Source: Branchiostoma floridae (taxonomy: Eukaryota > Chordata > Leptocardii > Amphioxiformes > Branchiostomatidae). From it: a stretch of 64,000 nt of DNA. The stretch lies in assembly GCF_000003815.2 (NCBI RefSeq), contig NC_049980.1, positions 16,568,021-16,632,020 of the forward strand. The letters run 5' to 3'. Shown here piece by piece: positions 1-64,000 of the stretch (position 1 is its first letter; every line of letters starts with the position of its first letter). Position numbers and translations under genes: made by a program. The notes below the pieces were generated by a model. That model searched no databases. It was not told the DNA's origin and saw only the letters and a program-made list of their open reading frames with translations.

Positions 1-328
1 GACATGTTCGTAGAAAAAATCCTCTGTAGTTGTAAATATTACATTTGAGTTCACAATACTGTTATCCTAATATTAGTCCTACCCCTAGACAATGAATTTC
101 AGCCTCTTTCCTGCTACACAAAGAAGATACTGATAACACTAGTTAAGCCAAAGAATTTTGTACTATACATTTTGGACATTTTTTTCGTGCGCAAATTTTT
201 CACATGCACAAAGCCCAAAGCCAAAAACTGTTAACTACATGATTGACAAAAATACATGACTAGACACAAGCATATGTTCCTGCAAAATATTATTTGGTTT
301 CATAAATAAAGGTTTTGCAATATCTCAC

Positions 329-3300
329 CTGCCATGTAAAAGGACACTTGTGAGATTTTTACTTTGAACATGAAAATCTGTATGTGTATAACTATATATA
401 CTATGATCATGTAATCACTACCAAGAATTGTCTACAATTTAATCTTTGAAAATGCATGATTCATGTAACATGCTTTGCAGGCACAGCTAGGTATTACATA
501 AATAGAAACCCCCGATGATTGTTTGGGTGCGTCAAATCACAGCAGAACATTGAAATCTGTAATTTGCATGATGCATATACATTTACATGTAATCTCGAGG
601 ACAATACGTATGAGTTATATTTGTCAGACAATATCCAAAGGTATAGCAGAATGCTCTTATGAATTTATGTAGCAAGTACCTCTAGTACAGAATTTAGATT
701 TTTAACAGGATTTTGTCTACAATGTTGAAACTGAGACAAGTCACAACACTATTTATGACTGCATTGTTTCTATCTAATTATCTGATTTTTCAAACAGTTT
801 GATACTATATTGTATGGCCTCTCATCTCTATGATTTTGTAACTGCAGATGTCTTGCAAAAAACATTGATGTAAGATCTTTTGTCTACTTTACAACCATAT
901 GTGACCTGGAAGACTTTCAACCTTGAAAATCACAATCAGTACAAAAATTTGGTACATTTACAATCACTTGGCAAAATAGCAACTTGAACTTGCCCATCTA
1001 ATCTAATATTGCCCTGTGGCTGTTCTATAATTAACCACATTACTTCTGGGTTAGCCCCTTCACAAAGGTGCAGTTCACCCAATCTTGAAAATTGTGGACT
1101 AATCAAGCGAGAGGTTTTAAAAGGCTCTTTGCTGACTCATGCAGTGCACAGCCAATCCAAATTTGGCACATGAACAGGCCTACAAGTTACACCAGGGACA
1201 GAATGTTGACGTGCGTGGCAAATTGGCTTGAAGCTTGCTCACTTGACCCACTGAGTCGCTTACAAAACAAAATTACATGCTGCAAGAAAGATGCCACCTT
1301 TTTCAATTGAATTATAATAATCTTAGTCTCACTCTTGCTAAGTCTTCTTACCTGGATAATCTTCCGACAGATGTATGGTGTAAGTTTTCCTGAAAAGAAA
1401 CGTTTAGGACAATATAAGATATTTCTCAGATACTAGATACAATTTGTACATGAAACAAAAGGGTCTTTACCAACACCACTGGCCATTACTTCCTGTTCCC
1501 AGGCTCATTTTAATTACTAACAGACCTGCCATGCACAGGCTAAATACCTGGAAAGCAACAACTGGAACTACAGTGCTAAAAATAGCATGTCTGCCCAATA
1601 CCATGTTGTGAAGCTGTAGTACTTACCCTTCATTGTTGTTGGAGTAGTTGAAGGTGATCAAGTTTTCTCCCTGCTCAAAATCTGAAAGCAAAAGCATAAT
1701 TGTCCTCTTGAATAAAGGTAGGGAGGCCCACACCCAAATTTTATCACAATTACCATTTTTGAAAGGCTGGAATTTTTATTTGTGACATCTATTTGTCATT
1801 TTGTATAGATTTCCTTGTAGTACTAAGGCCCACTTTACATTACGCTTTTCGCGTTAGCGGTAAATTTCCCGTTATCGGGACGCCGCTATCGGCACCTCTT
1901 TAGACACACCGCCCGGAAATCTGACAGGACACCCGCGGCGCGCGGTGGAATGTAAAATCTTGGTGAAAGTCTACCCGTAAAGATCGTGGTTCTTTTTAGC
2001 TGCACGTTGTTATATTGAACAAACGTTAATTTTTTGTTTGCGTACCGCTACCAAGTGATTGAAAATTCAAATACGTGACTTGCATGAGAAATACAAGTCC
2101 CTGACTACGTTGTTGTTTCGTTGACACTTCCGGTAACTTCGACCACAAAATTTTCGATAAAAAAGCACTTAAAAACCCTTTCAAAGCGAACTGTTTGATA
2201 GAAGATCCCTTTCTTTCAGTGATGACCTGCTAAATTATGGCTACGTACTGAAATAACCGTGAATATACGCACAATTCCTGCAGGTATAATAACTACCTCG
2301 TACGTAAAAACTCAAGCTGCCAGCAGTTCATGTGGCGGGAATTTCCCCACCAATGTCATAGCAACGGCCACCACTGTCATAGCAACGGCCAATCGGAGAC
2401 GCGTAATGGGATTACTTCATACAAAATTTGCAGAGATAGCGGCTTCTGGTTTCGGTACAACGTAACGATGTATTGCAGGAGAAAATATTCGGAATCGAAC
2501 TTGTATATTTTTTTACAGGTCTTCCACGAAAATTGTGCAAAAGTAGGTCGTCCAAAAATGTGAGAATGAGACTATTTTTCGCTGACATCCCGCCTGCTTT
2601 GAAGGTTGACTGCAGACCCGATTGACGTAAGAGCCTGCGTAGGTGGCCATTACGGAAAAGGCAGGCCGTGAAAACTATTTTTTCTGCGTAGTTCGGGTTG
2701 ATTTTTGGGTTGACATTCATTCTACTAGTATATAAAAAAGTAACTATCGGGAGACTGTTTTCTTATCACTGTATTCTTACCCAGCGTTATGAACATGATC
2801 GCTGCTGGCAATTTTCCTCCAATGTTTTGCAAATCTGAGTTTCTGTACCCACCATTTTTTCGCGCCATATGCTAATAAGCGCGCGCTTTATGCTAAACGT
2901 CTAAACCCTGACTCCCGCTAACGCGAGCCCGACGTGTTTGCTTTATACGCAGTTTGGCGTTGACGGGGACTCCCGCTGAGCCTACGGCCGTACGCTTCGG
3001 AGTGGACGGGAGAAAATTTGACGATAGCGGGACTACGTTAACGGGAACTCTCTTTACACGGGGCTCCCGCTAACGCAGTCCCGCTAACGCCAGTCCCGCT
3101 AACGCGAAAAGCGTAATGTAAAGTGGGCCTAAGTAAGTTTAGTATGTCCTGAAAATTTCACCCTTCTACGATATCGGGAAGGTCAAAAACTTTGTCATCA
3201 AACATGCTTCTGAGAGCATTTTTGCCCCATAGTTAAGCATTGAATTAACAGTGTCAGTGACCTAAAAATGTGATTTTTTTATTTTAAGTCGTAGAAAGAT

Positions 3301-6300
3301 GCGATTTGCACCATTTGATAAGGCTTTGGACCAAACACCATAATCAATAAGAAAAATGTCAATTTTAGACTGATTTATGCAAATTTTATGCAAATTAGGT
3401 TCACAGTATAGTTAATGATGTAGCATATCTAAGTCATATTATTAAAGTAATTAAGGCTTCCAGCGCACTTGATCAATTATGAATCCTATGTACCCACCAC
3501 ATACAATAATCTTATACATTATGAAGCTTCTGTGAAACCCCTAAAGCGCAGTATGTGCAGTTAAAAATGCTTATTTGTATTATGGCGCCCCCCTCCCCCC
3601 TACATGCTTAACACAGACCACTTAAGATATGGGAATATTTTCAGTTGTCAACATACTACAAAGACGAAACTTCATACCATAACAAAAAAGAACAAGTTTG
3701 TATAAGCTGTCAACTCTATTTATTCCTACCTTCAACTGTATGCATTTCATGACCTTCATAAATCATTACATATGCATATTGTACATGGTGCCCCCCTCCC
3801 CCTTGGCATAGGAAAACAACATCTTAGCCCTGACATTCACAGTTTGAAGGGTGGCTGGGATCAGAATGGTGGAGAAAAGTACAAAACCACAAGTTGAACA
3901 AGTACAGCATAATTAACTATGCATTTTATGACCTTAATAAATCATTATATATGCATATTGTGCATGATGCCCCCCTCCCCCTTTACATGTAGGAAACAAC
4001 ATCTCAGCCCTGACATTCACAGTTTGAAGGGTGGCTGGGATCAGAATGGTGGAGAACAGTACAAAATCACAAGTTAAACAAGTACAGCATAATTAACTAA
4101 TGCATTTCAGGACCTTAATAAGTCATTACATATGCATATTTTACATGGTGCCCCCTCTCTCTTGACATAGGAAAACAACATCTCAGCCCTGACATTCACA
4201 ATTAAAACTGTGGCTGGGATCAGAATAGTAGNNNNNNNNNNNNNNNNNNNNNNNNNNNNNNNNNNNNNNNNNNNNNNNNNNNNNNNNNNNNNNNNNNNNN
4301 NNNNNNNNNNNNNNNNNNNNNNNNNNNNNNNAGTACAGCATAATCAACTATGCATTTTATAACCCTATATGCAATAAATGAAATGAAAAGCTGACAGTGG
4401 AATGTCAGCCTCAGCATCGTTTCTCCTAACGGCCGTGAGAAGAATGCCATCTTCATTATATGCTACAGAAGCAAGAGGTAAGTAGTCCTCAACATCATCA
4501 TGTTTTTTTATGTTTTCTTTTACATTTTGTTTGCTGTCACTGTCAGAGAATAAATCCTGCCAGAGTCAATGGTGTTCATCCCCAATCGGGGTAGTTCAGC
4601 CCAAAGCTGAAATTCCAGTTCCAGGCCTTTCATTTCTGATACTTTGCAATGGTTTGTGACGAGTTCGCTTTATTATATTGTCTAAACAAGCTGTCTTTTC
4701 TTCCATCTTCCGTCACAATCACATGCTTGTCTTTTCTTCTTTCTTTCATGATTCCTCTTCCTTGTAGCTTTGTCTTAGTTGTCCTTCTTTCAAAGGTTCT
4801 TCACAGTGTTTTCATTCCTCTGTCCTTTCCTGGCAGTACACATAGTTTTTAGCACAGAGTTTTTCTTGTCGTGCCAGCCAGGTGGCTGGATTATCATGCT
4901 TTCACCTTACCATATTGTTTCGTCATGTATTGTAGTTCTTCACTGATTTGCTGTACAGTACTCAGTGCGACCACCAATTTGCATTTTGAACCAAAACTTT
5001 TGCAGTGCAGAAAATTGTGTCCAATCCTCCAAACTCATGTAGCCAACAGAGCAAGATGCTGTGTCTGTCATGAAGTTGTTTTGTTTGAAATGATTCAATG
5101 TTTCTTGTATGAATGACTTCTCCTTTATCTTTGAACTTGACACTGGAATATTGTAGCTCTAAAAGGTCAGCTTAGCTGTTGTCGTTTGGGTAGATTCCAG
5201 CAATATATACCTGTAAGTGTAACATTAAAACAAAATCTTTACCTTCCAAACATAGTCATATCTTATTCCAGCATGACTAAAAGTACTAAAATTAAAATTA
5301 TTAAAATACAATGAAAGCATAAATTTCAAGTCAAAATTGTTTCAAATTCTATTTTGATGGGTAATGGATCCCGTCTCATCTTGGTTCACAAAACTTTATT
5401 AGAGTCTACCTCATACGTTGAATCACATACACCATGCTACGAAGCCCCCCTCCCCTTCAACCATGCTTGTCAACATAGGCACATTGCGTGAAAAATTCAA
5501 GTATATCGATGTCAAATATCATAAGATAAATCTGAACCCCACATCCTTCCTAAAATTCATATTTTGCTACCAAGACTGCGTTAAAAAAACGATAGTTACC
5601 GAAAATTTCCGCGTTGAATCACCGTCCGTGAGGGGGGAGGGTCGGCCGGGAGCCGTGAATTGGGTCACCGAAGAATTTTCCGCGGCCTTTCGGACGGCAG
5701 CTCGCAAACATTTTTCAACGGAAATACATGAAACTCCGTCAGTATGTCCCCTGATATGTTATCTGTCGACTGTAAAATCATATTTTCCGAAAATTAAGAG
5801 ATGTCAAAAATACAGCGAAAATACGTCGATGTATTCTCATCCACTTCGCTTTGGGCATGGAACTTCCGCGGCTGTTCAGTGATGAAGGGATATGACGTAA
5901 TCCTGACTGTTGGCTTTACAAAGATCACTTCTGATTGGCTGTATTTGTATTTACCGCGAGGCGCCGACGAATCAAAGAAAGAGTTACATTTTCGCCTGGT
6001 GCGCGGGTTGAACCCGGAAGTGCAGGACGCAGCGATGAAAACTGGGTCACGGGCGGGCGGCGCGTAAACCATGGGCGCGCGGACACTTTTTATCGATTTT
6101 TAAACTGAGATATCATTAGTTTGCGTTGCCGGAGAAATGTGAAAATAAGTGTGCTAGATAAACTTTTGACGCTTATTCAGAAAATGCTATCGAAATTGCC
6201 GTGAGGGACGCCAATAAAGAGATATTTGTTTCTAAACATGCCACATCTGTTACCGAGAGTAGTGTGGGCCTCCCTAATAAAGGTTACATCACAACATCTG

Positions 6301-7938
6301 GCAAGGTAAGGTAAGGCTTGGCATTGAAAACAGATATAATCTATCTATCTATAACGTACCGGGTATATGAAGACTCAAATAGATAGATGTCACAAAGGAG
6401 GTTACTGTAAATGCAGAAATGTTCGCGGTGGATTAATGTTCGCGTTTTTCGCGGTGGCCACTTAACCGCGAATTTAAAACCACCGTGAACATTTTTTCAT
6501 GGTAGTAAGAGATTTCAGTGCATCCTGCTACCGCGAAATTAAAACAACCGCGAAAAGTTCTTTTTCCCGCTACCGCGAAATTAAACCCCCTCGAAATTAA
6601 ATGCTACGGCCGCGTGGCGCGTTGGTACACCCGATCCCTCGATCTCGGAAGTTAAGCAACGCGCGGTCCGGATAGTGCTTGGATGGGGGACCAACCAAGG
6701 ACGTCCGGATTGCTGTAGCCTCACGAAGTTTTCCACGAAATCGTCTTCCGGGAGGGACGTAAAACGGGGGTCCCGTGCTCGAGGAGGTACCTCGACCACG
6801 TTAAACAGCCTCATTACTCATACTTGGGGTACCTACTGGCTGGCAAAATACACCAGATGATTATTATTATTTACAGTATCCTCCTTGATGTCACCCTATC
6901 ATAGTATCATAAGTTGAAGTTTATACAGCCAGACACAGCTAACTGTTGACAATTTGCGCATACACCAATTTACACCTCTCTTCTATCATTAGCTATAACA
7001 CCTGTAGAAACAGAGATTTACACTACTCAGCTAAGGCCGCTTTAGACAGACAAGGAAAAACTTCGCACGACTGTTTTGATCCTATGAATACCATTCCCAG
7101 AGACGTCGTCAACAACAACAGTCGCAGGACTATCTAAAGGGGGCCTGAGACTGAACTAACTGTCCTCTATTCTGTTTCTAATGGTTTACAGATGTGGTGT
7201 GGCTATCATGGCTATAACCACATGTGGGCAAGTTCCTGTTGTCCTTTAACTAATAAAACACATTACCACACCAGGCAAATCATGCCAGGTGACACAAGGA
7301 TGGGAAAAAAATTATGGACGAAGCAACCTAAAATCTGTCACATCTCATGTCATCTGCTTAGACATAGGTTGTTTGCAAATCTATGATTTAAAAGTGTGTA
7401 TCGTCCGATTTGATGACTGTTAGTTTTGCTGTAGTGCAAGAAATTATGATCCGATGAGCTATGACGACACAACTTGCAACATGGCCTTGCTAGCTAAACT
7501 ACATAAGTGTCCAGTACGCGTCCAGTACGACTCTAATACATCTAATACCATATGTTGCAAGGAAAAATATCTCTATTTGGATCGGTTGCAAAATAATTCT
7601 CATCAGTTTTGTAAATATATTTCCCACGGGTTTACAGTAAGTTAACGTCACATTTTGTACAAGCAGCCTGTAGCTAGCAAATTGTTACCCTAACTTAGTC
7701 TTGATACAGTCGTTAGAGTAGTTGAAGATTTAATACTCTGTGTAAATATCATGCCTGATTATGATATGTAGGAATCAAAAAGGTCGTGGTCCTAGACCTA
7801 CCCCCCCCCCCCCCGCTCCTTTCAAAACGTAACAAAAAGCACCTTTAGTTTACCTGAAAAAGGGCATGTTGGGTCGTCTTTGCATGCACCTATAACACAG
7901 CGGATGTCGGCCCGCAGCATCTGGTACCTCCTCGACAT
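329..7938 (-). CDS. Unidentified protein, 5' exons only; possible RWD/E2-like fold
   Basis: Four short exons on the minus strand join in one open frame: 7854-7938 (ATG at 7938, begins MSRRYQMLRADIR), 1627-1681, 1352-1389 and 329-377. All have AG/GT borders. Phases run 1, 2, 1, 2 and agree at each join, which is unlikely by chance. The last exon leaves an open phase-2 codon, so the gene continues to the left, probably out of the window. The joined peptide is about 76 residues. I do not recognise it with confidence. The stretch ending HLSEDYP, followed by a segment with NLTSVLLHG, is reminiscent of the YP-containing strand-turn of RWD or E2-like folds (for example the N-terminal part of UBE2Q proteins), but this is weak. 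Intron 1 (1682-7853) is swollen by transposons. The gene is divergent from the MEI1-like gene, with 595 bp between start codons, so the two may share a promoter. Confidence 0.55.
378..1351 (-). other. Intron 3 of the unidentified minus-strand gene
   Basis: AT-rich sequence between the exons at 1352-1389 and 329-377. I see no further exon, repeat or RNA gene in it. A 72-codon plus-strand reading frame (1092-1310) has no recognisable feature. Confidence 0.4.
1827..3129. mobile_element. PIF/Harbinger-type MITE, 1.3 kb, TAA target duplication
   Basis: Long, near-perfect terminal inverted repeats: the left end begins GGCCCACTTTACATTACGCT at 1827 and matches the right end complement for about 34 bp with no mismatch. 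TAA is present on both sides (1824-1826 and 3130-3132), the duplication expected for PIF/Harbinger insertions. The terminal motif CCCGCTAACGC is repeated several times inside the right end (2913-3106), partly inverted relative to the left end. No transposase is visible; a 102-codon minus-strand frame (2412-2720) is unremarkable. It is nested inside the 4.56-kb element and so is younger than it. Confidence 0.8.
3585..4370. repeat. Tandem array, about 180-bp unit, partly in a gap
   Basis: About three good units plus a diverged first one. Each unit holds a C-rich run (CCCCCCTCCCCC), then TAGCCCTGACATTCACAG or similar, GGGTGGCTGGGATCAGAAT, AAGTACAGCATAAT, and a tail with TCATTACATATGCATATT. The C-rich marks fall near 3588, 3791, 3970 and 4150, so spacing is roughly 180-200 bp. 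A 100-bp run of N (4232-4331) interrupts the last unit and probably marks collapsed copies. Confidence 0.8.
6394..6886. mobile_element. hAT-like non-autonomous element, 8-bp target duplication, carrying a SINE
   Basis: An exact 8-bp direct repeat GATGTCAC (6386-6393 and 6887-6894) flanks the element. Its ends are inverted copies of AAGGAGGTTACTGTAAAT (right end with one mismatch). The left half (6415-6600) is full of short inverted and direct copies of CCGCGAAATTAAAAC-like words. The right half is occupied by a 5S-headed SINE (6603-6872). An 8-bp duplication suggests the hAT superfamily; no transposase is present. Confidence 0.7.
6603..6872 (+). mobile_element. 5S-rRNA-derived SINE (SINE3 type)
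   Basis: The first 119 nt (6603-6721) are a clear 5S rRNA relative: GCTACGGCC at the start, GATCTCGGAAGTTAAGCA (box A region), TAGTGCTTGGATGGGGGACC (intermediate element and box C) and GCTGTAGCCT at the end. This head is followed by a body (6722-6858) and an ATT-rich tail (6859-6872). The body segment 6752-6804 is shared with the tRNA-headed SINE near 59.4 kb. Such 5S-headed SINEs are known from amphioxus and other chordates. It is transposon-derived and not a functional 5S gene. Confidence 0.85.
6895..7853. other. Intronic sequence, no gene seen
   Basis: Remainder of intron 1 of the minus-strand gene. Apart from a homopolymer of C at 7800-7814 I see no repeat, exon or RNA gene. Confidence 0.4.
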
Positions 7939-8533
7939 TTTGTTTCCTCGATACCCTCTCAGATTGTTCGTTTATGCAGGGGAAATCATAGTCAGATCTT
8001 CTCAATGTTTTCCTCTTCGCGGAAACACTGGACTGTCATTTCCGGCATAACAGCACATAAACGCACAAAACGTGATAGAAAAGTACCGAAATTGACCTAA
8101 CACCGACATTATCAGCAATAATATTGCAATTATCTGGTAATTTAGATGTAAGTGATTTTATTAATTAACATAATTTAATTTTTATAGTATCGTTTGATAG
8201 AAATATTGGAAAGTCTAGGTTACGTTTAAATGCGGTTGTCAGATGCTAACGACGTCATCTAGTTCAAAGGTCAGCAAAAAAACCGCGAAATTTTAAGTTT
8301 CACTGTCGTACAAAATATGTCACTGATTATCCTGAATGTTTAGCGAAACTTTCCGGAAATTCTACAACATTATCATTTCTGTATTTCTGCAAAGTTGATG
8401 ATTCAGAAACGACCTTGAGAGGTCACAAAGATGGCGCCGGAGGTCGATGGTGCAGGTCTCTTCTTGCGTTGCCTAAAAGTTGTAATGTAACGACTAACGT
8501 TAGCTTTCTTTGTTGCTTCACGTCAGTGTAGAA
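7939..8533. promoter_or_regulatory. Probable bidirectional promoter region
   Basis: This 595-bp interval separates two divergent start codons (7938 minus, 8534 plus). AAGATGGCGCC at 8428-8438 matches the YY1-type initiator motif often found at animal transcription starts. If transcription begins at or before that motif, the MEI1-like mRNA carries a 19-codon upstream reading frame, ATG 8431 to TAA 8490. No TATA box is obvious. Promoter activity is inferred from position and the motif only. Confidence 0.5.
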
Positions 8534-11500
8534 ATGGACGGGCGATATGGAGCACTTTTTACGGATTTCCATGCGGAACATGACCCAGTTTGGCAGGTTC
8601 AGACCGGAGTCAGCACGACAGTGTGTCTGGTGTGCATTTTGGAGACCCTGGAGGATCCTCAGGCACTCGTCATCAAAAAGTGTGCATTTCTCTCGCAAAT
8701 TACGAACCTGCTGAAGACTCAATACAAAGAATCACTGGCGGAAATGCTGTTCATGGATGACAAACTCGCCATATCACTGATGACTACTGTTTTACAACTT
8801 CTGCCCTCGGATAACGAGAACTTGGCAGTGACGGTGGTCGACACGGCAGCCCAGTTGTGCTGTCTGTTGAAATCCGAGGAGCTAGCCTACTTCGTTCTGG
8901 AGCAGGTTTCCACACAAATCCTCCAACTTGCCAGTTTTCAGAGCAGTTTACCCGGACTTGTCTTGTTAGGGAGGCTTCTGAACGGAATTCCTACCCTGGC
9001 ACAGAAGATGGGACACGACATGACGTTGGTAGACTATCTGGTCAGCGGTTTGGACTATCCTGACAGGAACGTCAAGTCGGCCATATTGTTCGTCCTGGCG
9101 AAGCTTTGCACGTCCGTGGATGACGTGAACCATCCTGACTGGGTAGCATCCATGAGGCAGATTTCTCTCAGCCTGTTGCCTATTCTGGTGAAAGAAGAGG
9201 CTACAGATGTGCTGACCAACGGTATGGGACTCTTGTTGACCCTCCTTGACCACCCAGACAACGCCAGAGTTTTGGTACAGGAAGTAGCAGTGCCACCTGA
9301 ACAGGATGTCCGAGGAAGAGCTACACTGTGTTCCTCCTTGAGGAAGATGGTAATGGCTCCAGACACAAACATCCAGGTAACATAAGGGTAATGTTCAATG
9401 CTTGACCTTAAGCTACAGTGTTACAATGTCTCTGGAAGATTAACAATTCTGAAAGGTATTGCAACATAAAAAACATTGGATTTTAGATAAGACTTCTTCA
9501 TACCTCATGATTAGTGTCTGCATGTAAAAAGAGACATTAGGTCTGACACCATCATGCCTAACAGGAAGAATACACCATTAGCAAAGTAGTCAACCTTGAC
9601 TTTCTGGATATTATGTTAGATTTTCCTTATGTCTTAAAAAGAAATAGAATATTGATATTCATTCAATTCTAATGAAGAATTTGTTTGTCTTTAACATTTG
9701 AGATTGCTGGTGTGAGAGCAGTGTCAACCATCCTCCAGCACATTTTGGATGACAACCTGGAACCAGACTATGCCAACCTCCTTCTGAATGGGGACATTGC
9801 TGAATTCCTGTTTGAAGCATTAGCAACCACAAGTGAACAGTTGCTGAGCTCCATATTCCAGAGCCTTCTGATGTTTGCAGACTTTGATGCCTTCTTCAAG
9901 AAGGGCCACACCCTGTACGGGATAGATGCTGTGGTGAGAGGTGTCCAGCAATCCCTGAAGTCTGCCACCACTGATGTACAATGCTGCGGTTTCCAACTTC
10001 TGACAAAAATCCTGTCCAACCAGTCGTCCAACACCAGCCTTCTGAGTAACTCGGCAGGATACCAACAGTTTGTGCAGCTGTTTGTCTCAGGCCTGCAGAC
10101 CTGCAATGCTGACTTAGTGGTTGATGTGCTCCCTACTGTGTCGGCATTTCTGAGGAGAGATCACCAGCCATCGCCTGTGCCATATGCAGACCTCCAGAAA
10201 GTGTTAGCCTTAGTGGTCACTAATATCAAAGGGTGGCCAATGATGCAAGATTCTCCAGTGTGTGATATATTGGTGAAGTCACAGACACAGTCCCATATGG
10301 TCGGAAACAGCCACATGTCAAAAGTGCAAAAGCTTCTGCAAGAAGGACTTGAAGTATTTCACAGTGCCTGCAATCTTGCGGCAGCATGCAAGGAAGACCC
10401 GCTGGCTGATGAGTCAATATTTGCTCCTCCAGAGTCCCAATCTTCTGATGGTAGTGGCAGATCTTCCAGCACCAAGGTTGAAAGTTTCCTACAGTTCCTC
10501 TTCCAACAAACAGATGAAGTTTTCCTCCCACTAGTCATGCAAAACCTTCAGTACATTACAGATAGACAGGTCTTTGTACACATTTTCTCCATCCTGAATC
10601 TGCAATATCAGCTGATACCTGATGCAATGAGTGCTCTGTCTTTCAAGCTTGTATCTTCATGTTTCCTAAGGCTGTCATTGGAAGTGAAGGCAAAGTTTTG
10701 CACAGGAGACTGTGGTGACAAGCTGCAACAAGCTGTAAATATCTTCATCAGAAAATTGCTGTTGGGACTTTTGGTAATAAAAACAGAGAAAGAAATTGCA
10801 TGTCCTGTTGTGGAAGAAGAGAATTTCCTGGCCAAAGAGCTTTTGCCCATACTTGCCCACATCAATGGTGAGCCACAGTCCCTGTTGACACTGTTAATGG
10901 AGAAGTCAGATCTGGAGAACACAGATAGGGAGTGTCTGGTCCATAAAGTACACAAAGCTTGTATGGCTATACTGTATTACTCATATCTGTACAATGACAG
11001 GCTGGTTGATGAGCTGTCTCTTCACAAAGCTCTGTTAGTATGCTTAGACCAGGAACCATTGACATTGTTTCCTCTTTACACAATGAAACATTTCATCTTT
11101 CTCTTGGCAATATCTGCTCCATTGTCTGACACAAGTTACTTGGACACATGGTCATCACCCTTGACACAGTTTTTGGCTGGAGTCAAAGAACCACAGATGC
11201 TGTACACTCACCACCAGCATCTGTTGGAATGGTGCTTCAGGAGTCCAGAACTGGCAAATGTGATGGGTGCTGTGTTCTTGGAATCATGGCTTTGGAACAA
11301 AAGGTGTGCAGACAAAACAATGTGCAAGACTGGCATATATCAAACACAGGAAACAGAGAATGAGTTTCTCAGTAAGCTGTTGATGAACAACTCTACTGCA
11401 AGCTCATGTCTTATAAACCTTATCGGACGGGGAGGAGGGGAGGTGGTGACACAAGCTCTGGATATCTTGCAATCCATCGTCTTCAATGCACCTGCGGAAA

Positions 11501-13757
11501 ATCCATGTTTTCAGATATTGTTAAACTACAAACTGCCTAATATCTTACTCAAGCTGCTGTCATCTTACGAGATTGAAGTGGACCACAATGTTGCAGTACT
11601 GTTGCAACTTGTTTGTCATGGCCAGGCATATGATCAAATAACAGATAATCTGAATCTCAAACTAGTCCATCAGGTTGTTAGTACGATCACAAAGTACGCC
11701 ATCAGTGGTGAAGTGCTCCTGGCTAGCCTGAACTACCTCACAGTCCTTCTTGTGGGCACATCTATGAGGAAGGACACTCGTCTACTAGCTATTCTGCTGT
11801 CCAACGATGCCATCCTTATGCTCATGCAGGACCTACTGGCTGGAAGTGTGTTCAGGTACATCATTCACCTGTTTTAATCCCTGTCCATGGTGCTGAAGTA
11901 AGAATCAATCCGTTTCAACAGATCAGATTCTATCTTGTGCTTATTAATACTAGGTTTGCAAGTAGAGTCAAACCTGTGAAAGGGAACAAATGAGTCCATG
12001 TTTTGTTAGTCCCTTGGATAATCTTTCCCACTGACACCAGCATTATCCTGTCCATAGTGACCACCTGTTCACATAGATCAGATTCTAGCAATCCACTGAG
12101 TAGTCTTCTTGGGCAGTTTTGACTATAACTTTCCTGCAGTTTGCAGATACCAGTAATTCATTGGTTTCCTTGAAGTTTTAACATAATGACACGTAGTTGT
12201 ATTGTAGAACCAGCTTGCACATCTTCATTCCAGGCAGGATACAGTATCAGAAGACCAGGCCATGAGTTTGCAGAGCTGTGCCCTACAGTTACTTGGGTCT
12301 TTAGTACAACTTCAGGCCCAGTTCAAAGTGACTTGTGACTACAATGTCCTTGTGCAAACAGGTACTGCAACATATCATTATAACAGACTGACCTCCTCTA
12401 AGCCTGTTTAAGGGATTCATATGAAATCTTGTTACCTTTGAATGAAATACTGTTGTTTTGGGCTCATAGTCAATGTCATTTGTGAAATGTCTTTTTAATT
12501 TAGCTAAATACTAGATAATGAAGTCAATTATCTAATTTGAATGTGTACAGGGTATGTATTTTCATTGAATTTGGTGTATAGAGTAGGGCTGTTGACATAC
12601 CTGCATGATGCAACCGTAGAACTATTTTTCTTCTCCCTGATCCAGAGCTGTTGCTAGACATCCTGACTTGTGACAGAACACTACTCCAGCTGATCTGTGC
12701 TGTGTCCTTCCTGGCCTCCATGTTCCACGTGTCCCTCCAGTCTCCTGTAGCCAGGCTGGACCTGGGAATCTCCTCACAGCATCTTGCTCGCATCTTTCTG
12801 TCACTGCAGGTAAAAATTTCATCTTCTACTGAAAGTTTTTACTTTTTATAATACTCACATACATTGTACTCCTATCTGGTAATCGTGTTATTCTGCATCA
12901 GGCTAGGGTTAGATGTCCTTGCAGGTAGGTGTGGAGGCCTGATGGCAACTCACCAGCAGCTTCTGTGTTTTGGGTTGGTACTGTGTAAATTGAGGATGTG
13001 GAGGTCTTCCCTGATGTTGTCAGTCCATCTCTTACGGGTTGTTCCCATCGATTTTTCCTCTATGGACACAAATCTTGAAGAAGATGCTAGTACACAACAC
13101 AGGCTATGAATTTCGTTCTGCATATCTTTTTATAGTTAAATGACTAATTTTTCTTTCTTCTATATGCCATAGAACATTATGGTCGTGGAAGAAGAGCTTC
13201 TGCGCTGTGCTGTTGTCAACTGCATGTCTTGGCTCCTCGCGTACACCCAGCCCGGAGACCAGGCCCTGGTGGATCACATAATGAACCAGCCCTGGAACCA
13301 ACTGCTGCTCCAAACTGTGATGGACCTTCACAACAATGACACCGTTCCACCAAGCTTGGTGGCTTTACTTACTCTTTTCCTAGAGCATGGGAAACCAGGA
13401 CCAGTCACCCAGAAACATGTTGACAGAATCGTTAAGCAAGCAGTCCTTAAAGACGTCTCGCAAGGGACAAACTCTGCCCTTAATGTAAAGTTCATTTCTG
13501 CCACTGCTAAGTGCACTGATATAGAGATATCATCAACACATAGAACTGTGGTTAAGGAGTTTGTAGAGAAGTTTCTGAAGGAGCAGGCTGTTGGTTCTCA
13601 GGAGACAGTAGTCAGGTTGGTAGAGGTGCAGGATGTTATGTTGTGCTCATCTTGGATCAATGCCACATTCCAGCAGAGGCTCAGCACTGAGGAGTTGTCA
13701 GGGCTGCTACAAGGTGACAACCAGCACACAGAGAAGGGATCAAGTGAAGAGTGTTAG
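8534..13757 (+). CDS. MEI1: MEI1-like meiotic double-strand-break protein
   Basis: Five exons: 8534-9376, 9703-11855, 12234-12361, 12646-12809 and 13173-13757. All have GT-AG borders and consistent phases, giving 1290 codons plus stop. The start is the first ATG in the frame (MDGRYGALF). The protein is almost wholly leucine-rich helical repeat of the armadillo/HEAT kind, with no catalytic motif, signal peptide or membrane segment. Length is close to vertebrate MEI1 (about 1270 residues), and the N-terminal segment around CLVCILETLEDP looks like that family. MEI1 is needed for programmed meiotic DNA breaks together with REC114 and the TOPOVIBL/SPO11 complex, in the nucleus of germ cells. The identity rests on length, architecture and remembered resemblance, so another large ARM-repeat protein is possible. 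The main exon 2 is unusually long (2153 bp). A short upstream reading frame precedes the start. Confidence 0.65.
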
Positions 13758-16169
13758 AAGTTCAGTTGTTGTAAACAGTGCTATTTCTGTGTAAATTCTA
13801 AACAGCCTAGGTGAGGAATGAATTATTTAAAATATGTACGAGGTTATACTTCTGAGATAAAGCAACTGTTGCTTCATGTATACTTTTTTTGCAGTCTGGC
13901 ACCTTGCCAAAAAGGGTTGAAAAAAAAAAATAACTGGAAGATACATAATAGTATGTACATACTTATATATTCCTAGGCAGAAAGACACTATAGATATTAT
14001 ATGTCTTCCCATGCGTATTGCCTGGCTATAGTTATATGTTCTTATTGTTGTTCTTATGTTCTTACTTAATTGCTCACTGATGCTAAGGAGAAATAGACAA
14101 ATTGTGTCAGTTACAATATGCTAACATGTTGCATTGATTTTACATGTAGATAACAACTTCCTGGCGGATAAAATGATATTATATTGTTCATGTCAATCAT
14201 CCTCTATCAATGGCATTGGGTCATTTCATACAATTTCACAGTGCAGAAAAATCAAGCCATACTACACAAGTCATGTAAAGTGTTACATATCCACTCACTT
14301 TATTCTTCAGCTGGCACATCATTCTGAGTCTGAATGGGACACTGCACCAAAGACAGGCACTCCAAAATGCACAATAATGTCCCACAGCAATGATGTTTAC
14401 ATTCACATAGTTTCTTGCACATTTTGCAATAGTTTCTTTACAAGAAATAAGACAATGTGAAGAAATAGCAACTTCTCGTCACATACCTCTGAGTCAAAAC
14501 ACTCAAGTGACATACATGTACATGTACACGTATTCCCATATCAAACATGGTTACTCAGATGGACTGATGAGGCTCTTTCAGGGTTCTGAACTTCTGTTTA
14601 CAAGTAGTCTCAACCTGCACAATATAGTCCTAAACTGTGGGTTAAAGAGTTACACATAATATCAAAGCCATACATGTACGGGGAGCAAGTGCTCTATACA
14701 ATCTTACAGCATTTGTGCTAAATAACAGGGTTGCCTGTTGGGTTAAATGCTTTCCATTTAGTGTACATGACATAACGCAGTTTGATCAATTTCATCTATA
14801 GCTTTTAAGCCATTGTCAGTACTATAAAACGGCTTTGAAAGAGTTAAATTTGTAGAAGTTGAGAAACAAAGTACAAATGTATCAAGAGATCTGAAACGTT
14901 CAGTGGATGGTATCATTTTAGGTTGGAGATTGAGTGTGAGTGCAAGTAAGGCTCACAAATGCAGTATTTTGAATTTTAAGTCTGAGAAATATGGCAACAT
15001 GCCAATGTTACATGTAGGGCTAACACAAGTTAAAATTTTCATTTACAACAAAAATGAGTTGGCAGAAATTACAACCGAATAACTGCAATTGCCCCTAAGT
15101 AATCAGACTGACTAAAAGGACCAGCATAAATGATCAAGGGAGTCCCTTTAGTTTCTATATCAGTTAGAACCAATCATCTTGTATGGAATGCTTCATAGCT
15201 TGTAACAATCCCAAAATGCAGCTTGTCTCCGAGGAAACAACATGAAATTTCTGTCAACTTAATTAGTGACCACCTGCAAATCTCTAATGAGACTCCAGAT
15301 CAAAGTTTAACAGTTTAGGAGAAATTCGTTGAGTGCATTGCAATGTTAGCTTTATACTTGTGCAATAGATTAATGGGAGGGCCATCATTTACAGAGATGA
15401 CAGCGGCATTCAGTAAATTACCCATGCAGTCACCTTTCCTATGCCTCATGTCATTATCATCAGCCATGCACTTTCATCAGTCACTACTAGTGGCAGTATG
15501 ACATAGCATTGATATCCTCTTACAAAAATAGTACATCTTCCATGTCAGGAGTCCATAGTTTTGCCCCCTGAACACACACAGGTTCCAATTTTCAGGTAGA
15601 GCATTTGTGAAAAATGCTGCATTATCCCACATACAAGGTTTTGTGCCACCTTTCCATCACTTCAGCATTGCTTAGTGTGGAAACCAAACATGACAACAGT
15701 TAACAACTTTTTCCTTGCAGCTGTTAAAATTTAACATTTCCACGAACTACGCAAGGACTAAAGCAGCACATTACAAAATAAAGAGTGCAAAAGACCAGAC
15801 TCCATGAACAGAAGGCATTGACCATAAACTTAATGCTAACATTTATACATTGTTCTGCAAAACTTGCTTTCAATTACTTTTCAATTACTAACAAACACAA
15901 TTAACGTGCAGCATTGTTCAGTCTCCAGACATGACAAAAGTACATGTACATCTGATGAATTATACTACAAGATGTTACAGATGTAGGGTTTCCATTTGTT
16001 AAGTGAAGATGTTAAACAGTCAACTCTCTCCTGATTTTAGATTATTGTCCAATCTTCCAGAGGTAGAAACTGACGAAAGGGTAGAACAACTGTACTGAGG
16101 AGTTTGTTTTCCATTGCGGTGGGCAAGTTTGTCAAATTTCAAAAACTCAACAAGTCCAGACTACGATAC
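13758..16169. other. 3' flank of the MEI1-like gene, no gene seen
   Basis: AT-rich sequence that should include the MEI1-like 3' UTR. I found no AATAAA close to the stop codon and no further exon, structured RNA or repeat. A 108-codon frame at 14134-14460 has no coding hallmarks and no recognisable similarity. Confidence 0.4.
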
Positions 16170-16171
16170 TA

Positions 16172-17005
16172 CAGTCAAACCTGCCCAAGACGACCACCCG
16201 GGGGACCGGACAAAAACGGTCGATTTGGACAGGTGGTCGCTGAGAAGAGTATCGACTCAAAACATGCCCTATGCGAAGTATAACGGTTTCCGTTGTGTTT
16301 AATGGCAAATAGCAAGCACACTGCACGCACGCAAAGAAGCGAGGTATTTAATGTCAAATACAACACGCACACGGTAAATTGTAAATTTAACCCCAGCTTT
16401 TATACAATACAGTATAATATTTGTACATTAACGTTTTAGACAGTAAGGGAACTTTGATGCTGTCAGTAACCATACAAGCCTTTATGCGTCGCTATGTTCT
16501 TGATCGCCGTATCTGAAATAACTACGGTGCATCTTTCGAATTCTATGCCCGGTACGTCCCAATAGCGTACTTACCCAAGGGTGAATGCACAGTACAGTTG
16601 GACAAAAGCACTCACACAGATCTTCCTTTAAAAGGTATGAGCTACACAGATCTTTCTTAGAAATTTCCTCCCATATTACAGTAGACTGCCCCATTGACCA
16701 CCCATTGACCGCCGCAATCTTTATTCTAAACATAAATGGCAGTCAATCCGACGCAAACTGGTCGATTTTGGCACAAAATCGCGCTAGTTATCATCAAAAA
16801 TCGATGAAAACCTCAATTTTGAAAACGATGCGGCGGTCGTTAGGGGCCCAATTTGGGCCGGTCGCGGTCGCGTTGGCCAGGTGGTCGTTGAGAAAAGGTC
16901 GCTTAATGCTTACGTCAATAGGAAAAAAAATCGGGACCGAGAAAAAGCGGTCGAAATGGCCAGGTGGTCGCTGAGAAGAGGTGGTCGCTCGGGCAGGTTT
17001 GACTG
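16172..17005. mobile_element. MITE with CAGTCAAACCTGCCC ends and TA target duplication
   Basis: The left end CAGTCAAACCTGCCCAAGAC (16172) is inverted at the right end (complement ending at 17005), with TA on both sides (16170-16171 and 17006-17007). This is the pattern of Tc1/mariner or pogo-type insertions. The word GGTGGTCGCTGAGAAGAG and variants recur inside near both ends. There is no transposase frame. A truncated relative lies at 44040-44470 and a short internally deleted one at 39179-39300. Confidence 0.8.
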
Positions 17006-17007
17006 TA

Positions 17008-18687
17008 TATTCTTCCTTGTGTGTTTGAGGAAACATGTAGTACATGTTTTGGTTGTTACATAATTTCTTCATGTAGATGTATCAAGTTTGCACCTGGCAT
17101 AATTCCAATGAGGAAATCTGAGAATTATGATTCAGTGTCAGTTGACAGAATAAAGCCCATGGTTTAGTTTTTGTTGTTCTTCACAGACCTGTCTCTTTGT
17201 TTTCCGTTTAGTACCATTGGTAGACACATACTTTAAACATAATTACATCTTGCAGCAATACTCCATGTTTTGAAAAACATGAAATTCTATGTTGAACAGG
17301 TATCAACAGGTAACATTACCTTTTGACCATCACCAGCATCTAAAGACACTAACAGGCTGCTAACAGTCCCTCAGTCTGCATCACACCTATATACATTGTA
17401 CACTTATTCCTTGCATTGTGTGCATTGCTAAGAAAACAGATAATAACTCTTCCCTGTGTGCCACCTTTCACACATACAGACCACCTATCCCTAGTAGACA
17501 ACAAAGACGCACACATCTTTGCACAGGTGTGTATATATATATACATGTATGACTATGATAATTAATGGGAGAAGGCATGGTTATCTTCTAATTTCTATGG
17601 TTGTAGATACAGTATGGCTGATAATAGAGGTACATGTAAGGACCTATGTAATAGTACAGACCTTCTGTTATGTCATCAAATCAACTTGCCTACATGTAGG
17701 ACAGAATCCCAATTCTCAACAAGTGGCATAGGCCGGCAACGGCACACGCCGTGAAACTTCACGTAGTGGGCAACACTAAACATGAGTCCAATTTCAATGC
17801 TCTCCCCTAGGGCCTGTGTAAACTGTCTTGTGTCCACACAAGACCCGTACTAGACGTCACTGACTGAAGACTGTACACGTGCATTTTTTGCTGTAGACTC
17901 AGTTTGAATAATGACGTTAGTATGCGACTTTGAATCATTGAAGGATCTCCAATAACAGACCTAGGGGTAGACTTAAACAAAAAGAGAGTCCCAAATGCAC
18001 TGTATTTACTGAAATTGGCATCAGTATGGGCATTTTTCAGACGCACAAAAATTTTCTAGATTCCCAAATATCCATTCAATTAAGACATTTATCAGAACAT
18101 GATCAAACTTTTTGGAGCTCTCCTCTGAATCACTATCTTGCAAAGCTTGTGCCTGCTAGATACAACAGAGATGACACACAACCAAGTAACGTGACACTGA
18201 GAAACCAACAATCAAAATTCTTCACATTTAAACAAAGTGAAAACATTAACCTGGTAGACCAACCTGTGTTGCAGCCCTTACCATTGCATGGTTGTCTGAC
18301 ATATGAATAATGTGCCATGGTGCTATTTTCAATACAGGAAGTGTGTTCAGACTCATTCACTGAGATACTACATTTGGAGTAGCAGTTTAACATGATGCAA
18401 CAATGTGACACAACATTATACAAGTATGCACCGAGACTGACAGTCAAAACTGCTGCATTCTTAGCTTACCACTTAACACAACACTGTTGAACTACTTAGT
18501 GATACTATATGGTATTCAATGAAATATACAAGCTAAACAATGCAGCTCACTCATGACAATAATACATGGTTTACTTGACAAGTAAACTGTTATAGACACC
18601 AGATGGTCTTCCCAGTCCCACAACACTAACCACTTGATGAAGCAGTCCCGACCTGGGCACACCCTTCATAGCGTCTATCTTAGTCCC
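17008..18687. other. Intergenic and BTBD1/2 3' UTR
   Basis: Contains the minus-strand 3' UTR of the BTBD1/2 gene, whose stop is at 18688. No polyadenylation signal close to the stop was recognised. A short TATATATATATA run lies near 17531. No other gene was seen. Confidence 0.4.
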
Positions 18688-21600
18688 TTACGTGTAGAAG
18701 ATGATTTCTGGGATCTGTCCATCCTCCACTGATGTCCCGTTGTTGTTGCCGGCAGCGTACGTGAACTGGAAAATGACCTTACCGCTGCTTGGCGACTCGT
18801 GGATGACCTTCCGCATGCCTTTTGTTCCATAATGAGAATCAGGACCCTGTAATACAAGAAATGTAGGAAGCAATTCTATATCAATATCTATATCAATATT
18901 TATTTCTATATCAATAAAGATCTGATTGATTTTGATTGACCTACAATCACTGAATGATTTTCCTGAGGGTCTGCATGGGGGGTCCTGACAACGCTTTACG
19001 CTAAATTCAGGACGGTCGACTACGTTTTACGTTAAATTCCGAAGGCTGGCAACGCTTTACGCTAAATTCAGAAAGGCCGGCAACGGTTTACGCTAAATTC
19101 TGAAAGACTGGTAACACTCGGCAAGGGCGGGGGTATGCTCCGCCGGGAAGATTTTGAAATTTTGACTCTCTGAAACACCATTTCCTGCATTTTGAGGGGA
19201 AATTTTGGCTGGTAGACAAAGCTAATTTAAATGGCATATCTAATTAAAGATTCCCAGGGGTTTAGTGTAAGCCACCCAACAGATTTTTTTTACCATGCCG
19301 AGCGCCGAAGGGGCGAGGCGTCGCAAGGGAAGTTGTGAAATCCTGACACCCTGAACCGCGATTTCTTATGTTTTTCTGGCTATCATATAAAGCTGAGTTA
19401 AATGACATTTCTATCAGCAAAAAGGTGTTTGAGTTTGACATGTCACATCCCCCAACATCATTTTCAGAATTTCGAGCGCCGAAAGCGCGAGGCGGCGCAA
19501 GGGAGGACCATGAACATTTTGAAATCTTGACCCTCTAAAATGATATTTCCTGCATTTTATTTTTGATGGGCAAATTTTGCTGGCAGACTAAGCTAATCTA
19601 TAACTTCAATGACATTTCTATTAGCAAAAAGGTTTTCGAGGGCGAGGCCACCGATACAATTTTTACCATGTCGATGACCGAATAGTCGCAAGGGAGGTCC
19701 GGCAAAATTTTGAAATCTTGATCCTTTGAAACGCAATTTCCTTTGTTTTGAGGGCTAAAATTTACTGGTAGACTACGCTTCGACTTACGAAATTTGGGAG
19801 GCCAGACTACGATTTACGGGTAATTTTTAGGCTAGATTACGTTTTACGTAAAATTTTTGGGCTAGATTACGCCTTACGTGAAATGCAATGGCTACGCTTT
19901 ACAGTAAATTTTCCATCCTCACTACGAATTACGGGAAATTAAAAGGCCTGCCTACGCCTTACGGAAAAGAGCATGCAGACCCTCTTTCCTATCTTACCTT
20001 GAGAGTTGCACAAGCGGTGTAGCTGACGTTGGGTTGGATCTCCACAGGTTCCTTAAACATCACGCGGAAGGTGGCATCTGAGCCGTCACAGCTGAACCCA
20101 GTATCGTTCTGCCCCAGCACAGTCCCCGAGTCTGTCTGGATAATCTGAGGGAACAGACAAAAAGCGAGATGTTCTAATAGAGAAGTCTTGGACAATAGTC
20201 AGGCTTATTGCACACTTCAAATCTTGATACAGTTTTGACATCAGTCATAGACAGAGGGCAGGACTGACAAATATAGAATACATCATTGTATGTCCTTGCT
20301 TTTTTCATTTATTATAACATTGGGTTTCTCACCAGTCTTAATGCTACGGGTTGACCGTTCAGCATATACACCCTCATGACTTCCACGATAACTTTACATT
20401 TCATTGCTCCTGAAATCTGCCTGTCTTTCACAACCTCAACATACATGTACTTTCCTCAGAGAACACTGACCTGGATGTTGACTTGGTAGTCAGTGGGTCC
20501 ATGAATGGATCCATACAGACCAAACCCAACAACAAAGATGTGTCTGTTCACCACAAACCTACAGGAACATAAATAGGCATTTCAGCATGTTTCAGCAAAA
20601 TGTCACTCCATTCTTTAACATTTGCTGCAATATTCTACTATATTTCTAGACACAAATATTGACATGAAGATATGAATATTCAATAATGACTGGAATATTG
20701 CTTGAGGATATATTATGAAATACACAAAAATATAAGGAAGTTCATAAATGACTAAAAATTCATGAGATAACACTGTAACTTTTGTAAATATTTCCACTAT
20801 ATAAACTACTGCAATTGCACAGTACTATTTACTCTACAAATGTTTTCTATTTTGACAAGAAATGGTTAGAAGTGAGCTGTAGAATTGTAGTCGTGCAGCC
20901 TGGGCCACAAAGCCATTCCATGGGTTATCCCCACATGTATGAATGTGACTTGTGCACAAAGTTGTACTGACCTGATGCGATCAGAGGTCCCACTGTACCC
21001 CCAGCGACTCTCCACCTGCTGGAAGCGGTTGATGGTCTGCTCCTTCCCTGTCAGACAGCACCGCGGTGAGTCCAGGAATTCCACCGGAGGTTTGGGGTTC
21101 ACCGTGAAGTGTAGAAATAGACTGACGACCTCTCGGTCCGTCAGGATCCCGGACTGCGCCGGACCGGAGGCAAACTCTTCGATGGTCATGAGAGGAAAGC
21201 GGATGAGGCGCAGGGCCTGTCCCAGCGCACGGCGCTTGTTTTCCGGGGTGGCGGCCAGCTGCTGTCTCTGGCACTCGTGCTCGGCCCACCTGACAACGGC
21301 GACGAATAACTTGCACTCGCGGATTCCCAGGGTGTCTCGCTCCAGGACCACATTCAGCGTGTCCAAGTCAATGTCCACGAAACCCTCCGCTGCAAGAGCT
21401 TCTGAAGTGTTCTTGTCAATCGTCTCCAGGCAAAGCTGGGCCAGTTGTGGCTCATCAAACAGACGGGCCTGGGTCAGGAGCATGAAGGCGTTGTCGCTGC
21501 TCAAATTCTTCTTAAGAAAGTCCACACATGCCGACTCTAAGGCAGGAACGGCATACTTTTTCGCAGTATAAAGCGTAGTCATGACAGTTTCTGGTCCAAT

Positions 21601-22677
21601 CTGAACTTCGTCGGAATAAAGGAAACGTAGGAGAGCAAGGAAAGCAGCAGGCTCTACGTCTGGCAGCTCTACTTCAGCTGAAGTGGTGGCCATGCCCCCG
21701 TTAAACATGGCATCAAACACTGCACTACCAATGGCCAACACAAACTGCAGGAGAAGGGAAAGAACTCTGGTTATGTCTCTTTTACATGTAGACAAGATAA
21801 AGCATTCCTATAATTGTACTTATCTGTTTTAACTGTAGCTAACAGAACCGTATTTGACAGACGACAAACAAAAAAGAAAAGGAACACCTTAATTTGAATG
21901 ATTGACTTTGTTCCAGGTATACAACTATCCTATGCTATAATACTCAGATCTAAAAGAAGAAAAACACATATTCATCTAGCTAGGTAGGTACATGTTTGTT
22001 GCAATTTTCTGATTCTGAGACACAATATTACTTTACAGAAGTGACTACAGTAACATGTAAATGACAGACATACAAGACTGCTCCCAAATGTAAAAACTTT
22101 CTTATTGGTAATGTCAGTGACCCAAGCTGTCATCACATAGCTTTCCATGTTTGGTATTTCCACCTCTTGCACGGTTGATTAGCGATAATTGTCATGTCTC
22201 AAGTTATATTTTGGGCAGTATTTGTCTGTTTGTCACTAAGATAACTCAAGAACCTGCTGGATGGACTGGTTTTAAATTTTGCATGTGAGTATGTTGTAAC
22301 AGAAACTGTAAAATATTGGATTATAGGCTTTCCTGGCAGCTTTCCACAGTACAATTTCCTGTTTCTTCCACCCATTACAAATAAATGAAATCATCTTCTA
22401 CAATTATATAAATATACAAGGCCCGACACTAACAGGCTTTGTGGCTTTCAACAGACATACTCCAATAGTTTTGATAAATGTGATAGCTTCTGGAGGGCTC
22501 AAACTGTGTTCTAATATCATCAGTGTCTCATCTGTTGCCTACCTTGTGTGCAGGGATCCTCTGCATCCCTTCACCGCGGCCCACGATGAAGTGCACATCG
22601 CTCATCACTTCATTGTTAAACATGTAGGCAAGTCTGTCCTTCACTGTGGTCTTGCTAGCCTGCCAGTTGTACATGGG
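18688..22677 (-). CDS. BTBD2: BTB/POZ domain protein BTBD1/BTBD2, missing first exon
   Basis: Five exons on the minus strand: 22543-22677, 20972-21744, 20471-20558, 19998-20144 and 18688-18846 (stop). Borders are GT-AG and phases consistent, giving 433 codons. The protein closely follows vertebrate BTBD1/BTBD2. A BTB domain runs from [12 protein letters not shown] through [13 protein letters not shown] and [23 protein letters not shown] domain contains [18 protein letters not shown] and [14 protein letters not shown]-terminal PHR domain runs from [19 protein letters not shown] to the conserved end [24 protein letters not shown]1/2 are cytoplasmic proteins reported to bind topoisomerase I and to act with cullin-3-type ubiquitin ligases. 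The first exon, usually a low-complexity N-terminus before the (P)MYNWQ motif, was not found; it may lie in the gap at 23845-23944. One lancelet gene probably represents both vertebrate paralogues. Confidence 0.95.
18965..19984. mobile_element. Repeat-built inverted-repeat element in the last BTBD1/2 intron
   Basis: The ends GAGGGTCTGCATG (18965-18977) and its complement (19972-19984) form an exact 13-bp inverted repeat, flanked by a 6-bp direct repeat TTTCCT (18959-18964 and 19985-19990). The interior has no gene. Each end is a minisatellite of words like ACGCTTTACGCTAAATTC (18990-19105) or CTAGATTACGTTTTACG (19775-19965). The middle is about four diverged units of roughly 185 bp, each with GCGCAAGGGAG, TTTTGAAATCTTGA, ATTTCCTGCATTTT and GACATTTCTAT-like words. 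The element starts only 12 bp inside the intron from the donor of exon 19998-20144. Confidence 0.65.
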
Positions 22678-24133
22678 CTGCAAACAAACATGCAAACATT
22701 AGCACACTTGTCAACAAACATATCATATTTCTCGTCTATTTTCGCCCTGTATTGTAACTCATGTCAGAATGGGAAATTGTCTGTGCATGGTCACACATGG
22801 CATCAGAATAAAACATCATACAACATGGAATCTATCCAAGCTCATACCTCCTGCAACAGTGACCCAACAACTCTCACCAAACTTCTGTTACTTATGCTGG
22901 TATTGTAGGTATTGTATTGTATTGTACAACAGTATTCTTCCACTTTCACTGATGTCACAATTCTGTAGCACAGTAATAACTAGCAACACATTGGAAATGC
23001 AAAATTCACAAAGTCGTCAATTTACGAAGGAAATATCACAATCAAAAGCATGAGAATATAACAAACACAAACATGTCAAGATCTTTTTTTGCCAGGAACT
23101 GTCTGTTGTATGCTAGGTTGTTAGTTGTTACAGACACAAGTTCATGTGTTGGCTTGCACTGTTGAATCACTGCCAAGAAACTACAGAGGAAATGGGCATC
23201 TCTATTTCTGTTACATTGCTCACCCAGTCCCCCTAAATGATGAAATCAAATTAAACCAAGGAAGACCAACTCCTACCAGACTTAAGTCAACTTAGATTTG
23301 ACGAAGCTTGTATTACATTTACAATGTACATTTAGCAACAGTTGCATCCTTGTAAAGTGTACAAATGTACATCACCATTGCTCTACTGGATATTGACTTT
23401 ATTGTACATCATGTGTATGAACAAACTAAAGTCTATAGGTATAACTTTCAGGGGTGTATGAAATATCTAATTTTGCTAAGAAAGAAATATCATGTAGATA
23501 TCATTACCATTGTATTAAATCTCAAACGTACTATTCTTAAATTTGTAATGTTTAAGTTAGTCTGAGTATTACCTTTGAGTCTATGACAGCTGTCAATGTG
23601 CGCTGTTTTACAGTGTACAGGTAACGTTTACTGCACATTAGCTACATGTGTGTGCTGTTTTACCTTGATATGTGTGTAGTTTGTGCTTCTTTGTCTGACT
23701 GTATGCTATATATGCTGTTTTACCTGGATATGTGTGCTGCTTTACTTGAATAAGTCCTGTGTATGGTGCTGTTCTTCAAGGATGTGTGCTGTCACTGTCA
23801 GTATCAATAACTCCTGTGGTAGGTTTATGGCATGATCGCAACAANNNNNNNNNNNNNNNNNNNNNNNNNNNNNNNNNNNNNNNNNNNNNNNNNNNNNNNN
23901 NNNNNNNNNNNNNNNNNNNNNNNNNNNNNNNNNNNNNNNNNNNNTATGTGGATTGATTTGATTCATTGCTTTTAAGAAACACCAGTGCTTTCCAACTTCT
24001 TTAACTGTACATTTTACAGGAAAAAATTATGCATTCTTTCTACTTATCAAATTATGTATCGAAGTACTATGGAGACACCTGGAATAAATGTGTCCATTAT
24101 CTGTTTTGAGTTTTTTTATTTTATTTATTGTAG
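22678..24133. other. Region between BTBD1/2 and the DUF6589 gene, with a gap
   Basis: Should hold the missing first exon of BTBD1/2 (minus) and any 5' exons of the DUF6589 gene (plus). A 100-bp gap (23845-23944) may hide one of them. The stretch 23600-23840 has loosely repeated GTGTGCTGTTTTACCT words (about 55-70 bp apart). I could not place a promoter. Confidence 0.4.
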
Positions 24134-27100
24134 TCCACGGTTTGAAGACAGAGGCAACCCTCCAAGCACGTCGTCCAACATCTATCCAACCAGTCCTCCA
24201 AGCACGTCCAACATCTATCCAACCAGTCCTCCAAGCACGTCCAACATCTATCCAACCAGTCCTCCAAGCACGTCCAACATCTATCCAGCCGGTCACAACA
24301 ACACATACTTTCCATCCCCCATGTACCAGTTTTCACCTTACGTAAATCATGGCATCTCCTCTCCACTGTTGCATCCTCCATCTCCAGCCTACCATATGTC
24401 ACCAGGAGTAAATGCCCAGTTTCATCAGCCATCGACCAGCTATGCCCAGCCAACTGTTAGCTTACAAGCGTTTCAACAAATGGAGGACAAGCTGAAGGCA
24501 CAGCTATCAAAGATGAACACACTTGTTGAGGAGCAACAAAAAGAGATCCATGATTTAAAGACTTACAGTAAGGCCAGCATCGATGCTGTTAAAAACACAG
24601 CCCAAAAAGAAGTCAAGTCACTTGTGATGAAGGATACCATTTTGACATACAATGCAGAGACTGCAACTGACATTGCGAATATGACACCACAGTCCATGAA
24701 AGAACAGGTGAAAGAGGAAGCACCAGTTTTCTTCGAGCTCCTAGAAAACTGCATCAAAAGCGATGTCCCTGGGGACAAGGACACCTCAATGTTGGCATTT
24801 CTCAATCTTTGTTCCATTGCAAACAACAGAAGCAAGCGTGCCAATGCCATACAAATGATCACCACCCTGTCACTCATCTCGAGGTCAACAAATGTGCAGG
24901 TATGTTTGCATTGATACTTAAGCATTCTTGAGATTACATAAGATTGTTTAACCCAGTGTTAATTTGTGTCACTCAGTCAAGACATTTTGTATGTTTCTTT
25001 GTCATGTGGCATGTCACTTTCTTTGAACAAAAAACAGATGCGTACATGTATTTCCAAATCAGGGTTATGAGGGATTCAAAATGTATTGAAATCTTTTTTT
25101 ACATTTCCAACAATTATTCATCCCTATGTAGGGGTGGGTACCGGTACAGAAAATTCGCGTCCAGGTCCGGTTCAGGTCCAGAGGATCAGGTCCAGGTTCG
25201 GACCTGAACCTGATGCAGTATGACTCTAGTATGACTCATACCAATGGCCCATTTCACTACAAAGAAATCTGTGTGGTAGAGTATTAGACTAACACTGGCA
25301 TTTTAAAATTCTACAACGCTAACTGCACTTGTAGGATTGGCTGTAAACTAAAACTTGGTAGAAATTGCTATAAACTTTACTTCACTCTTGTTATTTTCTT
25401 CCACCTGCAAGCGCCAAAACGTGTGAATGCCTGATAAAATAATCTGTTAATTTTCTAATCAGCCCAACATCCGGTCCTCCTAATTTTTTCTGGACAGGTC
25501 CAATAAGAAAAAAAAGGGATTGTACCGGTACACTGTACCCTGCCTAATTCCTATGTAAACCATTGGCTGTTTTTGCAGGTCATCTCCATGCTGAATTCCA
25601 TGGGTGTTGCCAGTTCCTACAAGGCAGCATGGAATTTTCTGTCCAACTTTGCTGAAATGCAGGGGGCAAAGCACCTGGACAACAGCAAGCCTTGTATTGT
25701 CTTTTTTGACAATGTTAACATTCTCAAAAGAGTGGGACATGTGAGGATGGGTGAGTCCTTAAATTGCACAAAACAGTTGTTTCACTTTAAATAAACTATG
25801 AAATGAATTGTAAAACAAGTTGTACTGTCAGATTCTATACTTTATTCTTGTGAATAGAAAGGACAGAATATTGCTAGACTGATGATTATCTCATTACCTG
25901 TATGTCTGTTTGTCTAGGGAAACAAAACGAGATGTTTAATTGGACAAGCCGGTTGGCAGTTGTGGTAGAGCATGAAGATCCTTCAGCCAGCAGAGAACCC
26001 CAGGTAACACAGGACATCTTCATTCATAGTTATGTTCGAAATGTGCTAAGCAGATACATGTAGTAGATTGAAACTGTCATATAATATGTATAACATAGTA
26101 CACTTTATTTACAGTTTGTGCTTTATCATAATCTGAGCACAAGACCAACTACCCTTTAATAAAAAACAAACATTGTGTCAATGTGTATCTTTCACAATAA
26201 ATTACATTTTGGCTATTTATATTTCAATTTGTAGGGCAAAAGAGAGGACCTGTCTGATGCAGACATACTGGCTGACAGCAATGACATAAGTGACCTCAAA
26301 AGCAGATTAAAGAATCAAGTGAAAGCTATAATAGTTGAACATTTCCCAAGCTTCCATCAGTTTAAAGACAGTGTAAGAGCTCCATCCAGCCCCTTGCCAG
26401 TTAAGAAAAGTAGCATCACCCCGCTGCCACTGATGGACAAGGATGAGTCGAAAAAGGATGATACAATTCAGATTCTGCTCAAATTTGCTGAAGAGCTACA
26501 GCTGTCTGACAACATAAAAGACCAGGTACGATATGTAAACATGGAGTCCCAAGTGTGGTAACAGAACTATCAAACATGGACAATGATAACAATAGTAGTA
26601 GTGTTGACAGTAATAACAATGTTTATGGAAATCTATTCATTATATAATTGTATACTTTTTATGAGATGTATCAATTACTTATACATGATGTTTGCCCATC
26701 GGGTGTCAATGGAGATATGACTTCCGAATCTACGGAACTTATACATATTACCTTATAAATGATACATTGGTTTTGCTGCTATTAGGCAGTCGTCGGCGAC
26801 CAGGCGACTTGCAAAAACATCCGTGGAGGACGAGGATGGAGAGAAGGCGAGGAGGATCCTGTTCAGCTGTTACAGTGGGCAAAGGAGAGTCCAGGTAATG
26901 TATTTCTTCTATGCTTTTAAAAAACAATCACAGTACATGTATTATGTTGCTAAGAAGGAAAATGAATATCTTTATGTGTATTGCTGACTCACATAATATT
27001 TGTGTATGAACTAGTGTGTCCTATTCTGCATAACAAATGCTACTTTTGATAATAGGGGTTGTAATTGCTCAAGTGTACAATAATAAATTGTTTTGCTAAC

Positions 27101-28580
27101 TTTTTTTGATTAACAAATGTCTCCCCCCCACCCCTTTTGTTTTTTTCATAGGTGACTTTCACTTTGTGTGGGAGGCCCTGAAAACAGCTACGCTGTGCTG
27201 CTGGGGCCTGGCCACAGAAGCAGGCTCTCTCTCACAGATAAGGGTTGCCATCAACCGGATGCGGGCGGACAAGGAGTGTAAGAACTTTCAAGTTTCTGAC
27301 GAGTTCTTTTGCCAAAGAGGAAAGGACACATCCTAGCTGCCCTCACAGTTTTCCTCGGTCTGGAGTCACCTCAGGAATCCTACAACTGCACCTCTCCCCA
27401 TGACTTTGACTCTATAGCTTCAAAGTTTGTTACAGAAGTAGTGTTTCCAGGCCAGTGGACTGAAGACAGTGACCAAGTGCAGACCAGAGCACGCTTCATG
27501 TTGTACCTGGGACTGCTCTACCTGGACTTAAGGACAGCAGTAAGGTAAGTTGCTTCTGTTACCTACAAGTCATTTTTTAAATCAATAGTATGTACAAGAG
27601 CTATGTACAAAGTGACAAGGAGTAGTACAATAACACAAATGTACTTTGTGATATCTGTATTGATGTGAATGGGATGATGTATGATAAATACATGTCAATT
27701 TGTTTTGAAAATGTTGTCCTGATCCAGATACCAAATGGGTGAGGCTGTAATCCAACATTGGAAGGTCTGGTTTGAGCTGTTTCTGGGGACAAAGAGGAAC
27801 AACTACGCATGCGAGGCTGCCAACCTTCTCGCCAATCTGAAGGCTGACTGGTCCCCGTATATGGCCTACATCCACACCCACAACCGCTGTGTGAACATCA
27901 CGGGAGAGGAAGGCAAGGGCAAGCCGATAGACATGCTTGGAGAACACCACAACAGGTACATGTTATTATTTATCTTGTATTGTACAAGTGTATGATTTAC
28001 TTGCTGTGAGTAAATGTTGACTATTTGACTTTGAGCCTTTAACCATAACCATACAGTCAAAAGGACACTTATTAATATTAATGCGTGAACTTTTAACCTT
28101 CACAGGACCATCAAGCAGACATGCCGTGCAGCTGGGGGACGACTAGAGTTCAAACACGCCCAGGACATAAGTCTTTCTGTGCAGCTGTTTGACGCCGCCA
28201 AAAACTTCGCAGACAGCTTGTGTTCTAAGAAGACTACACACCACACAACGACATCTGCAGAAGTGGACATTCAGTCAGTAATGACAACAGTCTTAAAACA
28301 CGAAGTGTATCACAACAAACCAGGGAGGAGCTTGAACCCTGAGTGGTTGGACCCACGAGCTGTTGCAAGAGAGCGACTGTACGACAACAAATGGCTGGCA
28401 AACTTTCTCACTCGTGGAAAGCAGGACATCTCTGACGATACAGAGCCACCTGAGTCCCCGGATGCTGATGACGGAGAGACAGACGAGGACAGCGCCGAAC
28501 AAGTTGAAGTCAGAGACGAAGAGGATCCTGAGTGGGAGGAAATCGAGGACGCTGACCTTATCAACTTAGACCTAGCATAA
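24134..28580 (+). CDS. DUF6589 domain protein, one frameshift, 5' end missing
   Basis: Exons: 24134-24899, 25579-25750, 25918-26003, 26235-26525, 26786-26894, 27152-27544, 27728-27955 and 28106-28580. All have GT-AG borders and fitting phases, about 839 codons. The N-terminal part carries four 11-residue repeats (PPSTSNIYPTS type), then a Pro/Tyr-rich stretch and a coiled coil (around residues 115-150). The rest matches the DUF6589 family: IVFFDNVNILKRVGHVR, AVVGDQATCKNIRGGRGWRE, GDFHFVWEALKTATLCCWG, and a later GLLYLDLR/IQHWKVWFELFLG region. The C-terminus is acidic. DUF6589 has no assigned function. The spaced invariant Asp residues (FFDN, VVGDQ) recall RNase-H-fold transposases, which is my inference. 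One base appears missing in the T run near 27308: the frame closes at 27336 while the homologous frame continues from 27309, and the total exon length is one base short of a whole number of codons. The upstream start is not located. Confidence 0.85.
24159..24292 (+). repeat. 33-bp coding tandem repeat in the DUF6589 gene
   Basis: Four units of CCTCCAAGCACGTCCAACAT followed by CTATCCAACCAGT, keeping the frame and encoding SPPSTSNIYPT repeats. The first unit has a 3-bp difference (TCGTCC) and the last diverges into PAGHNN. Near-identical units imply recent expansion, and copy number is likely polymorphic. Confidence 0.9.
25131..25549. mobile_element. hAT-like non-autonomous element in a DUF6589 intron
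   Basis: An 8-bp direct repeat CCTATGTA lies at 25123-25130 and 25550-25557. Inverted imperfect ends contain GGGTACCGGTACAG on the left and the complement of GTACCGGTACAATCCC on the right. A local direct/inverted repeat of CCAGGTCCGG and GGTCCAGAGGATCAGGTCC sits at 25160-25210. There is no transposase. It fills most of the intron between exons 24134-24899 and 25579-25750. Confidence 0.55.
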
Positions 28581-28597
28581 GGTTAGTACTCTTGTCT

Positions 28598-28642
28598 CTT
28601 TCATTTGTACATGTACTACATTCGCTCATGTACAAATGAAAG
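28598..28642. repeat. Perfect 16-bp hairpin just after the DUF6589 stop codon
   Basis: CTTTCATTTGTACATG (28598-28613) is followed after 13 nt by its exact complement (28627-28642). It begins 18 bp after the DUF6589 stop codon. It could fold in the 3' UTR or be a terminus or recombination relic. Confidence 0.85.
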
Positions 28643-28659
28643 AAACCCTAGGATCACAC

Positions 28660-28842
28660 AATGAAGGTCCTGCAGGAGTACTGTCCAACAGTGCAATAAA
28701 AACCCAAGCCCAAAGCATCCAGAAAGGTGAACATAGAAAGATGTTTCAAAAGTATCCACGATTTAGTATGAAGAAAATAGCACCAATCATTCTCAACAAT
28801 ATTGGCGAGAAGTTTCCCAAACCTATCATTAAAAATAATTAG
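28660..28842 (+). pseudogene. Inverted, diverged copy of the RecQ-like last exon
   Basis: Read on the plus strand this stretch encodes GPAGVLSNSAIKTQAQSIQ, then KKIAPIILNNIGEKFPKPII and a stop at 28842. The minus-strand helicase gene ends with GPAGVISDSAI, IKTQAQSIH, EDIAPFILDKIEQEFPEPII. At DNA level the two share GGTCCTGCAGGAGT, GACAGTGCAAT (one mismatch) and AAAACCCAAGC. It is thus an inverted duplicate of the helicase C-terminus, 44 bp or so from the original, lying in the likely 3' UTR of the DUF6589 gene. No intron or upstream helicase exon accompanies it. An AATAAA at 28695-28700 within it could serve as the DUF6589 polyadenylation signal. Confidence 0.75.
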
Positions 28843-28846
28843 CTAA

Positions 28847-31629
28847 CTAAACATTTGTCAAATCCCCAAGGGCCCTTCTTCTTCTCTTGATGATAGGTTC
28901 AGGAAACTCCTGTTCAATCTTGTCAAGAATGAATGGTGCTATGTCCTCTGAAACACCTTTAACCTTCTTACACAGGTCTTCCACTGTGTGGATACTTTGT
29001 GCTTGGGTTTTGATTGAAATAATTGCACTGTCGGAAATCACTCCTGCAGGACCAACATGTGCAATCCTCATGTCGTCTTCAAAAAGCTCATTCCTCAGTT
29101 CGTACAGGCTTTTTTCCAGTTTTTTTTAATCGCCTTCCTGTCTTTTCTTTTTTCTGGTCGCAGCTGCCCTCTTTGCTGTCTTGTGGACCCTGGGATGCAG
29201 CAGGTACGCTCCCCGTGGTGCTGTGGCCTCCTCCTGGCAGACAGAGCAGCAGTGGTCTGTGTCTGCCGCCTGACTGCCAAGTTCCTTCAGCATCACAGCG
29301 CGGATGCAGGACCGCTTGGCCACGAACTGCTTCAGGCAGTCTTCAGCGTCTTCCTCTTCCTTACACTTGCCAGCAAAGACGACAGCAGTGGCTGGCTCCC
29401 CTGACCTCCCAGCCCGGCCAATCTCCTACAGAAGTAAAAGTACAGTAGCATTAGCTTAGACTTAAGTTTCATTGCTTTCAAAACGTTGTAAAATATATAG
29501 AGAGTGGCTTTGTTTGAGATCTTACCACTTTTGATGTAATACAAGTGAGCATGACCTGATAATTAAACCGATGTAAAATAACTGATAAAGGAAGAAGCAC
29601 ACTTCCATGGAAAATACCCAGATTTGCTAAGTTTAACATAGCAGAAGCATGCATATTGTATTATGTCTTCTATTTGGTTGGTATCATCATGAATTATGTA
29701 TGAGATTCTCACCTGGTATAGCTGGCTCATGGACTTTGGCAGGCCATACACCACAACACAGGAGATGTCAGGGATGTCAATGCCCTGAAATTGTTATTGT
29801 AGAGTTTTAAGAAACAGGAATGTTTTCAGAAATATATATTTTTGTACAATAGCTAGAAATTAGTACATGCAAAATAATGTGTTTGAAAATATGGCAAATT
29901 GTTTGCCAGCATGCAGTTATAATGTCACTTAATGCTGTTAATTAAGAACCATTATGTACACTTACCATCCCAAAAGCCACTGTAGCCACAACTACCCTGA
30001 CCTCGCCATCCTTGAAACGTTTAAGGACTTTGGCCTTGAGGTCAGGGCTCATGGAACTGTGGAAGTAGGCCACGGATGCTTTGAACCTGTCTCCCGCATG
30101 GGCCTGCAGCATCTTCCACACATCCATGGCCTGGTTTCTTATAGGCACATAGATAAGCTGCTTCTCGATGGCCCGTCCATCTTTCCTTAGGGCCTGCAGT
30201 AGTCCCAGGAAGTCCTTCTGAAATTACCAGTTATTACATACGTGCGTTAAGTAAACTGTGCATTGAATAAGTGCAGATACAAAATGGTTTCCATAAAGAT
30301 ATGGTATGCACAGTTGTCATGTTTTTCATATACATGTATCTGTTAATGTAATATGAGAAAAGATAGGTGAATTGAAGTGTTTCAGTTACCTGCATTGCGA
30401 TCTTTTTCTTGGAGACCAAGAAAAGATTTGGTCTGTCGAGACTCCCACTGATGTGGATGTTCCCTTCCCGAAAAAGAAGATCCTTCTTGATGCCTTCCAC
30501 AGCATTGGGGGAGGCAGAAGCTGTGAGGGCCATGACTGGGGTGTTGAGACAGTGGGCCCTCAGTCCGCCTATCTGTGCAAATGCTACTCTGAAGTCGGGA
30601 CCCCTGAAACAGATTGTATATACAGTACTATTAGAACTATGCCAAAACTTATTATGTCTACACATAGGCACATCTAGATAGAGGCAATACAGTTGTAGTA
30701 AATCATTTAGCAACCTGTTTAGTTTTAACAAAATTGCTACACACCCTTTCTCTGTCACTTGAAAGAATTAAATCATTCTTACCACTCAGGGATACAGTGG
30801 GCTTCGTCCACGACAAGGGCACACACAGGTCTAGTTGTGGTGAAAATGCCCCTGCCCTCTCCCACAGCAACTTCTGGGCTGGTGTATACTATAGAAAAGT
30901 AATGAGAAAAAAATTATAAGCAAAAATATACCTATGTTTACGAGTATTTATGTAACTGTAACTTACAGATTTCTGTGGTAAATTAAATCTGTATAACAAG
31001 GTTCAAGATAAAAGAGAAATGACAGGACCGTGGCTACAATATATTTTGTTATTCTTGTCTAGCAACTGGTGTAAATAGGATAACTTGAAATAAAAAGGAA
31101 GTACAACAAGTGTGATACATACCTAGTTTGACCGACTTGTCTGCCACTGTGTTGATGTCGTTCGCCGACTTCAAGTGAATTGCCTTGTATCCCGTTGTAG
31201 TGGTGTACCGGGCGATCTGAAATGAACGGTAAGTGTTCTCATTATTTATCTTCAGCGCTTCCGCAGAGTGAAGAGTCTCTTACAATTCGAGTAAACATTC
31301 AGTTATCCTTGGTTAGTGAGGGAGGGGGGCGTAACTCAGGTCCGCCGCCGGTAGGCATTTTATGGAGATATATACAATATAAAATTTACCTGGTCATCGA
31401 TGAGTGCTGTCAGGGGACTGATGACAATCACAAATGGCTCGTCAGAGTCCAGGCACGACGGAATCGCCTGGAAACAGAACGTCTTTCCAGCTCCGGTCGG
31501 TAGCCCGACAAACACGTCTTGGCCATTTAAAATACCCAAAACAGCGTCTGCCTGGCCCTGTCGCAGTGTGTCGTACTCGAAAACATCTTTGCCAACACGG
31601 CAAACGCGGTCCATCAAATTGGCTTGCAT
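28847..31629 (-). CDS. RecQ-family DEAH DNA helicase, in-frame stop near the C-terminus
   Basis: Exons on the minus strand: 31390-31629 (ATG at 31629), 31123-31216, 30783-30888, 30390-30603, 29966-30217, 29713-29784 and 29126-29425. They give 425 residues to a TAA at 29126-29128. The same frame then stays open to 28847 for 92 more residues, which are conserved in the inverted copy at 28660-28842, so the ancestral protein was about 518 residues and the stop looks like a mutation or sequence error. All RecQ motifs are present: GLPTGAGKT (Walker A), VISPLTALIDDQ, YTSPE, VVDEAHCIPEWGPDFR (DEAH plus aromatic loop), ALTASA, SGSLDRPNLF, ATVAFGMGIDIPD, and QEIGRAGRSG across an exon join. A zinc-binding segment with C..(15+)..HCCSVC follows. 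No HRDC domain is seen. The family unwinds DNA 3' to 5' in repair and recombination. It is convergent with the DUF6589 gene. Confidence 0.9.
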
Positions 31630-32269
31630 AGCCACCAGAGTAAATACAAGTAGTTACCAGATTAAACACGCAGTCATCAAAATAAACACTGTCAAAATGG
31701 ACCGTTACTTTGAAAATTTCATGTGACCTTTGACACTTCCGGTCACATGTGACAGGATCGTCGCTCCCGCTTGGACCGTCACGGGCGAGTCGGAAAGCAA
31801 TAAAAGTGTTATTTAGCCACTTCGCACCTATCAGATAGCGATTAGTGGAGATCAAACAAGGCACCGGGATACCACAGACTCCGACGATCGCGTGCTGTTC
31901 CCTGGCCGGTTATATTCCTCTGGCCGGCTTACTCCTCTGATTTGTTACATTTCTACGATTTTTCCAGCGATCCGGAGTCTGGTAGAGACTAGAGTTCATC
32001 TATCTTTTAACTGTCCCGTGTTCTGTGAAATAGGTGGGGTTTGTGATTTTAATGAAACGTAGACTTTTGGTGATTTACTAATTGGCAAGCGCTCGGACAA
32101 ATTGTGGCAACAGTTTGAAATAAACTTTCTTTCGGTCCCGTCGTGAAAACATTTTCCACTGCATTCAGTATGCAATACTTAATTATAATAAACAGTCTAA
32201 CGTGGACAAATAGCTTCTTATAACGACCTCTCTATCTCTAATGGATAAGCGCTTATTCTTATCTTAGAT
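31630..32269. promoter_or_regulatory. Divergent promoter region, RecQ-like gene and WTAP
   Basis: These 640 bp separate the helicase ATG (minus) from the proposed first WTAP ATG (plus). An ATGGCGGA word, the core of the YY1-type motif, overlaps the WTAP start at 32270. A direct repeat CCTGGCCGGTTATATTCCTC / CTGGCCGGCTTACTCCTC lies at 31900-31939. No TATA box is obvious. Confidence 0.4.
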
Positions 32270-35200
32270 ATGGCGGATCTTTATTCGAACTCAGGTAATT
32301 TTCCATCGAATATATATTTGGATTTGAAACCTTTGTAGCATATTGGCTTACCATGATTTGTAGACGATTTGTAAAATAATTTTTGACGTACATATCCTCT
32401 CTTTAATTAACAATGTACATATATTCTTATTGTCTACAGGGTAATTGGTGTTCCATAAGAGGGAATATCATGAAAGTTGGTGTAACCAGCTCTTCTTGCA
32501 ATTATTTACCATTTTGTATTGTTGACACAGTAAAACGTTCACCTGTAAGGGATGTGTGTGGATGTCCAGTTGCTTCAGCCTCAGCCAATACTTAGGTACA
32601 AGAACACTGATACATCCATATCTATTTGGAATACCCCGAGTTTTGCCCTACTAGCTAGGTTACACGAATTTCTGTGTGCACTAAGGATCGGTGTTTTTAC
32701 AAAAGCGGTTCTATATGTTAATATTTCAACAGGGCAATTGTCAGTGCCCTTTGCCTCAGATCTCAACAGAATATAACATTGTAGACTTGACATATGCATT
32801 ATCGTGTTTAAGTAGGGCCTTAGGGAATAACGCAGTCTGAATGAGGGTTTTGATACCGAAAGCGGCTTTCTGTGCCTTTCAAGACAGTTGATTTAGCTAA
32901 AGAATAACTGCCTGACGAGGACAGGCCTGGATAAAGAGCGTCATTTGGAAACTTGATGTTCCTGAAAGTCCATCCCAATTTTTTTAAAACCACCACTTTA
33001 GTTTTCTTTAGTATTGAATCTTCCATTTCATGTCCAGTGCACGCAAACAAAACACGCTTCTCTACGTCTACGGCGACAGTGGTGTCCTGTCTGAACATGC
33101 ACCTGCATGATCATGAGTCGTGGGAAATTCCCTGACGAGGTGACGGCCCAAAACCCCCACGCCTCTACGGCGACAGTGGTGTCGTGTCTGAACATGCAGC
33201 TGCATGGTCATGAGTCATGGGAAATTCCCTGACGAGATGACGGCCAAAAACCCCACGCCTCCATACATGATCGTAAATGCGCGATTTTATTTTTACAAAA
33301 ATGAATTTATGACGATTGTGAATTAAAGAAATGTGGGATTTTTTTTAAAATTGCAGATATAACGACAGTGAATGAAAGACATGCGGGATTTTTTTTTTCG
33401 AATGCCAATATGACGACTGCGTATGAAAGAAATGCGGGATTTTTACGAATGCGATTAGGACGATTGCGAATAAAAGAAATGGGGGATTGTTTACAAATGC
33501 AATTATGACGATTGCGATCGAAAAATGTGTGATTTCTTACAAATGCAAATCTGACGACTGTTAGTGAAAGAAATACGGGATTCTGTATGGATGCAATGAC
33601 GACGACTTTGAATTAAAGAAGTGTGGGATTTGTTACAAATGATGACGATGGTGAATGATGAAGACATGTGGGAAAGAAATGCTACTAGTTATAGCAGCAC
33701 CCCAATGAGTCCACACAGTATAGTCAGGACCGTAATTGAACTGAACATAAAATGGACATGCAAGAGAATGATTTGTTTTTCCGGTCATTATTTTGATCGC
33801 AGCTACCAGTAGTCTACCAGAATCTGGTACCGATGATGACTAGCGTGTATGTTGGTTGACAAAGACATTGAGAAATGATTGTTTCTAATAGAAAATTTAC
33901 GGGTGAGCAGTGACGCTTGTACGAGGGAGTTTCAAACTCTGGCGGCATGACAAATCCCCGGTGAGCTTATCTAAAGGTGCCCTCTCACTGCACTTGCGTC
34001 ACTGCGGGGTTTGTTCACTGCGTTACTGTTTTGCTATTTTCTCCGATATATTTCAGAATTTAGATATTGCGTAATACGTAAAAGTATGAAGACGACAATT
34101 TTACGCTATATTTTGAGATGTTGACAGCAGAACTTGCAACAGCTAGACAAAGATTAGCCTGGATGTCAGACGGCTTCCAACTTCTCGGCTCAAGGGCTAA
34201 CATGTAGTCTCCACCAGACTGACTACGCTGGCTGTTATAGGGAGAATACTTTGCCTGGGAAGTTTTGCTACCAGAGGCTTTGGTCGGCCGCGTAATCCCA
34301 ACCTGATTTAACCTAATAGCGTGTACTGATTCCCCTGGCCAATTTCCCGATTTTATTGCCGAATTTCACGATCCCTGGACCCACGTAGGAAGGTGTAGTC
34401 TACCCAGCATGCTCCGACTAAAGAAATTCTACAACAGACCCCCCAGTTATATTTTACAGATACGTTGATATGTTTATCTTTTTTTAGCAGAAGTGTTCTT
34501 GATGCAGGTGCCTATAGAAGAGTCCATCCTCACACAGGGAGGGGCAATCGTTTAAATGCAATTCTGGACAGGGTGATTATGCGAAGTCCGTTCTTTGATG
34601 AGAGGAGCTGTAATTGAACGGGTCCAGTTTACATGAAGATAGCGCTACAATACTCCATTACCCTGCGAGAGAGTCATTTTGCTAAATTTAATTTTGGACT
34701 GGAGTGCTTAGGCAAAGTCCATTTTATTTTAGAGAAAGTGTTTCTAAACCAGTGCATTTCACATGTGGATGCTGGCCAATGGAAGAGTCCATTCTCGCAC
34801 AGTTAATTTTTAGCCTGAATAAATCTCGCTTAATCTGATTAAATCTCGCTGTATAGCAGCCCGCCCAACATCCGCCGGCCCCCTAGAGGAGGGGACAGTT
34901 ACAGCCCTGGACAGCGGAGTTTGCGTTGCACAGACTAAGTTAATTTTTGAGCAGAAGGATTATTGAACTGGTCCACTACATTGTAGTTGTCGACACATGT
35001 CACAAGAAAAGTCCATTCTCTTTTTAAAGATTCAATCTACGAATTTGATGATAATGCATAAGGAACTTCTTTGGTAGGGCTCATGCATAGTCCATTTTTA
35101 ACCGGAAGTGTTTTTAACGTCAATATTAATATTTATGTTAATTTATCCCGCATAAATTACTCACACGCAAACCTGTATATATATTTGCTGCAACAGCTAA

Positions 35201-38200
35201 TATTTAACTCTAGTTGCTCTAGCGACTCTAGCCACAGTCAAAGATACAAGTATAGCTGTACTGATGTCCAACAGTTATGTATCTAAATGTTTTAACTTTG
35301 TGATTTTCTTTTCTCGTTGGAAACAAACTCCCTCAACGATAGATTTGATGAGAAATTCGCCTAGTGCATGTTTTGTTCAGTTTTGACCTCTGACCCTCAT
35401 ATGCATACAAAACAGATTTTAGTGTTAGGCTGCTTTAGTTTACCGCATTGTAACGCCAAGAGGCCGGAAACAAAGGTTTAATGAAAGAAGTTTGCAGTTA
35501 AACCAATTTCAGAACAACTGAATCTGTATTTTTTTCAATATTCAATACTATACTATCATAGTTTCCAAGTTTGTACCAGAAAGTGTTGCTAACTCCATAA
35601 CAAAGTACTGTACTTACTCACGTTACTGAAATTTTTACGTTAGTTTTATGTTTGTGTTTTTGGTGGTGACAGCTTAAGTAAAAAATTAAAACTATTGTTT
35701 TCATTCCTGCCCAGTATGTGAATACGATATTTTTAGTTTTACACTCCACTTTCTTCCTTCTGCAAACTGCATCATGAAATTGCAGTTTTATCTTGATATT
35801 GTGTTTGCAGCATAAATATCAATATCTAGTTGTAGAAAATAGTGCTACTGCAGCTAGTATGCAGTTTTATGAGTTTCATATGTTTTAACAAAACATTTTT
35901 AATTTACTTTTCAGGGTCTAGAGTCATGTCTGAGGGTGACCCTCCACCCAAGAGGGTAAGTTCTCTGGAAAAAAAAATCATATTTAATAAATCTATACAA
36001 GCCACAGTTAGGCCAGATATAATCTCAAAACAGATCCTACGGTAGCGATAGTATCAAAAGCAACCAGAGGAGTGAAGCTTGGCTACCTAGGAAATGGCAA
36101 ATGTACACCTCTTGACTGACTACTTTCCTTGGCCGGTTTAGAACTATCTTATGCCATGGTAGGATCTGCTTGGAGATTAGGCCAGGTAGTTTTTTTTTTT
36201 TTTCAATTTTTAAAGGTTTAACAAACCTGTATGGAGAGGAAAAAAATCACATGTTACGGTACACCAGAAGCTGCCATGACAAAATACATGTAGCTGTCAT
36301 TAAGTAAAATGCAGTAGTGTATTTTTATCACCACAGAAAAAGAAAATCAATAACTTAATTTTGTTTGAGACCATACTTTGTGTAGCCTCTGACGTTAGTG
36401 GGACAATGGTCACATTTGTCTTTACTTTCTTGTCCCAAGCGTATAGGGCAAAGATTAAATAGAAGTAAAACTTGCCAACATACAGAAAGTATGTAAGGCA
36501 GCGTCTTAGATTAGTTGGCATTCATACTTATTAATCAGTGGTGTTTATTTTGATCTTTAATCTCATAGAAGTAAATAATCAGCTGAATATTCTATTATGT
36601 TATTATTTTACTTGTTCGTAGCATCTCATTTTTGTTAAGATTATAACATGGATGTTAATGTCTTTTTCTCCAGGTGAAACTAAGTGAAGAAGAAGTCAGG
36701 AAACTACCCAGAGATGAGTTGGTGAAAATGTGAGTAAAGCCAGGTCTTAGTATGAAAATAATGATGATGAGATTTTCATACATAGCAATTAAGCTTTTAA
36801 TGTTCCTTCTCTAAGACTAAGAGACTTAAAATTCTCCCAAGTGACCTTTCAGTGTATTTGGCAGTGTCCATTTCCATTTTGATAGCTCTTGGGCCACACA
36901 GTTGTTCAAGTACTACAGTAGGAGTTTTTTTCCTTGATCAGATATTAATCTGAAACACAGGCCAAGGAAGGTAGATGAATTATTGTAGACTTGGCCTCAG
37001 TGTTGTCATTAGATTTAAAGCTGACATTGTTTTTGGAAGTATGTAATTGTGGTTAGTGAAAGTTTACATACATAATTTGACACAGTCTTAATTTGTTTCC
37101 CCACAGCTGGTCGGAGCAGAATGCCTATGTCCAGTCTCTGGAGACTAAGAACAATGCAGGGCCCAGCTCAAGTACTGAATGTGAGTATCTAGAAATTTAG
37201 ATCCTACTGTGACATGTGGAAGTGGGTTTTAACCATTCACATAGAAGTTTATCTTACACCGGTCATGACTAAGAAGACAGTCACTACCTACAGTATATCC
37301 AAGATCATTGTGCCATTTCTGTATTTGTATCTTATTGCACAATGGATAACCGCACACCTCCGTTAATTGCACAGAATCCCCAAATCCCAAACCGGTGCAG
37401 TCCAGCTGGATAACTTCACATTATTGCACCATCCAGATAATACATTGGCAAAGGGTGTGTGCAATTATCCGGATCCTCTACAGTGCTTAGAAAATATTTC
37501 AGCTCTTTGTTGCTTATTGTCTGTCCTGACGTTGCCCCACCCCCTAACCTCCCCCACCCCAGGTGAAGAGCTGACGGGTCTGCGTGAGTCGGAGGAGAAA
37601 CTGAAGCAGCAGCAGCAGGAGTCGACCCGGCGCGAGAACGTTCTCGTCATGAGGCTCGCTACCAAAGAACAGGAGATGCAGGAGATAGCTGTAAGTTCTG
37701 TACTGCTGAATACGCAGGCTGCATTCTCAACTGTAGGTCTGTGAAAAGAAGACAGCTAGGAACATATGAATATGTCACAGTAGAGATCACAATCCAGTAG
37801 AATCGCCGATTCTCCTAGAAGAGATCGCGATCGGAGATGGTCCTAGGTGAGATTCCGATCGTGATCTGTACTAGGAGAATCGGCAATTCTACTAGAACAG
37901 ATTGCAATCGGGAGCTGTCCTTGGACAAACTCCGATCCAATCTCTAATGATGCTAAGATGTAGGAAACAGCAATACTTTTCTTGATAAACAATGATTTTA
38001 TTTAGTATATATATAGGAAAACCAGAAATTCTGCTGTAGTATCAAGAAAAAGCCACCAGTGACACACAATCGACCATGCTCTTCCTGTCCCCAACATCCA
38101 CTCACATACCACAAGTATCTTATCATATCATATTATATAGAGTTTCAGTGACAGGCAGGATAATGCCTATGAGCTTCTTCAGCAAGTGTCCATGGTTAAC

Positions 38201-40943
38201 ATTGAGTTTGTGAGTTTGTGTTAAGAAAGGCATGTACTCTACACCCCTCTATTGACCAGCTTTGACTTGAAGGTGTTGACGGTTTTGGCTGCAACAACAT
38301 CAAAAGTATCATCACAATCCAAGGGCCTTTTTGTCATGTTCTAACTTTGAAATCATTCTTTAGTTACAAGGAAATGTATATTCGCAATGACCTGATTTTT
38401 CAGTAGGGAGGTCACCATTAAAGTATAATAACCCCAATTATGTCAAGACTTCCAGTAACATCTGTATTCCCCACCCCCAGAGTCAGATCCAGGAGGTTAA
38501 ACAGGGTCAGACCCCGGGGACAGCACAGCTGCGCACCATGCTGCTGGACCCTGCTGTCAACCTGCTGTTCACTCGCATGAAACAGGAACTCACGGACAGC
38601 AAGGACAAGCTGGAACAGGCACAGAACGAGCTCAGCGCCTGGAAGTTCACCCCGGATAGGTGAGACTGGGGAGGGGGGTGCTCAAGAGAAGGTCTCAGTT
38701 GTGCCACCTTGGTTGCAGTACTCATGTGAATTGCTAGGTGGTGCATACGTCCAAAGCAAGGCATACAAAGTCCAAATTATGTTGTACCTTTAGGGCATTA
38801 TCTTTTCCAATTCATAAGACACACTTTTTGAATACAATTGTGAAACTGCAGATGTTAGCTTATACTATTATAGAGCATATGATTGTGAACAGTTTTCTCC
38901 TATAGACCAAAATTTGTTTTGACAGGAAAAACAAGTGGGATTTCCAGTTAATCTAAAAGTATTTCAGACCTTCAGACACTTTCTGACTTTTACTTTAAAC
39001 CTTGGGTAAAGCCCAGGGCTTGATATACTGTAAAGTTGTGTATTTTTGCAGTAGGAGTGGAAAGGAGGTTTTTGTATTGTTTTGAGTTGGCAGAAAAACA
39101 AAATATTCCTACCACAAATTTGTCAAGAAAGCAAAAGTAGAAGATAAGACCACTTCAAATGTTTAAACATGTACAGTACTGTCAAACCTGCTCAAGAAGA
39201 CCACTAAGAAGGGTTGAACTGGTGGTCATATAAGCTAGGATTCTTAATGCTTGTGTCAATAGGAAAATTATCTTAAAGGTCATTTGTATAGGTTTGACTG
39301 TTCTTGACTTCATTTACAAGTTGTTTCTGCTTGCCCCCCTCCCCACACCGTGCCACAGCCAAACAGGGAAGAAGCTGATCTCTCGGTGCCGGATGTTGAT
39401 CCAGGAGAACCAGGAGCTGGGGCGGCAGCTGTCCCAGGGGCGCATCGCTCAGCTGGAGGGGGAACTCGCACTGCAGAAAAAGTACAGCGAGGAACTCAAG
39501 TCAAGCCAAGACGGTAAGGGAACAATGGTAGAATCCAGAATGTTGGAAACTTTAGAAAAGACTTTCTGTGAAGATTCTGTAACGTTACTATGTACCAAGT
39601 TCCCCAAAGTATTGCATGATATATTTTATTGATTCTTTGTTTCAGGCACAAACAGTAAGCCCCTGAACGCCGGTATAATTTGTTCCTTTTCTAAACGGTC
39701 CAACATTTGGTCCACTGATTTTTTCAGGTCCGTTTTTTCTGACAAGATAAACCTGTTTTGTGCCGGAACACCATACATGCTGATGGCTCATCCATTGTGT
39801 TCCAATATGTGAGGAACTTAAGCTATAGTAACTAGCATAAAATTGTACTGTAATCACCTATCTCCACTACCTGTGACCTTCTCACACCCCTCTCTGCTCT
39901 GTAATTGTTGAGAGAATTGATGTGATGTGTCTGTCTCCTACAGAACTGTAATTGTTGAGAGAATTGATGTGATATGTCTGTCTCCCACAGAACTGTAATT
40001 GTTAAGAGAATTGATGTGATATGTCTGTCTCCCACAGAACTGTAATTGTTAAGAGAATTGATGTGATATGTCTGTCTCCCACAGAACTGTAATTGTTGAG
40101 AGAATTGATGTGATATGTCTGTCTCCCACAGAACTGAACGACTTCGTGATCCAGCTGGATGAGGAGGTAGAAGGTATGCAAAGTACAATCTATGTCCTCC
40201 AGCAGTCTGTCTCCCACAGAACTGTAATTGTTGAGAGAATTGATGTGATATGTCTGTCTCCCACAGAACTGAACGACTTCGTGATCCAGCTGGATGAGGA
40301 GGTAGAAGGTATGCAAAGTACAATCTATGTCCTCCAGCAGCAACTGAAGGACTGCCGCCAGCAGCTCGCTCAGGCTCAACAAGAGCTGTCGAACGCTCGG
40401 ACAGAATTGAGCCAAGCCAAACTCATGGATAGGACAGAAAGGACTCTGGAGGCGCCCGCCGAGTCAGCCCTCGCCACCACGGAGGGCCTCGGCCCCCGCC
40501 ACAACCCCGGCCACGCTTGTAATAGCCTGGCCAACCACTCGTCTACCACCGGTAGTACCGACCTGCCCGCCAATAACGGCGGTCACGTCTTGACTTCCCT
40601 GCGCACCAAGACAGAGCCTAGCGAGGAAGTAGAAAGCAATTCGTGCAAAACGAGCCAAAATGCTGCCGAATTGACTCCCAACTCGGACCCCCTCCCGGAG
40701 GGGGCGCATAAACACGAACAGAACCAAGTCCTGACCACCGCTCTCTTGGAGGAGGTTTCCAACTCAGATAGTAGTCCTAGTCAGACTTGTTTGGAGGAAA
40801 AGACTGCAATATCCCTTGACGGTCTCGCCAGTAACGAACCCAATTCGATCATTGGAAGAGACCTTAGCTCCCCCGAACAGACTTCAGAGCATAATGGCGT
40901 CCCCGACAGCGTTCCTCGTATATACGGTCAGGGAACCGCGTAG
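32270..40943 (+). CDS. WTAP: WTAP, regulatory subunit of the m6A methyltransferase complex
   Basis: Core exons: 35915-35955 (internal ATG 35926), 36674-36729, 37107-37180, 37563-37690, 38481-38659, 39359-39513 and 40267-40943, coding 432 residues from ATG 35926. An extra first exon at 32270-32294 joins in phase and would add MADLYSNSGSRV, giving 444. Identity is certain from near-verbatim conservation with vertebrate WTAP: EEKLKQQQQES, LVMRLATKEQEMQE, KLEQAQNELSAWKFTPDSQT, CRMLIQENQELGRQLSQGR, KKYSEELKSSQDELNDF, QLDEEVEGMQSTI. The protein is a long coiled coil (about residues 60-250) that brings METTL3-METTL14 to nuclear speckles, followed by a Ser/Asn/Thr-rich disordered tail. PPPKRVKL near the N-terminus fits the conserved nuclear localisation signal. 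The last coding exon has a second, upstream acceptor (40132) that would insert 45 in-frame residues. AATAAA at 42399-42404 is a candidate polyadenylation signal. Confidence 0.96.
33062..33262. repeat. Tandem duplication, about 103-bp unit, WTAP intron 1
   Basis: Two copies of a unit starting TCTACGGCGACAGTGGTGTC and ending with CCCCACGCC, differing at only a few bases. It lies in the long first intron if the exon at 32270 is used. Confidence 0.85.
33290..33670. repeat. Degenerate minisatellite, about 50-60 bp unit
   Basis: Seven to eight imperfect copies of a unit with ATGACGATTGCGAAT, then AAAGAAATGCGGGATTT and a T-rich spacer with ACAAATGCAA. Copies differ at many positions, so the array is old. 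Confidence 0.8.
34480..35110. repeat. Old degenerate repeats in WTAP intron 1
   Basis: The phrase AGAGTCCAT(C/T)CTC.CACAG recurs at 34520-34540 and 34785-34802, with a weaker AAAAGTCCATTCTC near 35006. AAGTCCATTTT-like words and AGTGTTCTT/AGTGTTTCT starts accompany them. The pattern suggests two or three diverged units of roughly 250 bp. An unrelated fragment at 33974-34030 resembles the end of the inverted-repeat element at 42641-43223. Confidence 0.4.
36020..36179. mobile_element. 160-bp fold-back MITE, 9-bp target duplication
   Basis: Ends are TAATCTCAAAACAGATCCTA and the complement of TAGGATCTGCTTGGAGATTA. Flanks are GGCCAGATA (36011-36019) and GGCCAGGTA (36180-36188), a 9-bp duplication with one change. 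It lies in a WTAP intron. The same family is at 56574-56755. Confidence 0.75.
37790..37945. repeat. Complex palindrome in a WTAP intron
   Basis: CAGTAGAATCGCCGATTCTC (from 37796) is mirrored by GAGAATCGGCAATTCTACTA (to about 37892). Both arms are themselves near-palindromic (GAATCGCCGATTC). Repeated GATCGCGATCGG, GATTCCGATCGTGATC and GATTGCAATCGGGA words surround them. It would form a large cruciform or intronic RNA hairpin. It may be a small transposon; no clear target duplication was found. Confidence 0.7.
39179..39300. mobile_element. Short copy of the CAGTCAAACCTG MITE family
   Basis: The left end CTGTCAAACCTGCTCAAGAA and right end ATAGGTTTGACTG are imperfect inverted repeats matching the family at 16172-17005, including AAGACCAC and GGTGGTC inner words. 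TA precedes it (39177-39178); the right TA has become TT. It lies in a WTAP intron 58 bp before exon 39359. Confidence 0.7.
39944..40266 (+). repeat. 47-bp minisatellite carrying the WTAP 3' splice site
   Basis: Units of 47 bp contain AACTGTAATTGTTGAGAGAA, TTGATGTGATATGTC and TGTCTCCCACAG. Acceptor-like CAG/AACTG junctions fall at 39944, 39991, 40038, 40085, 40132, 40220 and 40267; the first five and the last two are exactly 47 apart. At 40132 and 40267 the unit runs into true exon sequence (AACTGAACGACTTC). The other five run into AACTGTAA, which is an immediate stop in the WTAP frame. A 74-bp exon copy (40132-40205) is embedded, so the exon start itself is duplicated 135 bp apart. Confidence 0.93.
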
Positions 40944-42640
40944 GTTGGACTGCGCTAGTCGCGCAGAGTCGTTCCAAATATTTGTCCGAAGCTTCAATGT
41001 TGTCCAGGTGCTCTGTCCTGCGTACGAGATTGTTTGTGCCTGTTGATACTATCTATTCACCTATATTATGTTGGTAGCTGGACACAAAACCTGAGAGAGA
41101 TAAAAAGTATTTCTGTGCTGCAAGCTGTCGTAATAAGAGTAGCAGGTACACTTTATAGTTGTAAAAAGGACCCTGTTTATCAAAGAAAAAAGTCTCTTTG
41201 ATTCTTTCTGTGAACGCTATGGTAACTCTGTGCACTACTGTAAATTTGGTAATGATCGTTTTCCTGCTGATGTTTCCTGTGATCTTGTTCATCATCAAGC
41301 ATCCTCGGCACTGCAACAATTTTTAAACAATTGGAAACAATCTTTTTCACCAAAAGTCCAGGAAAATTGGTAACCAAGGCCATTGGTATCCGAATCGAAA
41401 GGCATCGTAAAAAGAAAACCTATATGTCCCAATGGAGATCACTCATATTTCTGTTATAAGTCATAAGAATATGTACTTTACAAATGGAAGAATGTCATAA
41501 AGTAGCTTTCCAGATGTTTCGTTTGACCAGCGAAATGGCAAAACTTCCCGTTTCCATAAGAATATGTTCTTGACGAATAGAAAAATGCAACACTTTTTAT
41601 TGAGTGGTACAATACTGCAAATCTCATTGCTACAGAGATAATTTTTATTGGAGGGAGTACTAGACTGTATCAAACAACAGGTCTCATCTTACAGGGTACA
41701 TTTTCTTTCACAGGTATTAAGAATAGCGGACCAAAACAGAACAAAAATTGGACTCAATTGCTTCAAAATGAATTCAATGTGTCCATCCTTTAAAAATTGG
41801 CAGCTTTTCACAACTTGACAACTGTAGAAAATGTTCAGTTATGACCATTCTGGCTAAAAATGTTAAACCCTGAAAATATCCTCTCTGTATGTGAATGTAT
41901 GGTATCTTTCTTCAACATGTTTCGTTTTTAACCTTACAAAAGACAAAGAGATTTTGACTCAAAGAAAAGCATTACAGATATAACTGATTGCTGTGGGAGG
42001 GGGGTGGTACATTAAACAATGGTTTTGAACAAGGTCATAATGTATGTATGTATGTACAATTTTGCCAACACTTTCTATCTGTTTTCAGTGTATATTCTGG
42101 ACAAATTTGATCTCAATCACCTCTGTGAGTTGATTGCTGACCCCTTTCGCTTCAGGTGGGGTAAAAAGCAACTCTCGTATGTAAAAGAGCTTATTAGAAC
42201 CTACCCGAACGCTTAAACAGACATGTTACGTTGGTGCATTTATATGTTTTCTACTGGGAAAAACCCAAATCTTGACAACAAGTCGCTCAGAGACGTGTCT
42301 ATAAATTTTGGTTGCAGTTTTCTTGGAGGCTGACGTCTTTATGAGTTCCAGGTGTACACACGTTAAAGCCAAAGCCTCGGATTCTTGTGGTCCTGAAAAA
42401 TAAAGTTCACCTAATTCTGCAGAACAACGGTTTCTTTGTCATCTTCCTGTGTACATGGTCATGGTTGCATATGAGAAGTTATTATCATGTAGGTAATTAT
42501 CAAGATGTGTGACAAAAATCTGAATTCTGAAAGTTATTTAAGTGATTTGTATACCCAATGACGTTCTATTAGCGGTACCGCGGTATATCTTTATTTATCA
42601 TTATCACAAAGAAGTGAAAAGAAGTCGAATTCACTATAGA
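40944..42640 (+). other. Probable WTAP 3' UTR and 3' flank
   Basis: No coding exon recognised. AATAAA at 42399-42404 is the first convincing polyadenylation signal and would give a 3' UTR of about 1.46 kb. A short GTATGTATGTATGT run lies near 42042. A 42-codon frame at 42085-42214 is too short to support. Confidence 0.45.
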
Positions 42641-43223
42641 TGGTATTTCACTGCACTTGGGGCACCGGTGCGGCACTAGGGAGTTCGAACAATTACTCAA
42701 CAGATTTGTGTATTTGGTTGTCGTCTAAGGCCTAGGAAAAAAAATGTTGTGTTTCCTGTTTCCCTACCTTCCCTAGAAAAACCTGCCGACCCTAGACTTT
42801 TTTTTGGGTGGGCAGTGGAGTCACATAGCTTCCAGTTAGAATTTTTATTCAGCCTGCTTCCTATTGAAGTAAAACAGTCTGCTTGTCCTATCTATTGTGC
42901 ACAAAATCAAAGTTTGACATTGAAAGACAAGTGTCCTCATGCATTTCAGTTTCCTTTGTTCAACTGTATTGTAATATGTATCACTAGATTTTTGGCTAGC
43001 CTAAAAAAAATTACAAAAAAAAAAAAGATATCCCCTACCTACCGACCCTAATTTTTTCAGGACTGAAACAGGAAACACAACATTTTTTTTCCTAGGCCTA
43101 AGTCATACTTTTATTTAGTACACAATAACTGAATTATAAACAATCATCAAAAATTACAAAACAGTGCCGCACTGAACAAACCTTGCAGTACCGCACACAT
43201 GTCCCAAGTGCAGTGAGATACCA
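42641..43223. mobile_element. Inverted-repeat element interrupted by a MITE
   Basis: The left end TGGTATTTCACTGCACTTGG (42641) and the right end complement TGGTATCTCACTGCACTTGG (43223 inward) are inverted with one mismatch. Inner words CGGTGCGGCAC and GTACCGCACAC are also mirrored. A separate Harbinger-type MITE (42729-43098) is inserted within it, so most of its length is the younger insertion. No target duplication was recognised. Confidence 0.7.
42729..43098. mobile_element. Harbinger-type MITE, 370 bp, TAA target duplication
   Basis: The ends GGCCTAGGAAAAAAAATGTT (from 42729) and the complementary right end (to 43098) form a perfect inverted repeat of over 30 bp. TAA flanks both sides (42726-42728 and 43099-43101). 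Just inside each end is a second inverted motif, CTACC..CGACCCTAGA on the left and CCTACCTACCGACCCTAA, in the same orientation, on the right. Confidence 0.85.
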
Positions 43224-44039
43224 CCTTTTAGTAGAATATTATCTTTGACTTGGTTGACATTGTAAATATTCCATGTATTTGTCAACTATCATGACATTTT
43301 GTTGGGACCTGTAGCTAACCCAGTGGGTATATATGTGCCACAAAGGTCTTCATTATTCCATGCTACCATCATCTGCCAAGATGGAAGTATGCCTACAATT
43401 ACATATTTATGACTTTTGATATCCAAAAAAGGGCTTACTGTATGCAGATAACCCCATTTGTAACTTTAAAGAAAACACTTCACCAAAAATTGAGATCTTT
43501 CCTGTTCAACATTAAGAAAAAAAGGAAAACTTTATGAGCCAACAGGTTAAAATTTACAGATTTTAGACCTTGTCAATTAACCAAACACGTGTTTTATCTT
43601 CTGCCACTTGTCTTCCGGAAACTTATTTGAATACATGTACATGTGTAGGAAGGTTAGACAACAGTTTACATTAGCAATGGACTATCAGGAAGTATTGGAG
43701 AGAGATAAATTTCTTTCAACTTTAGAAACTGAGAAACATGGCAATGCATTTTTTTAATTCGTTGAATCTTATTCAGTGAAGCGGATATTCTATTGTAGTA
43801 TTGGATTTGATTTGCATTATTGCACATAATGAACATAGCCACCACTCTAGTTCTTGTACTGTGGTAGTCTAATGGTAACATGATCTCGATCTTCAACGTA
43901 TGGTACATAACAAAACATAGTTCAATACATTGATAAAATAGCGAAATGTATAGTCTACAAGTCATGAATTTTTAAATCCAAGTTGGTCTTCTTTTTGTAC
44001 TACCTTTCCCAGTTAGAGAGCTCGATTGTTCCTGTGAAT
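43224..44039. other. Intergenic, no gene seen
   Basis: AT-rich sequence without recognised exons, repeats or RNA genes. Minus-strand frame 43666-43965 (99 codons) has no coding hallmarks. Confidence 0.35.
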
Positions 44040-44470
44040 ACAGTCAAAGCTGCCCAAGACGACCACCCGGGGGACCGGGAAAAAGCGGTCGATTTGGACA
44101 GGTGGTCGCTGAGAAGAGTATCGACTCAAAACATGCCCGATGCAAATTATAAATGGTTTCCGTTGTGTTTAATAATAATGGCAAATAGCAAGCACACTCA
44201 CGTACGCAAAAAAGCGAGGTATTTAATGGCTCAAATACAACACGCACAATGTAAATGGTAAATTTAACCCCAAGCTTTTATCGAGCTTTTATACGATACA
44301 GTGTTTTAAAGCTCAATATCTGTACAATAACGTTTTAGATGGAACTTTGATGCTATCAGCTACCCAGATGATCGCCGTATCTGAAATAACTACGGTGCAC
44401 CTTTCGAATTCGATGCCCGGTACGTCCCGATAGCGTACTTACCCAAGGGTGAATGTACAGTACAGTTGGA
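44040..44470. mobile_element. Truncated copy of the CAGTCAAACCTG MITE
   Basis: Starts CAGTCAAAGCTGCCCAAGAC and follows the copy at 16172 through GGTGGTCGCTGAGAAGAGTA, CAAATAGCAAGCACAC and GATGCCCGGTACGTCCC to TACAGTTGGA near 44470, where similarity stops. The right terminal repeat is absent. Confidence 0.8.
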
Positions 44471-45423
44471 TGTACTTCAGGACTGTTAATCTACAGAAAC
44501 TAGTTGTATCTGGGTCTAAATTTCATGATGTAACTGGGTCTAAATTTTATGAAATGTGACGTTAATGGTTTTTTAAACGATTTTAATCTGTCATTGCACT
44601 TCTTTTTAATACCTTGCGCCCTCCTGGAGAACAGACAAAGGGCTGTTCTAGGTTTTTAGCCTGTAACATATACATGTATGTATTCATCTTGTGTGAAATA
44701 AAGATGATTTTTAACCCCCAGAACAAGTTGCAGGACGCCCTCCGGAGCTCCAGTCACAGAGTAATCATATTTCAACTTCATGAAAGGTTGAATTGGTTGA
44801 ACATCTATCATCTATGAGAGATAGAAGGTTTGTTTGCATATTTCCAATTACAGGAAATGATGAGATATTGCTGGAATGAGTTGGAATTTCATTGCCGTCC
44901 GTTCCTTGTAGTTCTTGGCTGACGTTTTGCTATCATGCTGTGGTCTAAAAGCGACTGCTTATGATCAATACCAGCAGTACAATTGATATCCCCAACATAC
45001 GGTGGTTTTCATTGGTCAATTATTTACCATTTTTGCTACCGTGGTAATTTTGTCTAATCAAAAGTTACCTTAGACTGATCGACGTGTCAATCAGTGCAGT
45101 GTCCCATGCATCTGGGTGAAATGTAACCTTACGTCGATGTAAGGTAAACATCCAGGTAATAAGATATGCCAAAAAGTAGTTACTCAAGCAACTGGATATA
45201 ACGTTTTGGAATCGGTCAACTTTGTTCAAATTTGATTAGTGTGGTATCATATTTGATTGGTCATCTTTGAATAACTTAATATCAAACAAAAGTAAGTCGG
45301 TGGAAACGAATTATTCCTATAAAACTTATGAATGATAGAGGTCACTGTATGATAAAGCAGTTAGATCAATACTGCAGCTTTCATTAATTCCGCTAGAGGT
45401 CACTGCTGCACTGCTGACGAAAG
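44471..45423. other. Intergenic, no gene seen
   Basis: Between the truncated MITE and the satellite array. Two short imperfect direct repeats, ATTTCATGATGTAACTGGGTC and similar, lie at 44520-44560. Nothing else is supported. Confidence 0.35.
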
Positions 45424-48400
45424 AAGGTTCCGGGTCGGAGTTCAAATCTGACCGGAGTTGGCGGAAGGGTGGTGTAATAGGCCGGAAGTGCGCTGTTGTC
45501 TCCCTAACTTTTGCTCCCTATGGCTTGGTGATCGTTATAGCTGAGCATAGATTTGTCGTATTTTCTGAAAAGCCCGTGGGTTGTATTGTTTTTGTGCGAG
45601 GAGTAGTTGGTCGGCCAGCGAAACCATTTTTGTATTAGTCCGCTGCAACGGTGATGCGGTTTTTTCGCCTGATGACCCAAATAGCGGCGTTTTTCATGCG
45701 ATTTCGAAGAAATGACGTCATCGGAGATTGCAAAAAAGTTATCACATGGAATTTTTTTATTTTCATTTTACACAAACATGAAGAATTTAGCTTCTCTACC
45801 ACGTAGGCCGTTATCCTGGGAAAATTCGTTTTTTCCAAGCAGCTTCGATAAAAAAAGTGTTAAAGAATGATAGTTTTCGGGTCCAAAATTAAAATTTTAC
45901 TACATATTCTAACCAAAATAAAGAGGCAACATACGGTACCAATAGGTTTGTCGGAAAGAGACAGTAAACGACTTTCCGCCATATTGATTAAGTTTCGCGT
46001 CCTACGTTTACTAGCGGAACTGTAGCCCTTCAGCCTGAGGCTGCCCGCCAACCTCCGAAATCGTAAAAGAAACTCCGGTCCGATACCTTAATAGGGCGGC
46101 GCTTGTACCTTATATGACGTCATAGATGACGTAATTTCGACGCATTTTAAAGTTTCCATCAGATGTCGTTATATTGTGTAAAAAGAAACACCGTTTTTCA
46201 TTTTTCTAGTTAAAAAGTCAGCATATTCATGTACAGGCCCTAGGCGCCCCCCTCCCCCTTTTTCACCCCCCCCCCCCCCCCCCCTTAGAACTACCATTAC
46301 GGGCAACTTTAATCGATTCTTTGCGGGCAGAATTTTCCAAAATCATATCTTTCTCTATGTCATTTGATTGGAGCCGACCTCTGTCGTTCACCTATCGCAT
46401 ATGTTCGCGATGCCGTGCATTAGTATGACTTAAATGGGCATTAAAGCTGAAATCTTGGTGCTTTAAGCCCTAACTTAAGGAGAAACTGGGTTTACTGACT
46501 TTCGGTTCATAGTTCCTTAACGCGGGGATCTTTTTTTCTTTCGGTGGTATGTAGTAATAGCCTATTAAAAGCACTACACATCTTTGCCGCGCTTATTCCA
46601 ACTGCCCGCTTCTAGCGCCGACAATAAGATCCAGTTTGTGCTTTGCACTGTGTAAGAATGCATTCTTGCACACATTTGGGGCGCATTGTGCTTCTTAAGG
46701 GGCCGTTCACGGCGAAGTAGTTAAGAGTTTGGTGTCGGACGCGTTTGATTCTGAAAGTGTGAGATCTGGTCTACTGCTCCATGTCAAAATCTGGCACATT
46801 CTTCATTTTACTTACAAGCGACGAACTTAAAACGCGACCCCCTGCTGTTTTCCTTGAGCAACCTCTGACGTCACTCCGTGACGTCAGCGATGCCAACTTT
46901 TAAAGACGGTTTTCTACCGATGTGTAGCACCGAAACGACGGAGAGTGCACATACTTTCCCGGACAAGTTTATGGGCAGACTTTGCACCCCATTTATCCGT
47001 TTTCAGAAAAGCGATGTCAGAAAAAAGCATGTTTTTTAATGTTTCTGTATTAAAACGTACGTTCAATATGCATCTAGGCTTGATAGCCTCAAAATACAGT
47101 GTTTTTGACCTGACTTTAAACCGCTCCTGTGGGAAAAGTAACCATCGGAGACAAACCAAATTTGGATATATGGTAGATATGAACTTTTTAAGTAATAAAA
47201 ATACATATTGAGAAAAAATGTCCCTCTTAAGGTTCCGGGTCGGAGTTCAAATCTGACCGGAGTTGGCGGAAGGGTGGTGTAATAGGCCGGAAGTGCGCTG
47301 TTGTCTCCCTAACTTTTGCTCCCTATGGCTTGGTGATCGTTATAGCTGAGCATAGATTTGTCGTATTTTCTGAAAAGCCCGTGGGTTGTATTGTTTTTGT
47401 GCGAGGAGTAGTTGGTCGGCCAGCGAAACCATTTTTGTATTAGTCCGCTGCAACGGTGATGCGGTTTTTTCGCCTGATGACCCAAATAGCGGCGTTTTTC
47501 ATGCGATTTCGAAGAAATGACGTCATCGGAGATTGCAAAAAAGTTATCACATGGAATTTTTTTATTTTCATTTTACACAAACATGAAGAATTTAGCTTCT
47601 CTACCACGTAGGCCGTTATCCTGGGAAAATTCGTTTTTTCCAAGCAGCTTCGATCAAAAAAGTGTTAAAAAATGATAGTTTTCGGGTCCAAAATTAAAAT
47701 TTTACTACATATTCTAACCAAAATAAAGAGGCAACAGACGGTACCAATAGGTTTGTCGGAAAGAGACAGTAAACGACTTTCCGCCATATTGATTAAGTTT
47801 CGCGTCCTACGTTTACTAGCGGAACTGTAGCCCTTCAGCCTGAGGCTGCCCGCCAACCTCCGAAATCGTAAAAGAAACTCCGGTCCGATACCTTAATAGG
47901 GCGGCGCTTGTACCTTATATGACGTCATAGATGACGTAATTTCGACGCATTTTAAAGTTTCCATCAGATGTCGTTATATTGTGTAAAAAGAAACACCGTT
48001 TTTCATTTTTCTAGTTAAAAAGTCAGCATTTTCATGTACGGGCCCTGGGCGCCCCCCTCCCCTTTTTTCACCCCCCCCCCCCCCCCCCCCCTTAGAACTA
48101 CCATTACGGGCAACTTTAATCGATTCTTTGCGGGCAGAATTTTCCAAAATCATATCTTTCTCTATGTCATTTGATTGGAGCCGACCTCTGTCGTTCACCT
48201 ATCGCATATGTTCGCGATGCCGTGCATTAGTATGACTTAAATGGGCATTAAAGCTGAAATCTTGGTGCTTTAAGCCCTAACTTAAGGAGAAACTGGGTTT
48301 ACTGACTTTCGGTTCATAGTTCCTTAACGCGGGGATCTTTTTTTCTTTCGGTGGTATGTAGTAATAGCCTATTAAAAGCACTACACATCTTTGCCGCGCT

Positions 48401-51400
48401 TATTCCAACTGCCCGCTTCTAGCGCCGACAATAAGATCCAGTTTGTGCTTTGCACTGTGTAAGAATGCATTCTTGCACACATTTGGGGCGCATTGTGCTT
48501 CTTAAGGGGCCGTTCACGGCGAAGTAGTTAAGAGTTTGGTGTCGGACGCGTTTGATTCTGAAAGTGTGAGATCTGGTCTACTGCCCCATGTCAAAATCTG
48601 GCACATTCTTCATTTTGCTTACAAGCGACGAACTTAAAACGCGACCCCCTGCTGTTTTCCTTGAGCAACCTCTGACGTCACTCCGTGACGTCAGCGATGC
48701 CAACTTTTAAAGACGGTTTTCTACCGATGTGTAGCACCGAAACGACGGAGAGTGCACATACTTTCCCGGACAAGTTTGTGGGCAGACTTTGCACCCCATT
48801 TTATCCGTTTTCAGAAAAGCGATGTCAGAAAAAAGCATGTTTTTTAATGTTTCTGTATTAAAACGTACGTTCAATATGCATCTAGGCTTGATAGCCTCAA
48901 AATACAGTGTTTTTGACCTGACTTTAAACCGCTCCTGTGGGAAAAGTAACCATCGGAGACAAACCAAATTTGGATATATGGTAGATATGAACTTTTTAAG
49001 TAATAAAAATACATATTGAGAAAAAATGTCCCTCTTAAGGTTCCGGGTCGGAGTTCAAATCTGACCGGAGTTGGCGGAAGGGTGGTGTAATAGGCCGGAA
49101 GTGCGCTGTTGTCTCCCTAACTTTTGCTCCCTATGGCTTGGTGATCGTTATAGCTGAGCATAGATTTGTCGTATTTTCTGAAAAGCCCGTGGGTTGTATT
49201 GTTTTTGTGCGAGGAGTAGTTGGTCGGCCAGCGAAACCATTTTTGTATTAGTCCGCTGCAACGGTGATGCGGTTTTTTCGCCTGATGACCCAAATAGCGG
49301 CGTTTTTCATGCGATTTCGAAGAAATGACGTCATCGGAGATTGCAAAAAAGTTATCACATGGAATTTTTTTATTTTCATTTTACACAAACATGAAGAATT
49401 TAGCTTCTCTACCACGTAGGCCGTTATCCTGGGAAAATTCGTTTTTTCCAAGCAGCTTCGATCAAAAAAGTGTTAAAAAATGATAGTTTTCGGGTCCAAA
49501 ATTAAAATTTTACTACATATTCTAACCAAAATAAAGAGGCAACAGACGGTACCAATAGGTTTGTCGGAAAGAGACAGTAAACGACTTTCCGCCATATTGA
49601 TTAAGTTTCGCGTCCTACGTTTACTAGCGGACTGTAGCCCTTCAGCCTGAGGCTGCCCGGCAACCTCCGAAATCGTAAAAGAAACTCCGGTCCGATACCT
49701 TAATAGGGCGGCGCTTGTACCTTATATGACGTNNNNNNNNNNNNNNNNNNNNNNNNNNNNNNNNNNNNNNNNNNNNNNNNNNNNNNNNNNNNNNNNNNNN
49801 NNNNNNNNNNNNNNNNNNNNNNNNNNNNNNNNNNNNNNNNNNNNNNNNNNNNNNNNNNNNNNNNNNNNNNNNNNNNNNNNNNNNNNNNNNNNNNNNNNNN
49901 NNNNNNNNNNNNNNNNNNNNNNNNNNNNNNNNNNNNNNNNNNNNNNNNNNNNNNNNNNNNNNNNATGTCATTTGATTGGAGCCGACCTCTGTCGGTCACC
50001 TATCGCATATGTTCGCGATGCCGTTCATTAGTATGACTTAAATGGGCATTAAAGCTGAAATCTTGGTGCTTTAAGCCCTAACTTAAGAGAAAACTGGGTT
50101 TACTGACTTTCGGCTCATAGCTCCTTAACGCGGCGATCTTTTTTTCTTTCGGTGGTATGTAGTAATAGCCTATTAAAAGCACTACACATCTTTGCCGCGC
50201 TTATTCCAACTGCCCGCTTCTAGCGCCGACAATAAGATCCAGTTTGTGCTTTGCACTGTGTAAGAATGCATTCTTGCACACATTTGGGGCGCATTGTGCT
50301 TCTTAAGGGGCCGTTCACGGCGAAGTAGTTAAGAGTTTGGTGTCGGACGCGTTTGATTCTGAAAGTGTGAGATCTGGTCTACTGCTCCATGTCAAAATCT
50401 GGCACATTCTTCATTTTACTTACAAGCGACGAACTTAAAACGCGACCCCCTGCTGTTTTCCTTGAGCAACCTCTGACGTCACTCCGTGACGTCAGCGATG
50501 CCAACTTTTAAAGACGGTTTTCTACCGATGTGTAGCACCGAAACGACGAAGAGTGCACATACTTTCCCGGACAAGTTTATGGGCAGACTTTGCACCCCAT
50601 TTTATCCGTTTTCAGAAAAGCGATGCCAGAAAAAAGCATGTTTTTAATGTTTCTGTATTATAACGCAGGTTCAATATGCATCTAGGCTTGATAGCCTCAA
50701 AATACAGTGTTTTTGACCTGACTTTAAACCGCTCCTGTGGGAAAAGTAACCATCGGAGACAAACCAAATTTGGATATATGGTAGATATGAACTTTTTAAG
50801 TAATAAAAATACATATTGAGAAAAAATGTCCCTCTTAAGGTTCCGGGTCGGAGTTCAAATCTGACCGGAGTTGGCGGAAGGGTGGTGTAATAGGCCGGAA
50901 GTGCGCTGTTGTCTCCCTAACTTTTGTTCCCTATGGCTTGGTGATCGTTATAGCTGAGCATAGATTTGTCGTATTTTCTGAAAAGCCCGTGGGTTGTATT
51001 GTTTTTGTGCGAGGAGTAGTTGGTCGGCCAGCGAAACCATTTTTGTATTAGTCCGCTGCAACGGTGATGCGGTTTTTTCGCCTGATGACCCAAATAGCGG
51101 CGTTTTTCATGCGATTTCGAAGAAATGACGTCATCGGAGATTGCAAAAAAGTTATCACATGGAATTTTTTTATTTTCATTTTACACAAACATGAAGAATT
51201 TAGCTTCTCTACCACGTAGGCCGTTATCCTGGGAAAATTCGTTTTTTCCAAGCAGCTTCGATCAAAAAAGTGTTAAAAAATGATAGTTTTCGGGTCCAAA
51301 ATTAAAATTTTACTACATATTCTAACCAAAATAAAGAGGCAACAGACGGTACCAATAGGTTTGTCGGAAAGAGACAGTAAACGACTTTCCGCCATATTGA

Positions 51401-54400
51401 TTAAGTTTCGCGTCCTACGTTTACTAGCGGAACTGTAGCCCTTCAGCCTGAGGCTGCCCGCCAACCTCCGAAATCGTAAAAGAAACTCCGGTCCGATACC
51501 TTAATAGGGCGGCGCTTGTACCTTATATGACGTCATAGATGACGTAATTTCGACGCATTTTAAAGTTTCCACGTTATATTGTGTAAAAACAAACACCGTT
51601 TTTCATTTTTCTAGTTAAAAAGTCAGCATATTCATGTACAGGCCCTAGGCGCCCCCCTCCCCCTTTTCACCCCCCCCCCCCTTAGAACTACCATTACGGG
51701 CAACTTTAATCGATTCTGGCGGGCAGAATTTTCCAAAATCATATCTTTCTCTATGTCATTTGATTGGAGCCGACCTCTGTCGTTCACCTATCGCATATGT
51801 TCGCGATGCCGTGCATTAGTATGACTTAAATGGGCATTAAAGCTGAAATCTTGGTGCTTTAAGCCTAACTTAAGGAGAGACTGGGTTTACTGACTTTCGG
51901 TTCATAGCTCCTTAACGCGGCGATCTTTTTTTCTTTCGGTGGTATGTAGTAATAGCCTATTAAAAGCACTACACATCTTTGCCGCGCTTATTCCAACTGC
52001 CCGCTTCTAGCGCCGACAATAAGATCCAGTTTGTGCTTTGCACTGTGTAAGAATGCATTCTTGCACACATTTGGGGCGCATTGTGCTTCTTAAGGGGCCG
52101 TTCACGGCGAAGTAGTTAAGAGTTTGGTGTCGGACGCGTTTGATTCTGAAAGTGTGAGATCTGGTCTACTGCTCCATGTCAAAATCTGGCACATTCTTCA
52201 TTTTACTTACAAGCGACGAACTTAAAACGCGACCCCCTGCTGTTTTCCTTGAGCAACCTCTGACGTCACTCCGTGACGTCAGCGATGCCAACTTTTAAAG
52301 ACGGTTTTCTACCGATGTGTAGCACCGAAACGACGGAGAGTGCACATACTTTCCCGGACAAGTTTATGGGCAGACTTTGCACCCCATTTATCCGTTTTCA
52401 GAAAAGCGATGTCAGAAAAAAGCATGTTTTTTAATGTTTCTGTATTAAAACGTACGTTCAATATGCATCTAGGCTTGATAGCCTCAAAATACAGTGTTTT
52501 TGACCTGACTTTAAACCGCTCCTGTGGGAAAAGTAACCATCGGAGACAAACCAAATTTGGATATATGGTAGATATGAACTTTTTAAGTAATAAAAATACA
52601 TATTGAGAAAAAATGTCCCTCTTAAGGTTCCGGGTCGGAGTTCAAATCTGACCGGAGTTGGCGGAAGGGTGGTGTAATAGGCCGGAAGTGCGCTGTTGTC
52701 TCCCTAACTTTTGCTCCCTATGGCTTGGTGATCGTTATAGCTGAGCATAGATTTGTCGTATTTTCTGAAAAGCCCGTGGGTTGTATTGTTTTTGTGCGAG
52801 GAGTAGTTGGTCGGCCAGCGAAACCATTTTTGTATTAGTCCGCTGCAACGGTGATGCGGTTTTTTCGCCTGATGACCCAAATAGCGGCGTTTTTCATGCG
52901 ATTTCGAAGAAATGACGTCATCGGAGATTGCAAAAAAGTTATCACATGGAATTTTTTTATTTTCATTTTACACAAACATGAAGAATTTAGCTTCTCTACC
53001 ACGTAGGCCGTTATCCTGGGAAAATTCGTTTTTTCCAAGCAGCTTCGATCAAAAAAGTGTTAAAAAATGATAGTTTTCGGGTCCAAAATTAAAATTTTAC
53101 TACATATTCTAACCAAAATAAAGAGGCAACAGACGGTACCAATAGGTTTGTCGGAAAGAGACAGTAAACGACTTTCCGCCATATTGATTAAGTTTCGCGT
53201 CCTACGTTTACTAGCGGAACTGTAGCCCTTCAGCCTGAGGCTGCCCGCCAACCTCCGAAATCGTAAAAGAAACTCCGGTCCGATACCTTAATAGGGCGGC
53301 GCTTGTACCTTATATGACGTCATAGATGACGTAATTTCGACGCATTTTAAAGTTTCCATCAGATGTCGTTATATTGTGTAAAAAGTAAACACCGTTTTTC
53401 ATTTTCTAGTAAAAAGTCAGCAATCNACGCGTCCGACACCAAACTCTTAACTACTTCGCCGTGAACGGCCCCTTAAGAAGCACAATGCGCCCCAAATGTG
53501 TGCAAGAATGCATTCTTACACAGTGCAAAGCACAAACTGGATCTTATTGTCGGCGCTAGAAGCGGGCAGTTGGAATAAGCGCGGCAAAGATGTGTAGTGC
53601 TTTTAATAGGCTATTACTACATACCACCGAAAGAAAAAAAGATCGCCGCGTTAAGGAGCTATGAACCGAAAGTCAGTAAACCCAGTCTCTCCTTAAGTTA
53701 GGCTTAAAGCACCAAGATTTCAGCTTTAATGCCCATTTAAGTCATACTAATGCACGGCATCGCGAACATATGCGATAGGTGAACGACAGAGGTCGGCTCC
53801 AATCAAATGACATAGAGAAAGATATGATTTTGGAAAATTCTGCCCGCCAGAATCGATTAAAGTTGCCCGTAATGGTAGTTCTAAGGGGGGGGGGGGGGTG
53901 AAAAGGGGGAGGGGGGCGCCTAGGGCCTGTGCATGAATATGCTGACTTTTTAACTAGAAAAATGAAAAACGGTGTTTGTTTTTACACAATATAACGACAT
54001 CTGATGGAAACTTTAAAATGCGTCGAAATTACGTCATCTATGACGTCATATAAGGTACAAGCGCCGCCCTATTAAGGTATCGGACCGGAGTTTCTTTTAC
54101 GATTTCGGAGGTTGGCGGGCAGCCTCAGGCCGAAGGGCTACAGTTCCGCTAGTAAACGTAGGACGCGAAACTTAATCAATATGGCGGAAAGCCGTTTACT
54201 GTCTCTTTCCGACAAACCTATTGGTACCGTCTGTTGCCTCTCTATTTTGGTTAGAATATGTAGTAAAATTTTAATTTTGGACCCGAAAACTATCATTTTT
54301 TAACACTTTTTTGATCGAAGCTGCTTGGAAAAAACGAATTTTCCCAGGATAACGGCCTACGTGGTAGAGAAGCTAAATTCTTCATGTTTGTGCAAAATGA

Positions 54401-56536
54401 AAATAAAAAAATTCCATGTGATAACTTTTTTGCAATCTCCGATGACGTCATTTCTTCGAAATCGCATGAAAAACGCCGCTATTTGGGTCATCAGGCGAAA
54501 AAACCGCATCACCGTTGCAGCGGACTAATACAAAAATGGTTTCGCTGGCCGACCAACTACTCCTCGCACAAAAACAATACAACCCACGGGCTTTTCAGAA
54601 AATACGACAAATCTATGCTCAGCTATAACGATCACCAAGCCATAGGGAGCAAAAGTTAGGGAGACAACAGCGCACTTCCGGCCTATTACACCACCCTTCC
54701 GCCAACTCCGGTCAGATTTGAACTCCGACCCGGAACCTTAAGAGGGACATTTTTTCTCAATATGTATTTTTATTACTTAAAAAGTTCATATCTACCATAT
54801 ATCCAAATTTGGTTTGTCTCCGATGGTTACTTTTCCCACAGGAGCGGTTTAAAGTCAGGTCAAAAACACTGTATTTTGAGGCTATCAAGCCTAGATGCAT
54901 ATTGAACCTACGTTATAATACAGAAACATTAAAAAACATGCTTTTTTCTGACATCGCTTTTCTGAAAACGGATAAAATGGGGTGCAAAGTCTGCCCATAA
55001 ACTTGTCCGGGAAAGTATGTGCACTCTCCGTCGTTTCGGTGCTACACATCGGTAGAAAACCGTCTTTAAAAGTTGGCATCGCTGACGTCACGGAGTGACG
55101 TCAGAGGTTGCTCAAGGAAAACAGCAGGGGGTCGCGTTTTAAGTTCGTCGCTTGTAAGTAAAATGAAGAATGTGCCAGATTTTGACATGGAGCAGTAGAC
55201 CAGATCTCACACTTTCAGAATCAAACGCGTCCGACACCAAACTCTTAACTACTTCGCCGTGAACGGCCCCTTAAGAAGCACAATGCGCCCCAAATGTGTG
55301 CAAGAATGCATTCTTACACAGTGCAAAGCACAAACTGGATCTTATTGTCGGCGCTAGAAGCGGGCAGTTGGAATAAGCGCGGCAAAGATGTGTAGTGCTT
55401 TTAATAGGCTATTACTACATACCACCGAAAGAAAAAAAGATCGCCGCGTTAAGGAGCTATGAACCGAAAGTCAGTAAACCCAGTTTCTCCTTAAGTTAGG
55501 GCTTAAAGCACCAAGATTTCAGCTTTAATGCCCATTTAAGTCATACTAATGCACGGCATCGCGAACATATGCGATAGGTGAACGACAGAGGTCGGCTCCA
55601 ATCAAATGACATAGAGAAAGATATGATTTTGGAAAATTCTGCCCGCCAGAATCGATTAAAGTTGCCCGTAATGGTAGTTCTAAGGGGGGGGGGGTGAAAA
55701 AGGGGGAGGGGGGCGCCTAGGGCCTGTACATGAATATGCTGACTTTTTAACTAGAAAAATGAAAAACGGTGTTTGTTTTTACACAATATAACGACATCTG
55801 ATGGAAACTTTAAAATGCGTCGAAATTACGTCATCTATGACGTCATATAAGGTACAAGCGCCGCCCTATTAAGGTATCGGACCGGAGTTTCTTTTACGAT
55901 TTCGGAGGTTGGCGGGCAGCCTCAGGCCGAAGGGCTACAGTTCCGCTAGTAAACGTAGGACGCGAAACTTAATCAATATGGCGGAAAGCCGTTTACTGTC
56001 TCTTTCCGACAAACCTATTGGTACCGTCTGTTGCCTCTCTATTTTGGTTAGAATATGTAGTAAAATTTTAATTTTGGACCCGAAAACTATCATTTTTTAA
56101 CACTTTTTTGATCGAAGCTGCTTGGAAAAAACGAATTTTCCCAGGATAACGGCCTACGTGGTAGAGAAGCTAAATTCTTCATGTTTGTGTAAAATGAAAA
56201 TAAAAAAATTCCATGTGATAACTTTTTTGCAATCTCCGATGACGTCATTTCTTCGAAATCGCATGAAAAACGCCGCTATTTGGGTCATCAGGCGAAAAAA
56301 CCGCATCACCGTTGCAGCGGACTAATACAAAAATGGTTTCGCTGGCCGACCAACTACTCCTCGCACAAAAACAATACAACCCACGGGCTTTTCAGAAAAT
56401 ACGACAAATCTATGCTCAGCTATAACGATCACCAAGCCATAGGGAGCAAAAGTTAGGGAGACAACAGCGCACTTCCGGCCTATTACACCACCCTTCCGCC
56501 AACTCCGGTCAGATTTGAACTCCGACCCGGAACCTT
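45424..56536. repeat. 1.8-kb satellite array with an inverted right arm
   Basis: Head-to-tail units: 45424-47228, 47229-49036, 49037-50836 (with a 232-bp gap at 49733-49964), 50837-52623 and a partial 52624-53425. After a single N at 53426 come inverted units 53427-54739 (partial) and 54740-56536. Units start AAGGTTCCGGGTCGGAGTTC and end with GTCCCTCTT, and are nearly identical apart from a variable C homopolymer. Both outer ends of the array stop at the same unit boundary, so the whole block is bounded by inverted copies of AAGGTTCCGGGTCGG, but I see no target duplication. Short minus-strand frames of 63, 67 and 81 codons recur but carry no motif. A GTTCAAATC word 16 bp from the unit start resembles a pol III B box. 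Confidence 0.95.
45713..46886. promoter_or_regulatory. Cluster of TGACGTCA (CRE/ATF) sites in each satellite unit
   Basis: In the first unit perfect palindromic TGACGTCA sites lie at 45713-45720, 46115-46122, 46866-46873 and 46879-46886, and a variant TGACGTAA at 46127-46134. The last two perfect sites are 13 bp apart. The sites are kept in the other units wherever sequence is present. TGACGTCA is the consensus for CREB/ATF bZIP factors; any function here is inferred. Confidence 0.6.
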
Positions 56537-56573
56537 ATTAGCCGTCTTGCATTGCATCCAAGTTGGTTGCTCC

Positions 56574-56755
56574 TAATCTCCAAGTAGATACTTCGGTGCC
56601 ATAAGATACTAGTACTATCAAAGCAGGCAAAGGAGTATAGCCGACCAAAGAGAGTCAGACGGGCATCGGAGACACACTAAGGCTTCACTCCTCTCATAGT
56701 CCTCTGGCAGCTTTTGATACTAGCTTATGCTACCGTAGTATCTGCTTTGAGATTA
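56574..56755. mobile_element. 182-bp fold-back MITE, exact 9-bp target duplication
   Basis: The left end TAATCTCCAAGTAGATACTT pairs with the right end complement TAATCTCAAAGCAGATACTA and continues inward for about 50 bp with some mismatches. Exact GGTTGCTCC flanks (56565-56573 and 56756-56764). Same family as 36020-36179. It sits 28 bp from the end of the satellite array. Confidence 0.8.
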
Positions 56756-56764
56756 GGTTGCTCC

Positions 56765-59360
56765 ATGGTTTTGCAGAAAGGTTTTTGTTTTTAGCCCAGG
56801 TATCTAGCGGACAGCCAAGTAAACATTGGCAGAAATTTGGACAAAAATAATGTTTTCACAAACTACACGCCCAATGCCAAAACTAACAATGTATTAGCAT
56901 TTGTCTCTCACAAAGCAACAAAAGTAACGTTAGATGAGGCAATTTTTCATATGTGTTACAACGCTGTCCACAGATTATTGCAAACAATAATCATAAATGT
57001 ATGGAATCATATCAGAGTTATGACATTTATTGCTATTTGCTACGATCTTTTCTCTTTGGGAACCGGCCTGAGGTATTGTTGAAATTACTGGTTTGGCAGA
57101 AAAATGACTAGTTACCAGGTAAATAAGTCGATCTGTGGGGAATAGTCTAATTGGAAACTTGTTATTTGGAGTAATTGACCCAATCGGAGACACAACTCAT
57201 TCTACAAGCTTATGTCTACTCGTTGCCGGGGTGGAAAACATGCTTCAAATGTATTTGTGCAGCCTAAGACTCTACACGTAGAGGAGATATGCAGCGTTTA
57301 TATATATATAGCTTAGAAAGCTCAACTACACCTCGCGGTGGTCTGACGCGATATGCCAAATCTGTGTCTTCCCTCGGTAGGGGCAAGAGAATCTGATATC
57401 GGCTACTACATCGTTACAACTTGTAAGTTATTCATGCAAAGTGCAGTGTCTATCTTTATCTTTCTAGCTTTCATACCACTCTCATCCTCTGTTCGGCGAC
57501 CTGTATGCCTGCAGGGACAGAGATACACCACAATATCATTACCACTGCAATATCCCAGCCTTACCTAGGGGAGGCGAGCCGTAAGTTTGCTGATTTTCAC
57601 TATTACGCACGAAAAAAGAACTGAATTGTTCCACCCAATGAAAGTTGGATAGCCAGGATACCAAAATCCTCCCACGGCATCAACATCAAATACCAACTAC
57701 CACTGCGCAACAGTCCACTCATATAAGGCCTCGCCAAGCACAAGTTGGTGCTCACGTATTCCTCCACGGCCACGATTGAATCTGAATGAAAAGATTTTAA
57801 TTTGATAAACATCACTTTGAAAAGTTTTGACGCATTATATAGTGGTGGAAGAATTGATCCTTGAGGATCGTTTGAGTATTGGTGTGGAATGATGCTTGGT
57901 CTAACGAGACGTTGTTAAGGATTCGGTGCAGCGTGTCTGAAATCCCACCAGGAGCTGACCCAAGCCTACCAGGAAATCTTTCGGCTCAGTGGTCAATTTC
58001 CTGCCCAAAATAGGATAGATGGTTGCTGTCGAATGAGCTGCAGTACAGGTAATTTTGAATGATCGATGGCGAAACAGTCTGGTAATTTTGAAGCCGCCCG
58101 AAGATAAGGTATAAACTAAGTAACAGCCATTCTTTGCGCCAGTGGCGTTACCCTGCACGCCAACCCCCCGTAATGTCTCTGTTCGTCTTTTCGGGGATGC
58201 TGGGAGATTCTACAAGATCAATTATCCTTTTAGACATTAGATTTCGCCCCGGAAAAGACACTTATCATTTGGTTCCACATCAACGACAAGGGCTTTGCCC
58301 GACCGCACAGTCAATTAATTCAAAATTCTTTACCAAACTTGTGGGGATACGATATGGTGACGCAGAATTAAGCTTAGCAATGATAGATTGCTCGCGGCCA
58401 AACATTTCCTTCCACGAACTGTTTTAATCAACTATGTCATTAATTTGTTAATTGGGTAATGACTGAATGATTCCATATGTGTAAGTATTATTGTCAGCTT
58501 AAATCTAGCTCAAACGTCAGTCAAGGGTTAAGTCATCCAGCGCTTTGCTAAAACGCACGGAGTACAAATACCGTGAACAGACATATACTGTACATCTATC
58601 ATTCAAAAGAAGACGAGTTTATATCCCTGAAGTAGAAGCACTATCATCCCGTCTTTCCGGAAGCCAGCTGCCCGTATGCTGCTGGGTTCAGGTATCCATC
58701 GGCGCCCTGACGCCTTACCAGTGACGTCTGACTTTGTGCGAAACAACCTGCCCACAATTCAGGTGCTCCCTCATGGCTTAACTTGACACAAGGTCATAGA
58801 ATACATAAAGACGGTTTAAAGTTGAAAGATTTCATAGCTTCCCCATGTCTGCTGGTGTCAGATGCTTCAAGAGACGAGGGATAGTGGAATTACTTCATGA
58901 ATATCGCTGTATAGAAGGTAGAATGTGGACGATGGAGGTGGAATAATTTTACCAGTTGAATGGAGGATTTTCCAGGAAGCCCGGAAGTCAGTGAACAGAA
59001 AATAATTATAATTCTAAAGTCGTTGAGAGGTGGGTAAGTGAGGATAAAAAAGAACAGGGTGAGTCCGTGCCCAGACAGATATCTGCAGCTGATGTAATAA
59101 ACAAACCCAGAACAGTTTTCCCCGGCGTGAAACATTCCTGGAACTGTTACAATATTCACACCAGAAGATCTCGTAGTGTCACCCCAACATGAACCTCTGA
59201 TCTTATCAATGCAATTTCACGGCGATGTAGTTTTGGTGTTGCAAATCTTATCTCGAGATAATGCCCATGTTATATCATCACATTGTCAACTTGTTCACAT
59301 AAGAATGGTTTGTAAGGACAGATTTTGCTTAAATTGTTGGAACGCAGAGACAGACAGACG
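56765..59360. other. Intergenic, no gene seen
   Basis: No exon with flanking splice sites and recognisable protein was found on either strand. A TATATATATATA run is at 57298-57309. Open frames of up to 97 codons (for example 58134-58427) look random. Confidence 0.35.
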
Positions 59361-59575
59361 GAGGGGTGTCCCTGTAGACCAACTGGTAGCTAGCAGGCTC
59401 ACGATTGAGCTCCGAGTTCTATTTAGGCCCCAGTTCAATCCTGGGAAAGGCATCTCGGTTGGGGCTGTACCTGAAAGATACGTAAAATGGGGATCCCTTG
59501 CTAGAAGAGGTACATTGAGCACGTGTTAAGGGACCGGAGGGTCTACTACCCCCCCCCCCCGAAAAAAACGCTATT
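59361..59575 (+). mobile_element. tRNA-derived SINE
   Basis: A tRNA-like head (59361-59450) has an A box TAGACCAACTGG and a B box AGTTCAATCC, followed by a body whose segment 59477-59529 matches the body of the 5S-headed SINE at 6752-6804 (TACGTAAAATGGGGATCCCT, GAGGTAC, CACGTGTTAA). The 3' end has a C homopolymer and an A run near 59550-59567. The tail limit is uncertain. Confidence 0.7.
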
Positions 59576-62500
59576 AAATCTCATACTAAAACAGCCAGGA
59601 TACTTGCTACCCTACATGTATGTGCCACTAAGCATCGTCGAGGTCTGAACGAACGAACAAACAAACAAACAGACAGACGGATGAACACACAAATACACTC
59701 AGTATGCATGGGAAATTGCCACTTTTATTCAGTGACGCATTAATAGTCTGTGTACCGCTAAATCGATTAATTGTTCCCATTTTTAGACGTACATGTACAA
59801 CATTGATGTAATCTCCAATGACAGTAAATCTGCCCTCTTCAATGATTTTGAAAAGTTGAGACTAAGCTGTGCGACCTGGGAGAGTTAATTTTGTGTGATA
59901 GGTCATAGAGGCATGGCTTGAAAATAGTCTACGTTTGGGGCTTCCGTGCCCTTGATGGACCAATCTAGTTGAACACCTGAACCGCGTCCGGCATTATAAG
60001 TAATGACTATGGAATGGCTGGCTTAGGATGTAAGGTGACCACGCTGTCATGAATATTTGGATGTCACCTTTCGATGACCTTCTTTATTCACATTCAAGGA
60101 GGAGTCCCAGGAGACATATCTAACTGTTTACAAATACGTAAATTCGTGTACGCCAACTAATGATTAGAATTTAGAGTCTGTAGTATAAACAATACTTTAA
60201 ACGTAACAAGTACTTTTATGTAAGCTAATCCATTTGTACCCACGTCTTTTTGTTTGTATAGTTGATCATGACTTTAAGACAGTAGCCGTCCTTTTGCCGT
60301 AACTAACCAGATATCACGATGTACATCGCACATTATACCGATATCGCAGTACCTTGTGAAAGTAAACTGAGTATGAAGGCATACGGTTAAACAATATAAG
60401 GTATCCAACACCTCTTCTTTGTACATCTGCTGATTCTCAGGCGGGGCGTGTGAGTCGTCTGGCTGACCCTGTTCACGTTATGTGTGCTCACTCAACATCC
60501 AACGGCGTGAAGGTCATACAAATTTCGGCTGATGTTCAACTGCAGTACCGACAATTCGCCATGGATTGTCGGGGTAATGAGGCGTTGGGTGCAGGGTGAT
60601 AAGGTGACGGGGAGGAGAGAATAGACTGAGAAAATGAACGGTGTATTGTTAATTATTAGTGTATCTTGGTATGCAACATATTCATGTTAACAGGATGGAA
60701 CAGACGAGCAGTTTTAAAAAGACCAGGTATAAAAAGCCAGTGTTACTGTCCTTGGTGCTGAAGGACTACTTGCTGGGTTACAGACCATGCACAGCTTTTC
60801 CTCGGAACGATTTCACCTTATGGCCCCATCCCCGGCCATGGCATCGTCCACTAATAGCTGAGAACATGACATCGCCCATAACGGCTGTGACACCCCCTCC
60901 CAGCAATAGCATCGTCCACTAACAGCTGTAATCCACCCATTACGTGATAAACAAGCTATAATACCATCTGTTGGTAAGCCGACATAGTGCCTTACCGAAT
61001 AGACCGCTGCAATCAACAATATGCCGACGTGGATGCGTCAATCCGTGACTTAAGAAAGTAGAACCAGCGGTGCTTCTTCCTGTTATCATAGGGTATAAAG
61101 GCGCGAAGACCTTGGCATCGTGAAGACAATATGAGTATGGAGGTGTCATATGTGGCCTCTTATCGTCATTTCATCTTTTCCCCAAGGGCTGCGACCGCGC
61201 GCTACCTGCCACTAAGTGAACAACGATCTAAAAGATTGCTCAACGAATTTAAGATCGATTTTTTACACATTCTTGTGCTTTGTAGTCTTTTGAATTATAC
61301 TTTTATATCTTGTATCATATTGGGACACATAACTGCCGCTTGCTGCTGTTTGGTCGCTCAGCAGAGGCTCAGTGGCCGTTAGTGGAAAGGGGCCTGAAAT
61401 CCGTGGATAACCAATGTAACATCTTTTGAAAAAGAACAAAAATGAGCGTCTGATTTTAACATTAGGAGCGTTCTCTTAACATTTTGTTCTTTCGAGTGAG
61501 TGAAACAATTACAAAACTACTCAAAGTGAATCACAGAGCATTATATTGCGCGTAACGCGTGAAAAAGTGGACCCTCATACGGAATAGGCAAAGACAAATA
61601 CTCATCGTGGCTGGATCATTCATTTTATATGCTACAAATTTAGCAACAAGTGCGGTAAGTAATTTTGCGGTGAATAGGTCGATATACATGATTGGTACTT
61701 GTTGGGAACGAGACCTGCATTCGCCGTTTCTTCCCGTGGGACGAGATCAACACTCTTTGATCGATCGTGCCGTCATATCCGCTTCCGGGCAAAGGCCCTA
61801 TATCATTCCATTACGCTGATGTGATTGGCTGGGGCTCCCCAGCACCCCTGATTTACAAAACCTTTACGCTGTCACTGTCCGTCTCAGCAGTATTCCTGGT
61901 TTTGAAAACTACAGGAAACATCTATCTTTGCTATTTTTCTTCACGTAAGAAATATTTCTATGTCCGATGCTGGTGATACGGAGAGAAGCATATCATTTGT
62001 CCCGCACTTCCACTTTATTCCTGTTCCGAGCACATTAGCATCAAGCGCTCTCCCATCGTCCATTTGTCTCAGATTAATCCCTTAATGACATCTCGGTCAA
62101 ATAATGAATTGTCTCCTTTTTTCGGAATTTTACAGTGGGCAAGAAACTAAAATGGCTGCCATGTATTCGTGAGCTGTTGCGTAAAAGTACCCTGATGGCT
62201 TAGGGATACTTTAGGACTGTGTTTTAGTCGTCTGCTCAGTTTCAACGAGAGAATGACAAGTCTGTAAGAACGAGAATCGTGCTGGTGCCTCATCTTTTTT
62301 ATTCACCTTCCCTATTCCATAGAATGTACCTTAGAGTGGTAGTCTGGTTGATCAGTCCTCTCTGAAAATCCCAAGCATACTGACAAGAGAATAACGAAGT
62401 CGTACTATAAGATGTATGTTCATGACAAACCAGGACCCAGCAGAGTTATGACCCCCGACCCGGGTACTGTCTACAATCGTCCCAGACGGACTATCCTGGC

Positions 62501-63480
62501 GCATGATAAACTCCTATAGCCCTTGGAAAACAAGACTTTCCTGCGGGGGAAGGTTGATGATGCCAAGGACGCAAAGTAAGGTTCATGATTAGGAATGAAA
62601 AAAAATTGCATCACCAGAGGAGCTCTCCATAGAATACGACATTATTCAAAGGATAAAGTGGACACTGAATCACTTCGGTATGCCTCTCATCTACTTTTCT
62701 CTATATATTTGTGCAGTCATTAGACCCGCCTATCAATATGGCCACGCGTGTTACCACGCATGTACAGTCGTTGGAATTTATATTGATTCGAATGCTTATC
62801 GACGTAAACGACGATCCCCTTGAGGCGCCATATAGGTCATTATGTCTGCATGTCACAAAGGTCAAACAAATAAACCAATAACAAAAAATAATTACATTTG
62901 CAGACTTCAAAATTCAAGCACTGTTTCAACTGTCGACGTGTCAAGAGGTGTGGTTTACCTTTCCATTAATTTATTTTGTATACACATACATATCACACTT
63001 GTCATAATCGTCGGTAATAAAGTCTATCATCATAAAGACTAGAGATTGGTGGAACAGACGAGTAGTTAAGGATCAGACAAAAACCGCCCAGTAGTGCTGT
63101 CCCTGGTGCTGAAACACTACTCGCTGGGTCACAGACCACAGTTGCTCCTTTTCGGAGCGTTTTTGCTTTGATAAAGATATAAAGAACTCCTGATAAAAAA
63201 AACCGAGATGTTTATATCCACACAGTTTTCTTTGTAAATTGCTTTGAAAATGATTACAACACACCCACACATGTCCTTCAAACATTTCACTGCTGAAGTA
63301 AATAGTGCACTTCACTTGTCTCCACAGGAGGTCGCCCTTTTCTCGGGGGAATAGATGGAATTTTCACGCTTTGTGCTTTTAATGAATTCTGACCTTCAGT
63401 TGGGTGAAAGTGAGCGAATGACATTTCAAAAATTATTATCCACTACGTGCCCATACCTAATTCTGTCGGCTGTGGAGCGG
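59576..63480. other. Intergenic, dispersed repeat fragments only
   Basis: An (ACAA/GACA)-type simple repeat lies at 59647-59680. A dispersed repeat is shared by 60695-60787 and 63050-63133 (GGAACAGACGAGCAGTT, CTTGGTGCTGAA, CTGGGT(T/C)ACAGACCA). A local tandem duplication of GCATCGTCCACTAATAGCTG lies at 60841-60928. No gene was supported. Confidence 0.4.
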
Positions 63481-64000
63481 GCTAAGGCTCGCCAGCGGTT
63501 TTAGTCTGGTAAGGATTTGCCCGTGATTCGGCATTCTGTATGAAGACAGTGCGCCTTATTGCACATCACCGGCGCTGACATTTGAGAGCAAGCCCCAGCC
63601 TAATTTATCCGTTTGAGAAGGGGGAGAATCCGGCTGAGCGTCAGGTCTGTGTTGTTGGTGTGTCTGCCACCACCGAGGGACTCTGTGCCCGTGACCGACA
63701 CCCCCGTGTGGGACGTACAGCGGGACGGCCGGCTAAAGTGTTTCACCGCATCAACAGGCAGACCTTCCTGCCCTCCTAACTAAACTGCTTTTCAGCGGCG
63801 TCGGGAGGCGCTCGTCAGATTTCCACGCACGTCAGCTCGGAGCGGCGCGCAGATCCCGGCGCCTCGGGCGTGTGTTAACGGTGCATATGCAGGCGTACTG
63901 CTGATAGGACATCGCCACCTCCGTCAGAATGCGCTGATACTGCCGGTACGGCTCTGCTAGATGTACAGACACACACGGAGCCAGGTGCACAGGGCGGCAG
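63481..64000. other. CpG-rich right end, possible 5' region of a neighbouring gene
   Basis: G+C and CpG content rise clearly from about 63580 to the edge (for example GGCGTCGGGAGGCGCTCG, GAGCGGCGCGCAGATCCCGG). This contrasts with the AT-rich intergenic sequence before it and would fit a promoter or first exon. A 65-codon plus-strand frame (63582-63779) lies here but I do not recognise it. Confidence 0.35.

Follow-up and report, generated by a model that had tools for sequence, protein, structure and literature searches.

Two genes that converge tail to tail in Branchiostoma floridae, one encoding a protein of the DUF6589 family and the other a RecQ-like helicase, raise the question of whether they form a single mobile element, as a preliminary description of this DNA had proposed. 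We addressed this question within a 64-kb window, the whole stretch of DNA analyzed, in which the locus is bordered on one side by a BTB/BACK gene and on the other by a WTAP gene. The gene order, coordinates, and family labels given earlier all hold in our analysis. With somewhat more confidence than doubt, we regard the locus as most likely an old, decaying copy of a DNA transposon, either an AcademH-type element or a close relation of one, that encodes a RecQ-type helicase of its own. Its features are as follows.

24134-24899, plus strand: DUF6589 exon 1, the first in the model; Pro/Ser-rich at its beginning, then a helical-looking stretch (by eye)
25579-25750, plus strand: DUF6589 exon 2; carries FFDNVNIL, with D299 as candidate first catalytic Asp
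25918-26003, plus strand: DUF6589 exon 3; from the splice model
26235-26525, plus strand: DUF6589 exon 4; the PF20231 match begins here
26786-26894, plus strand: DUF6589 exon 5; carries VVGDQ, with D443 as candidate second catalytic Asp
27152-27544, plus strand: DUF6589 exon 6; contains the frame break
27728-27955, plus strand: DUF6589 exon 7; NYACE, with E635 as candidate third catalytic acid
28106-28580, plus strand: DUF6589 last exon; acidic C-terminus, stop codon at 28578-28580
28594-28646, no strand: hairpin with a pair of 20-nt arms (95% complementary) around a 13-nt spacer
28666-28833, plus strand: second, reversed and diverged copy of the C-terminal tail of the helicase; 53% amino acid identity, E 7.5e-9
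29425-28847, minus strand: helicase exon 7; carries motif VI (EIGRAGRSG), a Cys-rich stretch, and the in-frame TAA with the remaining tail behind it
29784-29713, minus strand: helicase exon 6; from the splice model
30217-29966, minus strand: helicase exon 5; motifs IV and V, Helicase_C
30603-30390, minus strand: helicase exon 4; motif III
30888-30783, minus strand: helicase exon 3; DEAH box
31216-31123, minus strand: helicase exon 2; from the splice model
31629-31390, minus strand: helicase exon 1; opens with the start codon (31629) and contains Walker A (PTGAGKT)

The DUF6589 and helicase genes

The plus-strand DUF6589 gene comprises eight exons spanning 24134-28580, with a reading frame of 839 codons that carries one lesion. 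All seven of its introns are GT-AG; the splice sites of both genes were picked by eye and are in themselves no independent test, which for the DUF6589 model is provided by the single frame running through all chosen sites. A further upstream exon is probably missing from the model, because the 5' end of exon 1 resembles an acceptor site. An assembly gap of 100 N lies upstream of exon 1 (23845-23944), and the exon itself contains a 33-bp minisatellite (24172-24294). The spliced protein, with X placed by eye over its frame break at about 27310-27323 (5 residues masked), matches Pfam PF20231 (DUF6589) over model positions 3-410 of 410 (186.1 bits, E 1.1e-54), passing the gathering cut-off of 27 bits.

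The Pfam entry for PF20231 reads "Family of unknown function." Neither Pfam nor NCBIfam matched the protein to a named transposase family, a PDB sequence search with a 675-amino-acid stretch returned no significant relative (best E 1.6), and literature searches by family name or accession found nothing that names DUF6589 or ties it to Academ. The FFDN and VVGDQ motifs pointed out earlier are present, at D299 and D443 of the spliced protein. Since the Pfam match starts at residue 343, FFDN lies outside it, on the N-terminal side. The candidate catalytic acids D299, D443, and E635 are spread over exons 2, 5, and 7, the last of which also carries the motif N.TG..G.....D...EH.N.

The minus-strand helicase gene has seven exons (31629-28847) and a frame of 518 codons with one lesion, and all six of its introns are GT-AG at sites selected in the same way. 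NCBIfam TIGR00614 (recQ_fam) scores 249.8 bits against a curated cut-off of 219.8, which places the protein in the RecQ family. PDB chain 4tmu (RecQ) aligns with residues 12-345 (E 2.9e-46) and covers the helicase core with motifs I-VI, which is unbroken; the motif patterns were derived from the protein's own sequence and thus locate the motifs without testing them independently. The RecQ zinc-binding, RQC, and HRDC domains are typical of the RecQ family and absent from some members. None of the three was found in this helicase in Pfam at E values up to 5, a search in which HMMER filters discard most weak matches, and a zinc-binding pattern had no match, although inspection by eye shows a stretch rich in Cys.

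In its core and in scoring above the family cut-off, the helicase resembles the cellular RecQ proteins (RECQ1, BLM, WRN, RECQ4, RECQ5, and bacterial RecQ), but it is about equidistant from all of them and has no listed RQC or HRDC domain. Among the best 60 of 204 PDB matches, in a comparison run without a control and with species not displayed, chains labeled RecQ reached 161 bits and topped every paralogue label (WRN, 153; BLM, 145; Q1, 142; Q5, 137; Q4, 132). Because these scores are similar, the helicase does not stand out, on sequence comparison, as the orthologue of any one host RecQ.

The preliminary description placed one lesion in each gene, a frameshift near 27308 and a stop at 29126, and both are borne out. 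One frame of DUF6589 exon 6 is open up to 27336 and the next is open from 27300, so that the break falls within the overlap, 27300-27336. A mini-intron was considered as its cause, and neither of two GT-AG choices examined by eye restored the frame. The helicase lesion is an in-frame TAA at 29128-29126 in exon 7, beyond which 92 more codons follow in the same open frame. Both lesions lie within or beside short single-base runs.

The interval between the genes and the search for ends

The two stop codons are 266 bp apart (28581-28846 between), in agreement with the earlier figure of about 270 bp. Inverted-repeat material had been described in this interval; it is present, but rather than transposon ends it is the reversed helicase tail listed above. 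This copy lacks the helicase core, and 13 bp separate its end from the helicase stop codon. In a hand-picked set of 40 gap-free codons, the two tails differ at 7, 3, and 13 sites in codon positions 1, 2, and 3, respectively (chi-square p 0.037), and NG86 estimates for the same codons are a dN of 0.155 and a dS of 0.506. The distribution of differences among codon positions suggests that both tails were once coding and therefore that the helicase gene was multicopy, as far as can be read from the two sequences.

Within the 64-kb window, this tail fragment was the only extra copy found; neither the DUF6589 gene nor the helicase core recurred at E values up to 0.01. Viral contigs yielded no relatives for the DUF6589 first exon, last exon, 272-amino-acid middle part, or motif pattern, nor for a 360-amino-acid part of the helicase. 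The motif pattern had two matches in prokaryotic genome contigs, at loci L001 and L002. Both were taken as chance, given that tblastn with the two proteins gave a best E of 0.052, from a match in L002 that lies outside the motif, and an E of 2.5 at the L001 motif. Since these collections are viral or prokaryotic, the absence of relatives from them says little about animals.

We searched the flanks for the ends of an element. A scan for 8- to 10-bp target duplications combined with inverted repeats, comparing 14000-24140 with 31620-42000, gave a best 16-base repeat with 11 matches, and 20 Markov shuffles gave 10-11. A tighter scan of 22700-24134 against about 31630-36000 gave a best inverted alignment of 12.5, compared with a mean of 13.0 and a maximum of 15.5 in 40 shuffles. 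Scanning for 9- to 10-bp duplications with one mismatch tolerated, run without a control, returned six pairs, the best with 9 of 14 repeat positions matching. Among the 25 listed of 45 inverted repeats, none spans both flanks. An element that has decayed or been truncated may no longer have its ends, so that this result lowers the probability of AcademH membership but leaves room for an element of that kind.

Two further observations concern the flanks. Matching 8- to 10-mers between them numbered 3331, against 2539-3020 in shuffles, which local simple sequence could explain. The best direct alignment in the tighter scan scored 16.0, just over the inverted-shuffle maximum of 15.5 and without a control of its own; it looks like simple sequence.

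RecQ-bearing transposons and competing readings

AcademH elements bear terminal inverted repeats. AcademH belongs to the Academ superfamily, and its reference is Kojima 2020 (Mob DNA 11:15).

The preliminary description knew of no published transposon with its own RecQ helicase, a claim of novelty contradicted by three published sources. A RecQ helicase in Academ was mentioned in 2013 (PMC3627910). AcademH and AcademX are treated in PMC10045372, which describes AcademH as a helicase-encoding DNA transposon of animals and fungi with target duplications said to be 9-10 bp. KolobokH likewise carries RecQ, according to PMC9587614, and Kolobok-1_CCri has its helicase on the strand complementary to the transposase, as at the present locus. 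At the present locus the helicase adjoins a DUF6589 gene, which would encode the transposase; the locus departs from AcademH in having no target duplication above chance. PMC9587614 also gives C/DxxH between the second D and the last E as a signature of Kolobok, hAT, P, MuDR, and Dada. The DUF6589 protein, in contrast, has no C/DxxH in D443-E635 or D443-E678, taking these as the catalytic residues and with 5 residues masked. We thus set Kolobok aside, provided that the candidate catalytic residues are right and that the masked residues hide no match.

The two-gene mobile element of the preliminary description stands as the best reading because of the divergent RecQ, the reversed tail copy, the lesions, and the published RecQ-bearing transposons; neither ends nor target duplications were found, and mobility, like Academ membership, is what we infer from this combination. 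The DUF6589 protein would then be a transposase of the DDE type, with candidate catalytic acids at D299, D443, and E635, and its opposite-strand partner, the RecQ helicase, may serve to open the duplex at the transposon ends or in gap repair. Counting against an element, no relative with the two genes adjacent turned up in the collections searched, and the long open frames, the many introns, and a single lesion in each gene (839 and 518 codons) are compatible with host genes and assembly errors as well.

Such a resident gene could be a settled, transposon-derived pair, or one gene of it, domesticated by the host, with the lesions as assembly errors or rare alleles. Frames open through 13 introns, all readable as GT-AG, with one lesion each and both lesions in or beside single-base runs, agree with this, as do the hint of coding constraint in the tail comparison and the flank scans that found no ends. 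We nevertheless consider it rather unlikely: a second, diverged helicase tail adjoins the helicase, the helicase is not near any single RecQ paralogue, and the same frame is open past the stop, which a single missing or extra base does not explain. It is improbable that two independent pieces, a DUF6589 element and a helicase gene or element unrelated to it, were brought into their tail-to-tail position by chance or by nested insertion. Local rearrangement is evident from the reversed tail between the genes and no shared ends were found, but partnerships of transposase and RecQ are published, one with the helicase on the opposite strand (PMC3627910, PMC10045372, and PMC9587614).

We hold it unlikely, too, that the locus is a RecQ-bearing transposon of a non-Academ superfamily, either Kolobok-like or defined by DUF6589 itself. 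The silence on DUF6589 in the literature searched and the RecQ of KolobokH (PMC9587614) speak for it, while the absence of C/DxxH makes Kolobok itself unlikely, under the same provisos on catalytic residues and mask. There is only a slim chance that DUF6589 is the transposase of a RecQ-bearing superfamily distinct from both Academ and Kolobok, and with it a new DDE type in animals.

The pairing of a transposase with RecQ is already described, and the present pair is no new kind. Should DUF6589 prove to be the transposase of such elements, a Pfam family of unknown function would gain one. Host-gene annotations of DUF6589 or RecQ-like genes could then be corrected, and the locus would help in asking why a transposase of this sort travels with its own helicase.

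Gene structure and lesions

The spliced genes, the WTAP exon and the BTB/BACK gene identify the window as eukaryotic. Between the last two of these lie the DUF6589 gene and the RecQ-like helicase gene. They converge tail to tail, as the preliminary description had proposed, and each carries the single lesion ascribed to it.

Genes discussed
20869-21807, minus strand, BTB/BACK gene (E 6.7e-20)
24134-28580, plus strand, DUF6589 gene (Pfam PF20231)
31629-28847, minus strand, RecQ-like helicase gene
39234-39629, exon of the WTAP gene (E 4.8e-21)

The DUF6589 gene has eight recognizable exons, richer in GC than its introns (0.486 versus 0.334), and all seven introns are bounded by GT-AG. These splice sites were picked by eye as GT-AG and are themselves little proof; the evidence is the open frame that runs through them. 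A further 5' exon probably exists, since a likely acceptor site precedes 24134, and a 100-N gap occupies 23845-23944, 5' of the first exon found. Within that exon lies a minisatellite (24172-24294; 3.7 copies, 97%), whose 33-bp unit, divisible by three, keeps the frame. With the break masked by X, the spliced protein covers the Pfam DUF6589 model from one end to the other (186 bits; E 1.1e-54). In exon 6 one frame stays open as far as 27336, whereas the next is already open from 27300 onward, which places the break within this overlap. The protein contains the reported FFDN (D299) and VVGDQ (D443) motifs as well as NYACE (E635), and by inspection the order and spacing of the three acidic residues could suit a DDE transposase that has a large insertion. 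A 675-residue stretch found no relatives in the PDB (best E, 1.6).

The helicase gene has seven exons and GT-AG boundaries at all six introns, and its product exceeds the curated RecQ family cut-off (249.8 versus 219.8 bits). The in-frame stop in exon 7 (TAA, 29128-29126) is followed by 92 more open codons in the same frame and lies behind the helicase core (aligned residues 12 to 345), leaving the core unbroken. Both lesions are read from one sequence, and they may be real or assembly errors. A host RecQ orthologue is expected to stand out with one paralogue. Among the best 60 of 204 PDB matches, a RecQ-labelled chain scored highest (161 bits), followed by WRN (153), BLM (145), Q1 (142), Q5 (137) and Q4 (132), and neither an RQC nor an HRDC domain is among the Pfam matches listed. 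As judged from its sequence, the helicase is consistent with a mobile or divergent RecQ rather than any of the usual five.

The interval between the stop codons

Inverted repeats do occur in the 266-base interval, as described earlier; they are duplicated helicase sequence, not transposon termini. A second helicase tail, in reversed orientation, occupies positions 28666-28833 (53% amino acid identity, E 7.5e-9); at the DNA level the two agree at 133 of 195 aligned positions (68%). In a small sample of 40 gap-free codons, taken by hand from three blocks, the copies differ at 7 first, 3 second and 13 third positions (p 0.037), and NG86 gives a dN of 0.155 and a dS of 0.506. This pattern suggests that the two copies were coding while they diverged and, therefore, that the helicase existed in more than one copy; it also suggests former translation of the tail beyond the stop. 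Separate from the tail copy, a 20-nt hairpin with 95% complementary arms lies just behind the DUF6589 stop (28594-28646); short-match searching turned up no second complete copy in the window.

Repeats elsewhere in the window

Two adjacent tandem repeats (33067-33673; units of 97 bp and 47 to 51 bp) lie between the helicase gene and the WTAP exon. A 47-bp tandem repeat (39899-40340) overlaps an open frame (40062-40940) beside that exon; its unit, not divisible by three, would put successive copies in different frames. A dispersed pair (16170-16602 and 44039-44470) shares approximately 81% identity across 465 aligned positions. A tandem array of approximately 1.8-kb units (45424-56539; 98 to 99% identity) is broken at two places, an N gap (49733-49964) and a lone N (53426). 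Its final stretch (53427-56539) lies in the opposite orientation to the remainder, which may reflect a scaffolding join. The array has no Rfam match at gathering scores; the only such match in the window is a 5S rRNA-like sequence (6602-6721; full model covered, 54.6 bits against a gathering score of 38), possibly a 5S-derived repeat or pseudogene.

RecQ-bearing transposons and the identity of the locus

AcademH, a transposon of the Academ superfamily, was reportedly described by Kojima 2020 (Mob DNA 11:15). The preliminary description held a transposon with its own RecQ helicase to be undescribed, a claim overturned by published work on Academ/AcademH and KolobokH (PMC3627910, PMC10045372, PMC9587614). 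One paper mentions "RecQ Helicase in Academ" in 2013, attributing it to Kapitonov et al. (PMC3627910). Another gives target duplications of 9 to 10 bp for AcademH and 3 to 4 bp for AcademX, a difference linked to their encoded helicase and nuclease (PMC10045372). In the Kolobok superfamily, KolobokH carries RecQ, and Kolobok-1_CCri has it on the complementary strand (PMC9587614). AcademH, KolobokH and Helitron are also named as sources of fungal helicase domains (PMC10799480). A RecQ-bearing transposon is thus a known kind, and a link from DUF6589 to it was not found under the family name or PF20231; literature searches with these two terms returned no papers on the family. The word Academ is absent from the main texts of PMC4284660 and PMC5802833, both on lancelets.

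Most probably, at moderate confidence, the locus represents an AcademH-like transposon copy that carries RecQ and is decaying, with the DUF6589 protein as its putative transposase. Less probably, the pair could be settled host genes, or a DUF6589 gene and a helicase that are neighbors by chance. Searches for element ends around the pair were negative, no second DUF6589 gene or helicase core occurs in the 64 kb (E up to 0.01), and the queries used found no relatives in the viral and prokaryotic collections; mobility of the pair would thus be based on analogy, on decay and on the presence of a second helicase tail. The transposon could also belong to a different superfamily. The C/DxxH signature is assigned to Kolobok, hAT, P, MuDR and Dada (PMC9587614); the DUF6589 protein lacks it between D443 and E635 or E678, with five residues at the break masked. 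This last alternative is partly a question of naming, so its probability overlaps with those of the AcademH-like reading and the other two. The striking part of the original proposal is already in print; the remaining interest lies in a testable function for DUF6589.
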